Assembly (NCBI RefSeq): GCF_010092445.1
Contig: NZ_CP048031.1
Span: 1,426,001-1,490,000 of the forward strand
DNA: 64,000 bases
Origin: Shewanella sp. Arc9-LZ
Lineage (GTDB): Bacteria; Pseudomonadota; Gammaproteobacteria; Enterobacterales; Shewanellaceae
Direction: 5' to 3'
Shown here: one piece after another, positions 1 to 64,000 of the stretch
Layout of the letters: the number at the start of each line of letters is the position of its first letter
Position numbering within the stretch: position 1 is the first letter of the stretch
Position numbers and translations under genes: made by a program
Notes under the pieces: generated by a model
What the model was told of the DNA's origin: nothing
The model's database searches: none
The model's input: only the letters and a program-made list of their open reading frames with translations

Positions 1-102
1 AATCCTGAAAATAATGGTACTGAGATACCTGGTCAGCTACAAAACTACGATTTATTCCCAGCGGTGAAAGCGATAGTAGCTCAAGTGAGTTATTCGTTTT
101 AA
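1..102 (+). CDS. C-terminal end of an upstream protein, possibly an outer-membrane protein
   Basis: An open frame enters from the left edge and stops with TAA at 100-102, giving 33 residues that end in Val-Ser-Tyr-Ser-Phe. A terminal phenylalanine after alternating hydrophobic residues is the usual end of an outer-membrane beta-barrel. In Shewanella, ApbE genes often lie next to a DUF3570 barrel protein, so that family is my best guess, but only the tail is visible. The next gene starts about 56 bases downstream on the same strand, so the two may be co-transcribed. Identity is inference; that this is coding is likely from the clean frame. Confidence 0.5.
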   Translation, partial: NPENNGTEIPGQLQNYDLFPAVKAIVAQVSYSF

Positions 103-158
103 GATGAATGTATCATCAATAAACAGAGTAGTTTAACTTGCTTGAACCACTAACAACA

Positions 159-1055
159 ATGTCAAAAGCCCCAAAAGTGATGAGCTTACAGCCTCGTCCT
201 TGGGGCTTTTTAGGTTCATTTAATGCTATGGCTAGCCCATGTGAATTATTAATGGCAGTTGATGACGAGTATATTGCGAGGCAAATGCTGACTATTGCTT
301 ATGACGAAGCAAAGCGTATAGAACATAAATTCAGCCGTTTTATTGAAGCTAACGTGGTGTGGCAGTTAAATCATGCCCAAGGTGAAACGACCCCAATTGA
401 TGCCGAGACAGTGCATTTATTGCAATTTGCTCAACAATGTTTTCAATTAAGTGAATCAGCATTTGATATCAGTGCCTGTCCATTAATGGCGTTATGGCGT
501 TTTGATGGTAACCATCGTGTGCCGTTACAAACGGATATTGATGCCGCTTTGCTTAAGGTGGGTTTTGATCGCATTGCATTGACGGATAAGACCGTCTGTA
601 TGCCTGCAGACATGAGTGTCGACTTTGGCGGTATCGGTAAGGAATATGCGGTGGATCGCACTGCACAAATATTAGCGAGTCGTTGGCCAAAGCAATCGGT
701 ATTAGTCAACTTTGGTGGTGATATTGCTTGCCCGATCACCAAAAGCGATGGCTGGCAGGTGGGGATTGAAAACCCTCATAAGCTTGATAACGCTGCGGCA
801 CTGTTAACCATTCGCCAGGGGGCGTTAGCCACTAGCGGCACTACTCGGCGCTATATAGAGGTGGACGGTAAACGTTATGGGCATATTATTAATCCTAAAA
901 AGGGTTACCCTGTAGAGCAAGCGCCATTATCGGTCACTGTGCTGGCGCCCAATTGTGTTATGGCAGGAATGTTGGCCACAATGTCGATGCTAAAAGGAGC
1001 TGATGCTGAAGGTTTTTTACAGCAACAAGGTGTCGATTTTAAGGTGTTTCGTTAA
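159..1055 (+). CDS. apbE: FAD:protein FMN transferase (ApbE family)
   Basis: Predicted ApbE-type flavin transferase, which uses FAD to attach FMN to a Ser/Thr of a target protein. Family hallmarks are visible: the N-terminal Phe-Asn-Ala-Met-Ala-Ser-Pro-Cys segment, a central Val-Asp-Phe-Gly-Gly-Ile-Gly-Lys-Glu motif, Val-Asn-Phe-Gly-Gly-Asp, and a late Ala-Thr-Ser-Gly followed by His-Ile-Ile-Asn-Pro, the metal and flavin binding signature. There is no clear signal peptide or lipobox, unlike many ApbE lipoproteins, so it may act in the cytoplasm. The frame is open from a TTG at 138; I prefer ATG 159, though no start has a strong Shine-Dalgarno. The response regulator begins 16 bases after the stop, suggesting one operon whose output may be flavinylation-dependent redox chemistry. 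Confidence 0.85.
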   Translation: MSKAPKVMSLQPRPWGFLGSFNAMASPCELLMAVDDEYIARQMLTIAYDEAKRIEHKFSRFIEANVVWQLNHAQGETTPIDAETVHLLQFAQQCFQLSESAFDISACPLMALWRFDGNHRVPLQTDIDAALLKVGFDRIALTDKTVCMPADMSVDFGGIGKEYAVDRTAQILASRWPKQSVLVNFGGDIACPITKSDGWQVGIENPHKLDNAAALLTIRQGALATSGTTRRYIEVDGKRYGHIINPKKGYPVEQAPLSVTVLAPNCVMAGMLATMSMLKGADAEGFLQQQGVDFKVFR

Positions 1056-1071
1056 TGAATAAGGGTACTGA

Positions 1072-1731
1072 ATGCGGGTGTTATTAGTAGAAGATAATAA
1101 GTTGTTAGCACAAGGCATCGTAATGAGCTTAGCTAAATCAGGTATTCAGGTCGATCATTTAGCATCATATAATCAAGCCCAAATCGCCTTAGGAAATGAA
1201 GATTTTAGCGCCATTATTCTCGATTTAAGTTTACCCGACGGCAATGGTGCAGACTTATTAAAACAGTGGCGTAAAAATGGTATCTCATTACCTATTATTG
1301 TATTAACAGCCAACACTGATTTCGACACCCGCTTAATGTGTTTAGATATTGGTGCCGATGATTATTTAAGTAAGCCTTTTGATGTGAGGGAATTAATTGC
1401 TAGGCTTAAGGCGATTATTCGACGCCAACATGGCCTAGATAATAACCAATTTAGCTATGGTGCTCTCAACATCGACTTTGCCCGTTGTGAAGTGCATTTT
1501 CGCGATGTGTTAGTGTCGCTTTCACGCCGTGAATATCAATTGTTACTCGAATTTGCTCAATCAGCAGGTCGCGTATTAACCCGTAATCAACTTGAACAGC
1601 TAACTTATGGCTGGGATGAAGTGGGCAGCAACTCGATTGAAGTGCATATTCATCATCTACGTAAAAAAACGGCCACTGAGCTGATCAAAACCGTGCGCGG
1701 TATAGGCTATATTTTAACTGAAACGGTATAG
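1072..1731 (+). CDS. OmpR-family response regulator
   Basis: Two-component response regulator of 219 residues. The receiver domain (about 1-120) has the acidic pair near residue 8, phospho-acceptor Asp51 in Ile-Leu-Asp-Leu-Ser-Leu-Pro-Asp, Thr79 and Lys101 in Ser-Lys-Pro-Phe. A winged-helix OmpR/PhoB DNA-binding domain follows (about 125-217), ending in the typical Val-Arg-Gly-Ile-Gly-Tyr wing. AAGGG lies 7 bases before ATG 1072, which supports this start. The sensor kinase gene follows after 86 bases and is the presumed partner; ApbE precedes it. It resembles QseB/TctD-like regulators, but target genes cannot be read from the sequence. Confidence 0.92.
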   Translation: MRVLLVEDNKLLAQGIVMSLAKSGIQVDHLASYNQAQIALGNEDFSAIILDLSLPDGNGADLLKQWRKNGISLPIIVLTANTDFDTRLMCLDIGADDYLSKPFDVRELIARLKAIIRRQHGLDNNQFSYGALNIDFARCEVHFRDVLVSLSRREYQLLLEFAQSAGRVLTRNQLEQLTYGWDEVGSNSIEVHIHHLRKKTATELIKTVRGIGYILTETV

Positions 1732-1817
1732 CTTTATTATGAGCTAGATAGGGTAGATGAAGTAAATGCTGGGCAGCCAAACAGCGACTTAATTACACTT
1801 AATACAATAAGGATATT

Positions 1818-3221
1818 ATGTTTTCATTACGATTATTATTAAGTTTGATTATGCTGGTGGGGATTGTTCTTACGGTAACTTTTTCGAGCATACTCAGTAC
1901 GCGTGATGCTATGCATGAAGTCGAAGAATTGTTTGATGCGCAGATGGTGCAAACCGCCAAAATGTTGGAACAGTTTTATGTCGAACATTTAACAGAAGCT
2001 CAACTGGCACAATTGCTCCAGCAGCCAAGTTTGTTCCATGTTGCGGATTCAAAAATAGAAACCTTTGCTGATCAATCTAATCCTGTCACCTTGTCTTATG
2101 AGCATAAATTATCATTTCAATTACTGTCCCGCTCGGGGCAGTTACTCGCGTATTCTGATAGTTCTGGCGAGCAACAACTAACCAATTTCATCCAAGGCTA
2201 TGACACTCGTAGCATCGATAATGAGTTATGGCATGTGTACAGCTTTTTCTCATCGTCGCATCAGGTATGGATTGTAACCGCACAGCGTGATGATGTTCGA
2301 CGAGAGATCGTGTCATTAATTATCAGCAACACTTGGCGCTCGCCGTTAATCATTACTCCCATTATGATGTTTTTCATGTTGTTGTTAACTTATTACTTAT
2401 TTAAACCGGTTAAGTTATTAGAACGTCATTTAGATAACCGCTCAGCCCAAGACCTAACTCCTATCAATTTCACTTTACCGAAGGAGTTAGCATCAACGCA
2501 AAAAGCCCTTAACGGCTTCTTGCTGCGCATTAGCGAGACGATGATCCGTGAACGTCGTTTTAGTGCCGATGCCGCCCATGAACTTAAAACGCCATTAGCG
2601 ATTATTAAGTTACACAGCGATGGCTTAAGCGATGTATTGTCTAGCCAAATGCCACAAATTCAGCAGGCAACGTTGCCATATATAGAAGCCATAGGCGAGG
2701 GTGTAAACCGCATTAGCCATACAGTGGAGCAGCTGTTGTTGTTATCACGAGTGGATGCGATAGAGGCGTTAAATAAAACCGATTGTAAGCTACAAGATAT
2801 TATTGAGAATGTGATAAATCAGCTAGTACACGTCATTGCCGATTACGAGTGGTATATCGTTGTTCCTAAAGATATGAACATTAATGCCGATCCGTTTTAC
2901 ATCGAATTAGTACTGAAAAATATTATCGAAAATGCCTGTAAATACAGTCCTAAAGAATCCTTAATAACCATTAAGGTTACTCAGGACGAGCAACAGACAA
3001 AAATTTATGTGCTTGATCAAGGCCGGGGTATGTCAGATGAGGAAATCAGCTTAGCCAAAAACCGCTTTTATCGTGTTGATGAAAACGCTTCACATGGTGC
3101 GGGTTTAGGCTTATCAATTTGTCAGCATATTATCAGTTTACATCATGGTGAATTGACTTTTAGCCGAGTAGAACCTCATGGCTTAAATGTCTGTATTGTA
3201 TTACCCCATGCTCAGGTTTAG
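1818..3221 (+). CDS. Membrane sensor histidine kinase
   Basis: Sensor kinase of 467 residues pairing with the regulator upstream. A transmembrane helix at about 5-25, a periplasmic sensor region of about 145 residues, and a second helix at about 175-196 lead into a short HAMP-like linker. The HisKA dimerisation domain carries the phospho-accepting His254 in Ala-Ala-His-Glu-Leu-Lys-Thr-Pro-Leu. The ATP-binding domain has an N box (Asn-Ile-Ile-Glu-Asn-Ala-Cys-Lys-Tyr), a G1 box (Asp-Gln-Gly-Arg-Gly) and a G2 box (Gly-Ala-Gly-Leu-Gly-Leu). AAGGA precedes ATG 1818. The architecture fits TctE/QseC-type kinases; the signal is unknown. A bidirectional terminator follows. Confidence 0.92.
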   Translation: MFSLRLLLSLIMLVGIVLTVTFSSILSTRDAMHEVEELFDAQMVQTAKMLEQFYVEHLTEAQLAQLLQQPSLFHVADSKIETFADQSNPVTLSYEHKLSFQLLSRSGQLLAYSDSSGEQQLTNFIQGYDTRSIDNELWHVYSFFSSSHQVWIVTAQRDDVRREIVSLIISNTWRSPLIITPIMMFFMLLLTYYLFKPVKLLERHLDNRSAQDLTPINFTLPKELASTQKALNGFLLRISETMIRERRFSADAAHELKTPLAIIKLHSDGLSDVLSSQMPQIQQATLPYIEAIGEGVNRISHTVEQLLLLSRVDAIEALNKTDCKLQDIIENVINQLVHVIADYEWYIVVPKDMNINADPFYIELVLKNIIENACKYSPKESLITIKVTQDEQQTKIYVLDQGRGMSDEEISLAKNRFYRVDENASHGAGLGLSICQHIISLHHGELTFSRVEPHGLNVCIVLPHAQV

Positions 3222-3256
3222 CGTGAATACTGGCAATTTTATTGATTTTATATAGA

Positions 3257-3300
3257 CAAAAAACAACATGAGAGACAAGACCTACTCATGTTGTTTTTTG
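3257..3300. terminator. Bidirectional terminator between convergent genes
   Basis: A near-perfect hairpin: an A-rich arm with AACAACATGAG pairs with CTCATGTTGTT around a 12-base loop, with A and T tracts outside each arm. It sits between the sensor kinase stop and the convergent DUF3300 gene, so it can end transcription from both sides. Confidence 0.85.
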
Positions 3301-3327
3301 TTGTAGTTCGCGGCTTTTTTTTACTGT

Positions 3328-4848
3328 TTACTGTCTTTCTCTTGACGGTTTTTCTCTTGAAGGCCCGGTGTCTCTCGATTGGCTTGCACGGCGTGATGAT
3401 GCATTATCACGTTGCTGACTCATTGATCGCGAAGCTTGCTGAGGCGTGGATCGAGTTGTTTCGCGAACTTGCTGCTTTTGTGGTTCACTCCTGCGTATTT
3501 GTTTCACTTGCTGTTGTGGATTGCGCATCGCGTTAACTTGCGGCTGGCGCGATGTTTCAACTCGAGTGTTACGTTGAGCTTGTTGTAATTCTTGATTGCG
3601 CGGCTTGCTTGTTATGTTCGCCACTGGTTTTGTCTCATACTTAGGCTTAGTTTGGGCCACATCGCGTTGGCGACTGTAGTTTGACTTCATCGGCTCACCT
3701 TTGCGCTCAAATGATTTTACTTGTGCTGCTGGTTGACGTTGCTGGCTTAACTCGCGTTTTAGCTGGCTACTTTTGTGCTCAATCGGCTCATTGCGGCCTA
3801 CACTTCTTAACGTTGATTTGTCACTACGCTTATCCTGCTTGCTGCTATGGTTTATGTCTTTACGCTGATCATTCACCTTGGTGGAATAATGACGAGGTTC
3901 ATTGGCTTGCTGGCGTTTGGCTTCGCGTGAATAACTTACCTGCTTGTTACGTTTCTCATAATGGCCATTATAACGTTTGCTGATCACTTGGCTGTGGTAA
4001 GCCACACCTTTGCGATGCTTAGGTTTATGTTGCCAATGTTGGGCACCATGGCTGTAGCTTATTTTTCGTGGTGTGTAGTAACGGTAGTTTTGACGTACTG
4101 GTACCGCAATTACACGGCGATCATGCCAATGAAAACCACTAAAAAAGAAGTTAAAGCTAATACGTACTCCGCTATCCCAGTAAATAGCACTGTGGTTAGG
4201 GCGATAATGTACATAAGCAGGTGCATTCCAATAAACCGGTGGATAACGATTCCAGCGCCAGTTGCCATAAACGATACGGCTGTCGTAATAAGGCACGTAA
4301 ACAATTTCTGGGCGAACTGATTCAATAATAATCCGGCGCTCAACCCGCGACACTTTTACTTGCTCAAGGTCGGCTAAGTTGTTGGCTTCATCAGCTTGTT
4401 GTCTTAATGATTGAATGGTGTCTAGCATGCGGCCTTCATCTTGCAAAAAGGCATCGCCTACGCTTTGAGTCCACGCTAAATCATCATTTAAACGCTGCAA
4501 TACATTGGGAAATGCTACCAATGCTTTCACGCTTGGGTCCCAGTCTTGCGACTCTACCTCGGTCATAATTTGGTTGGTGTCGCGGTTACCTTGGTTTGAT
4601 AACCAGCGTTTGGCTTGGACAATTTCTAATGGGTACGTTGACGCAATTAATATGTGGGTTAATAAACTGTCTGGATATAGCGCTATTGGCGCGAGCATTT
4701 GTGCCAACTCAGCATCACTCACCACATCATCTTCTGCTGTATAAGTGTATGAATTAGTTGGTTGCGCCGCGTGTACATTGGTTAATGGCATACAGACCAA
4801 GGCTAAGGCGAGCAATGCCTTAGCGGGTACGTGAATGGCTTTTTTCAT
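3328..4848 (-). CDS. DUF3300 domain-containing exported protein
   Basis: Exported protein of about 506 residues. It begins with a Sec signal peptide (Lys-Lys-Ala-Ile, hydrophobic core, Val-His-Ala-Ala cleavage site). The DUF3300 domain spans roughly residues 40-230, with the family segment Leu-Ala-Pro-Ile-Ala-Leu-Tyr-Pro-Asp-Ser-Leu and a Val-Pro-Tyr-Tyr-Asp motif near its end. The C-terminal half is low-complexity, very rich in Arg, Gln, Ser and Lys, and looks disordered. The frame opens further upstream, but ATG 4848 is preceded by GGAGA at good spacing and starts the signal peptide directly. Function is unknown; a periplasmic or envelope location is inferred. Confidence 0.85.
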   Translation of the reverse strand: MKKAIHVPAKALLALALVCMPLTNVHAAQPTNSYTYTAEDDVVSDAELAQMLAPIALYPDSLLTHILIASTYPLEIVQAKRWLSNQGNRDTNQIMTEVESQDWDPSVKALVAFPNVLQRLNDDLAWTQSVGDAFLQDEGRMLDTIQSLRQQADEANNLADLEQVKVSRVERRIIIESVRPEIVYVPYYDSRIVYGNWRWNRYPPVYWNAPAYVHYRPNHSAIYWDSGVRISFNFFFSGFHWHDRRVIAVPVRQNYRYYTPRKISYSHGAQHWQHKPKHRKGVAYHSQVISKRYNGHYEKRNKQVSYSREAKRQQANEPRHYSTKVNDQRKDINHSSKQDKRSDKSTLRSVGRNEPIEHKSSQLKRELSQQRQPAAQVKSFERKGEPMKSNYSRQRDVAQTKPKYETKPVANITSKPRNQELQQAQRNTRVETSRQPQVNAMRNPQQQVKQIRRSEPQKQQVRETTRSTPQQASRSMSQQRDNASSRRASQSRDTGPSREKPSRERQ

Positions 4849-5027
4849 GTTATCTCCAGCGTCATTGATGACTGTTAGGTTCATCATAACGGGCCGAAGA
4901 TGAACATAAGCTGAAAGCTCATAACGGAAGTTAATAAGCTAGAACTATGCGAGAGGAGTAAGCAAGAGCAATAAGCTAGATAGATAAACTAAACAAATAG
5001 TATATAACGGCAATCTAAAGCAGGCGT

Positions 5028-6356
5028 TTATTGTTGGAAAGTAAACTCAAATTGAGCGCCACCCAATGATGCCGATTGGCCAACAGTAAGTTTACCGTGA
5101 TAACTGTCGACAAGGTCTCTAACGATTGCCAGTCCGATCCCGTGGCCTTGAGTGTAAGTGTCTGCACGGATCCCCCGTTCAAAAATATGTTGCTGTTTAT
5201 CTTTCGGAATACCTTCTCCATCATCTTCAATTGTCATGCACAGCTGACTATCTTGCTGTGTAAGGGTTAATGTCACTTTTGTTTTCGCGGCTTTGCAGGC
5301 ATTGTCGAGCACATTACCAAGCATTTCTGTTAAGTCTGCTTCATCGCCTTTAAAGCGGGCTTGTTCGTTGGGGTGATACTCAATGGTGAGGTTTTGATGT
5401 TGGTATATCTTACTTAAGGTTCTGACTAATTTAACGGCAATACTGTCAACATTAACCCCTAAGTGCCAAGCACTGCCAGCCGCGCTTTGTGCCCGCTTTA
5501 GTTGGTAAGCAATAATTTGGTTTATACGGTTAATTTGTTCCATCGAGGCGTCGCTTAAATCAGCTTGAGTTTGGATTACCGCTAAAGGTGTTTTTAAACT
5601 GTGGGCTAAATCGGCTAACGCATTACGGTAGCGTTTACGTTGATTTTGTTCGGTTTGTAATAAGGTGTTTAACTGTTGCGCTACTTTTTGCAATTCCACA
5701 GGGTAGCGGGTACTGAGTTGCATTGATGTGCCTTGTTCTACCGCACTGAGTTCTTGGCTAAATTGGCCTAAAGGTTTTAGGGTCCATAGCAACCAGCTGA
5801 GCTGTACAATAACCAATAAGGCGGTTAACACTAGCAACCAAGTCCATAAGGTGTTAGAAAACTTTTGGATTTGTTGTAGGTATTCTTGTTGGTTTTTTAT
5901 AATGTGCAGCGTCATGGTAAAAGGCTGTTCGCTGGTGGCAAAACTCACGCTAAAACTGTATATCAACTGTGGCTTGTCATTAATCAATATCGAGTCGAAG
6001 GTACTTCTACCGGTTACGGGCTTGGGTAAGTTAATCGGGGTGTTGAGGCCGAGAAATGAGTTTGAGGTCCACAGTAGCTGATTATCTTTGGTGGTGATTA
6101 ACGCATAAAGCCCTGAACCAATCACATTGAATTGGTTTTCAAGTAAATGAGACGGCATTTGTAATTGGTTATCTTCCACTTCTGCCATGGCTAAAACAGA
6201 GTAAACATAGGCTTTTAACTGGTTTTTTGCCGCGACATTAATTTGGGTTTCAAAGGCGTTATTAACGGTTATGCCGATAATGGGCAATAATACCAAAATC
6301 AGTAATAACGCACTGATCACAATGCGGACTTTAAGCGAGCTGAGTAGTTTACGCAT
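5028..6356 (-). CDS. PhoQ-like sensor histidine kinase
   Basis: Sensor kinase of 442 residues. One transmembrane helix at about 11-31, a periplasmic sensor domain of about 140 residues and a second helix at about 172-192 lead into a HAMP-like linker. His252 lies in Asp-Leu-Ala-His-Ser-Leu-Lys-Thr-Pro-Leu, the His-Ser-Leu-Lys variant typical of PhoQ rather than His-Glu-Leu-Lys. The ATPase domain shows Asn-Val-Leu-Asp-Asn-Ala-Cys-Lys-Ala, Asp-Asp-Gly-Glu-Gly and Gly-His-Gly-Ile-Gly-Leu. The start overlaps the regulator stop by 8 bases, so the two are translationally coupled. Whether it senses Mg2+ or peptides as in enterobacteria cannot be told. Confidence 0.9.
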   Translation of the reverse strand: MRKLLSSLKVRIVISALLLILVLLPIIGITVNNAFETQINVAAKNQLKAYVYSVLAMAEVEDNQLQMPSHLLENQFNVIGSGLYALITTKDNQLLWTSNSFLGLNTPINLPKPVTGRSTFDSILINDKPQLIYSFSVSFATSEQPFTMTLHIIKNQQEYLQQIQKFSNTLWTWLLVLTALLVIVQLSWLLWTLKPLGQFSQELSAVEQGTSMQLSTRYPVELQKVAQQLNTLLQTEQNQRKRYRNALADLAHSLKTPLAVIQTQADLSDASMEQINRINQIIAYQLKRAQSAAGSAWHLGVNVDSIAVKLVRTLSKIYQHQNLTIEYHPNEQARFKGDEADLTEMLGNVLDNACKAAKTKVTLTLTQQDSQLCMTIEDDGEGIPKDKQQHIFERGIRADTYTQGHGIGLAIVRDLVDSYHGKLTVGQSASLGGAQFEFTFQQ

Positions 6357-7032
6357 CAGGGTCTAATTGACGCAGTCGGTAGCCCTGACCACGCAGTGTT
6401 TCAATTAATTGATATTGATTGTCGGGGTCGAGTTTTTTACGTAAACGACGGATAAACACTTCAATCACGTTGGAGTCTAAATCAAAATCCTGATCATAAA
6501 TGTGTTCAATTAAACTGCTTTTGGAATGTACCGACCCTGGGTGCAGCATCAGGTATTCAAATAGTTTGTACTCAGAACCACTAAGGTTAATTATTTGCAG
6601 GCTCTTTTTAATTTCTAAACTGCGGGTATTAATGCTAAAGGGACCATTTTGAATCACTGGACTGGCTTTACCTGCGGAGCGGCGAATTAATGCATTAATT
6701 CGTGCGACAAGTTCTTCAAGCTGAAACGGCTTACTCAAGTAATCGTCTGCGCCGGCATCTAAACCGACCACTTTATCTTGCCAACTGTCTCGAGCGGTTA
6801 AAATAATGATCGGGTAGCTAATGTCTTGCTCACGTAACTTACTGATTAATGATAAGCCATCAAGCTTAGGCAAACCGACGTCGATAATGGCGACATCGTA
6901 TTGATATTCTTGAGCTTGAAATAAGCCTTCTTCACCATCGCTGGCGACATCAACAGTATATTGCGCGTCGATAAGGTGCTGTTTGATGTTTGCTTGTAGG
7001 GCTAAATCGTCTTCGACCAGTAATAATCTCAT
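6349..7032 (-). CDS. OmpR-family response regulator (PhoP-like)
   Basis: Response regulator of 227 residues in the same operon as the PhoQ-like kinase. The receiver domain has Asp51 in Ile-Ile-Asp-Val-Gly-Leu-Pro and Lys101 in Ser-Lys-Pro-Phe; the winged helix ends with Thr-Leu-Arg-Gly-Gln-Gly-Tyr-Arg-Leu. Its spacing and sequence style match PhoP/QseB proteins. The PepSY gene lies only 3 bases upstream, so PepSY protein, regulator and kinase form one minus-strand operon, a layout common in Shewanella and Vibrio. Target genes are not evident. Confidence 0.92.
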   Translation of the reverse strand: MRLLLVEDDLALQANIKQHLIDAQYTVDVASDGEEGLFQAQEYQYDVAIIDVGLPKLDGLSLISKLREQDISYPIIILTARDSWQDKVVGLDAGADDYLSKPFQLEELVARINALIRRSAGKASPVIQNGPFSINTRSLEIKKSLQIINLSGSEYKLFEYLMLHPGSVHSKSSLIEHIYDQDFDLDSNVIEVFIRRLRKKLDPDNQYQLIETLRGQGYRLRQLDPDA

Positions 7033-7035
7033 GAG

Positions 7036-7392
7036 CTAGTTCCTTGTAACCGAGCCATTGGTGGCATCGACTAACACATAAAAAATGACTCCATCATTGG
7101 TGAGTAATTTAATTCGATAACCAGGATGTCCATTGACGTTAGCTGATTGCACTTTTAATACTTTACCTGAATAACTTCGTTGTGCCATTTGTACAGCTTG
7201 TTGAGCGCTATTAACCACCAGATTACTGTTCTGCTGGTTATTGTTTTGACGATTATTATTGGGGCCAGGGGAGAACTGAGCACCTGCTGATGAATGTAAT
7301 GCAGTAGCATAGGACGGCACCGAGCACGCTAGTGAAAGTACCGCTAACATCAGGCCTAACATGGTGGCATTTACGTTGAGCATACGCTGCAT
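7036..7392 (-). CDS. Small exported PepSY domain protein
   Basis: A 118-residue secreted or periplasmic protein. A signal peptide (Leu-rich core, cleavage near Ser-Tyr-Ala-Thr-Ala) is followed by an Asn/Gln-rich spacer at about 45-58 and a PepSY-type domain to the end, with the pattern Ala-Val-Gln-Met-Ala through Gly-Tyr-Arg-Ile-Lys-Leu-Leu and Val-Asp-Ala-Thr-Asn-Gly. ATG 7392 has GGGAA about 6 bases upstream; an internal ATG at 7383 is possible. As first gene of the two-component operon it may modulate the kinase or be autoregulated by it; that is inference. Confidence 0.8.
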   Translation of the reverse strand: MQRMLNVNATMLGLMLAVLSLACSVPSYATALHSSAGAQFSPGPNNNRQNNNQQNSNLVVNSAQQAVQMAQRSYSGKVLKVQSANVNGHPGYRIKLLTNDGVIFYVLVDATNGSVTRN

Positions 7393-7733
7393 ATTGTGTT
7401 CCCTAATAACCTCATTATTGCCAGTGTAAAAGATCCCTTTCTATATAGAAACATCTACTTAATCTTATTGAGTAAATTGCCGTAAGCGAAACATAAACGC
7501 CCGTAAGATATCAGTAAATGCCAATGTATCGATGATTTGACTTGGCAGTATAAGGGGTAGCAGATGAACATTAACTGAATGGTTTACGTCTATGGGACGT
7601 TTTCGCGGTATTGATTTATAACAGTGGCACTAAAGGTTAGCGATATCGGAAGTCTACCTTATTACTATGTTCAGCTTACGTTCATTTTGATTAGGGTTAA
7701 ATGGCCTCAATATCAAGACTGTGAGGAACTAAC
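7393..7733. other. Divergent intergenic region with a 14-bp palindrome
   Basis: Control region between the PepSY operon (minus) and the surface-protein gene (plus). It contains a perfect palindrome TTTCTATATAGAAA at 7438-7451, about 46 bases before the PepSY start. CCGTAAG also occurs twice, at 7480-7486 and 7501-7507, starting 21 bases (two helical turns) apart. Either could bind the PhoP-like regulator, but neither matches a consensus I can name with confidence. I see no gene here. Confidence 0.4.
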
Positions 7734-8615
7734 ATGAAACATAATACTGCCAAGACAGCCAATCTATCGACAATTAATACCCAGCTAAAATGGGGCGTAA
7801 GTTTATGTGTTGCCAGTGCACTCTGGTTAAGTTCGCCAACAGTACAAGGCGCCGAGCGGATCTCTGAACAAGCTTTTGGTACATACAGTCAAGCAAGAGT
7901 CATCAATCCGCAAACGCCAGAAACTGAAGCGAATAAGCAGGCTAGGGTGATCGCTTTACATGAGCAAGCTAAGTTGCAAAGTACTGTAGCAACCCTGAAT
8001 AAAAAAGTCACCCGTGAACAAGTGATGGCTAAAAATCAAAAAGCTGCTGCGACAACGGCCAACCAGCAACAACGAGCGTTGGCGCAGCAAAATCAAGTTG
8101 TTTATTACGACTTTTCTTTCTACGGTGCAGATTCAAGTTTATTTGATGACTATGATTATGATGGTTTTTATCAAACCTTTAGTGTGACCTTTGATGCTGA
8201 TATTACCAGCAGTGCGGGCGACATTCAGGCTGATGTATTTGCCGAGTTATATTTAAGCCAAGATGGTGGGCCGTGGATCCATTATTACTCAACAGACGTA
8301 TTCACCCTCCACGCAGATTCTAGTAATGATGATTACGAAGTGCTCACTACGTTAGCCAGTGGTTATCAAGCCGATCACTATGATGTGTTGATCGATTTAT
8401 ATGAGCTAGGTTATGCCGATCCGGTTGCGACAATAAGTAGTGATGAGTCGAATGCCTTGTACGCGTTGCCACTTGAAAGTAGCGACCGTGATGCGGTTTA
8501 TGTGGAAGAAATTTATATTGAAACTGAACATTCAGGCGGGGCGTTATCTTGGTTAAGTATTGGCTTACTCGCCGGAGTGATTGGGTTTCGTCGACGTTTG
8601 ATTAATAAAATATAA
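7734..8615 (+). CDS. Choice-of-anchor H-like surface protein with GlyGly-CTERM-like tail
   Basis: Exported protein of 293 residues. A long signal peptide ends near Val-Gln-Gly-Ala. Residues 50-115 are charged and Gln/Lys-rich, probably coiled coil. A beta-rich domain at about 120-255 carries many Asp and Tyr residues. The C-terminus has Ser-Gly-Gly-Ala, a hydrophobic helix and a Arg-Arg-Arg cluster, the three-part plan of a GlyGly-CTERM/rhombosortase sorting tag. It resembles the choice-of-anchor H family of Shewanella. GAGGAA lies 6 bases before ATG 7734. Processing by a rhombosortase and export by type II secretion are inferred from the tag; function is unknown. Confidence 0.7.
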   Translation: MKHNTAKTANLSTINTQLKWGVSLCVASALWLSSPTVQGAERISEQAFGTYSQARVINPQTPETEANKQARVIALHEQAKLQSTVATLNKKVTREQVMAKNQKAAATTANQQQRALAQQNQVVYYDFSFYGADSSLFDDYDYDGFYQTFSVTFDADITSSAGDIQADVFAELYLSQDGGPWIHYYSTDVFTLHADSSNDDYEVLTTLASGYQADHYDVLIDLYELGYADPVATISSDESNALYALPLESSDRDAVYVEEIYIETEHSGGALSWLSIGLLAGVIGFRRRLINKI

Positions 8616-8682
8616 CGTAAAATTTATGCTTATGTACCTTAGATCTACGTTAGAATGACGATTTTTGATTTTGTCAGTTTTT

Positions 8683-8703
8683 ACTTATCCATATGGGATA
8701 AGT
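8683..8703. promoter_or_regulatory. Perfect 8-bp dyad just before the OmpA lipoprotein gene
   Basis: ACTTATCC and GGATAAGT form perfect arms around the pentamer ATATG. The dyad ends 5 bases before the AGGAG ribosome site of the next gene, so it could be an operator or, in RNA, a hairpin limiting translation. It lacks a T tract and is not a terminator. Confidence 0.45.
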
Positions 8704-8717
8704 AGTTAGGAGTGTGT

Positions 8718-9395
8718 ATGTCAGTAAAGTTAAATGCATCATTGTTATGCAGTTCATTAATCGGTTCGGCGCTGTTGTTGTCTGGTTGCCAATTACCTAA
8801 TCCTTATACGGGCGAATCAGAAAATGCTAAAGCCACAAATGGCGCTATTATCGGTGGTCTTTCAGGCGCAGCCATTGGTGTACTTTCATCAAGCAAAAGC
8901 GACCGCGGTAAAGGTGCATTAATTGGTGCAGCATCTGGTGCGGCTCTTGGTGGTGGTATTGGTTATTACATGGATGTGCAAGAAGCAGAATTGCGTAAAC
9001 AGTTAAAATCAACTGGCGTGAGTGTGACGCGCAACGGTGACAATATTGTACTGAACATGCCTAATGAAGTGACTTTTGCGGTTGATCAAACTGTCTTAAG
9101 TTCACGCGCTAAATCAGTGTTAAACAGTGTTGTATTAGTGGCTAAAGAATATGATGACACTCGCTTAAATGTGATTGGTTATACCGACAGTTCGGGTTCA
9201 GATTCTTATAACCTGCGTTTGTCACAAGTACGAGCGAGTGAAGTTGCGCAATATATGACGAGCCAGAAGGTTAGCGGTTCACGGGTATCTTCAACTGGTA
9301 TGGGCGAGTCAAGCCCAATTGCCAGCAACTCTACCGAGCAAGGTCGTTCGCAAAATCGTCGTGTAGAAATTGTATTAACACCAATGGGTAAATAG
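8718..9395 (+). CDS. OmpA-family lipoprotein with glycine-zipper segment
   Basis: Outer-membrane lipoprotein of 225 residues. The signal peptide ends in the lipobox Leu-Leu-Ser-Gly-Cys. Residues about 45-90 are a Gly/Ala-rich zipper (repeats of Gly-Ala-Ala-Ile-Gly and Gly-Gly-Gly-Ile-Gly), as in YiaD. The OmpA C-terminal peptidoglycan-binding domain (about 105-222) has the Asn-Val-Ile-Gly-Tyr-Thr-Asp-Ser segment, Leu-Ser-Gln-Val-Arg-Ala and the terminal Asn-Arg-Arg-Val-Glu-Ile. ATG 8718, 5 bases after AGGAG, is better placed than the in-frame GTG 8712. Likely role: tethering the outer membrane to peptidoglycan. A terminator follows. Confidence 0.9.
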   Translation: MSVKLNASLLCSSLIGSALLLSGCQLPNPYTGESENAKATNGAIIGGLSGAAIGVLSSSKSDRGKGALIGAASGAALGGGIGYYMDVQEAELRKQLKSTGVSVTRNGDNIVLNMPNEVTFAVDQTVLSSRAKSVLNSVVLVAKEYDDTRLNVIGYTDSSGSDSYNLRLSQVRASEVAQYMTSQKVSGSRVSSTGMGESSPIASNSTEQGRSQNRRVEIVLTPMGK

Positions 9396-9443
9396 TTTTA
9401 GCCGTGAGTGTGGTTAACAAGCAATGCTTGTTGATCTGTAAAT

Positions 9444-9472
9444 AAAAAAGCCATCGAAAGATGGCTTTTTTT
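9444..9472 (+). terminator. Rho-independent terminator after the OmpA lipoprotein gene
   Basis: GCCATC and GATGGC pair around a GAAA tetraloop, flanked by A6 and T7 tracts. Confidence 0.9.
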
Positions 9473-9562
9473 GCTTAACCGATAACGGAGTTAGTGAACA
9501 ATAATCTAGATGACTACATGTATTTGGCACAGATAATTTGGTATATATGGATGGTAAGTGAT

Positions 9563-9655
9563 CTAAATAACAAGCATATATAATCGATAATCTATCCGTT
9601 TCACGTTACGTCCTTTTGCCACATTTCTATCATCGAAATCATGCTTGTTATTTAG
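9563..9655. repeat. 15-bp perfect inverted repeat at the xseA 3' end
   Basis: CTAAATAACAAGCAT at 9563-9577 and its exact reverse complement at 9641-9655 are separated by 63 bases. The right arm includes the xseA stop codon. The long loop and lack of a T tract argue against a simple terminator; it may be a duplication in inverse orientation or a long-range mRNA structure. Confidence 0.6.
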
Positions 9656-10988
9656 TTGAAACATCTGTCACGGTGGAGGTGACACTTCCTTGCTTTAACC
9701 GAGTATGAATTACATCACCATTGCTTAATTGATTGGCATTTTCGATAACATGCTCATTGGTACTTGTGATTGAGTAACCTCGGCTCAAGGTTGCCAGCGG
9801 GCTGACGGTATCAAGTTTATGGGCGGCCTGTGAAACTCGTGATTCAGCCTGTTTAAAATAATCTTTACTGGCGTCGTTAAAGCGTTCAATTAAATACCCA
9901 AGCCGTTGTTTTTCTATGGTTAAGGTATTAATTGGTGAACGTTGTTGCAAGCGATTATGTAATTGCTGGTGGCGTAAGGTTAGGCGACTGAGTTTATGCT
10001 GTAAGGCATTTTCTAAGCGCATTTGCATTTCGTCAAATCGTTGTTCAAATTGCTGCAGTTTATGTTGCGGCTCATGGCGTTGGAGTTGGTGAGATAACTG
10101 AGTTAATCGTCCATACTGCTGCAATTGGTAATGTTTCATCCCTTGCTGTAAACGCGATAGCAATAGCGCCAACTTTTCAGCTTTATTGCCTTTGTCTTTC
10201 GATAATAATTCAGCACCGGCTGACGGCGTAGGGGCGCGTACATCGGCAACATAATCACTGATAGTGGTATCTATTTCATGGCCAACAGCGCTCACAACAG
10301 GCAGTGCACTGTTGTAAATCGCATGGGCTAAATGTTCGCTGTTGAAGCACCATAAATCTTCTAACGAGCCACCACCACGTGTAAGCAACAGTACATCAAC
10401 TTCCATGCGTTGATTGGCAGTAACAATGGCTTGGCAGATTAATTGACTGGCTGTAGCACCTTGAACTTGAGTGGGGTACACAACCACTTCGATTGAGGGA
10501 TCTCGGCGTGCTAATACATGCAAGATGTCTCGCAACGCCGCTCCCGTTGCCGATGTGATGACACCAATTCGTTGGATATTAGTTGGAATAGGGCGTTTGG
10601 TTTCTAGGGAAAATAGGCCTTCAGCGGCCAATTTTAGTTTTAATGCTTCAAATTCTTGTGCGAGTAGTCCATCACCTGCTGGCAACATTGACTCAAGTAG
10701 CAGCTGATAATCGCCACGAGGCTCGTAAACACTGATGGCGCCTTTAATCAACACTTGTTGACCATTGACGGGTTTAAAGCGCACAGATTGATTACGGCCC
10801 TTAAACATGGCACAGCGAACTTGTGAATGAGCGTCTTTTAAGGTGAGATACCAGTGCCCTGAACTTGGGGCCGAAAAGTTTGATATTTCACCATTTAGCC
10901 AAATTTTGCCGATTTGACCTTCAAGAATATGCCTCACTTCGCTATTTAATTGCGAAACACTATAAACATTGTTTTTTGTGGCACTCAT
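9648..10988 (-). CDS. xseA: Exodeoxyribonuclease VII large subunit
   Basis: Large subunit of ExoVII, which degrades single-stranded DNA from both ends together with the small subunit XseB. The 446 residues match the usual size. Visible are the N-terminal OB-fold (Val-Tyr-Ser-Val-Ser-Gln-Leu-Asn start, Gly-His-Trp-Tyr-Leu-Thr-Leu-Lys-Asp), the catalytic core with Arg-Ile-Gly-Val-Ile-Thr-Ser, Arg-Gly-Gly-Gly-Ser and Gly-His-Glu-Ile-Asp-Thr-Thr, and a long Gln/His/Leu-rich coiled coil. The frame is open further upstream but homology begins at Met-Ser-Ala-Thr, so I use ATG 10988. It is divergent from guaB, the same arrangement as in E. coli. Confidence 0.96.
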
Positions 10989-11094
10989 GAGAGTTCTCAT
11001 TCTAACGTTAATAAAAATCCATTTTCCATTTACCAACTGCAATATGCAAGGTATAATCTCGCCGCAATATTTCACCTCAAATCCTACTTACTAG

Positions 11095-12573
<1,479 letters not shown>

Positions 12574-12582
12574 TTATGATAA

Positions 12583-12608
12583 GGGCGACGTTATGTCGCC
12601 CTCGTTTT
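12583..12608 (+). terminator. Hairpin terminator or attenuator between guaB and guaA
   Basis: GGGCGAC and GTCGCCC pair around a 5-base loop and are followed by TCGTTTT. With 104 bases between guaB and guaA it may reduce read-through rather than separate the genes fully. Confidence 0.65.
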
Positions 12609-12677
12609 ATTAGCGTTAATTTGACCGCATCAATTGGATGCGAGTTATTACACTTAATTAATATGTAAAGGTTATTC

Positions 12678-14255
12678 ATGAGTAATATTCACGATCATAA
12701 GATTCTAATCCTCGATTTTGGTTCTCAGTACACTCAACTTATTGCGCGTCGTATCCGTGAAATTGGTGTGTATTGTGAGTTATGGGCGTGGGATGTGAGC
12801 GAAGCGCAAATTCGTGAGTTTGCCCCAAATGGTATTATTTTAGCCGGTGGCCCTGAAAGTGTCACAGCAGACAATTCACCGCGTGCCCCTGAATATGTGT
12901 TTACTGCTGGTGTACCGGTATTGGGTATTTGTTACGGCATGCAAACCATGTCAGAGCAGCTGGGTGGCAAAGTGATTCAAGGCGTTGGCGAAGGTGAGTT
13001 TGGTTACGCACAAATTGAATTGCAAACCACATCAGCTTTGTTTAAAAGCATTGAAGATGCCGTTAGCGAAGAAGGCAAACCTTTGCTTGATGTGTGGATG
13101 AGCCACGGCGATAAAGTGTCTGCTATCCCTGAAGGTTTTGTGACCGTAGCGAAAACGGCAACTTGTCCGTTTGCCGCTATGGCCAATGAAGAGAAAGGTT
13201 TTTACGGCGTACAGTTTCACCCAGAAGTGACGCATACTCGCCAAGGTCAGCGTATGCTAGAGCATTTCGCGCTAGACATTTGTGGCTGTAAAGCCAATTG
13301 GAAGCCATCATCAATTATTGAAGATGCTATTGAGCGTTTAAAAAAGCAAATTGGTGATGACGAAGTTATTCTGGGTTTATCTGGCGGGGTAGATTCATCG
13401 GTTGTGGCGATGTTATTACATCGTGCGATTGGCGATAAACTAACGTGTGTGTTTGTTGATAACGGTTTGCTGCGTTTGAATGAAGCGGATCAAGTATTAG
13501 AAATGTTTGGCGATCATTTTGGACTCAAAATTGTTCACGTCGATGCTGAAAACCGTTTCTTAGATGCGATGGCTGGCGAAGCAGAACCAGAAGCCAAACG
13601 TAAAATCATTGGCCGTGTGTTTGTTGAGATTTTCGACGAAGAATCAAAGAAATGCGCTAATGCTAAATGGTTAGCTCAAGGCACCATTTATCCTGACGTA
13701 ATTGAATCAGCGGGCAGTGCTACAGGTAAAGCGCATGTGATTAAATCGCATCACAATGTTGGCGGTTTACCTGCCAATATGAAGATGGGTTTAGTTGAGC
13801 CATTACGTGAATTATTTAAAGATGAAGTGCGTAAAATCGGTTTAGAGTTAGGCTTGCCTTACAACATGCTTTATCGTCATCCGTTTCCAGGACCTGGTCT
13901 AGGTGTTCGTGTACTTGGCGAAGTCAAAAAAGAGTATTGTGATTTATTGCGCAGTGCCGATGCTATCTTTATTGAAGAACTGCATAAAGCTGATTTGTAT
14001 AATAAAGTCAGCCAAGCATTTACCGTTTTCTTACCTGTTCGTTCGGTAGGCGTAATGGGTGATGGTCGTAAGTATGATTGGGTTGTATCGTTACGCGCGG
14101 TAGAAACTATCGACTTTATGACTGCGCATTGGGCACATTTACCGTATGATTTCTTGGGTCGCGTTTCAAACCGTATTATCAATGAAGTCGATGGTATTTC
14201 ACGTGTGGTTTATGATATTTCAGGTAAGCCACCTGCAACAATTGAATGGGAATAA
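12678..14255 (+). CDS. guaA: GMP synthase (glutamine-hydrolysing)
   Basis: Converts XMP to GMP using ATP and glutamine. The N-terminal class I amidotransferase domain (about 9-200) has the nucleophile Cys in Gly-Ile-Cys-Tyr-Gly-Met-Gln and the His/Glu pair in Gln-Phe-His-Pro-Glu-Val. The synthetase domain begins with the PP-loop Ser-Gly-Gly-Val-Asp-Ser-Ser and ends with the dimerisation domain and the conserved C-terminus Pro-Pro-Ala-Thr-Ile-Glu-Trp-Glu. At 525 residues it matches the E. coli enzyme. AAAGG lies just upstream of ATG 12678. Confidence 0.98.
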
Positions 14256-14283
14256 CGCTGTAGCGTGACTCCTTACTTTAAAT

Positions 14284-14308
14284 AAAAAGACGCTGCGGCG
14301 TCTTTTTT
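14284..14308 (+). terminator. Terminator after guaA
   Basis: AAAAAGACGC and GCGTCTTTTTT pair around TGCG, with a T6 tract. Confidence 0.9.
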
Positions 14309-14353
14309 ATTTGCTAGAATAGCCGCGTATGACAATTACCTAGGTTTTATAGA

Positions 14354-14923
14354 GTGACAGATACCACACAAAAACACGTTTCCAGCGATACTTGCTCACT
14401 TTCTAATGCGCACAATGAGAAATCGAATCAGCTTCAGCGCGCCATTGATGAAAAGTGGATGCGATTAGCGATGCAACTTGCCGAGCAAGCCGAGCTAAAA
14501 GGCGAAGTGCCAGTGGGTGCCGTATTGGTTAAAGACGATGTATTGATTGCTAGTGGTTGTAATTTAAGTATTGTGAATCACGATCCAACCGCTCATGCCG
14601 AGATGGAATGTATTCGTCAAGCCGGCAAGGTGTTAGAGAATTATCGTATGCTCGACACGACTTTATATGTCACGTTAGAACCCTGCACTATGTGCGCAGG
14701 TGCCATGGTGCACAGTCGTATTGCGCGGGTTGTTTATGGTGCAGATGATTTAAAAACTGGCGCGGCAGGTAGCGTGATTAATTTATTACAACATCCAGTT
14801 TTTAATCATCAGCTTGAAGTCAGTTCAGGTGTGTTGGCAGCAGAGTGTGGTGCGCAGCTAAGTGCATTTTTTCAACGACGTAGAGCAGAAAAAAAAGCAC
14901 TCAAACAGTTAGCTATAAAATAG
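14354..14923 (+). CDS. tadA: tRNA adenosine(34) deaminase
   Basis: Deaminates adenosine to inosine at the wobble position of tRNA-Arg(ACG). The zinc deaminase signature is complete: His-Ala-Glu-Met-Glu and Pro-Cys-Thr-Met-Cys-Ala-Gly-Ala. The family start Trp-Met-Arg-Leu-Ala-Met lies near residue 35, so this copy has about 30 extra N-terminal residues from the GTG start at 14354; a shorter form starting inside is possible, but no ATG has a good ribosome site. Position before mltF and purL matches the enterobacterial order. Confidence 0.94.
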   Translation: MTDTTQKHVSSDTCSLSNAHNEKSNQLQRAIDEKWMRLAMQLAEQAELKGEVPVGAVLVKDDVLIASGCNLSIVNHDPTAHAEMECIRQAGKVLENYRMLDTTLYVTLEPCTMCAGAMVHSRIARVVYGADDLKTGAAGSVINLLQHPVFNHQLEVSSGVLAAECGAQLSAFFQRRRAEKKALKQLAIK

Positions 14924-14962
14924 ACTGATTGAGTGACTGGTTTTTATGTGGTTAACGGAAGA

Positions 14963-15082
14963 TTAATTTTCAGTTTGTACCAATAAAAAATGAGCTCGTT
15001 GACGATTTTGAATGCGGCTTTTATGTACTTTAAGCATGACGCGACGACGTGACATGGTGTTGCTTATAGCTCTTCTTCTCAT
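14963..15082 (-). CDS. Small, very basic 39-residue protein (unrecognised)
   Basis: A short frame with a good ribosome site: AAGGGA ends 7 bases before ATG 15082. It encodes 39 residues with 9 Arg and 2 Lys, opening Met-Arg-Arg-Arg-Ala-Ile and containing Met-Ser-Arg-Arg-Arg-Val-Met. Such a charge suggests nucleic-acid or ribosome binding, though it is not L34 or L36. It lies alone between tadA and mltF, which are both much longer, in a stretch otherwise without genes. I do not recognise the family. Confidence 0.5.
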   Translation of the reverse strand: MRRRAISNTMSRRRVMLKVHKSRIQNRQRAHFLLVQTEN

Positions 15083-15238
15083 ACCGTGATCCCTTAATAT
15101 TGGCTAACCTCATCGAGGTTACTGATAAACCGCATACTTTAGCAGAATGCTTTCTTACGATAAATTCAGCACCATAGTACCTTATATTCGTGACAATTAT
15201 CGGTCAGGTTTATGACGATAATCGTGTCAGCACAAAAA

Positions 15239-16669
15239 TTAGTGTGCTGCTTCATGGATATTTTTTGAAGCGTCTTCAGCAATGATTTCAATTTGTTGAG
15301 GTTCTTCAATAATCTCCAACTTTTGGGTTTGATTATCGATCCACACTAAGGTGTCGTAATAACGACGAATACTGTCAACATAATGAACAGCTTCGCTACC
15401 ACGGGCATAACCATATCGAGTTTGTTTATAATATTTAGATTGTTGCAGCAAAGGTAATACTTTTTTGACATCACGCCATGCGCTAGGATCCATTCCCATT
15501 GATTCAGTTAATCGTCGTGCATCTTCAACATGACCTAAACCGATATTATAGGAAGCCAGTGCGAACCAGATCCGTTGAGCTTCAGAGATGGTGTCAGGCA
15601 ATCTCTCCATCATGTCTTTTAAATAAAATGCCCCACCACGTATGCTTTGTTCTGCATCTAAGCGATCATCTACACCAACATAAGCCGCTGTAGGTTGGGT
15701 TAGCATCATCATACCTCTCACCCCAGTAGGTGAGCGAGCACTCGGGTTCCAGTGTGATTCTTGATAACTAGCAGCCGCTAATTTACGCCAATCTAACTCT
15801 CCAGAATACTGCTCGAAAAAACTACGATATTCGGGCAGAATGTTATCAATTGCGCGGATAAAGGCACGAGTATCAACGTAATCAAAACGCTTAACATGGC
15901 CAAAATACTTCTCGTTTAAATGCTCCAGCGTACCCGCACGTCTTTCTTTATGCCAAAAAGCCAATAGTTTACTCATTAAACGGTCGCTGTTATTCGGCGG
16001 TAATAGCCACACCACTTCGACCTTTTCTTCTAAAATCATCCCCGCGCGTAGTTCAGGTAAAAAACGCTGATTGATCAATAAACTATTTGAATCTGAAATG
16101 GTGTAGTTCAATTCACCGTTGGCAATTAATGCAAACAGTTCTTCATTGTCTTTGTCGTTGACTTGATTCCACATCAACTCAGGATAGTCTTTTTGTAATT
16201 TGGTTAAGGTATTGACTGAAGATGAGTTAGCCATGACAGTAATTTCACCTGACAGAGTACTAATATCTTTGGGTTCCGGAGTACCCTCCTTATAGACCAA
16301 CACTTGGTTGACTTTATATAAGGTGGGTCCGAGCTTAAATTGTTGACTACGGTTAGGGGTTTTAGCGATGCCAGCCGCAATAATATCAATCTTGTTTTCT
16401 TTTAATGCCGCGAATAATTGCTTGCGATTGGTGTACGGGATCATTTCTAAAGGAACGGCTAAATAGTCAGCAAAGCGCTGCGCCATTTCGAAGTCGAATC
16501 CGCTTTCACCCTGTTCTGAATTAAGATAAATCTGCGGGCCATATAATGTCCCTACCTTTAATACGGTACGCTTAGGTGCGGGGGCAGCAATATCAACATT
16601 TTGAATATCAACAGGTTGACAGGCGGATAATATCCCGCAAAGTAAGATTATGAATAAGGTTTTGATCAT
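15239..16669 (-). CDS. mltF: Membrane-bound lytic murein transglycosylase F
   Basis: Lipoprotein lytic transglycosylase that cleaves peptidoglycan to 1,6-anhydromuropeptides. The lipobox Leu-Ser-Ala-Cys places the lipidated Cys at 17. Residues about 36-260 form a periplasmic solute-binding-like (SBP_bac_3) domain and about 285-430 the SLT domain, with catalytic Glu304 in Ser-Tyr-Gln-Glu-Ser-His-Trp and the Gly-Val-Arg-Gly-Met-Met-Met-Leu-Thr motif. Length 476 is normal. It is divergent from purL, as in E. coli. Confidence 0.96.
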
Positions 16670-17021
16670 ATTTATTAATTGGTTATCTTAAGTTGTTTCG
16701 TTAATGTCATCAGAGTGATGTGTAAAAACGAATGAAATACCGGTTGAATAGCCTTTAAATATGTAGGGGAGTTAGCTTATTTTTTGCTTACTTTATCAGT
16801 AGTTTTCCTAAACGCCTATAGTTGAGTAAATAAGCAGCATTTAGTGGTTGTTTTTTGTTAAAAGGTAAAGTGTTTATGTTATTCATTTTAGCATTACTTG
16901 AATGGGATATTTTCCCTATCAGGAAACACTGTTTTCACCTGCGCTTGAAGGTGATTTGTAGTGTGCAATTCCCTATAATAGCGCCAATTCTGATCCTCCT
17001 ATATTATAAAGGTGAATAGAC
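16670..17021. other. Divergent mltF-purL promoter region
   Basis: This 352-base stretch holds the mltF and purL promoters. A TATAAT at 16974-16979 is a plausible -10 for purL, about 43 bases before its start, but the -35 match is weak. I looked for a PurR-type palindrome and did not find a convincing one. No gene is apparent. Confidence 0.4.
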
Positions 17022-20000
17022 GTGATGGAAATCATTCGCGGAGCCCCAGCACTATCTGCATTTAGAGTTCAAAAACTCATGGAGGCTTGCGAAAACGCAG
17101 CGCTTCCTGTATCGCAAATTTATGCTGAATATGTACATTTAGCCAATTTGAGTGAACCACTAGATGATAATGAACGTCTACAGTTAGAAACTATTCTTAC
17201 TTATGGCCCAGCTATTGAGTCTCATGCCCCACAAGGCACTTTACTGTTTGTTACTCCTCGTCCTGGCACTATTTCTCCTTGGTCTTCTAAAGCAACTGAT
17301 ATTGCCCACAACTGTGGCTTAGGCAAAGTTAACCGTCTTGAGCGTGGTATTGCTTATTATGTTGAAGCGTCAGTATTAACAGCCGAGCAGCAAAAACTAC
17401 TGCAAGGTTTATTGCATGACCGCATGGTCGAAGTCATGCTGCCGGCGTTTGAAGCTGCTGAAATATTATTTGCTCGTACAGAACCAGCAAAATTTAGCAG
17501 TGTGAATATTCTTGCTGAAGGCCGCCGCGCCTTAGAAGTGGCCAATATTAAGCTAGGCTTGGCCCTTGCCGATGATGAAATTGACTATTTAATTGAAAAT
17601 TTTGTTCGTTTGAAGCGTAACCCTAACGACATCGAACTAATGATGTTTGCTCAAGCAAACTCGGAACATTGTCGCCACAAAATTTTCAATGCAGATTGGA
17701 CAATCGATGGCGAAGTACAGCCAAAATCATTGTTCAAAATGATTAAAAACACTTTTGAAGTCACGCCAGATTACGTGTTATCAGCCTACAAAGATAATGC
17801 CGCAGTGATGACGGGTCCGGTAGCGGGTCGTTTTTTCCCTGATCCCGATGGTGTTTATAACTATCACACCGAACCAATGCATATATTGATGAAAGTAGAA
17901 ACTCACAATCATCCTACCGCTATTAGCCCATATCCTGGCGCTGCTACTGGTTCTGGTGGTGAAATTCGCGATGAGGGTGCTACTGGCCGAGGTTCTAAAC
18001 CTAAAGCGGGTTTATCTGGTTTTACTGTTTCTAACTTGAAAATTCCTGGTTTTGTACAACCATGGGAAGGGGATTACGGTAAGCCTGATCGTATCGTCAC
18101 TCCGTTAGAAATCATGCTCGAAGGCCCTCTAGGCGGCGCAGCATTTAACAATGAATTTGGTCGTCCTGCCATTACCGGTTATTTCCGCACCTACGAGCAA
18201 TTAGTCTCTAGCCACAATGGCGTTGAAGTGCGTGGTTATCATAAGCCGATTATGATTGCCGGTGGCTTAGGCAATATCCGAGAAGAACACGTTCAAAAAG
18301 GTGAGATTACCGTTGGCGCTAAGCTTATTGTGCTTGGTGGACCGGCAATGAACATTGGCTTAGGTGGCGGCGCCGCATCTTCTATGGCGTCTGGTCAGTC
18401 TAGCGAAGATTTAGATTTTGCCTCTGTACAACGTGAAAACCCAGAAATGGAACGTCGTTGTCAGGAAGTTATCGACCGCTGCTGGCAGTTAGGTGACACC
18501 AACCCAATTCAATTTATTCACGATGTGGGCGCAGGTGGATTATCTAATGCGTTCCCTGAGTTAGTGAATGATGCTGATCGCGGTGGGGTATTCAATTTAC
18601 GTAATGTTCCTTCTGACGAGCCAGGCATGAGCCCGCTTGAAATTTGGTGTAATGAATCTCAAGAGCGTTATGTGTTATCGGTTGCACCAGAGAACTTACA
18701 ACAATTTGCTGATATTTGTGCCCGTGAACGTGCACCATTTTCGGTGGTTGGTGAAGCGACTGCAGAGATGCATTTAACGCTTGCCGACAGTCACTTTAAT
18801 AACAAGCCGATTGATTTACCGCTTGAAGTTTTATTAGGTAAAGCGCCTAAAATGAGCCGTGATGTGGTGACAGCCAAAGCAGTATCGCCAGCGTTAGATC
18901 AAACTAAAATTGAGCTAAACGATGCAGTTAAGCGCATTTTAACCTTGCCAACCGTGGCTGACAAAACCTTCCTTATCACCATAGGTGATCGCTCCGTCAC
19001 TGGTTTAGTTAATCGCGACCAAATGGTGGGTCCATGGCAGGTTCCTGTTGCCGACTGTGCAGTAACCGCATCAAGTTATGACAGCTACTGCGGTGAAGCG
19101 ATGTCGATGGGTGAGCGTACTCCGTTAGCATTACTCGATTTTGACGCCTCAGCCCGTATGGCGGTTGCCGAATCGATTATGAACATTGCTGGTACTGACA
19201 TTGGCTCGTTCAAGCGTATTAAACTTTCTGCTAACTGGATGTCTCCAGCGGGTCACCCTGGTGAAGATGCGGGTTTATACCAAGCGGTTAAAGCGATTGG
19301 TGAAGACCTTTGTCCTGAACTCGGTATCACGATTCCTGTTGGCAAAGACTCCATGTCGATGAAAACCGCGTGGGAAGAAAATGGTACTCAGAAAACTGTC
19401 ACATCGCCTATGTCGTTAGTCATCACCGCTTTTGGTGTGGTGCAAGATATTCGTAAAACGGTAACCCCACAACTTCGTGATGATAAAGGTGACAGTGCAT
19501 TATTAATGCTGGATTTAAGCAATGGCCAAAATCGTTTAGGCGGTTCTTGTTTAGCGCAGGTTTACAGTGAGTTAGGCGATATTGCACCCACATTAGATAA
19601 AACCGCCAACTTAGCGGGCTTTTTTGAAGTGATGCAGCAGTTAGTCGCCGAGCAAGCGGTTATGGCTTATCACGACCGTAGCGACGGCGGTTTATTTACC
19701 ACCTTAGTGGAAATGGCCTTTGCCGGTAATACCGGGTTAATGATTGATTTAGCCAGCTTGAATGGTACTGATTTAGAACGTTTATTTAACGAAGAAATTG
19801 GTGCTGTAATTCAAGTCAGTGCTGTTGATGCCAAAGCCATTGCCGCACAATTTGAGGCTAAAGGTGTCACGTGTCATCACATTGGTGGCTTACAAGCGGC
19901 AGACAAGATTAGCATTAACGATGGCGAGCGAGTGATATTTGCTGATAGTCGTACAGCACTGCGCACTTTGTGGTCAGAAACGACCTATCGCATGCAAGCG

Positions 20001-20906
20001 CTACGTGACAACCCAGAATGCGCGCGTGAAGAGTATGATCTTAAACAACAAGCTGATGCGCCAGGATTAACGGTTAAATTAGGCTTTAATCCAAGTGAAG
20101 ATGTGGCTGCACCTTATATTCTTAAAGGCGCCGCCCCTAAAATGGCTATTTTACGTGAGCAAGGCGTTAACTCTCATGTTGAGATGGCAGCCGCTTTCGA
20201 TCGTGCCGGTTTTGAAAGCCGCGACGTGCACATGTCGGACATTTTATCTGGCCGTATTAGCCTTGAAGAATTCCAAGGCCTAGTGGCTTGTGGCGGATTC
20301 TCATATGGTGACGTGTTAGGTGCTGGTGAAGGTTGGGCTAAGTCGATTCTGTTTAATGACCGTGCTCGCGATGAGTTTAGCCGTTTCTTCGAACGTGATT
20401 CAAGCATTGCCCTTGGCGTGTGTAATGGTTGTCAGATGTTATCTAATCTGAAAGAAATTATTCCAGGAAGTGAGCATTGGCCGCGTTTTGTGCGTAACCG
20501 CTCAGAGCGTTTTGAAGCTCGATTCAGTTTGGTTGAAGTGCAGCAAAATCCATCGGTATTTTTTGACGGTATGGTTGGCTCTCGTATGCCTATAGCTGTA
20601 TCGCATGGTGAAGGCTTAGTGGAATTTGCTAATGCTCAAGCGTTAGCAAATGCAGAAGCATCGGGCACTATTGCACTGCGCTATGTTGATGGCCATGGTC
20701 AAATTGCGACCCAGTACCCAGAAAATCCAAATGGTTCAGCCAATGGCTTAACGGGTATTTGTACCACTGATGGTCGCGTAACCATTATGATGCCGCATCC
20801 TGAACGAGTATTTAGAACTGTTGCTAATTCATGGCATCCAGATAACTGGGGTGAAGATAGCCCATGGATGCGCATGTTCCGTAATGCACGAGTGAAAATC
20901 GGCTAA
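17022..20906 (+). CDS. purL: Phosphoribosylformylglycinamidine synthase
   Basis: Large single-chain PurL, converting FGAR, ATP and glutamine to FGAM in purine synthesis. The 1294 residues match the 1295 of E. coli and the start Met-Met-Glu-Ile is conserved, which supports GTG 17022. Order: PurS-like N-terminus, linker, two FGAM synthase halves ([18 protein letters not shown]), then the glutamine amidotransferase with nucleophile Cys in Gly-Val-Cys-Asn-Gly-Cys-Gln and His/Glu in Pro-His-Pro-Glu-Arg. It is monocistronic, with a terminator 66 bases after the stop. Confidence 0.98.
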
Positions 20907-20971
20907 TCGCAAATTAAATTTTTAGTTTAGCTAAAGCACTTGATTTAGCTAAAACACTTAATTTATAAAGC

Positions 20972-21001
20972 AAAAGGCGACTCCTTTGAGTCGCCTTTTT
21001 T
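20972..21001 (+). terminator. Terminator after purL
   Basis: AAAAGGCGACTC and GAGTCGCCTTTT pair around CTTT and end in T6. Just upstream, an 18-base segment (TTTAGCTAAAGCACTTGA-like) is repeated in tandem twice at about 20924-20962. Confidence 0.9.
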
Positions 21002-21052
21002 ACTGGTTTCAATTTGTTTAGCGCTGCTGATTTCATGTTGTCGTGATAAAGA

Positions 21053-21083
21053 AAAACCCCATAGATTTATTCTATGGGGTTTT
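21053..21083. terminator. Bidirectional terminator
   Basis: AAAACCCCATAGA and TCTATGGGGTTTT pair around a 5-base loop. On the minus strand it is followed by T-rich DNA and would end the short transcript starting near 21345; on the plus strand it backs up the purL terminator. Confidence 0.85.
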
Positions 21084-21184
21084 CTGATTCGTTATCCTTG
21101 GATCATAACGATTACCGCTTAATATTATTTCTGCGCTAACAAAAACATTCACTAAACACGGTATAGATAAAAACGTGAGCTTGC

Positions 21185-21265
21185 TTATTTCACTTCTTTA
21201 GCAGTAAACATTTCAGTAAAAACACGTTTGTACAAGTTGGCAATATGTTCGAATAATTGAGTCAT
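21185..21265 (-). CDS. 26-residue peptide in its own short transcription unit (unrecognised)
   Basis: ATG 21265 opens a 26-codon frame (start Met-Thr-Gln-Leu-Phe-Glu-His-Ile, end Lys-Glu-Val-Lys) that could form an amphipathic helix. GAGAGA lies about 9 bases upstream. A consensus-like promoter sits at 21351-21379 and a strong terminator at 21083-21053, so the whole unit is about 290 bases. It could be a small protein, or a small RNA that also carries a peptide. I do not recognise a family. Confidence 0.45.
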   Translation of the reverse strand: MTQLFEHIANLYKRVFTEMFTAKEVK

Positions 21266-21350
21266 AGCACATTCTCTCTAGGTTAGGTCACTGGTATTAA
21301 GACAACGACTCATTGCACTACTTAGTGTTCGCCTTCTTAATTGTGCGCAA

Positions 21351-21379
21351 ATTATACAATTGAACTAATGTATGCTCAA
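21351..21379 (-). promoter_or_regulatory. Sigma-70 promoter for the 26-residue peptide unit
   Basis: On the minus strand TTGAGC (-35) and a perfect TATAAT (-10) are separated by exactly 17 bases. Transcription should begin near 21345, leaving a leader of about 80 bases before ATG 21265. Confidence 0.7.
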
Positions 21380-22045
21380 ACGAGAAAAAATGATGTTTGA
21401 CATTAGTTTATTTAATGAATCATTGTGTTATTTAAATTTAATTATTTAAATAAATTTAAATATAATAAATATAAACAGTGTCTTATCTATTTCGTGTTAC
21501 ATTGTTAATTATAGAAATATTTATCTAATATTAATTTTTTGTGTATTTAACTACTTTTTATTAACAATCTGAATGAGTAGGGTGTTTTGTCAAAAATAAT
21601 ACATACTTGCTCTTTATTCCTAGCAATTATCCATTTTTTGTCAATACCTCAAGAGGGTTGCAAATTAGAGTTCAAATGTTATCTCTCTGAATATCGCAAG
21701 TTCATTTATGATTGTGATCAACCTGACGGCAAATATACACAGAGATATGTGACACCTTTTACGCTAAAGAACTGATTCACAGAAATAAAACATTCTTCAT
21801 GCACCAAATCTAATACTGGTCACATAATTGACTAAAAAATATGATCTACAAAGTGAATTTGCCGTAAGATATAGGGCGTTTAGGATTGGGCTTGAAAACA
21901 TAGGCAAACAGGTTAATTTATCATTTTTCACTCTTTGGTGAGTTGTCCACTGCTTCAATATTACCGTTTTCAGGTATAACATCATCATTATGGTAACCGA
22001 GTGTTGCTATGTCGTATTTGGTTGTACTGAAGTAAGGAGTCGCCA
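21380..22045. other. Very AT-rich intergenic stretch before cydA
   Basis: This 666-base region has no gene I can support. About 21400-21560 is strikingly AT-rich with runs such as TTTAAATAAATTTAAATATAATAAA, and could bind H-NS-like proteins. The cydA promoter should lie in the right half; AAGGAG precedes the cydA ATG. No clear FNR or ArcA site was recognised. Confidence 0.4.
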
Positions 22046-23602
22046 ATGATTATCGAAGAGGTCGTTGAGCTATCGCGTTTTCAATTTGCGCTGACAGCCA
22101 TGTATCATTTTTTATTTGTTCCACTCACCCTAGGTTTAGCCTTTATTCTTGCGATTATGGAATCACTGTATGTGATGACCAATAAGCAAGTTTATAAAGA
22201 CATGACTAAATTTTGGGGTAAGTTGTTTGGGATTAACTTTGCCTTAGGCGTAACAACGGGTTTAGCGATGGAGTTCCAGTTTGGTACTAACTGGTCCTAC
22301 TATTCTCATTACGTAGGTGACATTTTTGGCGCGCCTCTGGCGATTGAAGGCTTAATGGCGTTCTTCCTTGAGTCTACGTTAGTCGGGATGTTCTTTTTTG
22401 GTTGGGATCGCTTCAGCAAACGCCAACATTTAGTCGTCACTTGGCTTGTCGCTCTTGGCTCTAATATGTCAGCTTTATGGATTTTGATCGCCAATGGTTG
22501 GATGCAAAATCCAGTGGGCTCGGTGTTTAACTACGAAACCATGCGTATGGAAATGACCAATTTTGCCGAAGTGGTATTTAACCCCGTCGCGCAAGTTAAG
22601 TTTGTTCATACCGTCGCATCTGGTTATGTTGCCGGTGCCATGTTTGTACTTGCCATTAGCTCATATTACATATTGAAAGGCCGAGATTTACCTTTTGCTC
22701 GTCGTTCATTTGCTATTGCAGCAAGTTTTGGTATGGCATCTATTTTATCGGTCATCGTGTTAGGCGATGAATCAGGTTATGAAGTCGGTGAAGTCCAACG
22801 TGTTAAATTAGCCGCAATTGAAGCTGAATGGCACACGGAACCTGCACCAGCAGCCTTTACTGCATTTGGTTTCCCTAACCAAGAAACTATGCACACGGAT
22901 TACGCCGTTAAGATCCCATATGCGATGGGTATCATTGCGACACGTTCTTTAGATGGAGAAGTAACCGGTATTAAGGATCTTATTAAAGATCACGAAGTAC
23001 GAATTCGTAACGGTATGGTTGCGTATGCTTTACTTGAAAAATTACGTGCTGGTGATAAATCGGTTGAGGTTAGAGAGCAATTTGAAGCAACTAAAATCGA
23101 TCTAGGTTATGGTTTCTTGCTTAAGCGTTATACCGACAAAGTGGTGGATGCGACTGAAGAGCAAATTATTGCAGCGTCTTATGACTCAATTCCTACCGTG
23201 GCGCCTATGTTCTGGAGTTTCCGCTTAATGGTTGGCTCTGGGATGATAATGCTATTGGTGTTTGCTGCGGCCTTCTGGCAAAGCACTCGTCATCAAATCG
23301 CCGAGAAAAAGTGGGTACTTCGTGCTGCTCTTTACAGTTTGCCACTTCCATGGGTAGCCATTGAAGCTGGTTGGTTTGTGTCAGAGTTTGGTCGCCAACC
23401 TTGGACCATTTCTGAAGTGCTGCCAACATTCATGTCGGCGTCTAGTTTAACGACGGCGGATCTTTGGTTCAGTATTATTTCGATTACGGTGTTCTATACC
23501 ATCCTGTTGGTGATAGAGGCTTACTTGATGTATAAGTTTGCTCGTCTTGGTCCAAGCAGCTTAAAGACCGGCCGTTACCATTTCGAAACCCAAGATGCTT
23601 AA
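22046..23602 (+). CDS. cydA: Cytochrome bd ubiquinol oxidase subunit I
   Basis: Quinol-oxidising subunit of the high-affinity cytochrome bd terminal oxidase, an inner-membrane protein with haems b558, b595 and d. The N-terminus carries the haem-ligand His near residue 21 ([13 protein letters not shown]). Later come a Q-loop of about residues 250-380 and the Gly-Arg-Gln-Pro-Trp signature. Length 518 matches the long-Q-loop E. coli type. AAGGAG precedes ATG 22046. cydB follows after 15 bases. Confidence 0.97.
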
Positions 23603-23617
23603 TCTGAGGACCTGATT

Positions 23618-24757
23618 ATGTTTGATTATGAAGTATTAAGATTTATTTGGTGGGCGTTAATCGGCGTGCTGTTTATTGGTTTTACCGTGACAGATGGCTT
23701 TGATATGGGCGTAGGTATATTGTTACCCGTTATTGGTAAAGATGATACTGAACGCCGTATTATGATTAACACTATCGCACCACATTGGGACGGTAACCAA
23801 GTATGGCTAGTGACGGCGGGTGGTGCATTATTTGCTGCTTGGCCTATGGTCTACGCGGTATCGTTTTCGGGCTTTTATGTGGCAATGATGCTAGTACTAT
23901 TTGCATTGTTTTTACGTCCAGTCGGTTTTGATTATCGCTCTAAAATTGAAGATCCAAGATGGCGTAAGTCATGGGATAGAGCATTATTTGTCGGCAGTTT
24001 TGTACCACCGTTAATCATTGGTGTGGCATTTGGTAACTTGCTTCAAGGCGTACCATTTAACTTTGATGAATATTTACGGGCCACTTATCATGGCGGTCTG
24101 TTGGGTTTATTGAATCCGTTTGGCTTATTAGCCGGTCTTGTGAGTGTCACTATGGTGATAATGCAAGGCTCTACATGGTTACAAATGAAGACCGACGGAG
24201 AGCTGCGCGTTAGAAGCGCTAAAGCATCGCAAATTTGTGGTGGTCTATTAGTGGTTCTGTTTGGTGCTGCTGGGGTTTGGCTTGTAAACGGTATTGATGG
24301 TTATGTTATTACCTCAGCCCTCGACCTTGCTGGCCCGTCAAATCCAACTACTAAGACAGTGGCGGTTGAAGCGGGTGCTTGGTTAACCAACTATGATAAA
24401 TATCCTCTTACCATGTTATTCCCGGTGTTAGGATTATTAATGCCAATATTGGTGATTTTTGCCAGTCGTTTAAATCGTAGTGGATTTGCGTTCTTTTTCA
24501 GTTCGCTTGCGGTTGCTAGTGTCATTTTAACCTGTGGTGCAGCAATGTTCCCATTTGTTATGCCTTCATCATTAGAACCTAATGTCAGCTTAACAATGTG
24601 GGATGCTACAGCCAGCCAAATGTCACTTAAAGTGATGACCTTTGCTGCTATTATCTTCGTACCTACAGTATTAAGTTACACCATTTGGACTTACTACAAG
24701 ATGTACGGCCGCTTAAATCGTGAGTATGTTGAAAACAACAAAAGCTCACTTTACTAA
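23618..24757 (+). CDS. cydB: Cytochrome bd ubiquinol oxidase subunit II
   Basis: Second core subunit of cytochrome bd, 379 residues with about eight predicted membrane helices. The opening Phe-Ile-Trp-Trp-Ala-Leu and Thr-Asp-Gly-Phe-Asp-Met-Gly-Val-Gly segments and Asn-Gln-Val-Trp-Leu-Val are family hallmarks. It lies 15 bases behind cydA and 17 before cydX, forming one operon. Confidence 0.97.
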   Translation: MFDYEVLRFIWWALIGVLFIGFTVTDGFDMGVGILLPVIGKDDTERRIMINTIAPHWDGNQVWLVTAGGALFAAWPMVYAVSFSGFYVAMMLVLFALFLRPVGFDYRSKIEDPRWRKSWDRALFVGSFVPPLIIGVAFGNLLQGVPFNFDEYLRATYHGGLLGLLNPFGLLAGLVSVTMVIMQGSTWLQMKTDGELRVRSAKASQICGGLLVVLFGAAGVWLVNGIDGYVITSALDLAGPSNPTTKTVAVEAGAWLTNYDKYPLTMLFPVLGLLMPILVIFASRLNRSGFAFFFSSLAVASVILTCGAAMFPFVMPSSLEPNVSLTMWDATASQMSLKVMTFAAIIFVPTVLSYTIWTYYKMYGRLNREYVENNKSSLY

Positions 24758-24774
24758 ATTAAGGAGCAACGTCT

Positions 24775-24885
24775 ATGTGGTATTTTGCGTGGATTTTAGG
24801 GGTATTGTTAGCGTGTTCATTCGGTATCATCAACGCGTTATGGCTTGAGAATACTGAAAATATGGATCGTAACAACGAACTATAA
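24775..24885 (+). CDS. cydX: Cytochrome bd small subunit CydX
   Basis: A 36-residue single-helix protein that stabilises the bd oxidase haems. It starts Met-Trp-Tyr-Phe-Ala-Trp-Ile-Leu-Gly, the conserved CydX signature, and keeps the Glu in Trp-Leu-Glu after the helix. AAGGAG lies about 8 bases before ATG 24775. Third gene of the cyd operon, followed by a terminator. Confidence 0.95.
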   Translation: MWYFAWILGVLLACSFGIINALWLENTENMDRNNEL

Positions 24886-24904
24886 ACGTTATATCGTTTG
24901 ATAT

Positions 24905-24937
24905 AAAAAAACCGCTTTAGTAATAAAGCGGTTTTTT
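24905..24937 (+). terminator. Terminator of the cydABX operon
   Basis: AACCGCTTTA and TAAAGCGGTT pair around GTAA, with A6 before and T6 after. The following 311 bases to the next gene hold no gene I can support. Confidence 0.9.
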
Positions 24938-25248
24938 ATTGGCTACTCATCTTGTTTACAAAACTAAAATCGACCGGTTTTAACTTATGACTCAATCTAG
25001 CACTCATTAGCTTGTTACTTAGTGGCTGTTAACAAAGCCAATTTTATGCTCAGTCGCCGCCTTTTAAAAAGCCCAAAAAATATGTAGTACACTCGCCACT
25101 GCTAAGTAAGATTTTTATTCAAAGATACCAGGAAATACAGCTCAATTCCCAAGTGTTAACAGAAATATTGTCTATAATTAATTAACGCTAATTGTTTGTT
25201 TTTTGAACATGGTAATTTGTTAATAATGCACTTAACGGGAGATATATA

Positions 25249-25698
25249 ATGAGCAGTTGGATTTTAGTCGCGGATAGCGCACATGCACGTCTATTTAATG
25301 CAGAAACAGCAAAATCTACATTAATTGAGATTAAGAGCATGATCCATCCCGAAGCACAGCAGCATGAACAGGAACTAACCTCAGATCTACCAGGCCGTCA
25401 GGCTGGAGGAGCAACCAATAGTCATCATTCTGTCGGGGGGAAAACAGAGCCTAAAAAGAATGAGGCTGTCGAATTTGCCAGGGAGATTTGTCGATACCTT
25501 GAGACTGAATATAATGCGCACAAATTTAGCCAATTGATTGTTGTTGCCGCGCCTCATTTTCTAGGTAACTTACGCAAAGAAATGAGCACTAACGTCACTA
25601 AAGTTGTTACGCTGGAAATAGACAAAGATATTGTAAAGCAGGACATCGACTCGATTAGAGGTCAGCTGCCAATTATCTTACCTAGCTTAGCCACATAA
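25249..25698 (+). CDS. Host attachment family protein
   Basis: A 149-residue protein of the family named for host attachment in Agrobacterium (related to bacterial eRF1-like folds). It opens Trp-Ile-Leu-Val-Ala-Asp-Ser-Ala-His-Ala-Arg-Leu-Phe, and later has Leu-Ile-Val-Val-Ala-Ala-Pro-His-Phe-Leu-Gly and Leu-Arg, both family hallmarks. There is no signal peptide, so it is probably cytoplasmic. GGGAG precedes ATG 25249. It stands alone with its own terminator. The biochemical role is unknown, and the family name should not be read as proven function here. Confidence 0.8.
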   Translation: MSSWILVADSAHARLFNAETAKSTLIEIKSMIHPEAQQHEQELTSDLPGRQAGGATNSHHSVGGKTEPKKNEAVEFAREICRYLETEYNAHKFSQLIVVAAPHFLGNLRKEMSTNVTKVVTLEIDKDIVKQDIDSIRGQLPIILPSLAT

Positions 25699-25726
25699 GC
25701 TGAAATTTAGATAATTAGGTTCGTTT

Positions 25727-25787
25727 ATTAAGCTGTCATCATCATTACTCGTATGTCGGCAGCTTAATGGGGTATTTTTGTTTTTTT
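25727..25787 (+). terminator. Probable terminator after the host-attachment gene
   Basis: ATTAAGCTG at 25727-25735 pairs perfectly with CAGCTTAAT at 25760-25768 around a 24-base loop, followed by a T-rich tail at 25776-25787. Confidence 0.5.
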
Positions 25788-25896
25788 GTCGTAAACTACT
25801 GTCGTGAAATAACATTAAGCATGAACCTGTATTACCTAAGTCGCAAATCCTCGTTGTGACGATTATCGTTGCTCAACTAAGCGATTAAGATAATTA

Positions 25897-25924
25897 ACCA
25901 GCACTCAGTAGATTGAGTACTGGT
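25897..25924 (-). terminator. Hairpin downstream of the chemoreceptor gene
   Basis: ACCAG(T/C)ACTCA arms pair with one mismatch around a 6-base loop, 20 bases beyond the chemoreceptor stop. The tail on the minus strand is only moderately T-rich. Confidence 0.4.
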
Positions 25925-25943
25925 CTGCTAAAATCCCACTTAG

Positions 25944-27950
25944 TTAAACCACTTTAAATACACCTATTTGTTGTTTGATACTGTGCGCAAGTTTGGTTAA
26001 TTGCTCTGAATCACTTACCGCTTTTGTTGCCCGTTCATCACTATTTTGTGCAAGTGTAGAAATAGTATGTAAGCTGCGTGACACTTCATCTGCGACTGTA
26101 CTTTGCTGTTTGGTGGCACTGGCAATACTAGATGAGAATATTGCCATTTCGCCGATATTATGATTAATCAGTGTGAGTTGATTATTAACTGTATCAGCTT
26201 GTACCGCTGAGGACTCACCCAGTTGCTGACACTGGATCATTTGTGTTGCTGTGTGTTCTACCTGCTGTTGTAATTTGTTAATAGTCGTACCTATCTCACT
26301 AATTGAACGTTGTGTTCTTTGTGCTAATGAGCGAACTTCATCAGCAACAACAGCAAAGCCACGACCTTGGTCACCCGCTCTGGCTGCTTCAATTGCGGCA
26401 TTTAAGGCGAGTAAATTAGTTTGGTCTGCAATGCCGTTAATGACTTCAGTAACCTGACTGATGGCTTGAGTTTCATTGTTGACGCTTTCAATATTTTTTT
26501 GACTTTGAATAAGTTGTTCACGCAAGGATTGTAGTTCTGTAACCGCCTGAGTTAACTGTGTATGTCCTTGGTTTGATGCGCCATCAATTTCTTGCGCCTG
26601 CTGGGCAACTTGACTCGAATTCTGCGCTACATCTTTAATAGAAGAAGACATTTCTTCGATAGCTGTCGCAATCTGTTCTGTTTGGTTTAACAGTGATTTT
26701 GCCTCATTACCATTCAATTTTGATGTTTGTTGGCTAAGAATTGCTTGGCTTTCTAAGCTGCTGACAGATTGTTTTAACGACTCAATTAATCCTGCTAAAC
26801 TTGCAGCCGTTTGGGCCACACTTATGGTGATGTGATCAACTTCATTGTGGCTGTCTTGAGGGCATTGTTCGAAAGTTTGTGAAAGATCCCCTTGGCCTAA
26901 TTTAGCTATTTGCCTCTGTAGGTTCTTTAATGGCTTAATTGCACGATTAATGACATTAAAAAGTAAAACGGAAATAATAACTACGCCTAGCAATGCCAAT
27001 ATGGCGTTAATTTTTAACATGCCTAAGCTTTCATCACTCAATTCCTTTTCAGGAACGAAACCGACCAAAGTCCAATTCCAACCGGGAATATATACGGAAT
27101 AGGAATACATTTCTTGATTAGACAAGGACCTGTAAACCCAACTCCCTTTATCTGTGAGTGCCTGTTCAAGCGATAGGCCATCGAGCAATGTTTCATTATA
27201 TGGTTCTTCTGATGTTAACTCACGATGAGAGATAATCTGTTGATCAGAGTTTCGGATGATGACATACGAACCTGATTCTTCAAGAGTCAGTTGTTTAAGT
27301 GAGTTTTGGATTTGTGCAACAGATCGGGTGATATCAAAACCGATAAAAAGAATAGCGATAACTTTGCCATTGGGATCTTTTACTGGGCGATAAATTGTCA
27401 TGTAGTCTTTACCAAAAAGCTTGGCGTAGCCTTCATACTCTTCGCCTTTAACCAAACGCTGATAACCGGGATGTGTAATACCTAAATACGTCCCTAATGC
27501 ACGATTACCATCTGCTTTTTTAAGTGATGTTGATACACGAACAAAATCATCATTATCGCGAGCAAATATCGTAGCGACTCCGCCTGTAAGCTTCGAAAAG
27601 TGATCTACGTTATTATTTGAATTGTTAATTTGCTCATTATCATGGACTAGTACAGGGGTCTTAATTCCTAACACCTCAACGGTGCGATCTTCTATCAAGA
27701 ATTGTCCTGGATATAAGGTACGCAGAACATCGGCATTTCGTTTAGCTAAGTCCAGCATACTGTTGAACTGCAGTTCAATTAAATGAGTATTACTGTGCAT
27801 TTGTGATTTAATCGCTTGAATTGCTTTGTCATGCAATACAGTGGATGCCGATTGATAGGAAAACCAAGACATAGCGGTAAAGATAACGATAGAAGACAAT
27901 ATGGCAAGTGAGCCAATTTGTTTTGCTATAGGCCAATTTTTATAATTCAT
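25944..27950 (-). CDS. Methyl-accepting chemotaxis protein with Cache sensor
   Basis: Chemoreceptor of about 668 residues. A membrane helix near the start and another at about 310-330 bracket a large periplasmic double-Cache-like (Cache_3-Cache_2) ligand domain. A HAMP segment and the long cytoplasmic signalling coiled coil follow; the hairpin tip reads [15 protein letters not shown]. No C-terminal CheR pentapeptide is present. The frame extends to a TTG at 27989, but ATG 27950 starts a standard receptor N-terminus. It stands alone; the ligand is unknown. Confidence 0.93.
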
Positions 27951-28094
27951 ATGCACTATTCCATAATTATTATGACAATTAATTTTCAATAGGTAGGTAT
28001 ACGAGTTTAAATGTACATCTAAGGACTATTAATTACCCGTTATTTAGTACGAAAAAGTGATAAGTAATGATAAATTCTGATGAAATTTATATCT

Positions 28095-31000
28095 TTACGC
28101 GACTGAGTGATTAGCCAGTATACCTTTCGGCTTCATCAACAAGGTATACATTACCGGCACCCAAATCAGTGACAACATGGTGGCTAATAGCGTACCGCCG
28201 GCAATAGCGATAGCAAAGGGCGGCCAAAAGCCACCACCGGCGATAATTAGCGGTAAAAAGCCACCTATTGTGGTAATAGTGGTTGAGCCAATATGACGCC
28301 CGCAACAGCTCACCGTGCTAATAATGAGTGCTAAATTGCCATCGCGCGCCTCGGGAATATCCTCAAGTTCTGCCAAAATAACAATGGCTGCATTAATGGC
28401 TAAACCCATTAACCCCAATAAACCGATGATGACGGTAAACCCAAACGGATAGCCAAATACATACACGGATAACAAGCCTAAACCGGCCGATTGAAAAGCA
28501 CTGAGTAAAATGATGGCGGTTAATCTAAACGAGTTGAAAGACAGCACTACCGTTGCTAATAGTAAGGTTACAACCAACACAATATTAGACAGTAAATTCC
28601 CTACTGCTTCATTACGCTTTGCGCTTTCACCACCTATTTCGAGATGATATCCCGCAGGAATAGACAAATTAGCAATAGTATCTTTAACCTCGTTGAGTAC
28701 TTGTGCTGGTAATACTCCACTGGTGATATAAGCTTCGATAGTATTAACGCGTTCGCCATTTCTGCGCGGTATTGCACCACGACTTACGTTTATTTCGTTA
28801 TAAGATAATGCCGATAGTGGAATGCCTGACCCCGATGGTGACACCAGATTAATCTCGGCTAAACGAGTGGCTTGTTCGCGGCTGTTGTCGCCTAAGCGAA
28901 CCCGTATTGGCAGTGATTCTGTTTGCTCTAAAATACTGCCACCAATGATCCCGGTAGTCGCCATTTGAATTTGATTAGCAATGTCGCTCAAACTTAGGCC
29001 GCTCATTAAGCTGGCGTCTTCATTCACCTGTAACCACACTTTTGGAGCGCCAGAACTGAGGGTTGCACGAGTATGAATCACATCTGGTGTGGCGACTAAA
29101 ATGCCGCGTACTTGCTCACCTAATGTTTTCAGAGTATCAAGATTAGGGCCATAAATTCGCAGCTCAACCGGAGCGTTAAAGGGAGGCCCTTGTTCCAGTT
29201 TTCGCACTAAAATCTGTGCTTGTGGAAATTGGGCATCAAACTCTTTTTGTAATTGTAAAATTAACCGATTGGCGGCGGCATAATCGGTCACTTTAATCAT
29301 CGCTTGGGCGTAATTGGTTGCCCCTTGTTGCCGTTGAGTTAAGTTGTAATAGAAAGAGGGCGTATTACCGCCAACAACCCATGTAGCTGCGATAATATCG
29401 TCAATCTGTTGCAGCTTTTTATCAATCAGTTTGACCTGCTCGAGAGTGTTATCGATACTGACATGAGGTGCCAGGTAGACTTCAATTTGGAACATGTCGC
29501 GATCAGACGGAGGGAAAAATTGTTCAGTCATTTTGCCCGCGGCAAAAAAGCCAGCTATCGGTAATATTCCAATTACGATGGCGGTCAGTATTGGCCGAGA
29601 TAACGCAAACTGTAAACTGGCGGTAAATGCTTGGCTAATTCTTGGGAATGCCATCCCTTGTTGATACCAAGCCGTTGGTTTTTCACTACGACTGAATCGA
29701 CCCGCAAGGCCAGCAATAATGGTATGAGAAATAATATATGAGCCAAGTAAGGCGAACATGACCGAAATGGCAATGCCACCCACAAACTCACCCGCAGCTC
29801 CAGGCATTAATACAATAGGTGCAAAGGCTAGCATGGTAGTAATAGTCGACCCTGCTAGTGGTAGCCATAAATGGTGTAAGGTTTTTGAAACTGCCTCAAG
29901 TTTGCTCATACCTTGTTGACGGCGTTGCGCAATGGCATCAACAATCACAATCGCGTTATCGACCATAATCCCCAGCGCAACCACTAAACCTGTTACTGAC
30001 ATTTGGTGGATCGGTAGTCCAGTATATTTCATGCAGGTGAGGGTAAATAATGCGGTTAATGGTAATGATATCGCCACAATCACTGCATTTCTCAGTCCTA
30101 ATGTCAGCATCAGAACCACTAAAATAATCACAAATCCTTGTAGCAGATTAATCACCAAGTCACCTAATCGGTCACTGGTATAGCTTTGTTGGTCGAATAA
30201 CCATTGCACCTTAATATTGGTCGGTAAATTAACTGAAAAATCATCTATGGCGCTGCTTACATGCTGTTGCCACACATCTACTCGATTATTGTTGAGCATG
30301 CGTGCAGAGACTAATACGCCTTGCTGACTGTCGATTAAAGCGATACTCGATGCCGGAGTCTTGGCTTGGCGGCTAATATTGGCCACATCCCCTAAGCGAA
30401 TAATTTGACCATAGTCGTCTACTTTTAACGGCACTTGGCGGATACGATTCTGCGAATCTAATTCACCAGAGACTTCAACTAAGGCTCTAAATTGGCTGTT
30501 ATTAACTTCACCGGCTGAAATTTTGCTGTCGGCATTATTTAAAATAGCAGCAATACTGGCGGGGGTTAAATGCAATTGACTGATTTTATTGCCATCTAGC
30601 TCAACTAAAATCTCTTCTTGTGGTGCGCCATAAAGTTTAACAAAATCAGTACCATTGAGCAGTCTTAGACGGCTTTGTAATTCTTTGGCATAACGATTAA
30701 GAATATCGGTTCTTACAGGGCTATCGTCAGCCCAAACAAGTCCTAAAATGGCGGTATTGGCATAACCTAGTTGATCATCTAATACACTATTTTGTGCTTC
30801 TACTGGCAACAATGATTTACTGTCGGCGATAAGATCGCGAGCGCGTGACCACACCGGATCCGTCTCTGTGACTGTGTCTTTTAATTCTAGCTGGATAACC
30901 GAAATCCCGGGGCGAGAAGTCGACTGGACTAGCTTTAAATCTTCTAAACGGCGTAATTGATTCTCTAACACCTCGGTCACGAGTGCTTCAACCCGCTCTG

Positions 31001-31160
31001 CAGATGCACCAGGATATTGAGTGATAACAGATGAAAATCGGTTCGTAATATGTGGATCTTCGGTGCGCGGTAGGCTTGAAATCGCCCCTAATCCGGCAAC
31101 AATTAATAATGCGATAAATAAACTGGTTAAGCGGCCATTTTCTAAAAATGCTTTAATCAT
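28095..31160 (-). CDS. RND efflux transporter permease
   Basis: Proton-driven inner-membrane RND pump of 1021 residues. It has the two-repeat plan of 12 helices and two large periplasmic loops. Visible are Thr-Glu-Asp-Pro-His-Ile near the first helix, and Val-Ala-Leu-Gly-Ile-Met-Val-Asp-Asn-Ala-Ile in TM4 with the proton-relay Asp. It is closer to the AcrB-like permeases without a dedicated outer-membrane gene than to heavy-metal pumps. Its ATG overlaps the adaptor stop by four bases. The substrate cannot be read; the divergent TetR gene suggests induction by a small toxic compound. Confidence 0.94.
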   Translation of the reverse strand: MIKAFLENGRLTSLFIALLIVAGLGAISSLPRTEDPHITNRFSSVITQYPGASAERVEALVTEVLENQLRRLEDLKLVQSTSRPGISVIQLELKDTVTETDPVWSRARDLIADSKSLLPVEAQNSVLDDQLGYANTAILGLVWADDSPVRTDILNRYAKELQSRLRLLNGTDFVKLYGAPQEEILVELDGNKISQLHLTPASIAAILNNADSKISAGEVNNSQFRALVEVSGELDSQNRIRQVPLKVDDYGQIIRLGDVANISRQAKTPASSIALIDSQQGVLVSARMLNNNRVDVWQQHVSSAIDDFSVNLPTNIKVQWLFDQQSYTSDRLGDLVINLLQGFVIILVVLMLTLGLRNAVIVAISLPLTALFTLTCMKYTGLPIHQMSVTGLVVALGIMVDNAIVIVDAIAQRRQQGMSKLEAVSKTLHHLWLPLAGSTITTMLAFAPIVLMPGAAGEFVGGIAISVMFALLGSYIISHTIIAGLAGRFSRSEKPTAWYQQGMAFPRISQAFTASLQFALSRPILTAIVIGILPIAGFFAAGKMTEQFFPPSDRDMFQIEVYLAPHVSIDNTLEQVKLIDKKLQQIDDIIAATWVVGGNTPSFYYNLTQRQQGATNYAQAMIKVTDYAAANRLILQLQKEFDAQFPQAQILVRKLEQGPPFNAPVELRIYGPNLDTLKTLGEQVRGILVATPDVIHTRATLSSGAPKVWLQVNEDASLMSGLSLSDIANQIQMATTGIIGGSILEQTESLPIRVRLGDNSREQATRLAEINLVSPSGSGIPLSALSYNEINVSRGAIPRRNGERVNTIEAYITSGVLPAQVLNEVKDTIANLSIPAGYHLEIGGESAKRNEAVGNLLSNIVLVVTLLLATVVLSFNSFRLTAIILLSAFQSAGLGLLSVYVFGYPFGFTVIIGLLGLMGLAINAAIVILAELEDIPEARDGNLALIISTVSCCGRHIGSTTITTIGGFLPLIIAGGGFWPPFAIAIAGGTLLATMLSLIWVPVMYTLLMKPKGILANHSVA

Positions 31161-32278
31161 AATGCCCCCGCTTTCTCAGCTTGAGCGAGAGTGACTTTCT
31201 GGTTAACGACCAATTTATGTAATCCTTGCGATACAATTAAATCGCTTGGTTTTATGGCACCTTGAATATACGCTTGTTGTTCATTGGTATAGATAATCTC
31301 TACATCGCGGCGCTCAATGGTATAAAAACCTTGCTCAGCCTCAACTAAGGCAAACACGTTCCATAATCCGCGCACTCCATCGGTTAATGCCGACATAGGC
31401 ACCCAATAACCAGGTGCTTGCACGTCTTGTTGATACGCCAAATAAGCTATTTCGCCATTGATCACTCTGGCTGAGTCGGGCAAATGAATACGCAACTGAA
31501 CCGTGCGACTAATGGTATTGACCTCGGCACTAATACCGGCAATTTTAGCGATAAAGGTTTGCTTACCTACACGGACATCTACCATCTGCTCGGCGGTTAA
31601 CTGCCGTGCGATGTCTATGGGTACACCGATATAAGCCACAGGCTGACTGTTACCAACTAAGGTGAAAACCGGACTTCCTAGCGCAATCACTTCACCGACA
31701 TTATGAAAACGTTGACTGATTTTTCCATTGAATGGGGCCAGTAAGGTTGATTTTTCAATTTTCAAATTAGTCGCACTTAAGCTGGCTTCTATACGCTTTT
31801 GGTTAGCTTGTAAGCTGATAACTTGTTGTTGGGTTTCATCGAGTTGCTGTTCAGACACATAGTTTTGTTTTTTCAATTTCTGAGTACGAACTAAGGTGCT
31901 TTTTGCTAAATCTATATCCGCTTGAGTTTGTAATAAACTGGCTTGTAATTGCTGCTTTTCTGCAGTTAATAAATCGGTATCCAGCTGCGCTAATATTTGT
32001 CCTTTACTCACCGTATCGCCACTATCAACCAGGATATTATTGAGTTTACCCGCAAGCTCAAAGCCAATTCCGGTGGTATTGGCCGAGCGAATCGTACCCG
32101 TATAAGTTTGCATGTGTTGATAACGGTCGCTTAATGATAAAGGCTGTGACAATACCGTTTGATACTCAGTTGTTTGTGAATGCTCTTTTACCTCAGAGCC
32201 ACAACCGCCTAATGAGATTAAGCTTAAACCTAGCGCCCAGTATCGAATGATTGGGGTGAATGTCTTTGACGCGTACAT
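31157..32278 (-). CDS. RND efflux periplasmic adaptor lipoprotein
   Basis: Membrane fusion protein of 373 residues linking the RND permease to an outer-membrane channel. The lipobox Leu-Gly-Gly-Cys ends the signal peptide at about residue 27. A lipoyl-like segment (Gly-Phe-Glu-Leu-Ala-Gly-Lys ... Val-Ser-Lys-Gly-Gln), a Gln/Leu-rich coiled-coil hairpin at about 105-165 and beta-barrel domains follow. AGGA lies 8 bases before ATG 32278. It is first gene of the pump operon; no TolC homologue is encoded here. Confidence 0.93.
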   Translation of the reverse strand: MYASKTFTPIIRYWALGLSLISLGGCGSEVKEHSQTTEYQTVLSQPLSLSDRYQHMQTYTGTIRSANTTGIGFELAGKLNNILVDSGDTVSKGQILAQLDTDLLTAEKQQLQASLLQTQADIDLAKSTLVRTQKLKKQNYVSEQQLDETQQQVISLQANQKRIEASLSATNLKIEKSTLLAPFNGKISQRFHNVGEVIALGSPVFTLVGNSQPVAYIGVPIDIARQLTAEQMVDVRVGKQTFIAKIAGISAEVNTISRTVQLRIHLPDSARVINGEIAYLAYQQDVQAPGYWVPMSALTDGVRGLWNVFALVEAEQGFYTIERRDVEIIYTNEQQAYIQGAIKPSDLIVSQGLHKLVVNQKVTLAQAEKAGAL

Positions 32279-32397
32279 AAGTTTATTCCTTGCAAAGCAA
32301 TATATTGTGCCAATGTTGATTTATCTTAAAAACCAGTGTTAATAACAATAAGCGAACTCATTAACCGCAAATTGTGACTTGTAAATTAGATGTTAAC

Positions 32398-32441
32398 TAG
32401 ACTCAGTAGTCTAGTTTTATAAAACTAGACTGTCCAGTCTA
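32398..32441. promoter_or_regulatory. Nested palindromic operators between tetR and the pump operon
   Basis: Three exact palindromes overlap: TAGACTCAGTAGTCTA at 32398-32413, CTAGTTTTATAAAACTAG at 32411-32428 and TAGACTGTCCAGTCTA at 32426-32441. The two outer ones share the half-site TAGACT and lie 28 bases apart centre to centre. Size, symmetry and place are typical of TetR-family operators, so I infer that the divergent regulator represses the pump and itself from here. Confidence 0.75.
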
Positions 32442-32522
32442 TTTTTAGTTACTATAACGCTAAATAATGAGTAGTAACGCTGACACTCGATTGTGCTTAA
32501 TGGGTTAATTTACGGAACCAAC

Positions 32523-33173
32523 ATGACAAAAACACACACATCGCTTAATAACATTGAACAGGTTAGTTTGAGCCGCAGTGAGCAAAAGCGGGCTCAAGTA
32601 CTTGAGTCTGCGATTGACCTTTTTTGCCATCAGGGTTTTCCTAATACCAGCATGGACGAAGTGGCAAAACATGCCGGTGTATCAAAACAAACCGTTTACT
32701 CTCACTTTGGTTCCAAAGATGATTTGTTTGTTTCTGCGATTGAGTCTAAATGTGTGGTGCATCAACTCACTGGCGAAGCTTTAATTGATGCTGCAAATCC
32801 ACAACGGGTTATTTTGCAGTTTGCTCTGCAATTTGGTGAAATGATTGTTAGCAAAGAAACCATGACAGTATTTAAAACTTGCGTAGCTCAAGCCGACACT
32901 CACCCAGAAGTGTCTAGATTGTTTTATGACGCAGGCCCCAAGCATGTGCTCGGACTGATTAGAAATTACTTAAAAAAGGTTAATGAGCATGGCGAATACT
33001 TTTTTGAAAATCCGCACGAAAGCGCAGTTAGATTGTGTTTAATGTTATTTGGCGAACTAAAATTACGCCTAGAGTTAGGCTTAGAGATAGGTGATTTACT
33101 GACAACCAGACAACAATACTTGCAAGATACTGCCGAGATGTTTTTGCGAGCTCATCAAGTTGACGTAAAATAA
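32523..33173 (+). CDS. TetR-family transcriptional regulator
   Basis: Repressor of 216 residues. The N-terminal helix-turn-helix (about 18-70) reads Ala-Gly-Val-Ser-Lys-Gln-Thr-Val-Tyr-Ser-His-Phe-Gly-Ser-Lys, the standard TetR recognition segment. The C-terminal ligand domain resembles AcrR-type regulators (TetR_C). ATG 32523 follows ACGGA by 7 bases and is preferred to the in-frame GTG at 32493. It is divergent from the RND pump, with operators between. Confidence 0.92.
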   Translation: MTKTHTSLNNIEQVSLSRSEQKRAQVLESAIDLFCHQGFPNTSMDEVAKHAGVSKQTVYSHFGSKDDLFVSAIESKCVVHQLTGEALIDAANPQRVILQFALQFGEMIVSKETMTVFKTCVAQADTHPEVSRLFYDAGPKHVLGLIRNYLKKVNEHGEYFFENPHESAVRLCLMLFGELKLRLELGLEIGDLLTTRQQYLQDTAEMFLRAHQVDVK

Positions 33174-33223
33174 ACCAATAAAACTTGAACTTAATTGGCG
33201 CGATAACAGTATTATCGTAATTA

Positions 33224-33287
33224 AACTAAGGTGCTATTAACCCAACGTGCTATTAAGCCAAGGTGCAGTTAAGCCAAGATAATAGCT
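33224..33287 (+). repeat. 16-bp tandem repeat upstream of an outer-membrane gene
   Basis: Four adjacent 16-base units, starting at 33224, 33240, 33256 and 33272. They vary around AGCCAAGGTGCTATTA; the last is diverged. They sit 36 bases before the next start codon, so copy number could tune its promoter or leader. Confidence 0.6.
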
Positions 33288-33322
33288 AACTTATCTCATT
33301 ATTTGAAGGGAAGCAGATTGAT

Positions 33323-34255
33323 ATGACGCTTTATAACGTTAACGTAATTCAGCCAAAATCATTGAGTACATCAGCTTTTTCAATTTTGCTAGCATCGGGA
33401 CTGTTGTTAAGTCAGCATGCTTTAGCAGCGCCAGAACGTTCACCATTTTCGCTCACTGTGGCTCGTACATCAACGGGTACCGCTAATGTTGGGGCTGATA
33501 GCAATAATCCTAATCAGTTACAGCGTGATGCTTGGAAGACCAGTTTTTCGGCCAGCATGCCACTCAATCGTCAGTGGTCAATTGGGGCAAATCTAGGCTA
33601 CGATAATCTCGATTACGACTGGGATATGAACCAAAACACCCTGTTACGCAGCAGTACTGAACCTTGGTCAACCATACATCAGTACAGTGCTGGTTTATCG
33701 TTGTCTTACCGTCTTGATAATCATTGGATGTTTCTTATAGCCCCCAAACTGCAATACGCCTATGCCGATACAGCATCATCTTCAAATGCGCAAAGTTATG
33801 GTGTAGTTGCCTCGGGCATGTACCGCTTTGATTCCGGCAATATGCTGGGCTTTGGTGTTGCATACTTAAATGATATTTCAGAAGTGCGCACCGTACCTTA
33901 TTTAGCCGTACGTTGGCAGATAAACGATAAGTGGGTACTTGCTAACCCGTTCCAAGCTGGTTTTAGTGGTCCTGCAGGATTAGAGTTAAGTTATCAGTAT
34001 AACCGTGACTGGAGTTTCGGTGTGGGGAGTTCAAAGCGAACTGAACGTTTTTTAATTGCAGACGATGACAAAACCATTGAAGTAGAAGAATGGGTAGGCT
34101 TTGCTCGCGCAGGCTGGCAAGCAACGACTAATGTTAGTCTTAATGCATATGCTGGTTATTATTTTGGTGGCGAAATGGAGTTAAGTTATCCAGACGTTAC
34201 TGAAGACATGGAAAACCAAGCCGCATTCGGTTTAGTGTTCAAATTGACGTTTTAA
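33323..34255 (+). CDS. Outer-membrane beta-barrel protein (DUF6268-like)
   Basis: Exported protein of 310 residues. A signal peptide ends near His-Ala-Leu-Ala-Ala. The rest alternates aromatic and polar residues in many beta strands (for example Trp-Ser-Ile-Gly-Ala-Asn-Leu-Gly-Tyr) and ends in Lys-Leu-Thr-Phe with a terminal Phe, typical of outer-membrane barrels. It resembles the DUF6268 family, which I assign with moderate confidence. A terminator follows. Ligand and role are unknown. Confidence 0.7.
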   Translation: MTLYNVNVIQPKSLSTSAFSILLASGLLLSQHALAAPERSPFSLTVARTSTGTANVGADSNNPNQLQRDAWKTSFSASMPLNRQWSIGANLGYDNLDYDWDMNQNTLLRSSTEPWSTIHQYSAGLSLSYRLDNHWMFLIAPKLQYAYADTASSSNAQSYGVVASGMYRFDSGNMLGFGVAYLNDISEVRTVPYLAVRWQINDKWVLANPFQAGFSGPAGLELSYQYNRDWSFGVGSSKRTERFLIADDDKTIEVEEWVGFARAGWQATTNVSLNAYAGYYFGGEMELSYPDVTEDMENQAAFGLVFKLTF

Positions 34256-34280
34256 TGATAAGAGTTAATGTCATACAATA

Positions 34281-34310
34281 AAAAATGCCGCTGATGTCAG
34301 CGGCATTTTT
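34281..34310. terminator. Terminator after the barrel gene
   Basis: AAAAATGCCGCTG and CAGCGGCATTTTT pair perfectly around ATGT; A and T tracts make it usable from both sides. Confidence 0.9.
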
Positions 34311-34417
34311 TATATCAACAAGGTAGCGTTAACTGTTAACCAGCAATCAATAATCGGTAATTAATAACGATCAATCGACATGTTCCAATTTAGCCACAAG
34401 ATCTCGTAAACGTTCAA

Positions 34418-34864
34418 TTAAAAGTAAGTAACTTCTTTTACTCGTTTAGGGCGATTTTGTTGTTCGTACAACTGCCATACTTGTTTAAAGTCCAGAGCTA
34501 GCTCCGTGACATAAAATTCACCAGAAGGATAGGTCTTAACCACTTTAGCGCCGCGAATAATACCACTCACGCTAGATTTAACGTTGTCGTCAGTTAGTAA
34601 CCATTCACTTACGTCGCTATTAGCCGAAATTTTTTGTCCATATACCTGTTCAGCCAACTCACGGTAAGCGGCAATTTTTGAAGCTTGCATCGCCATTAAA
34701 ATACGATGTGATGGCTCTTTACTGGGCTGGGTCGCCAACGGGGCATAACCAATTGCCGTTAGCGTTGGGAACGAGGCTGGCGCTTCGGTTTCCCACTGAA
34801 CATATTTATCTTTGCTCACACAGCCAGTGAGCAACAATAGCATAATTAACATCAACGACTTCAT
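34418..34864 (-). CDS. flgP: Flagellar lipoprotein FlgP (LPP20 family)
   Basis: Outer-membrane lipoprotein of 148 residues linked to the H/T-ring outer part of sheathed or polar flagellar motors. The lipobox Leu-Thr-Gly-Cys is at 12-15. The LPP20 domain includes Met-Gln-Ala-Ser-Lys-Ile-Ala-Ala-Tyr-Arg-Glu-Leu-Ala-Glu-Gln-Val-Tyr-Gly, the family signature. Its ATG overlaps the flgO stop by four bases. Together with flgO and flgT this gives the Vibrio-type flgTOP locus. Confidence 0.9.
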   Translation of the reverse strand: MKSLMLIMLLLLTGCVSKDKYVQWETEAPASFPTLTAIGYAPLATQPSKEPSHRILMAMQASKIAAYRELAEQVYGQKISANSDVSEWLLTDDNVKSSVSGIIRGAKVVKTYPSGEFYVTELALDFKQVWQLYEQQNRPKRVKEVTYF

Positions 34865-35571
34865 AGCTTATCTCCTAATACGGTGTAACGACTGTCGCCC
34901 TTATTCTCGTGGCGATACAGTAAACCATTGCGTGACTCAACCATTTCAGAATGCTGTAAATAACCTGATAAGCTCGATGCTGCCACAAATGATTGCACCG
35001 CTGAAAGGACGCGATTATTGGTCACATTAATCACTCGGCCGTTAAACACAATACCTTCAGGGGTGAGGGTCATGGTTGACACTAATACATGCGATACCGG
35101 CAAATCTGCACGCAACAGTTCCCAGTTGCGGCTCAACATAAACTCGCCTTGTTCTGTGGCGCGCAAATTTGTCGCCACATTTAAATCGACTAAATTAAAT
35201 TCATGAGCGTGGAACGCTGCGAGTAACCCTTGTTGTAACTGCAATGCTAATTCATTGGTCGCATTAAAATTGCTGGTCATCACTGGCGTAGAAATTAGCA
35301 GTGGTTGATCTGGGCGCAAGGCGTCATTTTGTAACACTAACTCGTTGACTAACTTTTCTGCCCACACATTCACTTGGCCTTTAGGTGATATTCCCGCAGC
35401 CTGAATATCATAAGCCAGCTTATCGTGATAAACCTCATCTTCGTCGACGATTTTGACAAATTTACCGTTATTACTAAAGGCAAGGTTATTAGCAGCATTA
35501 GGCGTTTGGGTGCATGCAGCTAGCGATAACGACGCAAGCATGACCGTGGAGATAAAAAGCCTGTTAATCAT
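34861..35571 (-). CDS. flgO: Flagellar outer-membrane protein FlgO
   Basis: Lipoprotein of 236 residues, FlgO family. The signal peptide ends in a lipobox (Leu-Ala-Ala-Cys). The body shows Pro-Leu-Leu-Ile-Ser-Thr-Pro-Val, Leu-Gln-Gln-Gly-Leu-Leu-Ala-Ala-Phe and Val-Ser-Thr-Met-Thr-Leu-Thr, as in Vibrio FlgO. GAGG lies 8 bases before ATG 35571. It is co-transcribed with flgP and divergent from flgT. I found no sigma-54 element on this strand. Confidence 0.88.
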   Translation of the reverse strand: MINRLFISTVMLASLSLAACTQTPNAANNLAFSNNGKFVKIVDEDEVYHDKLAYDIQAAGISPKGQVNVWAEKLVNELVLQNDALRPDQPLLISTPVMTSNFNATNELALQLQQGLLAAFHAHEFNLVDLNVATNLRATEQGEFMLSRNWELLRADLPVSHVLVSTMTLTPEGIVFNGRVINVTNNRVLSAVQSFVAASSLSGYLQHSEMVESRNGLLYRHENKGDSRYTVLGDKL

Positions 35572-35751
35572 AATAATTCCTCTAACATATAATGCCGCTA
35601 GTCTTGGTATAAATGAGTCATTTAATCGCCATGTACATCGATAACTAAGGCCAATTATGTACTCTTTATTGTTGGTGTCTTTATATCGGCAAATGCGTTA
35701 AAAGCTTTACTGTAATAGTGCAACATAGAAAATAACCACTAATATAGTGAG

Positions 35752-35768
35752 TCGGCACAATTTTTGCT
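35752..35768 (+). promoter_or_regulatory. Sigma-54 promoter of flgT
   Basis: TCGGCACAATTTTTGCT: -24 CGGCAC and -12 TTGC with the correct 8-base spacing between CGG and TTGC. Predicted start near 35779, 62 bases before the flgT ATG. Confidence 0.75.
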
Positions 35769-35840
35769 TTGATTAAAATAGAGTAAATTGAATTTACAAA
35801 ATTGTGAAAAATAGACGATTTTTTGACATTAGGACATTGT

Positions 35841-37049
35841 ATGTTGATCCGACACAGCCCTGCTAACCGAACTAAAACCTTCAATCACCTTGCTGTAATG
35901 GCAATGCTATGTGTAAGTGCATGGTGTGTTACTCCGTCGGTATTGGCTGAACAAATTGAAGTGACTGGTAAGGCTAAAATCGTTAATGGCGATATAGATA
36001 AAGCCCGTGAAGACGCCATAAGCCAAGCGTTAAATTATGCCAGCTTAAAAGCCGGGGTTAACTTTTCCAGCGAACAACAAATCAACCAAGGTCGGCTTAC
36101 TCAAGATACCTTTCAAATTCAGCGGATGGGATCGGCCAATAACGTTGAATTAATGAGTGAAATGATCAGCCAACACACCATTACCGTGGTGTTACAGCTT
36201 GAACTCAGCGAACAAGAACCTAACGCTCAATGTAAAAGCCAGTCTCTCAAGGCCGCGATTATGTTGCCACAAGCCTATTTACAAGAACGCGAACAGTTGC
36301 GTTATGGCCAATTAGCTCACTTTGAAGAGCGAATCACCGAGCAATTAGGTAAAGCTATCAATGCGCAGTCGCGATACAGTTTTGCACGACTACATGCAGA
36401 TGAAAAAATTGATAACACCAATCAACTGGTCAACTTTAAAGGATATCGTATTCCCAGTTGGTTAGGCGAAATTACCGACAGCCAATATCTGCTGCAACCT
36501 GAAATCATTGATATTTCGACCGAACCTGCTCAAAGTAGTTATATGGGCTTTGTCGAGGATGATCCGTTAAGACAGTTTATATTTAAATTAACCCTTTACC
36601 ACGGGATCAGCGGTGAAGTGGTGTGGTCAGAATCGTTCGCCACCTCAGCGCCTTGGGAATTTGAAAGACAAGAAATCGTCTCACCTGCTAACCAGCGGTT
36701 TTGGCGATCATCTTATGGTCAGGCGATCAGCGATATTTTACAGCAAAGCGTTATGTCGCTGGATAAGCAGTTAAACTGTCGTCCATTACTAGGCCAAATT
36801 GTTGCCAGGCAAGGGGATCGTATTATCATCAATTTAGGCCGTAAAAATGGCGTTAAAATGGGTGATAAGTTTCAAATCGTATTACAAAAAAATATCCCAG
36901 ACAGATTTAATTCCATGCGTGCCATCGCCACTAAAAGTCGTGCCAATGTGGTTATCGAACAAGTTACCGAAGACAGCTCAACCGCAATATTTGACGGCAT
37001 CGACAGTGCAGATAATATTCAAGTAAATGATATTGCGATTAAGAACTAA
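35841..37049 (+). CDS. flgT: Flagellar assembly protein FlgT
   Basis: Periplasmic protein of 402 residues that forms the H ring around the LP ring in Vibrio. The signal peptide ends in Val-Leu-Ala-Glu. The N-terminal domain has Val-Thr-Gly-Lys-Ala and Ala-Arg-Glu-Asp-Ala-Ile-Ser-Gln-Ala, the family hallmark; the C-terminal part has Val-Ala-Arg-Gln-Gly-Asp and Asn-Leu-Gly-Arg-Lys-Asn-Gly-Val. I take ATG 35841, 7 bases after AGGA, over an in-frame TTG at 35823. A sigma-54 promoter precedes it. Confidence 0.92.
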   Translation: MLIRHSPANRTKTFNHLAVMAMLCVSAWCVTPSVLAEQIEVTGKAKIVNGDIDKAREDAISQALNYASLKAGVNFSSEQQINQGRLTQDTFQIQRMGSANNVELMSEMISQHTITVVLQLELSEQEPNAQCKSQSLKAAIMLPQAYLQEREQLRYGQLAHFEERITEQLGKAINAQSRYSFARLHADEKIDNTNQLVNFKGYRIPSWLGEITDSQYLLQPEIIDISTEPAQSSYMGFVEDDPLRQFIFKLTLYHGISGEVVWSESFATSAPWEFERQEIVSPANQRFWRSSYGQAISDILQQSVMSLDKQLNCRPLLGQIVARQGDRIIINLGRKNGVKMGDKFQIVLQKNIPDRFNSMRAIATKSRANVVIEQVTEDSSTAIFDGIDSADNIQVNDIAIKN

Positions 37050-37083
37050 TGATTAGCTCTAAGAAATTAATAATTCAGACTCA

Positions 37084-37141
37084 AGAGCTAAGAGCTAAGA
37101 GCTAAGTGCTAATCGATAAGAGTAAGTCGATAAGAGTAAGT
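37084..37141 (+). repeat. Two short tandem repeats between flgT and tRNA-Arg
   Basis: AGAGCTA occurs four times in tandem at 37084-37111 (the last as AGTGCTA). The 14-mer CGATAAGAGTAAGT follows twice at 37114-37141. These are simple slippage-type repeats in non-coding DNA. Confidence 0.7.
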
Positions 37142-37224
37142 CGATTATGAATTAGTTGGTTGTTAATCAAGCAATTAAATATAAAAGGTTTAATTCGATT
37201 ATAAACTCAGTATAATCACTGGGT

Positions 37225-37300
37225 CTCTCTATAGCTCAACAGGATAGAGCAGCCGCCTCCTAAGCGGCCGATCGGGGTTCGAGTCCCTGTGGGGAGACCA
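37225..37300 (+). tRNA. tRNA-Arg (anticodon CCT)
   Basis: Folds as a cloverleaf of 76 bases: acceptor CTCTCTA with TGGGGAG, D stem GCTC/GAGC, anticodon stem GCCGC/GCGGC with loop CTCCTAA (anticodon CCT, reads AGG), T arm CGGGG-TTCGAGT-CCCTG, and an encoded CCA at 37298-37300. TATAAT at 37211-37216 is a plausible -10. It stands at the left edge of the glycosylation region; this tRNA is a known integration site in enterobacteria (argW), but I found no second copy of its 3' end here. Confidence 0.93.
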
Positions 37301-37546
37301 ATAGAGCTATTTGTGATTTTAATTCAATGGGTTACGGGTTTGCTGAAATCCTGTGCCGCCCCTGTGCCACCACAGGAATGTGCTTTTTTAGCACTTTTTG
37401 TTATAACCATTTCGAATAATGCCCATTTCACTCAGTTAACCTCAGTTGTAGACTTTTCGCTCTATTTATAATAGATTTCCATATTTATAGATTAAATAGA
37501 CGTCGTCTGTAATGAGCCAAGAAAATCCATCTTTTCCCCTACCAAT
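37301..37546. other. Non-coding stretch between tRNA-Arg and the IS
   Basis: It contains CCTGTG-CCAC-CACAGG, a perfect 6-bp hairpin at about 37362-37377, followed by GTGCTTTTTTAGCAC, which may end the tRNA transcript. No gene or integrase remnant could be established. Confidence 0.35.
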
Positions 37547-37554
37547 TGTGGTGG

Positions 37555-38750
<1,196 letters not shown>

Positions 38751-38806
38751 TTACGAGGTAATAATATCACCTCTATTTAGGTGGCCAAAATAACTATGCC
38801 ACTACA

Positions 38807-38952
38807 GTCAGAGGGTTGCGACGGATCTCAACCTAAGAGCATATCTCAGACACTTAGAACTTTACATGGCTAAGCATCCAGAAGTAAAGTTTTACCAAGC
38901 GAGTTTATCAGGCGCTAAAATTCGCGGTTCTCAGTATAAGGACCTTATATAA
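38807..38952 (+). pseudogene. 3' remnant of a DUF115 (Maf-type) glycosyltransferase gene
   Basis: From the IS end an open frame of 47 codons reads Gln-Arg-Val-Ala-Thr-Asp-Leu-Asn-Leu-Arg and then His-Pro-Glu-Val-Lys-Phe-Tyr ... Gly-Ala-Lys-Ile-Arg-Gly, ending TAA at 38950. The full Maf protein in this window has the matching Tyr-Pro-Asn-Val-Asp-Phe ... Ala-Ala-Lys-Ile-Glu-Gly at the end of its DUF115 domain. So this is the C-terminal piece of a second, shorter Maf paralogue whose 5' part is gone. The next frame starts within its stop (TAATG). Confidence 0.65.
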
Positions 38953-39190
38953 TGAGTATAAGTCTACAAGATTCACTGCGAATAACGGCATCTTTATTTA
39001 GACTTGCTAAAGAAGCAAAGGCCTCAGTTGATTTACGGTTATGTCTTGATACAATAGATAAAACTGCCCAGAACTTGTCCTTAATACGACTTTTCAGCAA
39101 ATATTACCTTCTATGCTGCAGGCACAAGAGCAACACGATTGGTTAAGCCTTGCCAATTATTTAGAATATGAACTAATAGAATTAGTCTGA
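38952..39190 (+). pseudogene. Frameshifted small gene downstream of the maf remnant
   Basis: ATG 38952 overlaps the previous stop. The first frame (Met-Ser-Ile-Ser-Leu-Gln-Asp-Ser-Leu) runs to about 39080, after which the plausible protein continues in another frame: Phe-Gln-Gln-Ile-Leu-Pro-Ser-Met-Leu ... Trp-Leu-Ser-Leu-Ala-Asn-Tyr-Leu-Glu-Tyr-Glu-Leu, stopping at 39188-39190. A one-base change near 39080-39090 would restore about 79 codons. This may be a true pseudogene or a sequencing error. Its tight link to the Maf gene suggests a helper of that enzyme. Confidence 0.55.
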
Positions 39191-39269
39191 ACAAGGCAAA
39201 AATACTAGAGCATCAAGGTTCCTAGGAACTTGCCGTTAATAGATTATACACAGCCATTTGCGAGTAACT

Positions 39270-40136
39270 ATGACTACACATTCACCTATTTTTATCGCTG
39301 AAGTCTCTAGTAACCATCATAGAGACTTACAGCGTTGTATTGAGTTTATTAAAACCGCTGCAGACATTGGTTGTGATGCCGTAAAGTTTCAGCTTTTTCA
39401 AATAGAGCAACTTTTCGCTCCCGAGATTCTGGCTAAAAGTGAAACGCATCGAAAGCGCAAAGATTGGGAACTCCCTGTCAGTTTTTTGCCTGAATTAAAA
39501 CAAAGTTGTGATGAGTATAGTATTCAGTTTTCTTGCACCCCCTTCTATTTAGATGCAGTGGCAGAACTTGCTCCATATGTTGATTTTTATAAGATAGCCT
39601 CCTACGAATTGCTATGGACTGATCTACTGGTAGCCTGTGCAAAAACTGGATTGCCGGTTGTTCTTTCAACTGGCATGGCCACTTTAGAAGAGATAGATAA
39701 AGCAGTACTCACATTAAAAGAAAATGGTGCTAAAGATATAACCTTACTCCATTGTGTATCTGCATACCCAACACCTGAGAATGAATGTAATCTTGCGGTA
39801 TTAGAAAGCTTTAGAAATCGCTATCAAGTTAATGTTGGCTGGTCTGATCATACCGTTTCGAGTGCCGTACTCAACCGAGCTGTCCACAAATGGCAAGCCG
39901 ATGTTATAGAGTTTCATTTAGATTTAGATGAGAAGGGCGATGAATATGCTTCTGGACATTGTTGGTTGCCACAACAGATTGCGCCAGTGATCCGTGGTGC
40001 TAAGATAATTGAGTCTATCGATGGTAATCCGATTAAACAGTTTGTACCCTGTGAAACGTCAGATAGAGAGTGGCGAGCTGATCCGATTGATGGCCTTCGA
40101 CCTTTAAAGAAGATTAGAGCAAGCTTTCAAGGATAG
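39270..40136 (+). CDS. N-acetylneuraminate/pseudaminate synthase family protein (no SAF domain)
   Basis: Condenses a 6-carbon amino-hexose with phosphoenolpyruvate to make a 9-carbon nonulosonic acid. The TIM barrel is clear: Phe-Ile-Ala-Glu-Val-Ser-Ser-Asn-His, Cys-Asp-Ala-Val-Lys-Phe-Gln, Ser-Cys-Thr-Pro-Phe, Lys-Ile-Ala-Ser-Tyr-Glu-Leu, Leu-Ser-Thr-Gly-Met-Ala, Leu-Leu-His-Cys-Val-Ser-Ala-Tyr-Pro-Thr-Pro, and Gly-Trp-Ser-Asp-His-Thr. At 288 residues it is about 55 shorter than NeuB or PseI and lacks the C-terminal SAF (antifreeze-like) domain. ATG 39270 is chosen over TTG 39258. It is followed by a terminator. The likely place is the flagellin sugar pathway with pseB and pseC. Confidence 0.85.
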   Translation: MTTHSPIFIAEVSSNHHRDLQRCIEFIKTAADIGCDAVKFQLFQIEQLFAPEILAKSETHRKRKDWELPVSFLPELKQSCDEYSIQFSCTPFYLDAVAELAPYVDFYKIASYELLWTDLLVACAKTGLPVVLSTGMATLEEIDKAVLTLKENGAKDITLLHCVSAYPTPENECNLAVLESFRNRYQVNVGWSDHTVSSAVLNRAVHKWQADVIEFHLDLDEKGDEYASGHCWLPQQIAPVIRGAKIIESIDGNPIKQFVPCETSDREWRADPIDGLRPLKKIRASFQG

Positions 40137-40170
40137 TCTTAGTATTAATTGCCATCATTCGACACAAACA

Positions 40171-40204
40171 AAAAAGCCCTTTTAATTCATTTTAAAGGGC
40201 TTTC
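40171..40204. terminator. Bidirectional terminator between synthase and ATP-grasp genes
   Basis: AAAGCCCTTTTAA and TTTAAAGGGCTTT pair around a short loop; A and T tracts flank both sides. It ends the convergent synthase gene and the minus-strand operon. Confidence 0.85.
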
Positions 40205-40226
40205 ACTTTAGGCCGCTCAAAACTAA

Positions 40227-41462
40227 TTAAACGCTAGTTTCAATCTTAAGCGTATCGTATACCCATTTCACTCTTTGCTCTAGCTGTTGTCGATTATCCG
40301 CCGTGACAATAAACACGCCGAATCTATTAGCATGACTTGTGGTCTCTGGCACGATATCACCCACTTGATACCAAATGTCGAGCTTTTTAACAAAATCCAT
40401 TGCGCGAACCGTCTCAATACCAGAGATTGAAATAATCTTACCTGGTGCAGGGAAAAAGTAGCGATTGGCGACAGCGGTATTAATAACAGGGGTTAATTTA
40501 TCGAGTTCAGGCTGCTCACCAAGGGCTATTTTTAGTGCTGCCTCCACGTAGTTAATGCCCAAACCTAGTGGCACTAGGCTTTCTGAAAAGTCACCGCCAC
40601 TTAAGCGGGTTGCAACCTCAATAACCTTAGGGCCCGATTTCGTGTAAACAATATCGCCTTTAATCACGCCATTGGTTACCCCTAACGCGAGTGCCGCTTG
40701 TTTAATTAAGGTTTCGACTTTTTTCCTCTGTTCACCTTGGATTAAGCTAGGCTGCCAACCACCGTTCTCAATAATATTCGGTGCAAAGCGGCTGAGCATT
40801 TCATAATTGCGATCGACATACCCAGGAGTATAAGCGCACCCTTGATACATGATAGTTTCAGTACTAATTTGTGGCCCCGCTAAATACTCTTCTACCATCA
40901 CCTCGCCACAAAAAGACTCCGATTTGGCTTTATTATATAAGGCGTTTAAATCTGACGTTTCAGTTAGTAGAAACACGCCTCTAGCCCCAGAACGATCAAG
41001 AGGCTTGATGATGAGTGGCAGGCCCCTTTGTGCAACGATATCAGCCAAATGGTTGGCTGATGCTAATAAGCTAAACCATGGAATAGCAACCCCACTTTGT
41101 TGAAAGCATTGCTTCATTTTAAGCTTATTGGTGGCAATATTTGCAGCTTCAATCGGTATGTGTGGCACGTTGATATAGGCTGCCAGTTGCGCCACATATT
41201 GCGATATATCACTGCCCATCACGCATACCGCATCAATTTTACGCTGCTGGCTTCGATACTCATCGACAAAGGCCTTTAGCGCATCGAGATCCATGGTGCT
41301 GACAACCCTATAATCGTCTGCAAGGTCAAACCCAGCTGATGCTGGATTGCCATCCACAACGACTGTGTATAAGCCCATTTGATTGGCCGTTTTAATCAGA
41401 AATAACTGATCGCGACTGCCACCGAGTAACAATACCGTTTTTTGATTTTGTATTACCGACAT
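40227..41462 (-). CDS. ATP-grasp ligase
   Basis: ATP-dependent carboxylate-amine or thiol ligase of 411 residues. An N-terminal pre-ATP-grasp fold (Val-Leu-Leu-Leu-Gly-Gly-Ser) is followed by the ATP-grasp domain with Leu-Pro-Leu-Ile-Ile-Lys-Pro-Leu-Asp-Arg-Ser-Gly, Glu-Val-Met-Val-Glu-Glu-Tyr-Leu-Ala-Gly-Pro and Lys-Val-Ile-Glu-Val-Ala-Thr-Arg-Leu-Ser-Gly-Gly, the metal-binding segment. It resembles carbamoyl-phosphate synthase-like and alanine-anticapsin ligase-type proteins. It lies 3 bases behind the SDR gene as last of five genes in the operon. It probably joins an acyl or amino-acid group onto the sugar; the substrates are unknown. Confidence 0.85.
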   Translation of the reverse strand: MSVIQNQKTVLLLGGSRDQLFLIKTANQMGLYTVVVDGNPASAGFDLADDYRVVSTMDLDALKAFVDEYRSQQRKIDAVCVMGSDISQYVAQLAAYINVPHIPIEAANIATNKLKMKQCFQQSGVAIPWFSLLASANHLADIVAQRGLPLIIKPLDRSGARGVFLLTETSDLNALYNKAKSESFCGEVMVEEYLAGPQISTETIMYQGCAYTPGYVDRNYEMLSRFAPNIIENGGWQPSLIQGEQRKKVETLIKQAALALGVTNGVIKGDIVYTKSGPKVIEVATRLSGGDFSESLVPLGLGINYVEAALKIALGEQPELDKLTPVINTAVANRYFFPAPGKIISISGIETVRAMDFVKKLDIWYQVGDIVPETTSHANRFGVFIVTADNRQQLEQRVKWVYDTLKIETSV

Positions 41463-41465
41463 GCA

Positions 41466-42218
41466 TTAAGTTCCTAAAATGGCGCCGCCGCTCACAGCTA
41501 ATACTTGAGCTGTCATATATTGCTGCTCTTCAGAGGCCAGCATGACGCAGGCACTGGTAATATCCTCCATGCGAGCTGCTTTTTTTAGTAACGTCATATC
41601 AATCACCTTTTGACCGGCTGGGCTATCTATCTCGTCGGCAGTTTGGTCAGTACGTACTATGCCTGGAGCAACGGCATTGACTAAAATATTGTGTTCTGCA
41701 CCGTATCTTGCAATCACTTTTGTTAAGCTGTTTAGTCCTGCTTTAGACACTGCATAGTGAACAGTTTTAGGCCCATGATATTGTCCCGCCACCGATGAAA
41801 TATTAATAATGCGGCCGCCTTGTTGCGCTTGCATATACGGAAAAACTTCTTGGCAGCAAATAAAGGGACCTTTCAGATTAACCCCCATTATTTCATCCCA
41901 AGCTTCATCGGTGACTTCATCAAACCAGCCGCGTTTGTTGATCCCCGCATTATTAACCAAGATATCTATTTTGCCAAAGGCCGAAACAGCTTGCTCAAAC
42001 AGCTGCTTTATTTCTGAACGCACTGATACGTCGGCTTTGACCGCTATAGCATTTTTCCCATGGAGGTTAAGCTTATCGGTTAACGCCTGAGCTTGCTCAG
42101 TGCTATGAACATAGTTAATTACGACTTTGGCCCCTTGAGCGCAATATTCTTGTGCAATCGCAGCCCCAATACCTCTGGAAGACCCCGTAATAACGGCAAC
42201 TTTCCCCGCTAAACGCAT
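41466..42218 (-). CDS. Short-chain dehydrogenase/reductase
   Basis: NAD(P)-dependent oxidoreductase of 250 residues, FabG-like. The cofactor motif Gly-Ser-Ser-Arg-Gly-Ile-Gly, Asn-Asn-Ala-Gly, catalytic Ser in Ile-Ser-Ser-Val-Ala-Gly, and Tyr-Ala-Val-Ser-Lys with catalytic Tyr and Lys are all present. The start overlaps the stop of the DXS-like gene (TGATG) and AGGAG lies 9 bases before. The operon context suggests it reduces the ketone made by the DXS-like enzyme, rather than a fatty-acid role. Confidence 0.9.
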   Translation of the reverse strand: MRLAGKVAVITGSSRGIGAAIAQEYCAQGAKVVINYVHSTEQAQALTDKLNLHGKNAIAVKADVSVRSEIKQLFEQAVSAFGKIDILVNNAGINKRGWFDEVTDEAWDEIMGVNLKGPFICCQEVFPYMQAQQGGRIINISSVAGQYHGPKTVHYAVSKAGLNSLTKVIARYGAEHNILVNAVAPGIVRTDQTADEIDSPAGQKVIDMTLLKKAARMEDITSACVMLASEEQQYMTAQVLAVSGGAILGT

Positions 42219-43996
42219 CACTTGTTTACTCCTAAGTAATCTGGCCATTGCAGTGCTAATCGCTCAATGATCTGCACGGGCATCATATCGCATTCAGTGC
42301 TGCACTCATCTTTGTTTCCTGGGAGCACAAACTTATCATTGACGCCACTTCTAAGTACTTGGATTGACATGTTTGCGTCAGCCAGTGTTTCAAGGATCAG
42401 AGAGCCAAAGCCGCCATTAAGCACGCTTTCTTCTAGTGTGATTAGATGCTTAGTGTGTTCAATTAGCTCAATAAATCGTGCTGCTGGGAATGGCTTTATC
42501 GACTGAACACAGATGATACCGCAGTCTTTTCCCTGTACTTTGAGTAATGCTTTAAGCTCATATGCTGCCGCTAAACGATTACCCAAACACACCAAGTAGC
42601 CATCACTTCCCTTTGCCGCCACAGATAAGCCACAAGGCTCAACAACACCAGCGTCAGGTTCTGGGCTTGGGATAGGCTCATACGGATACAAAATCACCAT
42701 CGGCCCTTGCGGGTTAGCAAGGCGTTTCTCAATTAATGCCGTTAAGTCGTCAGAACTGACGGGATACATCACTTGCATGTTAGGGAATGAGCGTAAGTAA
42801 GGGATATCATAAATACCGTGATGAGTGGCACCGTCATAGCCTGAAAAACCAGCTCTGACACCAAATATCGTTACAGGTAAGTCCATGTAACAAGCATCAT
42901 GAATAAGCTGATCATATGCGCGCTGCATAAACGTAGTTTGCATGCATACTACGGGTTTTTTACCGCCTAATGCTAAACCGCAAGCCATGCCAACCGCTTG
43001 TTGCTCGGCCATGCCCACATCAAGAGCACGATCTGGATACAGTGCTAGACATTCATCCATTGATGATGCATAAGGCGTTGCAGGTGTCATGGCAAACACA
43101 TCCTCATCGGTCGCCATCTTTTGCTTTAATGCTTCTGCCGCAACCACAGCATAAGTGCGGCCAACAACAGTTGCGGCGGCTCCTTTACCAGTTTGAGCAT
43201 CAAAAGGCATAGAAAAGTGCATCTTGTATGGATGATCTTTAGCGCAAGCTAAGCCTTTACCTTTCTCTGTTTTAACATGCACAATAACAGGGCGAGCTAA
43301 CTGTTTAGCTGTTGCCAACTGCTTAAGTAAGCAGGCGATATCGTGACCATCTTCTACGAGTAAATAACCAAACCCCATGCCTTCAAAAAATGCGCGGCTA
43401 TTTTGCTGCCAGTTTTCACCTGAAGTCAGGTTACGCATACCGCCAACAGATTTAGCAATCGCCATCTCGTTATCATTAATCACAATAATAAGTTTGTTGT
43501 CTTTATCTTCGGCGCAATAGTTCAGCCCTTCAAATGCCATACCTTCAACCAGTGAACCATCACCAATCATTGATACCACATAGTTAGCGGGCGATGTGAG
43601 CTTAAGTGCTTTAGCGTAACCCGATGCGATAGATAAAGAAGTACCTGCATGTGAGGCGTCAATAGCATCGTGCTCACTTTCATTACGGGCCACAAAACGA
43701 TTCATGCCGCGGTATTGATTCAAAGTAGCAAAGTTATCAACTCGGCCGGTTAAAATCTTATGGGTATAGCCTTGATGGCCAGTGTCGAAAATAATCTTAT
43801 CTGTAGGTGAATTAAACACTGCATGAATCGCTATGGTAAGTTCAACCACTGATAAGTTAGCGCCAATATGGCCACCTGTCGCCGAAATATTACAGATCAA
43901 AAATTGTCTAATATCTTCGGCTAGTTGCGTTAATTGTGCGCTAGATTGTTGCTTGAGCGCATCAAGGGTCGGCACAATTAATTGATGGGTATTCAT
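42218..43996 (-). CDS. Transketolase/DXS-like thiamine-diphosphate enzyme
   Basis: Protein of 592 residues with the plan of 1-deoxyxylulose-5-phosphate synthase: TPP-binding domain (Thr-Gly-His-Gln-Gly-Tyr, Gly-Asp-Gly-Ser-Leu-Val-Glu-Gly, Asn-Asp-Asn-Glu-Met), pyrimidine-binding domain (Gly-Met-Ala-Glu-Gln-Gln-Ala-Val-Gly) and transketolase C-terminal domain. It is somewhat shorter than housekeeping DXS (about 620) and sits in a sugar operon, so I take it as a specialised paralogue that transfers a two-carbon unit to an unknown acceptor. ATG 43996 follows AAGGA by 7 bases and lies 2 bases after the previous stop. Confidence 0.85.
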   Translation of the reverse strand: MNTHQLIVPTLDALKQQSSAQLTQLAEDIRQFLICNISATGGHIGANLSVVELTIAIHAVFNSPTDKIIFDTGHQGYTHKILTGRVDNFATLNQYRGMNRFVARNESEHDAIDASHAGTSLSIASGYAKALKLTSPANYVVSMIGDGSLVEGMAFEGLNYCAEDKDNKLIIVINDNEMAIAKSVGGMRNLTSGENWQQNSRAFFEGMGFGYLLVEDGHDIACLLKQLATAKQLARPVIVHVKTEKGKGLACAKDHPYKMHFSMPFDAQTGKGAAATVVGRTYAVVAAEALKQKMATDEDVFAMTPATPYASSMDECLALYPDRALDVGMAEQQAVGMACGLALGGKKPVVCMQTTFMQRAYDQLIHDACYMDLPVTIFGVRAGFSGYDGATHHGIYDIPYLRSFPNMQVMYPVSSDDLTALIEKRLANPQGPMVILYPYEPIPSPEPDAGVVEPCGLSVAAKGSDGYLVCLGNRLAAAYELKALLKVQGKDCGIICVQSIKPFPAARFIELIEHTKHLITLEESVLNGGFGSLILETLADANMSIQVLRSGVNDKFVLPGNKDECSTECDMMPVQIIERLALQWPDYLGVNK

Positions 43997-43998
43997 AA

Positions 43999-45210
43999 TC
44001 AATCCTTGTTATTAGGCTTTACGCAGATAAGCACAGTATTGGTGCCGTAAGGGTCTGTTTCATCATAAATAATGCCAGCTTTAATACCGATCACTTTAAC
44101 GACAATAAAGTATTGATTCACTAATGCCAGTAACTCGTTTAGTGAGTATTCGATTAAATGACATGAGTTAACAGGGATATGACCAATGCTGTTTTGAGGA
44201 GTGCTTAGCACTAATACACCGCCGGGTTTCAGTACGCGCTTAATTTCACTTAAGCACTCATGTTCAGGCACATGCTCTAAGGTTTCAAAGCTGGTGACCG
44301 CATCGTAAGACTCATCGCTAAATGACAACTTAGTAATGTCTTCGACAAAATATTCGGTATTAGCCGCACTGTTGTTCTGCTTTGCAAATTCAACACTGAG
44401 TTCGTCTAAATCGGCTCCGTGCACCTCTTTCAGGTGACTAGACATTATATTCACGCCGTAGCCATCGGCGCAGGCAATGTCGATAATCTTCATATCAGGC
44501 TTAAGGTGTTGCAGTGCGAGCTCGTAATGGAATCCAAGCCTGTCACCTGAAACGATTCGATGCTCGTTTACCTCTTGGCGCGGAATAGCATAAATTTGTG
44601 TTGCCAAGCGGCGACACTCGGCTAGGTATTCATCACTATAGCAAGGTAAGTCAGCTAAAAACTCGACGCTAAAACGCTGGGCATTCATTGAGAAATAGTA
44701 CTTAGGGTGCACACGATACTTTGCATCTTCAGCTTGTGTTAGTTCAGCGTCTATCGCTTTAAGCGCGCCCACACGGAAGATTTCTGAAGTGAAATGCACC
44801 GGAAAATCATCCGGTAGTTTTATGCAGTCTAGCTGCTTACTGATGGCTATATCGAGCATACTCAAGCTCGCTTGTGGGTCGAAGCAAAAATGAATACCAT
44901 CAACGCGGACCACGAAGTCGGTGTCACTTAGGTCATGGCTCGCTTCGATCATTCGGTTAAGCGGACTGGCATTATGACCGTAATAAAGAGACAAACGTTG
45001 GTCATCAATAAGTTTAACTATATCATCCAGCTCGCCGCCACGATCAAATTCAGGCGCAACTAACACTACATCAAAACCAGCAAAGTGGCACAAAACGCGT
45101 CGAATAGTACGAACAACGGCTATTTCGTCTTCAACCATGCCCATGCAGATATCGACACCACCCGCCCATGAACGCGAACTGGCTTGTACTAGTACTTTTG
45201 TTTTTATCAT
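43999..45210 (-). CDS. Fusion: nucleotidyltransferase-like domain plus SAM methyltransferase
   Basis: Two-domain protein of 403 residues. Residues 1 to about 200 resemble an SpsF-type cytidylyltransferase (Phe-Val-Val-Arg-Val-Asp-Gly-Ile at the place of the usual Arg-x-Gly-Asp segment), but without a clear N-terminal nucleotide-binding Arg-Leu-x-Ser-x-Arg-Leu motif. Residues about 215-400 are a class I methyltransferase: Ile-Ile-Asp-Ile-Ala-Cys-Ala-Asp-Gly-Tyr-Gly, Ala-Asp-Leu-Asp, Phe-Glu-Thr-Leu-Glu-His-Val. AGGA lies 7 bases before ATG 45210. It is second in the operon. It probably methylates a sugar or its substituent; the front domain may be non-catalytic. Confidence 0.8.
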   Translation of the reverse strand: MIKTKVLVQASSRSWAGGVDICMGMVEDEIAVVRTIRRVLCHFAGFDVVLVAPEFDRGGELDDIVKLIDDQRLSLYYGHNASPLNRMIEASHDLSDTDFVVRVDGIHFCFDPQASLSMLDIAISKQLDCIKLPDDFPVHFTSEIFRVGALKAIDAELTQAEDAKYRVHPKYYFSMNAQRFSVEFLADLPCYSDEYLAECRRLATQIYAIPRQEVNEHRIVSGDRLGFHYELALQHLKPDMKIIDIACADGYGVNIMSSHLKEVHGADLDELSVEFAKQNNSAANTEYFVEDITKLSFSDESYDAVTSFETLEHVPEHECLSEIKRVLKPGGVLVLSTPQNSIGHIPVNSCHLIEYSLNELLALVNQYFIVVKVIGIKAGIIYDETDPYGTNTVLICVKPNNKD

Positions 45211-45243
45211 TTTCTATTCCTATTAGAGCGGGTTTACTTTGCT

Positions 45244-46167
45244 TTATTTGCTGCGCTTACGAGCATATAGGCAGATCTCTCGACCAATCCCTACTTCAGC
45301 CATCGATTGATACCACGCCCTTTTTAAATCGTTTTGGCCAGATTCAATTAGGCTCATTTCAAACTTCATTCTTTTCTTATGGCAAGCTCTGCCTAACTCG
45401 TCATTACCGACGTAGTTATCCCCCATCAATAAAAACATATCGATAGGAAAGCTAGATTCCTTTAAAAAGACGTCGAATCCAGAATTATTGAGCAATTGTG
45501 TCAATGAACTTACATCAAAGTAATTAAGATGATGTGGCGGCGCTAACCACCATGGCTCAAGGCCATCAAGCTCTCTTACTGTCTTTTGAAAAGGGTTATA
45601 ATCATTGGGTACCGAAATACACAAAAGCCCTTCATCCTTTATCAGCTCGCTTATACAACCTAATAGCTCAATAGGATTGGGGATATGCTCCAATACATTA
45701 CAAGCATGAACCACATCGAAGGGCTCAAAATTAGCAACGCTGGTTGGGCTTAAAAAGTCGGTGACGACATCAACGCCAAGTTCTTTAGCATGCTCACTTG
45801 CTTGCTTTGATGGCTCAATGCCTTGTGTTGTCCAACCACGCTGCAACCCATGGTGAAGGAAAAAACCAGGGCCTGCGCCGACATCAAATACTCTTCTACT
45901 TTTCTGAGGCAAATTGGCTTCAAAAGTGTCGAATCGGTCGGAGAAAACTCGTTCCCACCATGCTGCATCTTCATTACTTTGGCTCAAAAATAGTGGTTTA
46001 TCTTTAGTATAATACTCTTCGCGATAAACTTGCTCTAACTCTTCTGGAGTCGGCATAGGCATCACATGTTTAAAACCACACTCTTTGCAATCGATAACAT
46101 CATAACCATGACGAGAATCGATGACTTTACCACTGTGCAAATGGAATCCGCTGTTTATGTCAGCCAT
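45244..46167 (-). CDS. Class I SAM-dependent methyltransferase with zinc-ribbon-like N-terminus
   Basis: Protein of 307 residues. The N-terminus has an Asp-Cys-Lys-Glu-Cys-Gly-Phe-Lys-His segment, as in sugar C- and O-methyltransferases. The Rossmann part reads Val-Phe-Asp-Val-Gly-Ala-Gly-Pro-Gly-Phe-Phe and Ala-Cys-Asn-Val-Leu-Glu-His-Ile-Pro. AGGAG lies 8 bases before ATG 46167; the longer frame to 46206 runs into the promoter and is rejected. It is the first gene of a five-gene operon behind a sigma-54 element. Confidence 0.87.
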   Translation of the reverse strand: MADINSGFHLHSGKVIDSRHGYDVIDCKECGFKHVMPMPTPEELEQVYREEYYTKDKPLFLSQSNEDAAWWERVFSDRFDTFEANLPQKSRRVFDVGAGPGFFLHHGLQRGWTTQGIEPSKQASEHAKELGVDVVTDFLSPTSVANFEPFDVVHACNVLEHIPNPIELLGCISELIKDEGLLCISVPNDYNPFQKTVRELDGLEPWWLAPPHHLNYFDVSSLTQLLNNSGFDVFLKESSFPIDMFLLMGDNYVGNDELGRACHKKRMKFEMSLIESGQNDLKRAWYQSMAEVGIGREICLYARKRSK

Positions 46168-46201
46168 ATTAACTTCTCCTATACATAACTCGCAAATGTA
46201 A

Positions 46202-46218
46202 AGCAAAATATATGCCGT
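46202..46218 (-). promoter_or_regulatory. Sigma-54 promoter of the methyltransferase operon
   Basis: On the minus strand ACGGCATATATTTTGCTT: CGG, 8 bases, TTGC. Predicted start near 46193, only about 26 bases before ATG 46167, which leaves the ribosome site intact. The -24 form (CGGCA) is the same as at flgT. Confidence 0.7.
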
Positions 46219-46595
46219 TATATTTTTGACGTTAAGGATACTCTTAAAATAAATAGTTTTACTTCAGTTAATTATAATAATATGAGTAAAAGCATCGGAC
46301 TGAACAAATAAATGGATGAACACATGTGATTATGGCATGTTGATAACCTTTTGCGAAAGACCAATTGATTAATTAAACTTTCTATACAATTGAGTTGCTG
46401 CTACGTGCGTAAACCTAATTTTGTTCATTATTATGCACATATCTGAGATACGATAACTCTCAATAAACTCCATCTTAATATATTAAATAGACTATTGATT
46501 GAGTATCCCTTGATTTATACTTAAACTTAAATATTTAAAGCAGATTGACAGATGCTTTCATAACAACACAAAGTTAATTCTCGCTAAGAGTGCTT
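46219..46595. other. Divergent intergenic region before the GH57-like gene
   Basis: AT-rich region with no gene I can support. A weak sigma-54-like element (TTG, 8 bases, TTGC at 46340-46354) faces the GH57-like gene but lacks the -24 GG, so I do not call it. Confidence 0.35.
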
Positions 46596-48515
46596 ATGCC
46601 TATTTATACCCAAAGCCATAATATTTATGCTATTTTTCATTTAAATCTCGCTTTTTCCTCTATAGATAGTAGCGATCATAGAAGAGTCATAGAGGATTGC
46701 TATTGGCCTATACTGCAAACCATCGTAAACGAAGGTATACCTATAGGTATTGAGTTAACTGGTTATACTTTAGAATGTATTCAAGCTATAGACCCTAATT
46801 GGGTTAGCAAGCTTAAGTTTTTACTGAAAGATGATCGCTGCGATCTTATTGCTAGTGGCTATAGTCAGATCATTGGCCCACTAATTCCAGCTACAGTTAA
46901 TCAAGAGAATCTCAGACTAGGACAACAATCTTACCAAAATCTCCTAGGTGCGACCCCTCGGATTGCCTATCTGAATGAACAAACTGTTTCAGCGAGCATT
47001 TTAGATATTTATATCGATGCAGGATTTGAAGCAGTTGTAATTGAGTGGGATAACCCATACTCGAACAGTCCTGACTGGCAACTAAAGATGCTTAATAGAC
47101 CGCAATCTTTATTGAGTGCGAGTGGCAGACAAATTAAGGTGATTTGGAACCATGCTACTGCCTTCCAGAGGTTTCAGCGTTATGTTCACAGTGAGCTTAC
47201 TATAGGTGACTATAGCGACTATTTAGAACAGGCTATACAACCTGATACCCTTGCATTTCCAGTGTATGGTAGCGACGCTGAAGTCTTTGATTTTCGTCCT
47301 GGGCGTTACCATACAGAAGAGGTTCAAATAAGAGGCGAGTGGGAACGCATAACGCAGTTGTTTAAAGCACTAGAGACAAACAAGAAATATAATTGGATAA
47401 AAATATCCAAACTTTTATCTTTGTGGCGTCAAGATTCCCCTCTAAAGCTAACCAATGCTGAACACCCTGTAGCAGTAAAAAAGCAGGCAAAGTATAATAT
47501 ATGTCGCTGGGGGCTAAGTGGTCGCAATGACTTATTACTCAACACCCTATGCTATCAAAGATTCAAGGAACTAAATGACCAGAAAAGTGGCGATGAAGAA
47601 TGGCGCAACCTGTGCCGTCTTTGGGCTAGCGATTTAAGGACGCATTTAACACAAATCCGATATGAAGCACTACATATAAAATCACATAGGAGTAATGAGC
47701 CAATCTTTACACCATGGGAGCATAAAGCCGAGATTAGGATTCAATATGACAATGAGCGCCGAAGGCTACAGATAAATACCCAAGAGATAGCATTGACTCT
47801 CAACTGTAACCGGGGTTTGGCGATTGACTCACTGGCTTTTTCTAGCCATGATTTTGTTCCAATAACTGGCACTTTACCTCAGGGATACTTTGATCATATT
47901 AATCATGGCGTCGACTTTTATACTAACCACCTATTAATTGAGCGATTTCTAAACCGCGATAGAGTTACCGATCTCAACAGAGTAAATTATGAACTTGCAC
48001 AGCAAGATGGTGGACTAATCATCTACTGTCGTCAGTCGCTTAAAAGTGGATTGTTACTAAAATGGTATCGTCTCAATGGTGAAATTTTGCACACTGGATT
48101 CCATTTTGAAGATACGCTTAGACCAGAGGCCTCAATAAGGCTAGGTTTCTTAACGCTGCTAGATTGTGAAGCAAGAGCTTGGTATCAGACACATTTGGGC
48201 GGTATAGACGCGGAATCTTTTCAAATTAGTCAAGATATGGACCAAGGAGCACCAATTTCCTCTATCGTATCTAGTACTAGTGCACTTGGGGCTACAGACG
48301 GTTCAATCAGTTTTGGTAATAAAAATAGGGGCGTACAAGTTAGCTGGGATCCAGCCCTCTGTGCTGCCTTACCTATGATATCTTCTAAACAAATAGGCTC
48401 TCAGTATTTAAATCGTCTCTGGTTCTCACTCGCCGAAGCCGATGAGACCTTAAAATCTGGCGGTAGCCTGCTTGATTTTGAATTTTGTATTACCCCAAGG
48501 GAGTCTCTAGTATGA
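46596..48515 (+). CDS. Glycoside hydrolase family 57-like protein
   Basis: Protein of 639 residues. The N-terminal half (about 10-330) looks like a GH57/polysaccharide-deacetylase barrel: Phe-His-Leu-Asn-Leu-Ala-Phe-Ser-Ser, Leu-Ile-Ala-Ser-Gly-Tyr-Ser-Gln, Tyr-Leu-Asn-Glu-Gln-Thr-Val and Tyr-Gly-Ser-Asp-Ala-Glu-Val-Phe-Asp-Phe-Arg-Pro-Gly, the Glu and Asp being at places used as catalytic residues in GH57. The C-terminal half is beta-rich. No signal peptide, so cytoplasmic. Its stop overlaps the next start (ATGA). I infer a role in making or trimming the flagellin glycan, perhaps as a transferase; activity is not proven. Confidence 0.7.
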   Translation: MPIYTQSHNIYAIFHLNLAFSSIDSSDHRRVIEDCYWPILQTIVNEGIPIGIELTGYTLECIQAIDPNWVSKLKFLLKDDRCDLIASGYSQIIGPLIPATVNQENLRLGQQSYQNLLGATPRIAYLNEQTVSASILDIYIDAGFEAVVIEWDNPYSNSPDWQLKMLNRPQSLLSASGRQIKVIWNHATAFQRFQRYVHSELTIGDYSDYLEQAIQPDTLAFPVYGSDAEVFDFRPGRYHTEEVQIRGEWERITQLFKALETNKKYNWIKISKLLSLWRQDSPLKLTNAEHPVAVKKQAKYNICRWGLSGRNDLLLNTLCYQRFKELNDQKSGDEEWRNLCRLWASDLRTHLTQIRYEALHIKSHRSNEPIFTPWEHKAEIRIQYDNERRRLQINTQEIALTLNCNRGLAIDSLAFSSHDFVPITGTLPQGYFDHINHGVDFYTNHLLIERFLNRDRVTDLNRVNYELAQQDGGLIIYCRQSLKSGLLLKWYRLNGEILHTGFHFEDTLRPEASIRLGFLTLLDCEARAWYQTHLGGIDAESFQISQDMDQGAPISSIVSSTSALGATDGSISFGNKNRGVQVSWDPALCAALPMISSKQIGSQYLNRLWFSLAEADETLKSGGSLLDFEFCITPRESLV

Positions 48516-50221
48516 CTAAGACGCTTGCTATTGTGGGTGCACGGCTTAATTCAAGCCGTCTCGCGAAGAAGCACCTGCTTTCACTTGCCGACGAACCCAT
48601 GATTGGGCATATTTGGCGTCGTCTAAAATTGTGTAGCCAAGTAGACAGCACGGAGCTTGCCACCACAGCCGACAGTTTTAACCAACCGCTGATCGATTGG
48701 GCTAACATTCATCAGATAAACTGTCATCCCTTCTATGGTGATGTTAACGACCTTATGGCTAGACTAGATAAGATCATTCAAAGAGAAGCACCGGCCTATA
48801 TTCTCTATATATGCGGTGATTGCCCCTTGATTGATCCGGGCTTTATCGACCACGGCCTCAGCACCTTAAAGGCTTCAGGTAAGGATAGCATCACATTGCG
48901 GGAGGGGGTTAAGACACTGCATGAAGGAATATCTTTTTATAGCCGCCATGGATGGGAAAAATTGATGACGGCAAGCCAGTGTATAATGTCGCGCGAACAC
49001 GTAGGATACGCTGACACACTGACACCAGTGTTAAATAAAGAGAGCATCAATGACAGTAGCGATTTTTCTAAAATTGACCACAGAATATCGGTAGATACCC
49101 AAGCCGACTATCTCTTTATGGCTGAGGTATATCAACGTTGGTATGATTGCCATCCTACCAATTCCATTGTGAGTTTAGCCTGGGTACAACAACAGCTTAT
49201 TACTGATTCTCTACTGGCCAATATCAACACTCATGTCGCTCAAAAAGCCGCCGATAAGCAATATGCTAAAGCTAGCCTATATTGCCACCTAGGCGAAAAT
49301 ATTGGCTTAGGACATTTTAGACGTATAAAATTAATCGCCGATGCACTGCAGGAATATCTTAGCATCGGTTGCACTATTCATGTTCTACACGATGGTAAGT
49401 CATTGGCAAATGGCGATTCTAAGATAAAATGGTATCAAACTGAAGCTCAACTGCTAAAAGTCATTACATCAGATAGTAATCCACTATTACTCCTCGACTT
49501 TCATCCAAAGTTTATATCTCTTGTCGAACTCACTCAGGCCTTATTACCCCCTAAACAAAGAGGAGCAAAGCTTATTGGCATAGATAAATTAGCTTCATTG
49601 CTTCCTACGCTAGATTGGTTATTCATTCCAAGTTTTAATACAACCTTAAGAGGTGAAAAAATATCTACAGGCTGGAAAAACTACTTATTTAAGACCATGC
49701 CTAAACGAGATAAACAACATCAAATTTTGGTACTAACTGGTGGCAGTGACGCTTTACACTATGGCGATGAATTCCCCTCCATGCTGGAAAATTTGCAGTT
49801 AAATTGGCCTATAATCTGGATTCAAGGCCCCTTGGCTAAGCCTCCAATAATCCGACAGGGTGCAAACATAAAGGTTTTAAAAGATCCACAAAACCTTTAC
49901 GGACTCATCGCTGAATCAGAAATAGTTTTATCTTGTTATGGTCTATCCCTATTTGAATCGATCTTTTCTAACGCTGCCACTTTATTATTACCGCCACAGC
50001 ATCTTTGTGATGATGAAGAATTACAAAATCTTTCGGAAGAGAAATGTTGCCTAATAAGTAAGTCTCTAGCCGATGCCTGCACTCAATTGGTTGATCTAGT
50101 TGCTAGCGAAACAGCAAGAAACACTTTGAAAAAAAAGGCTAAAAAGGTATTTGCGGATCATAAAGGGATAACACAGCTTATTGACGACATCACACAACTG
50201 ATGAAAGATAGTCAAATTTAA
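48512..50221 (+). CDS. Fused SpsF-like cytidylyltransferase and PseG/SpsG-like protein
   Basis: Two enzymes in one chain of 569 residues. Residues 1 to about 240 are an SpsF/NeuA-type nucleotidyltransferase: Ile-Val-Gly-Ala-Arg-Leu-Asn-Ser-Ser-Arg-Leu, Tyr-Ile-Cys-Gly-Asp-Cys-Pro-Leu-Ile-Asp. Residues about 255-565 are a PseG/SpsG GT-B-like domain: Asn-Ile-Gly-Leu-Gly-His-Phe-Arg-Arg, Leu-Thr-Gly-Gly-Ser-Asp, and Ser-Cys-Tyr-Gly-Leu-Ser-Leu-Phe-Glu. In the pseudaminate route PseG removes UDP and PseF activates the final sugar with CMP, so the fusion could cover steps 4 and 6. AAGGGAG precedes ATG 48512. Confidence 0.82.
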   Translation: MTKTLAIVGARLNSSRLAKKHLLSLADEPMIGHIWRRLKLCSQVDSTELATTADSFNQPLIDWANIHQINCHPFYGDVNDLMARLDKIIQREAPAYILYICGDCPLIDPGFIDHGLSTLKASGKDSITLREGVKTLHEGISFYSRHGWEKLMTASQCIMSREHVGYADTLTPVLNKESINDSSDFSKIDHRISVDTQADYLFMAEVYQRWYDCHPTNSIVSLAWVQQQLITDSLLANINTHVAQKAADKQYAKASLYCHLGENIGLGHFRRIKLIADALQEYLSIGCTIHVLHDGKSLANGDSKIKWYQTEAQLLKVITSDSNPLLLLDFHPKFISLVELTQALLPPKQRGAKLIGIDKLASLLPTLDWLFIPSFNTTLRGEKISTGWKNYLFKTMPKRDKQHQILVLTGGSDALHYGDEFPSMLENLQLNWPIIWIQGPLAKPPIIRQGANIKVLKDPQNLYGLIAESEIVLSCYGLSLFESIFSNAATLLLPPQHLCDDEELQNLSEEKCCLISKSLADACTQLVDLVASETARNTLKKKAKKVFADHKGITQLIDDITQLMKDSQI

Positions 50222-50300
50222 TCTTTATAGCTAAATTTATATCCAATAAAAAGTCAATATAACGATCTAATTGGCCTGCGCCTAACGATACCGAGTTAAG

Positions 50301-52486
<2,186 letters not shown>

Positions 52487-52514
52487 CTAGCAACTTGTAA
52501 TATTGATCATTTAA

Positions 52515-52531
52515 GGCAAAAATTGAGCCAA
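52515..52531 (-). promoter_or_regulatory. Sigma-54 promoter of pseBC
   Basis: On the minus strand ATTGGCTCAATTTTTGCC: TGG, 8 bases, TTGC. Predicted start near 52505, about 67 bases before ATG 52438. Confidence 0.75.
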
Positions 52532-52871
52532 TAAGGCGTAAAATCAATGCTTGAACGTAGTTTACTCAACAATAAAGCTCTATTAGTATATGTGGTTACT
52601 AGTAAAGTTTATATTATTATATAGACTAATTTCGGCTTTATTGCATCAAACCGGCTTTTTCTAGCTATCCCATCAGGGCGACCGCATGAGTGTGCGTTTT
52701 TTGAGCACTATGAATAATTTCAATACTGAATCACTTCCAATCATTCATGAAGTGATAACGTACTGAACAAATATAGTTCTAAAAAAATACTTAATCTGTA
52801 TGAAAAATGTTCACGATCTCGCCCTGCAACATCATGTAGCTAAATGTAAATATAAACTGTCAAAAAATAAC
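52532..52871. other. Non-coding stretch between pseBC and maf promoters
   Basis: A 340-base AT-rich region between two divergent sigma-54 elements. A small hairpin (ACCGCA-TGCGTTTTTT type) lies at about 52679-52702 on the plus strand. No gene is supported; activator (FlrA/FlrC-like) sites would be expected here but I cannot identify them. Confidence 0.35.
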
Positions 52872-52889
52872 ATGGTGCATTTATTGCAT
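52872..52889 (+). promoter_or_regulatory. Sigma-54 promoter of the maf gene
   Basis: ATGGTGCATTTATTGCAT: TGG, 8 bases, TTGC. Predicted start near 52899, about 74 bases before ATG 52973. The -24 box is less canonical (TGGTGC) than the others. Confidence 0.6.
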
Positions 52890-52972
52890 TCTACCTGAGT
52901 AAATCTTTACTTTGTAATGTAAGATAAAAGCTTGTATTGACTTACTTGCCGACGAATAGGAATGTATAACTA

Positions 52973-55432
52973 ATGAATAATATATTGAATAACTTCGCAA
53001 TAAGTCGATTTAATGAATACTATTTACCTAGCGTAAATCGCTATACTTTTGAAAATATTGACTCAAAAACAATTTATAATCATAAGTTTAAAAAGGATTT
53101 TTCGTTTAAAGATAAGCTTAATATTGTTATTGGAATGGATTCTGGTCTGCTAGCTAGTTATGCATTAGAGCAGGAAATTGCTTTAGGGTCTAAATTTATT
53201 TTTATTGAATTAGATGAAGTGCTGTCATTACTAATAATAGATGTCCCGTTAGCTAAGAAAAAAAACTTTAAAATTGTAAATGAAACTGATTTTTTAGATC
53301 TGTTAGAACAAGAGGAAATAAGAATATATATCGCTAAAGGAGCGTATGAAATCTACGCTTCTCTAGGTGTCACATCCCAACACCTAGAAGCCTATAGCTC
53401 ACTATTTAGCCGAATAGAGGACAAGGTGCAAGATGAACACTTTAACCATAGAAGTTCATTGAATCAAAAAGTATTCTTTCAGACTCAGCTAGAGAATGTT
53501 CCAGATAATCATACACCTGCAAAGTATTTAAGAAATCAATTTAAAGGAAAGACTTGCTTGGTCGTTGCTGGTGGTCCTTCATTAGATGAGCAAATTGATT
53601 GGATAGTAAAGAATAATGACAATCTTTTCATTATCGCAGTGTCGCGTATTGCAGGTAAGTTAGCTAAAAAGTCTATTTCAGTTGATATTATCACTTGTGT
53701 TGATCCACAAGAGTTTAGTTTTGATGTTAGCCGAGAAATTTTTGCATTGAGTGAAAATACACTTCTAGTAAACTCTTACCATATTAGTCCAAAAGTACTT
53801 TCACAATGGCAAGGACAAAGTGTATATCTAGGTCAACGATATCCATGGAGTAGCAAGAATGATCACGATAACATTATTACTATCGGACCGACAGTTACTA
53901 ATAGCTCGGTTCGCTTAGCTATTGAAATGGGATTCAACAGAATACTATTAAGTGGTGTTGATTATTGTTACTCCAGAACTGGATACTCCCACGCTAACGG
54001 AACGGTTGAAGCCAATCTTGGTCCAAGTTTAGGACATAGTAACAAATGGGTTGAAACCTATGCTGGCTACCAAGCTGAAGCTCCAATACAGCTTGTCCAT
54101 GCAATGGCATCACTTGCATCTGAGGTGAAAGAATATCCAAATGTTGATTTTATAAATTTGTCAAACAGTGCTGCAAAAATAGAAGGAGTATCTCATTTTT
54201 CTACTGAAAAAATTATTCTTGATGAATTTGGTAGTAAAATAATCTCTAGTTTAGATATGTGTAACACTGAAAATAAAAAGCTAGATTTAGAACAATCATT
54301 AAATGAATGTCAAAAAGCTAAAGATGATCTCACTAAACTATTAAAGCTAACAAAAAATGCGTTAACTTTATCTAAGAAACTAAATTTAAACTCATTGAGT
54401 TCTGATGTAATACTTAACGAAGTCAATAAGATCGAAAAAAGTATAAATTCAAAGTATCCAGAGCTAACAAGATTAATTAAAATGTATGGATATTTTGAGT
54501 TTTCAAAATTTTTAACAACAAGAGAAACAGAAAGCTGGACTCAGTCACATATTAATGAAATGACAATAAGTTACTATGATGCATTTAATCAAACTTGCTA
54601 CAACATTCTTAAATTAGTGATAAAGTCCTATGAAAAAATAGTATTTAGAATACTAGAAGTTAATGCTAACTCATTAATACCGCTTGCACCTACGTGGTTA
54701 GAAAATAGTCAGCCAGGTAGAGTTTTCTTATGGTGTAAAAACCATAAAGCTCCATTATCGGACTCGCATGAGAATGAAATCTTTGAACAGTTGAATGAAA
54801 AATTTAAAGAAGATATTACTCAAGTACGAAAAGCTTATATTGATGTGCTAAATAAAGCTTCTAAAATGGAAAACGTCTATAAAAAAATTATGGTACTAAA
54901 CTCTAATAAAAATAGTTATGGATTATCACTTACAGTCCAAAATTTACTTCCTTTAATTGAATCTGACAATGAAGCTAAAAGACTATATCACCTCGCATTA
55001 TCATTCCAACTCAGTCTTGAACAAGAGCCACAGCAGGCATTAGATGCTTTACTTGCTCTGCCTGAAGATCTAAGTACAGAAATTGAGTTGAAACATATTA
55101 TTTTACTAGCTCTTAAACTAGGGGACCTTTCTCTAGCTTCATCTACTCTGGTCAAAATGTTGGTTCATAGTGATGAGTATATACCTCAGTATGCTAATAT
55201 TTTAAAACTCCAAGGTAAGATTCAAGAATCAGTTAATGTCTATCTCGATTACCTAGAAAAGTATCCATTAGATACTAAGACGTGGATTAAGCTTGGCTTA
55301 TTCATGTTTGAAATCAATCAAGTAGAAGCTTCGTATACTGCATTTTCTAATGCAATTAATGCTGAACCTAATAATAAGGTGGCACATGATCACTTGTCTG
55401 AACTTACAAGATTAATGAATATCCCACAATAG
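52973..55432 (+). CDS. Motility-associated factor (Maf, DUF115) glycosyltransferase with C-terminal TPRs
   Basis: Probable flagellin glycosyltransferase of 819 residues that would move a nonulosonic acid onto Ser/Thr of flagellin in the cytoplasm. The DUF115/MptE-like core (about 175-400) has Val-Ala-Gly-Gly-Pro-Ser-Leu at 198-204, Asp-Pro-Gln-Glu-Phe and Leu-Leu-Ser-Gly-Val-Asp-Tyr-Cys. A helical Lys/Asn-rich section (about 430-640) and TPR-like repeats (about 650-815) follow; the TPR part may bind flagellin or chaperone. The gene is visibly more AT-rich than its neighbours. It stands alone behind a sigma-54 element. Confidence 0.88.
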   Translation: MNNILNNFAISRFNEYYLPSVNRYTFENIDSKTIYNHKFKKDFSFKDKLNIVIGMDSGLLASYALEQEIALGSKFIFIELDEVLSLLIIDVPLAKKKNFKIVNETDFLDLLEQEEIRIYIAKGAYEIYASLGVTSQHLEAYSSLFSRIEDKVQDEHFNHRSSLNQKVFFQTQLENVPDNHTPAKYLRNQFKGKTCLVVAGGPSLDEQIDWIVKNNDNLFIIAVSRIAGKLAKKSISVDIITCVDPQEFSFDVSREIFALSENTLLVNSYHISPKVLSQWQGQSVYLGQRYPWSSKNDHDNIITIGPTVTNSSVRLAIEMGFNRILLSGVDYCYSRTGYSHANGTVEANLGPSLGHSNKWVETYAGYQAEAPIQLVHAMASLASEVKEYPNVDFINLSNSAAKIEGVSHFSTEKIILDEFGSKIISSLDMCNTENKKLDLEQSLNECQKAKDDLTKLLKLTKNALTLSKKLNLNSLSSDVILNEVNKIEKSINSKYPELTRLIKMYGYFEFSKFLTTRETESWTQSHINEMTISYYDAFNQTCYNILKLVIKSYEKIVFRILEVNANSLIPLAPTWLENSQPGRVFLWCKNHKAPLSDSHENEIFEQLNEKFKEDITQVRKAYIDVLNKASKMENVYKKIMVLNSNKNSYGLSLTVQNLLPLIESDNEAKRLYHLALSFQLSLEQEPQQALDALLALPEDLSTEIELKHIILLALKLGDLSLASSTLVKMLVHSDEYIPQYANILKLQGKIQESVNVYLDYLEKYPLDTKTWIKLGLFMFEINQVEASYTAFSNAINAEPNNKVAHDHLSELTRLMNIPQ

Positions 55433-55548
55433 CTGGCTCAAGATCACTGAACTCGAAGATTTATGTTCGGTGATTTCACTATTACCCTTTAGACCGTATA
55501 ATTAGCCTCGTTTCAGTATTGCTCATCTACATATCCTAGGAGATTTTT

Positions 55549-56028
55549 TTGGCGCACACCTATATATCTTTAGAAACATACCGCCGTAAGTGGATTTTTA
55601 ACCATAAAGATTTGCCTGTATCAGATGATGATAAGGCCTTTATTAAACCGCTGACCGATAAAAGTGCCATGGAAGTGTGGGATAAGTGGATAAGCAATAA
55701 GAGCAGTCGTGCAGAGCTGTTTGAAAAAGGTGATTGGCCAATAAAGCAAGATGCTTGGGCGGCAACGGAGCATTGGCAGTCGGCATGGGATTCTAATGAT
55801 AATGCAATGCCTGAAGCAATTATTGCGCATATTCAATGGCCTGATGATGCGGTGGTGTACTTTTGCTATGAAAAATACCAAATAGTTGAAACTCGCTGGG
55901 ATGTGTTTGTGCGTAATTGGAAGTGCTTTTTATTTTTTGATGATGGTCCAATTTTAATCTCGCCAAAGCACAAGCAAGCATTGATGTTTCTACAGAATGG
56001 CCAATATAAATTAGGCGTTCGCGGTTAA
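55549..56028 (+). CDS. DUF2947 family protein
   Basis: A 159-residue cytoplasmic protein rich in Trp. It reads Tyr-Arg-Arg-Lys-Trp-Ile-Phe-Asn-His-Lys-Asp and Asn-Trp-Lys-Cys-Phe-Leu-Phe-Phe-Asp-Asp-Gly-Pro-Ile-Leu, which I take as the DUF2947 family of Shewanella and Vibrio. The start is TTG 55549, supported by AGGAG 6 bases upstream. Function is unknown. It lies between maf and a chalcone-isomerase-like gene without evident link. Confidence 0.72.
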   Translation: MAHTYISLETYRRKWIFNHKDLPVSDDDKAFIKPLTDKSAMEVWDKWISNKSSRAELFEKGDWPIKQDAWAATEHWQSAWDSNDNAMPEAIIAHIQWPDDAVVYFCYEKYQIVETRWDVFVRNWKCFLFFDDGPILISPKHKQALMFLQNGQYKLGVRG

Positions 56029-56108
56029 ATTACCCGACTTGAGTTGCGGTTGTTGGTTAAACGGCTGATGGTGTAGTCGTTGATATTGCAGTTTTTTAGA
56101 GAGTTTAT

Positions 56109-56669
56109 ATGAAATTATTAGCTTCAATTGGATTGAGCTTATCGTTAATGATGCCGTTGTTGGCGCAAGCTAGCATGATTGCAGATGTTGAAGTAGCAGA
56201 GCAAATTACAGTAGCAGAGCAGCCATTGATATTGAATGGCGCTGGTGTACGCAGTAAGTTTTTTATGGATTTATATGTGGGTAGTTTATATCTGCCGACA
56301 AAAGTGCACACTCTAGAAGATGTGCTTACTCAGCCGATAGCGGTGATCCAGCTAACGATTACTTCTGGGATGATCACTTCAAACAAAATGCGTGATGCCA
56401 TTACTGAAGGTTTTGAAGCTGCTACCGACAATGACACGCACTCAATTGCCAAAGATATTGAACATTTTACCCAATTGTTTGCAGATGAAATTGTCGACGG
56501 TGATCAATTTACTTTTGTCACCCAAAAAGGCAAGGGCGTGAGCAGTATCAAAAATGGTAATGCTCAGGGAGATATTGCTGGAGAGGCATTTCGTCAGGCT
56601 TTACTTAAGATTTGGTTAGGTGAAACTCCGGTACAACAAAGTTTACGCCAAGCTATGCTAGCTCAATAA
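56109..56669 (+). CDS. Chalcone isomerase-like exported protein
   Basis: Periplasmic protein of 186 residues with a signal peptide ending at Ala-Gln-Ala-Ser. The domain shows Leu-Asn-Gly-Ala-Gly-Val-Arg-Ser-Lys-Phe-Phe-Met-Asp-Leu-Tyr-Val-Gly-Ser-Leu-Tyr and a late Ile-Trp-Leu-Gly-Glu, typical of bacterial chalcone-isomerase-like (CHI-fold) proteins. These probably do not act on chalcones; role unknown. GAGAG lies before ATG 56109. It is convergent to flgN, with a repeat array between. Confidence 0.85.
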   Translation: MKLLASIGLSLSLMMPLLAQASMIADVEVAEQITVAEQPLILNGAGVRSKFFMDLYVGSLYLPTKVHTLEDVLTQPIAVIQLTITSGMITSNKMRDAITEGFEAATDNDTHSIAKDIEHFTQLFADEIVDGDQFTFVTQKGKGVSSIKNGNAQGDIAGEAFRQALLKIWLGETPVQQSLRQAMLAQ

Positions 56670-56677
56670 ATCACCTG

Positions 56678-56871
56678 CTAGGTTCTAGGGCAGACTACTA
56701 GGTTCTAGGGCGGACTACGTCCTGCTAGGGTCGCTTTGCTTCTAGGGACAGCTTCGCTGCTAAGATTTATAGCCTCTAGCCGCGAAGCGTCCTAGCAGCG
56801 TAGCGCTCTAGGCTGTCGCTAAGATTTTATAGTCTCTAGCCGCGAAGCGATCTAGCAGCGCAGCGCTCTAG
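56678..56871. repeat. CTAG-rich modular repeat array
   Basis: Twelve CTAG tetramers in 194 bases. Two direct copies of a 60-base unit (CTAG at 56776, 56792, 56808 and again at 56836, 56852, 56868) carry CTAGCCGCGAAGCG, CTAGCAGCG and GCGCTCTAGGCTG modules 16 bases apart. The left part (56678-56745) holds similar modules in opposite orientation. CTAG is usually rare in gammaproteobacteria. It lies between convergent genes and can fold into several hairpins, like REP-type elements. Confidence 0.85.
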
Positions 56872-56888
56872 GCTGTTGCTAAGTTTTA

Positions 56889-57362
56889 TTAGGCTGAAAA
56901 GTCATTACCCAGTGTTGAAATGGTAGAGGTTTTACCTTTGTCATTGTAGGTCAAGCTTGAGGCATTGCGGCTGGCTTGTAATGCCTGGGCAAATCGATTG
57001 AGGCTGGCGATATTGAGCTCAATCAAGCTGGCATTCTGACTGTTGATGTCTTTGCACTCGGCGAGAATAGTTTTAGCTCGTGAGACTTGTTGTGCCAGTT
57101 CAGTATCGGTGGTGAGCAGATTGTGTTGTGGGTGGCTTGCCAGTTTTTCGTCAGTGGCTTTCATATTGAATAAGCACTGGGTTTTATCTTTGGAAAGCGC
57201 CAGCAGTTTGTCGGCATCTTGTTTGGATAATGCCGCTTTCTCTTCAACAATAAGCGATTTCAGCTGCGTTAATGTCTGATTTTGACTATCAAGCAGTTGG
57301 TGTAGCTCTTTGCGTTGATCTTCGCTTGCTTGCTTGTGTAATGGCTGGTTTAACTCTGTCAT
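56889..57362 (-). CDS. flgN: Flagellar chaperone FlgN
   Basis: Export chaperone for hook-associated proteins FlgK and FlgL. The 157 residues are mainly helical (Leu-Leu-Asp-Ser-Gln-Asn-Gln-Thr-Leu-Thr-Gln-Leu-Lys and further coiled coil), as in the FlgN family. It follows flgM by 101 bases on the same strand. Sequence similarity in this family is low, so the call leans on context (flgA-flgM-flgN order). Confidence 0.85.
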   Translation of the reverse strand: MTELNQPLHKQASEDQRKELHQLLDSQNQTLTQLKSLIVEEKAALSKQDADKLLALSKDKTQCLFNMKATDEKLASHPQHNLLTTDTELAQQVSRAKTILAECKDINSQNASLIELNIASLNRFAQALQASRNASSLTYNDKGKTSTISTLGNDFSA

Positions 57363-57463
57363 AAATTACTCTTAGGTTTTTTTAACTAACACTTATCTAT
57401 GGTGCAAGTTTGCACCTATTATCTGTGTGTCGTTAAAACAAGTTAAAGAGTAACGTTTAACGG

Positions 57464-57793
57464 TTACTCTCTGTCAAACGATAAACCGCCTAGCTCTGCT
57501 TCAAAGCTGGCAATATTCGCTGCAAGCTTTTCTGGATCGACTTTATATCGTCCCTCAGAGATTGCTTGCTTAATTTCAGCGACCTTTTTTTGGTCTACTT
57601 CTGGTAACGATGCCATTTTTGTTTGCGCGCTCTGAAGCTGGTGAGCTTGAGAGGTAATGCTAACGGAATCTGTTTTAACCGGTGCAGCTGATTTTGGGGC
57701 TGCAGTAGTTGTAGATTGCGTAGCAGACTGCGTGTCACGTGCAGTGCGCATTTGTGTATTGGTAGCAGTGTTATGCTTAATATCAATTGCCAT
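57464..57793 (-). CDS. flgM: Anti-sigma-28 factor FlgM
   Basis: Binds FliA until the hook is finished, then is exported. The 109 residues have the disordered Thr/Ala/Gln-rich N-terminal half and the C-terminal binding part: Asp-Ser-Val-Ser-Ile-Thr, Val-Ala-Glu-Ile-Lys-Gln-Ala-Ile-Ser-Glu-Gly-Arg-Tyr-Lys-Val-Asp. A sigma-28 promoter lies 40 bases upstream, so FliA would raise its own inhibitor, as in other species. Confidence 0.93.
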   Translation of the reverse strand: MAIDIKHNTATNTQMRTARDTQSATQSTTTAAPKSAAPVKTDSVSITSQAHQLQSAQTKMASLPEVDQKKVAEIKQAISEGRYKVDPEKLAANIASFEAELGGLSFDRE

Positions 57794-57832
57794 GGGAGGC
57801 TCCAGCGTAATGAATCAGGTTTTCCAATTAGG

Positions 57833-57859
57833 CTATCGGCACCCCAGGAAAAAACTTTA
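57833..57859 (-). promoter_or_regulatory. Sigma-28 (FliA) promoter of flgM
   Basis: On the minus strand TAAAGTTT, 11 bases, GCCGATAG: it matches the sigma-28 consensus TAAAGTTT-N11-GCCGATAA in all but the last base. It lies just downstream of flgA and gives flgM and flgN their own late promoter. Confidence 0.9.
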
Positions 57860-57867
57860 ACGCTATT

Positions 57868-58575
57868 TTACATTCTTACTTCAACTTCGCCAACGCCAAT
57901 TACAACCGCATCGAATTGTTTGCTAGTGTTACTGTTTTTTACTCTGATAACCTCATCGATATTGCCATCACGCAATGCTTCCCCAAGGGTTTTTATTTCT
58001 ACATTAGTGGTTTTAGCATAAATAGAAACAGTGTCACCTTTGCAAACAAAGCACAGGTTATTACTTAATACTGGAGAGTCTTTCGCTACCCGACGTTTCA
58101 CCCGCGAGCCGATTAATGTCGTGGTGTCGGAAAAAAACTGACCTTTTAAGCTATATTGGTCAACATACATGACTTGTAAATGATGTTCGCCAATAATTTG
58201 GTCAGGGGACAATAGTTGGTTGGCCACCACAACAGGGTATTGGATTTCGACTCGAACAGAGAGATACATTTGCCATGGATAGTCATAGTCAGGGCTATTA
58301 CAACTGAGTTTTACCATGTTATTTCGACTAATAGCCCGTTCACTGGCAAGTTCGACATTAATCGGTGGGTAACAGGCTGGTGGACTGATTCTGCCCTCAA
58401 GGTTTTGTGGGGTTATTTGCACTTTAGCTTTTGAGTCAGCATCAATTTTTTTGGCTACCGCCTCTTTAGCTAACGCATAAATGGTCGATAGTGAAGGTGT
58501 GATAATTTCTTCGCTAGCAATTGCAGGCAAAGAAAATGTTATTGAACACAAAAAACATAAAAAAAATACTTTCAT
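57868..58575 (-). CDS. flgA: Flagellar P-ring chaperone FlgA
   Basis: Periplasmic chaperone for P-ring assembly, 235 residues. A signal peptide (Met-Lys-Val-Phe-Phe, cleavage near Ala-Ile-Ala-Ser) is followed by the SAF-like domain and the C-terminal part with Val-Lys-Asn-Ser-Asn-Thr-Ser-Lys and a Val-Gly-Glu-Val end. The frame is open to 58686, but the extra residues are not a signal sequence; ATG 58575 fits. A sigma-54 element lies about 180 bases upstream. Confidence 0.92.
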   Translation of the reverse strand: MKVFFLCFLCSITFSLPAIASEEIITPSLSTIYALAKEAVAKKIDADSKAKVQITPQNLEGRISPPACYPPINVELASERAISRNNMVKLSCNSPDYDYPWQMYLSVRVEIQYPVVVANQLLSPDQIIGEHHLQVMYVDQYSLKGQFFSDTTTLIGSRVKRRVAKDSPVLSNNLCFVCKGDTVSIYAKTTNVEIKTLGEALRDGNIDEVIRVKNSNTSKQFDAVVIGVGEVEVRM

Positions 58576-58754
58576 AATGAAGATACTAGCTTGTTTTGCC
58601 AGAATGCACCTATACTTTGAAAAACGAAAAATATGCGAGTAATCTCTGCATACACAATAAGCTAAAATAAATGGGCTAGGGGACATAAGAATAACATTAT
58701 CCCTTCGTCAAAAAAGTGTCAGTTCACAGTGCGAGCTAATTTATACAAAATTAA

Positions 58755-58771
58755 AGCAAGTTGCATGCCCA
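58755..58771 (-). promoter_or_regulatory. Sigma-54 promoter of flgA
   Basis: On the minus strand TGGGCATGCAACTTGCTT: GGG, 8 bases, TTGC, with CA after GG. Predicted start near 58744, giving a leader of about 170 bases. Confidence 0.6.
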
Positions 58772-58944
58772 CTTTTTGATTCATTAAATTGAGATGTATT
58801 TGTTACATTGGTGATGGTTTACACTCAAATTGAGTGACCATCAGTAAAATATGTACTAACCGTATTATGCTAAACCAAGGTTTACTATAATTTCAAAGAA
58901 CAATTTTTATCCTTTTGGGTGACAGTTAACTACAAGGCCTTGTT

Positions 58945-59865
58945 ATGTCGAGCATTTTAGATTCAGTAAATAAACGTACCCAACTTGTCGGGCAAAACAG
59001 ACTCGAGCTGCTATTGTTTAGGCTTAGCGGCCGTCAACGGTTTGGCATTAACGTGTTTAAAGTGAAAGAGGTTTTGCAATGCCCACCACTGACTACATTG
59101 CCTAAATTAAACCGTTTTGTTAAAGGTGTTGCTCATATTCGTGGCTCAACCATTTCCGTTATCGATTTAAGTGCCGCAACGGGTGGACGCCCACTGACAT
59201 CAACAGAAAATTGCTTTATTATCATTTCTGAATATAACCGTAGTATTCAAGGCTTTTTAGTCAGTTCAGTTGAACGTATTATCAACATGAATTGGGAAGC
59301 GATTATGCCTCCACCGCAAGGTTCTGGCCGCTCTTCTTATTTAACTGCGGTGACAGAGATTGAAGGTGAGTTGGTAGAGATTCTAGATGTTGAAAAAATT
59401 CTTGATGAAATTTCACCGGTTAAGACTTCTATCAGTAAAGAGCTTAATGAAGCATTAACTATTGATAGAGAACAGCATTATCATATTATGGTTATTGATG
59501 ATTCTGCTGTAGCACGTAAACAAATTATTCGTTCGTTAGAGTCATTAAATCTGCAAATCGATACCGCTAAAGATGGTAGAGAGGCGCTGGAAAAACTGAA
59601 AAGTATTGCCGCAGAAATGGATGATGTTTCAGTTGAAATTCCGTTAATCATTTCTGATATTGAAATGCCTGAAATGGATGGTTATACCTTAACGGCTGAA
59701 ATTCGTAATGATCCAAAATTAAAGAATATCAAAGTAGTATTGCACACATCATTAAGTGGTGTATTTAACCAAGCGATGGTACAAAAAGTAGGGGCTAACG
59801 ACTTTATTGCTAAGTTTAACCCCGATGAGTTAGCCGCAGCGGTTAACAAACATTTAAGTTTATAA
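58945..59865 (+). CDS. cheV: Chemotaxis coupling protein CheV
   Basis: Hybrid CheW-CheY adaptor of 306 residues. Residues about 18-165 are a CheW domain (Phe-Gly-Ile-Asn-Val-Phe-Lys-Val-Lys-Glu-Val; Val-Ala-His-Ile-Arg-Gly). Residues about 180-305 are a receiver with the acidic pair in Val-Ile-Asp-Asp-Ser and phospho-acceptor Asp in Ile-Ile-Ser-Asp-Ile-Glu-Met-Pro. It is followed by cheR after 72 bases; both precede flgB as in Vibrio and other Shewanella. Confidence 0.95.
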   Translation: MSSILDSVNKRTQLVGQNRLELLLFRLSGRQRFGINVFKVKEVLQCPPLTTLPKLNRFVKGVAHIRGSTISVIDLSAATGGRPLTSTENCFIIISEYNRSIQGFLVSSVERIINMNWEAIMPPPQGSGRSSYLTAVTEIEGELVEILDVEKILDEISPVKTSISKELNEALTIDREQHYHIMVIDDSAVARKQIIRSLESLNLQIDTAKDGREALEKLKSIAAEMDDVSVEIPLIISDIEMPEMDGYTLTAEIRNDPKLKNIKVVLHTSLSGVFNQAMVQKVGANDFIAKFNPDELAAAVNKHLSL

Positions 59866-59937
59866 ACCTTTTATTATTGCAAAAGATTGCAAAATATTGG
59901 AGGTTGAGTTCATAGGCTTACCTATTAGGAAGATAAT

Positions 59938-60771
59938 GTGACAGATAAATCACTTGCTGAAGCAGAGTACAATCAATTTAGGCTGTTTTTAGAACAGCAT
60001 AGCGGTATTGTGTTAGGTGAGAACAAACAATATTTAGTCCGCAGTCGTTTAGCGCCTTTGATGGGGAAGCATAATTTGCCTTCTTTGTCTGAGGTAGTTA
60101 AAAAGTCGATGAAACCGATAGAACGACAACTGCGCGCTGAAGTGATAGATGCGATGACCACCAATGAAACGTTATGGTTTCGAGACCGTTACCCATTTGA
60201 ATTACTGCACAATACTCTATTGCCTGAATACAGTAAGCTTGGCAGACCATTAAAAATTTGGTCGGCTGCGTGCTCTTCAGGTCAAGAACCTTATTCGTTG
60301 GCCATGACGGTGTTGGAATATCAACAACGTAAACCTGGTGCTTTACCAGGAGGCGCGACAATTCAGGCAACAGATTTATCACCTTCTATGCTAGATCGTT
60401 GTAAAAATGCTGAATATGATGGTTTAGCACTTGCTCGTGGTTTGTCTGAAGAACGTAAACGTCAGTTTTTTGATGCTTTACCTTCGGGTAACATGAAAGT
60501 TAAAGATAATGTGAAGCGATTAGTTAACTTTAGAGCCCATAATCTACTTGAAAGTTATAGCCTATTAGGTAAATACGATATTATTTTTTGCCGCAATGTG
60601 TTGATTTACTTTGCTCCTGAGGCAAAGGCTAAAATTTTGCGGCAATTTGCTGCCGCACTTAATCCTAAAGGTATTTTATTTTTGGGTGCGTCAGAATCTC
60701 TTGCGGGATTAACCGAAGAATTTAATATGGTTCGCTGTAATCCTGGAATTTATTATCAAAAGAAAACCTAG
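59938..60771 (+). CDS. cheR: Chemotaxis protein methyltransferase CheR
   Basis: Methylates glutamates of chemoreceptors with SAM. 277 residues: N-terminal all-helical domain (about 8-75) and the methyltransferase domain with Thr-Asn-Glu-Thr-Leu-Trp-Phe-Arg-Asp, Ser-Ala-Ala-Cys-Ser-Ser-Gly-Gln-Glu-Pro-Tyr-Ser and Phe-Cys-Arg-Asn-Val-Leu-Ile-Tyr-Phe. The start is GTG 59938, with AGGA 7 bases before. A terminator follows. Confidence 0.95.
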   Translation: MTDKSLAEAEYNQFRLFLEQHSGIVLGENKQYLVRSRLAPLMGKHNLPSLSEVVKKSMKPIERQLRAEVIDAMTTNETLWFRDRYPFELLHNTLLPEYSKLGRPLKIWSAACSSGQEPYSLAMTVLEYQQRKPGALPGGATIQATDLSPSMLDRCKNAEYDGLALARGLSEERKRQFFDALPSGNMKVKDNVKRLVNFRAHNLLESYSLLGKYDIIFCRNVLIYFAPEAKAKILRQFAAALNPKGILFLGASESLAGLTEEFNMVRCNPGIYYQKKT

Positions 60772-60797
60772 ATAATATAATAGCTTAATCTATTTAT

Positions 60798-60836
60798 CAT
60801 GCCGGCATTCGTCGGCATGTTTGTTTTTATCTTTTA
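60798..60836 (+). terminator. Terminator between cheR and flgB
   Basis: CATGCCG and CGGCATG pair around an 8-base loop, followed by a T-rich tail. It separates the cheVR unit from the flgB operon. Confidence 0.75.
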
Positions 60837-60856
60837 TTCCCTCATAAATTAAATTG

Positions 60857-60873
60857 TTGGCATAACCTTTGCT
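60857..60873 (+). promoter_or_regulatory. Sigma-54 promoter of the flgBCDE operon
   Basis: TTGGCATAACCTTTGCT: TGGCA, correct spacing, TTGCT; the best sigma-54 match in the window. Predicted start near 60884, 24 bases before the flgB ATG. Confidence 0.85.
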
Positions 60874-60907
60874 TTATTTCTACCAGTTAGCTGATGGAGG
60901 CAATTTT

Positions 60908-61306
60908 ATGGCGATTAATTTCGATAATGCATTAGGTGTTCACCAATACTCTTTGGGCATTCGAGCTCAAAGAGCAGAAGTGATTTCAAGTAATATCGCC
61001 AATGCCAATACTCCTCATTATAAAGCTCAAGATGTCAATTTTGCTTCTGCTATGCAAGCGGCAAGCTCGCATCAGAAAGGCTTGAGTATGAGCCAAACCA
61101 CAGAGAAACATTTTGATTTAACGGCGTTAAGTCAACAGCATGTTCAATATCGTATGCCAAATCAAGCTGATACTGGCGATGGTAATACTGTCGATACGCA
61201 GAAAGAGCAAGCAGCATTTATGCAAAATGCGCTCGAATATCAAATGTCATTAGGCTTTCTTGAAAGTAAATTTAGTGGCATGCGTAAAGCATTGCGAGGT
61301 GATTAA
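60908..61306 (+). CDS. flgB: Flagellar basal-body rod protein FlgB
   Basis: Proximal rod subunit, 132 residues. It has Ile-Ser-Ser-Asn-Ile-Ala-Asn-Ala-Asn-Thr-Pro, the rod/hook N-terminal signature, and a helical C-terminus. ATG 60908 follows GGAGG at good spacing; the longer frame to 60869 overlaps the sigma-54 promoter and is rejected. First gene of flgBCDE. Confidence 0.96.
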   Translation: MAINFDNALGVHQYSLGIRAQRAEVISSNIANANTPHYKAQDVNFASAMQAASSHQKGLSMSQTTEKHFDLTALSQQHVQYRMPNQADTGDGNTVDTQKEQAAFMQNALEYQMSLGFLESKFSGMRKALRGD

Positions 61307-61308
61307 TT

Positions 61309-61725
61309 ATGAGTTTATTTAATATTTTTAATGTTTCTGGTTCAGGTATGTCTGCGCAGTCAGTGCGTTTGAATACCACCGCCAGTAATATTGCCAATGC
61401 TGATTCTGTGTCTAGCAGTGTCGATAAAACCTATCGCGCGCGTCATCCTGTTTTTGAAGCCGAAATGCTAAAAGCCAATAGCCAGCAAAACAGTTCGCCT
61501 GGCGTAACCGTTAAAGGCATTGTCGAAAGTAATAAGCCATTATTAAAAGAATACTCGCCAGACCATCCCATGGCGGATGGTGATGGTTTTATCTATAAAC
61601 CTAATGTCAATGTGATGGAAGAAATGGCGGATATGATTTCTGCATCGCGTTCTTATCAAATGAACGTTCAGGTGGCTGATGCAACAAAGTCTATGTTGCA
61701 ACAGACATTAAGGATGGGTAAATAG
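61309..61725 (+). CDS. flgC: Flagellar basal-body rod protein FlgC
   Basis: Rod subunit of 138 residues, starting 2 bases after flgB. It has Asn-Thr-Thr-Ala-Ser-Asn-Ile-Ala-Asn-Ala, Tyr-Lys-Pro-Asn-Val-Asn-Val-Met-Glu-Glu-Met and Ala-Ser-Arg-Ser-Tyr-Gln-Met-Asn-Val, all FlgC hallmarks. Confidence 0.97.
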   Translation: MSLFNIFNVSGSGMSAQSVRLNTTASNIANADSVSSSVDKTYRARHPVFEAEMLKANSQQNSSPGVTVKGIVESNKPLLKEYSPDHPMADGDGFIYKPNVNVMEEMADMISASRSYQMNVQVADATKSMLQQTLRMGK

Positions 61726-61748
61726 TATGATTATTCAAGGAGGTAACA

Positions 61749-62534
61749 ATGAGCCTCGTTAATTCTTACAGTCAGTCTTTACCGCAACAATCCAGTAGTG
61801 CATCTAATACTAGCGCTACAACGAAAAGTTCTGTACAGACAAATACGACCAGCACGACTACGGGTAATCCTTTCCTTGACGGAATTCGTTTGCCTGAAGA
61901 AAGCGCTATCCCTGAATCAAAAGATCAGATGTTAAAGCAAGAAGATTTTTTTGCTTTACTCAGTCAGCAATTGTCGATGCAAGATCCGTTTAAACCGGTT
62001 GATAACGATCAAATGATTGCCCAAATGGCATCGTTTTCTACAGTCGATGGTATTTCAAATCTTAATGATGAAATCCTTAACCTTAATACTGTGATGAGTT
62101 CTAGCCAGGCGTTACAAGCTTCAGGCTTGGTTGGCCGCAAAGTGCTCATTCCTTCTGATACCGGCGCTATCTCTACCGAAAGCTCTGAGATAAAAGGGGT
62201 GATCAGTACGCCGTCAGCAATTGAAACGATTACGGTAAGGGTTGAAGACGAGTCGGGTCAGCTTATTAAGAGCTTTAATGTTGACGGCAGTAAAGGCGGC
62301 AATGTTGATGTGACTTGGGATGGTCTAGATAAAAGTGGTAACCCAGCTAAAGCGGGTAATTATGCCATTAAGGCCAGTGGTAAAGTCGATGGAACGTCAC
62401 AAGATTTAGCCGTATCGACTTACGCTCATGTTACCAGTGTGTCATTAGGCACTGTAGCAACAGGAGCAATTTTGAATTTGCGTGGAGTAGGTGGAATTAA
62501 GTTATCTGACGTACTCGCAGTATCTGAAACATAG
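61749..62534 (+). CDS. flgD: Flagellar hook assembly protein FlgD
   Basis: Hook-cap scaffold of 261 residues. The N-terminal Ser/Thr/Gln-rich part leads into Asp-Phe-Phe-Ala-Leu-Leu-Ser-Gln-Gln-Leu-Ser-Met-Gln-Asp-Pro-Phe-Lys-Pro, the FlgD signature. The C-terminal part has the Val-Thr-Trp-Asp-Gly FlgD Ig-like motif. A full AAGGAGG lies 7 bases before ATG 61749. Confidence 0.96.
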   Translation: MSLVNSYSQSLPQQSSSASNTSATTKSSVQTNTTSTTTGNPFLDGIRLPEESAIPESKDQMLKQEDFFALLSQQLSMQDPFKPVDNDQMIAQMASFSTVDGISNLNDEILNLNTVMSSSQALQASGLVGRKVLIPSDTGAISTESSEIKGVISTPSAIETITVRVEDESGQLIKSFNVDGSKGGNVDVTWDGLDKSGNPAKAGNYAIKASGKVDGTSQDLAVSTYAHVTSVSLGTVATGAILNLRGVGGIKLSDVLAVSET

Positions 62535-62594
62535 TACGGCTAACAACGAATCGTTAGTTGTCATCATAAATGAATTAATTGTGAGAGGTGTAAT

Positions 62595-63980
62595 ATGTCA
62601 TTTAACATCGCATTGAGTGGTATCGCTGCCGCGCAAAAAGATTTAAATACAACCGCGAATAACATCGCTAACGTCAATACTATTGGTTTTAAAGAGTCTC
62701 GAGCTGAATTTGCTGACGTTTACGCCAATTCAATTTTTTCTAACAGTAAAACGGCTGTGGGTGGCGGTACAACTACTACACAAGTTGCGCAGCAGTTTCA
62801 TCAAGGTAGCTTGCAATTTACCAGTAACTCATTGGATATGGCGATCAGTGGTGGTGGTTTCTTTGTTACCTCTTCTGAATTAGGTTCGCAAGATCAGTCA
62901 TATACCCGTGCGGGTGCGTTTAAAGTTGATTCGGCCAATTATATGGTTGACTCAGCAGGGAATTTTTTACAAGGTTTCCCGGTGGATGAAGACGGTAACT
63001 CAACCTCGGTGAGTTTAACCACAACCCAACCGATTAAGATTCCTGACACGGCGGGTAGCCCAGTGCAAACTGAAAATGTTGGTTTGCAGATGAATCTCAA
63101 TGTGAGTGAAATAGCCCTAGATCCAATTAATTTTAATCCTGCAGATTCTGATACATTTAATAATTCCACCTCGGTGACGATTTATGATTCGTTAGGTGAA
63201 TCGCATATTATGACCACTTACTTTGTTAAACCCACTGGTGGTTCGCATACTGGCGAAAGTAATTGGGTGGCTTTTTATGCTGTTGATGGTGATCCTGTCG
63301 ATGTAACAACTGCTGGAAAATATATTACTGATACCGATACTGACACTGATGGTGATGGTCTCGTGGATGCAACAGGGCTCGCATCAGCTGCCAACCCTAG
63401 TGGTGTTGGCACATGGTCAGGTGCGGTGCTTAAGTTTAACTCTGTTGGTGCTTATACTATCAGTGACCCTACCACTATTACCACTGAGGCTTTAGGTGCT
63501 GCTGGTGCAGGTGCTTTAGGTCCTGGGGCCGATGGTACTCAAGCGCTTACGATAAAATTTAATAATCCGACTCAATATGCATCTCCGTTTGAAGTGACTG
63601 AATTGACTCAAGATGGTATTACCGTCGGTCGATTAACCAATGTTGGTATTGGTTCCGATGGTTTAATTACCGCTAGTTACAGTAATGGCTCAACGGTTCC
63701 GTTAGCGCGCGTGGCATTAGTACGCTTTGCTAATGAACAAGGCCTTACACAGGTGGGTAATACATCTTGGAAAGCCAGTATCGATTCAGGTGCTGCATTA
63801 GCGGGAGAAGCCAATAGCGGTACATTTGGTAGTATTCGTTCATCTGCCCTTGAGCAATCAAACGTTGATTTAACCACAGAGCTGGTTGATTTAATCTCGG
63901 CTCAGCGTAACTTCCAGGCTAACTCGCGTACGCTTGAAGTCAACAACACCTTAAATCAAACCATATTACAAATCCGTTAA
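62595..63980 (+). CDS. flgE: Flagellar hook protein FlgE
   Basis: Hook subunit of 461 residues. N-terminal Phe-Asn-Ile-Ala-Leu-Ser-Gly and Asn-Asn-Ile-Ala-Asn-Val-Asn-Thr-Ile-Gly-Phe-Lys, middle FlgE D2 domain with Asp/Thr/Gly-rich insert at about 245-275 (Asp-Thr-Asp-Thr-Asp-Gly-Asp-Gly), and C-terminal Val-Asp-Leu-Thr-Glu-Leu-Val-Asp-Leu. GAGAGGTG precedes ATG 62595. The operon probably continues past the window edge with flgF. Confidence 0.96.
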   Translation: MSFNIALSGIAAAQKDLNTTANNIANVNTIGFKESRAEFADVYANSIFSNSKTAVGGGTTTTQVAQQFHQGSLQFTSNSLDMAISGGGFFVTSSELGSQDQSYTRAGAFKVDSANYMVDSAGNFLQGFPVDEDGNSTSVSLTTTQPIKIPDTAGSPVQTENVGLQMNLNVSEIALDPINFNPADSDTFNNSTSVTIYDSLGESHIMTTYFVKPTGGSHTGESNWVAFYAVDGDPVDVTTAGKYITDTDTDTDGDGLVDATGLASAANPSGVGTWSGAVLKFNSVGAYTISDPTTITTEALGAAGAGALGPGADGTQALTIKFNNPTQYASPFEVTELTQDGITVGRLTNVGIGSDGLITASYSNGSTVPLARVALVRFANEQGLTQVGNTSWKASIDSGAALAGEANSGTFGSIRSSALEQSNVDLTTELVDLISAQRNFQANSRTLEVNNTLNQTILQIR

Positions 63981-64000
63981 GTTTACCTTTACCTTATCAA

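Follow-up and report, generated by a model that had tools for sequence, protein, structure and literature searches.

A DXS-like enzyme in a putative sfm-type flagellin-sugar cassette of Shewanella sp. Arc9-LZ

Among flagellar and nonulosonate genes of Shewanella sp. Arc9-LZ lies an operon of five genes which code for a methyltransferase, a fused protein, a DXS-like enzyme, a short-chain dehydrogenase/reductase (SDR), and an ATP-grasp ligase. Such a locus raises the question of which sugar modification these enzymes might build, and whether the DXS-like enzyme is what its database label says. All coordinates refer to the window, the whole stretch of 64,000 nucleotides that was analysed.

The operon and its neighbourhood

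All five ORFs are open. They lie on the minus strand and follow the order given above, with gene-by-gene spacings of +33, -4, -31, and +3 bases. This bears out an earlier reading made from the letters alone (the sequence-only reading), which had described gaps of 2-33 bases or overlaps. As that reading had also stated, the operon resides in a nonulosonate locus: it is adjoined by genes for a short NeuB, a CMP-sugar synthetase/PseG-like protein, PseC, PseB, and Maf. The region is flanked by FlgT, FlgO, FlgN, FlgM, FlgA, CheR, and rod/hook proteins. The features are as follows.

38809-38949, plus strand: Maf remnant of 47 codons (tblastn 87-91% over 47 aa); a Maf stands before NeuB in S. oneidensis MR-1
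39213-39239, plus strand: FliA (sigma28)-like site, 30 bases upstream of the ATG of NeuB, 1 mismatch to the MR-1 consensus
39270-40136, plus strand: short NeuB/PseI-like synthase corresponding to sfmA, in divergent orientation to the operon (NeuB 198.7 bits)
40227-41462, minus strand: ATP-grasp ligase, L-amino-acid-ligase type (LAL_C2 58.6 bits, ATP-grasp_3 39.5 bits, both above cut-offs)
41466-42248, minus strand: SDR (adh_short, 210 bits)
42218-44002, minus strand: predicted DXS-like thiamine-diphosphate (ThDP) carboligase with an altered acceptor pocket (DXP_synthase_N, Transket_pyr, and Transketolase_C, above Pfam cut-offs)
43999-45210, minus strand: fused protein, cytidylyltransferase-like fold plus SAM methyltransferase (Methyltransf_11, 75.5 bits, above Pfam cut-off)
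45244-46167, minus strand: SAM methyltransferase MT1, encoded by the first operon gene (Methyltransf_23, 85 bits, above Pfam cut-off)
46590-48515, plus strand: GH57-family protein, border of the exchanged slot (Glyco_hydro_57, 60.2 bits)
48485-50221, plus strand: fused CMP-sugar synthetase and PseG-like hydrolase (CTP_transf_3, 58.2 bits; PseG match of 20 bits, below cut-off)
50301-51446, minus strand: PseC aminotransferase (TIGR03588, 548 bits, cut-off 423.5)
51437-52459, minus strand: PseB dehydratase (TIGR03589, 540 bits, cut-off 407.8)
52973-55432, plus strand: Maf-type flagellin glycosyltransferase (MptE-like domain, 154.6 bits)

The start of MT1 is an ATG; the first start reported by the ORF tool is a TTG at 46206. 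A SAF domain was not matched by Pfam in the short NeuB. The N-terminal nucleotidyltransferase domain of the fused protein likewise had no match in the Pfam search, and the usual cytidylyltransferase motif RLxxK was not found in it. An AlphaFold model (mean pLDDT 93.9) matched the solved cytidylyltransferase 6oew_A in Foldseek (E 1.3e-10, rank 28), and it is this predicted fold which supports a nucleotidyltransferase-like N-terminal domain.

The window contains 12 FliA-like sites with up to 2 mismatches to the MR-1 consensus (2.1 expected), and the site before NeuB is the only one with 1 mismatch. None of the sites listed in the window scan precedes the operon's own start. The cassette runs divergently, and the site before NeuB would appear to serve NeuB only. 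The Maf remnant adjoins a transposase gene, and no further close copy of the NeuB-side Maf was found elsewhere in the genome.

Relation to the sfm cluster and to the pseudaminate route

While the sequence-only reading could not match the operon to a proven structure, the operon is, as judged from its genes, a variant of sfmABCDE (SO_3261-SO_3265) of S. oneidensis MR-1, and thus not unprecedented. Both clusters occupy the same slot beside flagellar genes, are accompanied by the same neighbours (GH57, CMP-synthetase, PseC, and PseB), and share the NeuB, SDR, ATP-grasp, and methyltransferase classes as well as a ThDP enzyme. The short NeuB is 82.5% identical to SfmA, and the Maf at 52973-55432 is 64.3% identical to the MR-1 Maf (L163:9066-11606). 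MR-1 retains both methyltransferases of the window type, with 54.8% identity for MT1 (L049:17970-18881) and 58.9% for the fused protein (L049:16747-17949).

The clusters differ in their ThDP enzyme, which is DXS-like in the window but acetolactate-synthase-like (SfmB) in MR-1; the two show no significant similarity (E 0.58) and belong to different Pfam families. The window also lacks an SfmD-type methyltransferase, and its cassette is divergent from NeuB instead of following it in a single operon with a FliA site. The SDR is 35.9% identical to SfmC and the ATP-grasp ligase 38.7% identical to SfmE. Because these two proteins are just 36-39% identical to those of MR-1 and the ThDP enzyme is from another family, the product may differ.

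As described in the MR-1 study (PMC3765264), sfm deletions alter the flagellin mass, the cluster is needed to modify flagellin, and an N-free, O-methylated moiety of 236/250/264 Da sits on a mono-acetylated nonulosonate of MR-1 flagellin. The sequence-only reading had likewise noted a modified nonulosonic acid on S. oneidensis flagellin. The deletions that alter flagellin mass were made in MR-1 only.

The operon was also correctly placed outside the standard pseudaminate route. With the Campylobacter/Helicobacter Pse pathway, the locus has the PseB and PseC equivalogs in common (540 and 548 bits), but the window NeuB scores far under the PseI equivalog cut-off (156.9 vs. 340.25 bits), and the best PseH match in the strain's own genome has 25.8 bits (cut-off 93.1). 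PseH above the cut-off occurs in 0 of 25 cassette genomes, compared to 8 of 20 others.

The DXS-like enzyme

The DXS-like protein exceeds the NCBIfam dxs cut-off (TIGR00204, 486.5 vs. 465.95 bits), and databases label its homologues as DXS. It shares the fold family with DXS, and the alignment shows that the ThDP and catalytic residues are retained. The difference lies in the GAP phosphate pocket, where the DXS residues R99, Y392, and R478 correspond to N, Q, and Y in the window enzyme and in all 133 DXS-like rows; the 58 controls have basic-Tyr-basic at these positions throughout, and N/Q/Y in no case. The 133 rows are the nearest homologues (one protein was entered twice, L055 = P0003), and the uniformity of N/Q/Y is therefore in part due to selection. 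Controls were the housekeeping-like enzymes among the matches listed in a genome-contig pattern scan, which used patterns common to true DXS, plus three viral loci; 58 of 83 loci yielded an ORF by the filter, leaving 25 uncounted. In E. coli DXS, exchange R478A brings the Km for GAP up to 1400 µM, as reported in PMC11019550.

A separate DXS gene is present elsewhere in the same genome, and the DXS-like gene resides within a glycan cassette. It stays with cassette genes in all 15 genomes with a neighbourhood read (13 Shewanella, G277, and G380; 120 database homologues are outside this count). On the basis of these comparisons, it is very unlikely that the enzyme is a true DXS, and a DXS isozyme was ruled out by the pocket comparison together with the genome's own DXS. 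The bit score and the database label are what speaks for a second DXS that serves isoprenoid/vitamin synthesis and lies here by chance; given the altered pocket, the genome's own DXS, and the constant company of cassette genes, we attach hardly any weight to this explanation. The enzyme may instead be a new carboligase. That a subfamily with an altered substrate pocket is annotated as DXS is relevant to metabolic modelling and to research on DXS inhibitors.

The sequence-only reading had made its proposal depend on the operon not occurring away from flagellar and nonulosonate genes. For the nonulosonate side this holds without exception, with NeuB adjoining the DXS-like gene in 15/15 genomes. 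For the flagellar side it holds in part: flagellar-block genes are within the 20-kb slice in 9 of 13 Shewanella DXS-like loci and none was seen in the slices of L054, L055, L066, and L067, while the two loci outside Shewanella (G277 and G380) sit among flagellar genes. In the order, class, and phylum searches, three candidates per genome were scored among the rows listed. A candidate from G745 turned out to be a housekeeping DXS, and in a search around an Omnitrophota genome that covered 193 genomes, nothing reached E <= 1e-130.

Exchangeable cassettes and the proposed pathway

A cassette beside NeuB was found in 23 of 129 Shewanella genomes. An SDR, an ATP-grasp enzyme, and a ThDP enzyme (one broken) accompany the short NeuB in 23/23 loci, and GH57 is present in 20/23, the remaining three slices stopping short of its position. 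Since the operon is kept in relatives, a chance grouping of genes was ruled out. The ThDP enzyme is DXS-like in 13 cassettes, acetolactate-synthase-like in six, and a split transketolase in four (one broken). DXS and transketolase are distant relatives, and the C half of the split transketolase matches the dxs model with 202.6 bits.

On the NeuB tree, cassette type is scattered and changes 10 times, against a minimum of 3. The ATP-grasp and SDR trees instead group loci by cassette type, with 4 changes, a number as low being reached in 0/200 shuffles. MT1 of MR-1 is nested among type-B cassette sequences in the tree. Two strain pairs, G005/G017 and G108/G029, have near-identical NeuB yet different ThDP modules. 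This exchange pattern indicates that the cassette genes travel together and are swapped between strains as a unit. What is new here is an exchangeable cassette beside NeuB with a ThDP enzyme from one of three families.

With about even confidence, we go further and regard the locus as a flagellar-sugar "serotype" locus, in which whole side-chain cassettes are swapped between the NeuB edge and the GH57/CMP-synthetase edge. ThDP enzymes of the three families would perform the C-C bond step, and the DXS-like branch, mislabelled as DXS, would be a new carboligase whose acceptor is not glyceraldehyde 3-phosphate, giving an undescribed flagellin side group. With the exchangeable cassette, the unsolved glycan of one laboratory strain becomes a comparative system, and the two strain pairs make the side-group chemistry comparable. 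The swapping of flagellar surface-sugar cassettes suggests that phages, predators, or hosts act as selective agents.

Carboligation, reduction, methylation, and ligation, as put forward in the sequence-only reading, are the natural reading of the predicted gene functions. We consider it likely that this variant of the sfm cluster builds an N-free, O-methylated polyhydroxy side group and attaches it to the flagellin nonulosonate. For strain Arc9-LZ, we infer the following order of steps. PseB and PseC would provide the amino-sugar precursor, from which the short NeuB would form a nonulosonate that retains one unacetylated amine, because PseH is missing (below cut-off). The DXS-like ThDP enzyme would extend a carbonyl compound, different from glyceraldehyde 3-phosphate, by two carbons that probably come from pyruvate. 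The SDR would reduce the resulting ketone, and the two methyltransferases would cap hydroxyls. The ATP-grasp enzyme, with 3vot among its nearest solved relatives, has the domain combination of L-amino-acid ligases (ATP-grasp domain plus LAL_C2), and amide formation is predicted. It may activate a carboxylate and so join the side group to the sugar, as an amide on the free amine or as an ester. The sugar would then be converted to its CMP form and transferred to flagellin serines by a Maf transferase.

Counted against this reading are the divergence of SDR and ATP-grasp from MR-1, the four of 13 Shewanella DXS-like slices without a flagellar-block gene, the lack of a listed FliA-like site at the operon start, and the loss of the NeuB-side Maf. 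The pathway could decorate flagellin in relatives but be non-functional in strain Arc9-LZ, or act there on another surface glycan, as the 47-aa Maf remnant beside a transposase gene and the DXS-type loci without flagellar-block genes would allow. The NeuB-side Maf is, however, absent from 8/23 cassette loci, that of the window included, and the second Maf and all cassette genes are open, so that we consider this quite improbable.

An acyl side group, as suggested in the sequence-only reading, is one possibility, and several observations on MR-1 bear on it. In PMC3765264, deletion of the ThDP enzyme or a methyltransferase abolishes the modification, whereas deletion of the ATP-grasp gene is less severe. 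The outer moiety comes off readily in the ion source, and the 274-Da sugar carries a basic group as inferred by the authors. The milder ATP-grasp phenotype is not predicted by a simple line of making an acid and then ligating it, and lability together with the basic group is easier to reconcile with a glycoside or ester than with an amide. As a rival, the product of the ThDP enzyme, SDR, and methyltransferases might be a neutral sugar, either branched or extended in its chain, bound glycosidically to the nonulosonate, with a separate role for ATP-grasp. The formula of the MR-1 outer moiety, C9H18O8, leaves one double-bond equivalent, which is enough for one ring, and the deviating ATP-grasp mutant and the labile moiety fit as well; but the Pfam search of the cassette shows no evident glycosyltransferase that could add a second sugar, and the ATP-grasp gene is kept in 23/23 loci and tied to cassette type. 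We regard the neutral sugar as unlikely, though the most serious competitor of the side group joined by ATP-grasp.

Two small acyl groups as the 236-Da moiety of MR-1 were rejected, as they do not fit C9H18O8, which by hand arithmetic leaves one double-bond equivalent beyond the mono-acetyl nonulosonate. Only as a lead, the formula would match an acyl group that has a C8 chain and a single O-methyl, made up of C6H10O7 (a hexuronate or keto-gluconate), H2, CH2, and a C2H4O unit derived from pyruvate; chains of C7 or C9 are equally compatible with it. A flagellin glycan with an acyl group and an O-methyl on an amino sugar, modified viosamine, is described for Pseudomonas syringae pv. tabaci in a table of PMC3958885; an amino sugar on flagellin is common to both systems, but the sugar differs.

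The operon in the window and the sfm cluster of MR-1

The sequence-only reading had proposed a tightly coupled operon of five genes. This was confirmed: all five are open, tightly packed, and encoded on the minus strand, with spacings of 33, -4, -31, and 3 bases in gene order from MT1.

Features of the locus
45244-46167, minus strand: methyltransferase MT1, open ORF
43999-45210, minus strand: fused nucleotidyltransferase-like/methyltransferase, open ORF
42218-44002, minus strand: DXS-like thiamine-diphosphate (ThDP) enzyme, open ORF
41466-42248, minus strand: SDR, open ORF
40227-41462, minus strand: ATP-grasp protein, open ORF
39270-40136, opposite direction to the operon: short NeuB
46590-55432, past the MT1 end of the operon: GH57, CMP-synthetase/PseG-like, PseC, PseB, Maf

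The flanks code for FlgT, FlgO, FlgN, FlgM, FlgA, CheR, and rod/hook proteins (Pfam). The genome (4.91 Mb, one contig) carries two flagellins about 8-10 kb beyond the window end, which are 80% identical to FlaB from S. oneidensis MR-1. Among the five mapped serines of FlaB, 105 and 171 are conserved, and the other three each have a Ser or Thr in place or in the next position. A FliA-like site is found upstream of NeuB; none is listed in the window scan upstream of the operon's own start. Another such site (57833-57859), which differs from the TAAA-N15-GCCGATAA form by a single mismatch, is located immediately upstream of flgM and serves well as a positive control for the one at NeuB.

A closely corresponding system has been reported for MR-1. 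According to Bubendorfer et al. (2013; PMC3765264), SO_3261-3265 (NeuB, a ThDP enzyme [ilvB], SDR, methyltransferase, and ATP-grasp protein) were deleted and named sfmABCDE, and the cluster was known to its authors from one further species. Flagellins from the sfmA-D mutants migrated close to the unmodified mass; the sfmC mutant retained a visible filament, and the sfmE mutant retained its filament with a slightly smaller flagellin shift. In the glycan, serine carries a mono-acetylated nonulosonate of 274 Da, to which an N-free moiety of 236/250/264 Da is added; O-methyl was detected by MS and NMR. We infer that L049, a locus from genome G065, is this sfm locus: ORFs of 290, 255, 395, and 412 aa have the published sizes, the ThDP ORF has 605 aa when counted from the first start, against 581 aa given by the authors, and the published FlaA and FlaB glycopeptide sequences are present in G065. 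The proposed sugar decoration pathway is supported in part overall, and the window system is a variant of this already known flagellin-modification system. Searches of openly licensed papers found no earlier description of sfm cassette diversity or of the changed carboligase.

Types and exchange of the cassette

NeuB proteins at least 69% identical to that of the window occur in 23 of 129 Shewanella genomes, and the next matches drop to 35%. In all 23 loci, NeuB is adjoined by SDR and ATP-grasp genes, and the type is set by the ThDP enzyme: acetolactate-synthase-like (type A, six loci including MR-1), DXS-like (13 loci: ten of type B, including the window, and three of type D [46-49%]), or split transketolase halves (type C, four loci). 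Pfam and NCBIfam back these classes. DXS-like enzymes and transketolase are distant relatives, and the DXS-like enzyme from the window has no significant similarity to SfmB (E 0.58, the sole pair compared). One type-C locus (L058) is broken into short ORFs, its N half being outside the family cluster; there the cassette is in short ORFs (11532-17148), yet NeuB and GH57 remain long ORFs.

Several deep joins in the trees carry a long-branch flag, and weak forks are numerous; on these trees, the type label changes 10 times for NeuB (minimum 3; shuffled mean 11.5; 33/200 shuffles as low) and eight times for GH57 (18 rows; 10.2; 8/200), versus four for ATP-grasp (13.2; 0/200), four for SDR (12.3; 0/200), and six for the mixed methyltransferase family (13.0; 0/200). 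As judged from these counts, the cassette genes move jointly, while the edge genes hold a separate history. MR-1 is a hybrid which combines type-A genes with a type-B fused methyltransferase (58.9% to that of the window) and MT1 (54.8%), the latter being placed within the type-B sequences, adjacent to L060.

Flagellar-block genes are within the 20-kb slice for 16 of 23 loci and absent from it for seven (L048, L053, L054, L055, L058, L066, L067); for L054 and L055, the NeuB side adjoins other genes. In 20 of 23 loci, the GH57-family protein (window 46590-48515) forms the cassette border, and the remaining slices stop short of it; it also adjoins the cassette in G277 and G380, two genomes from outside Shewanella. 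The type-D loci L063 (8402-16614) and L064 each have a pair of ATP-grasp genes from different clades and methyltransferases of two types, as though they combined two side-chain systems.

The DXS-like enzyme

The DXS-like form was not found in other genera of the family sample (13/146 genomes, one of five genera positive). It was encountered in 3/394 genomes of the order sample (that of the window and two others) and 2/398 of the phylum sample, one of which had already been found in the order sample. The class sample gave 3/369, two of these matches being G745, rejected as a housekeeping enzyme, and G867, left unclassified. Gene order in G277 is two Maf, PseB, PseC, CMP synthetase, NeuB, PseG-like, MT1, fused methyltransferase, DXS-like, SDR, ATP-grasp, GH57, sigma-54 regulator, FliF, FliG, and FliI-like ATPase. 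In G380, a comparable set lies between FliS and Maf-FliD, and SDR precedes the DXS-like gene.

Of 8000 candidates listed in a protein search, 7981 matched at E <= 1e-60, most of them probably true DXS. The best 120 of these at least 7981 matches were aligned with the window and 12 other Shewanella proteins (133 rows, one protein twice; E. coli DXS numbering). All rows retain H49, H80, H122, H299, E370, R398, R420, D427, and H431, and all have N, Q, and Y at positions R99, Y392, and R478, as do G277 and G380. The genome's own DXS retains R99, Y392, and R478; 58 control sequences have RYR (55), KYR (2), or RYK (1). In E. coli DXS, the glyceraldehyde 3-phosphate (GAP) pocket has been assigned to R420, R478, and Y392, and R478A raises the Km for GAP to 1400 uM (searched passages of PMC11019550). 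R420 is shared by the DXS-like rows, whereas R478 and Y392 are replaced. This changed pocket suggests a ThDP carboligase with an acceptor that is unlikely to be GAP; pyruvate would be the donor, judging from family membership. The protein exceeds the NCBIfam cut-off for the dxs equivalog and carries the label DXS in databases despite its changed pocket, which is likely a systematic misannotation.

The side group and its transfer

The suggested chemistry would comprise carboligation, reduction, O-methylation, and carboxylate ligation. This reading agrees with the gene set and with the glycan of MR-1; its simple amide model faces contrary published facts (PMC3765264): the outer part is lost in source, a basic group was inferred on the 274-Da sugar, and loss of sfmB or sfmD has a more severe effect than loss of sfmE, which could be explained by SfmE mishandling an unfinished side group. 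Within 3 ppm, m/z 521.2340 allows a single formula in the ranges scanned (C22H37N2O12+). The outer moiety then corresponds, in its free form, to C9H18O8, whose single double-bond equivalent leaves room for one acyl group or one ring, not both. By itself, the increment of 236 Da that the precursor mass gives would allow five formulas.

PseH was above the cut-off in 8 of 45 genomes: none of the 25 with cassette-type NeuB (23 Shewanella, G277, and G380) and 8 of the 20 with other NeuB types. Sub-threshold acetyltransferase matches occur in all 45. This distribution agrees with the authors' remark that MR-1 is devoid of PseH, and with its mono-acetylated sugar (PMC3765264).

For the fused METHYLTRANSFERASE, the nucleotidyltransferase label of the N-terminal domain was right by fold. 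Its structure model (pLDDT 93.9) matches methyltransferases, with a cytidylyltransferase at rank 28. In the 55 ungapped rows (of 59), Q9, S12, W15, G17, and D20 are invariant, and these rows lack the RLxxK motif seen in the neighbouring CMP synthetases. Cytidylyltransferase activity of this domain is improbable. Two type-B methyltransferases adjoin the sfm operon in MR-1 (L049, 16747-18881); SO_3266 and SO_3267 do not appear in the searched passages of PMC3765264. Together with SfmD, the locus has three methyltransferases, and the match to the three methylation stages reported for the glycan (PMC3765264) is suggestive only.

Maf precedes NeuB in 15 of 23 loci. In the window, the NeuB-side Maf has shrunk to a 47-residue remnant adjoining a transposase gene, and this genome has no further close copy of it. 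The transposase gene (rve domain) and the 47-codon remnant occupy 37555-38949, the place of a 441-aa Maf in many relatives. Because eight loci, including the window, lack the NeuB-side Maf, the larger Maf may suffice for the predicted flagellin decoration in this strain. Polysaccharide pyruvyl transferase genes in some cassettes (L067, 8820-10046; L059, 5493-6674) suggest further side groups.
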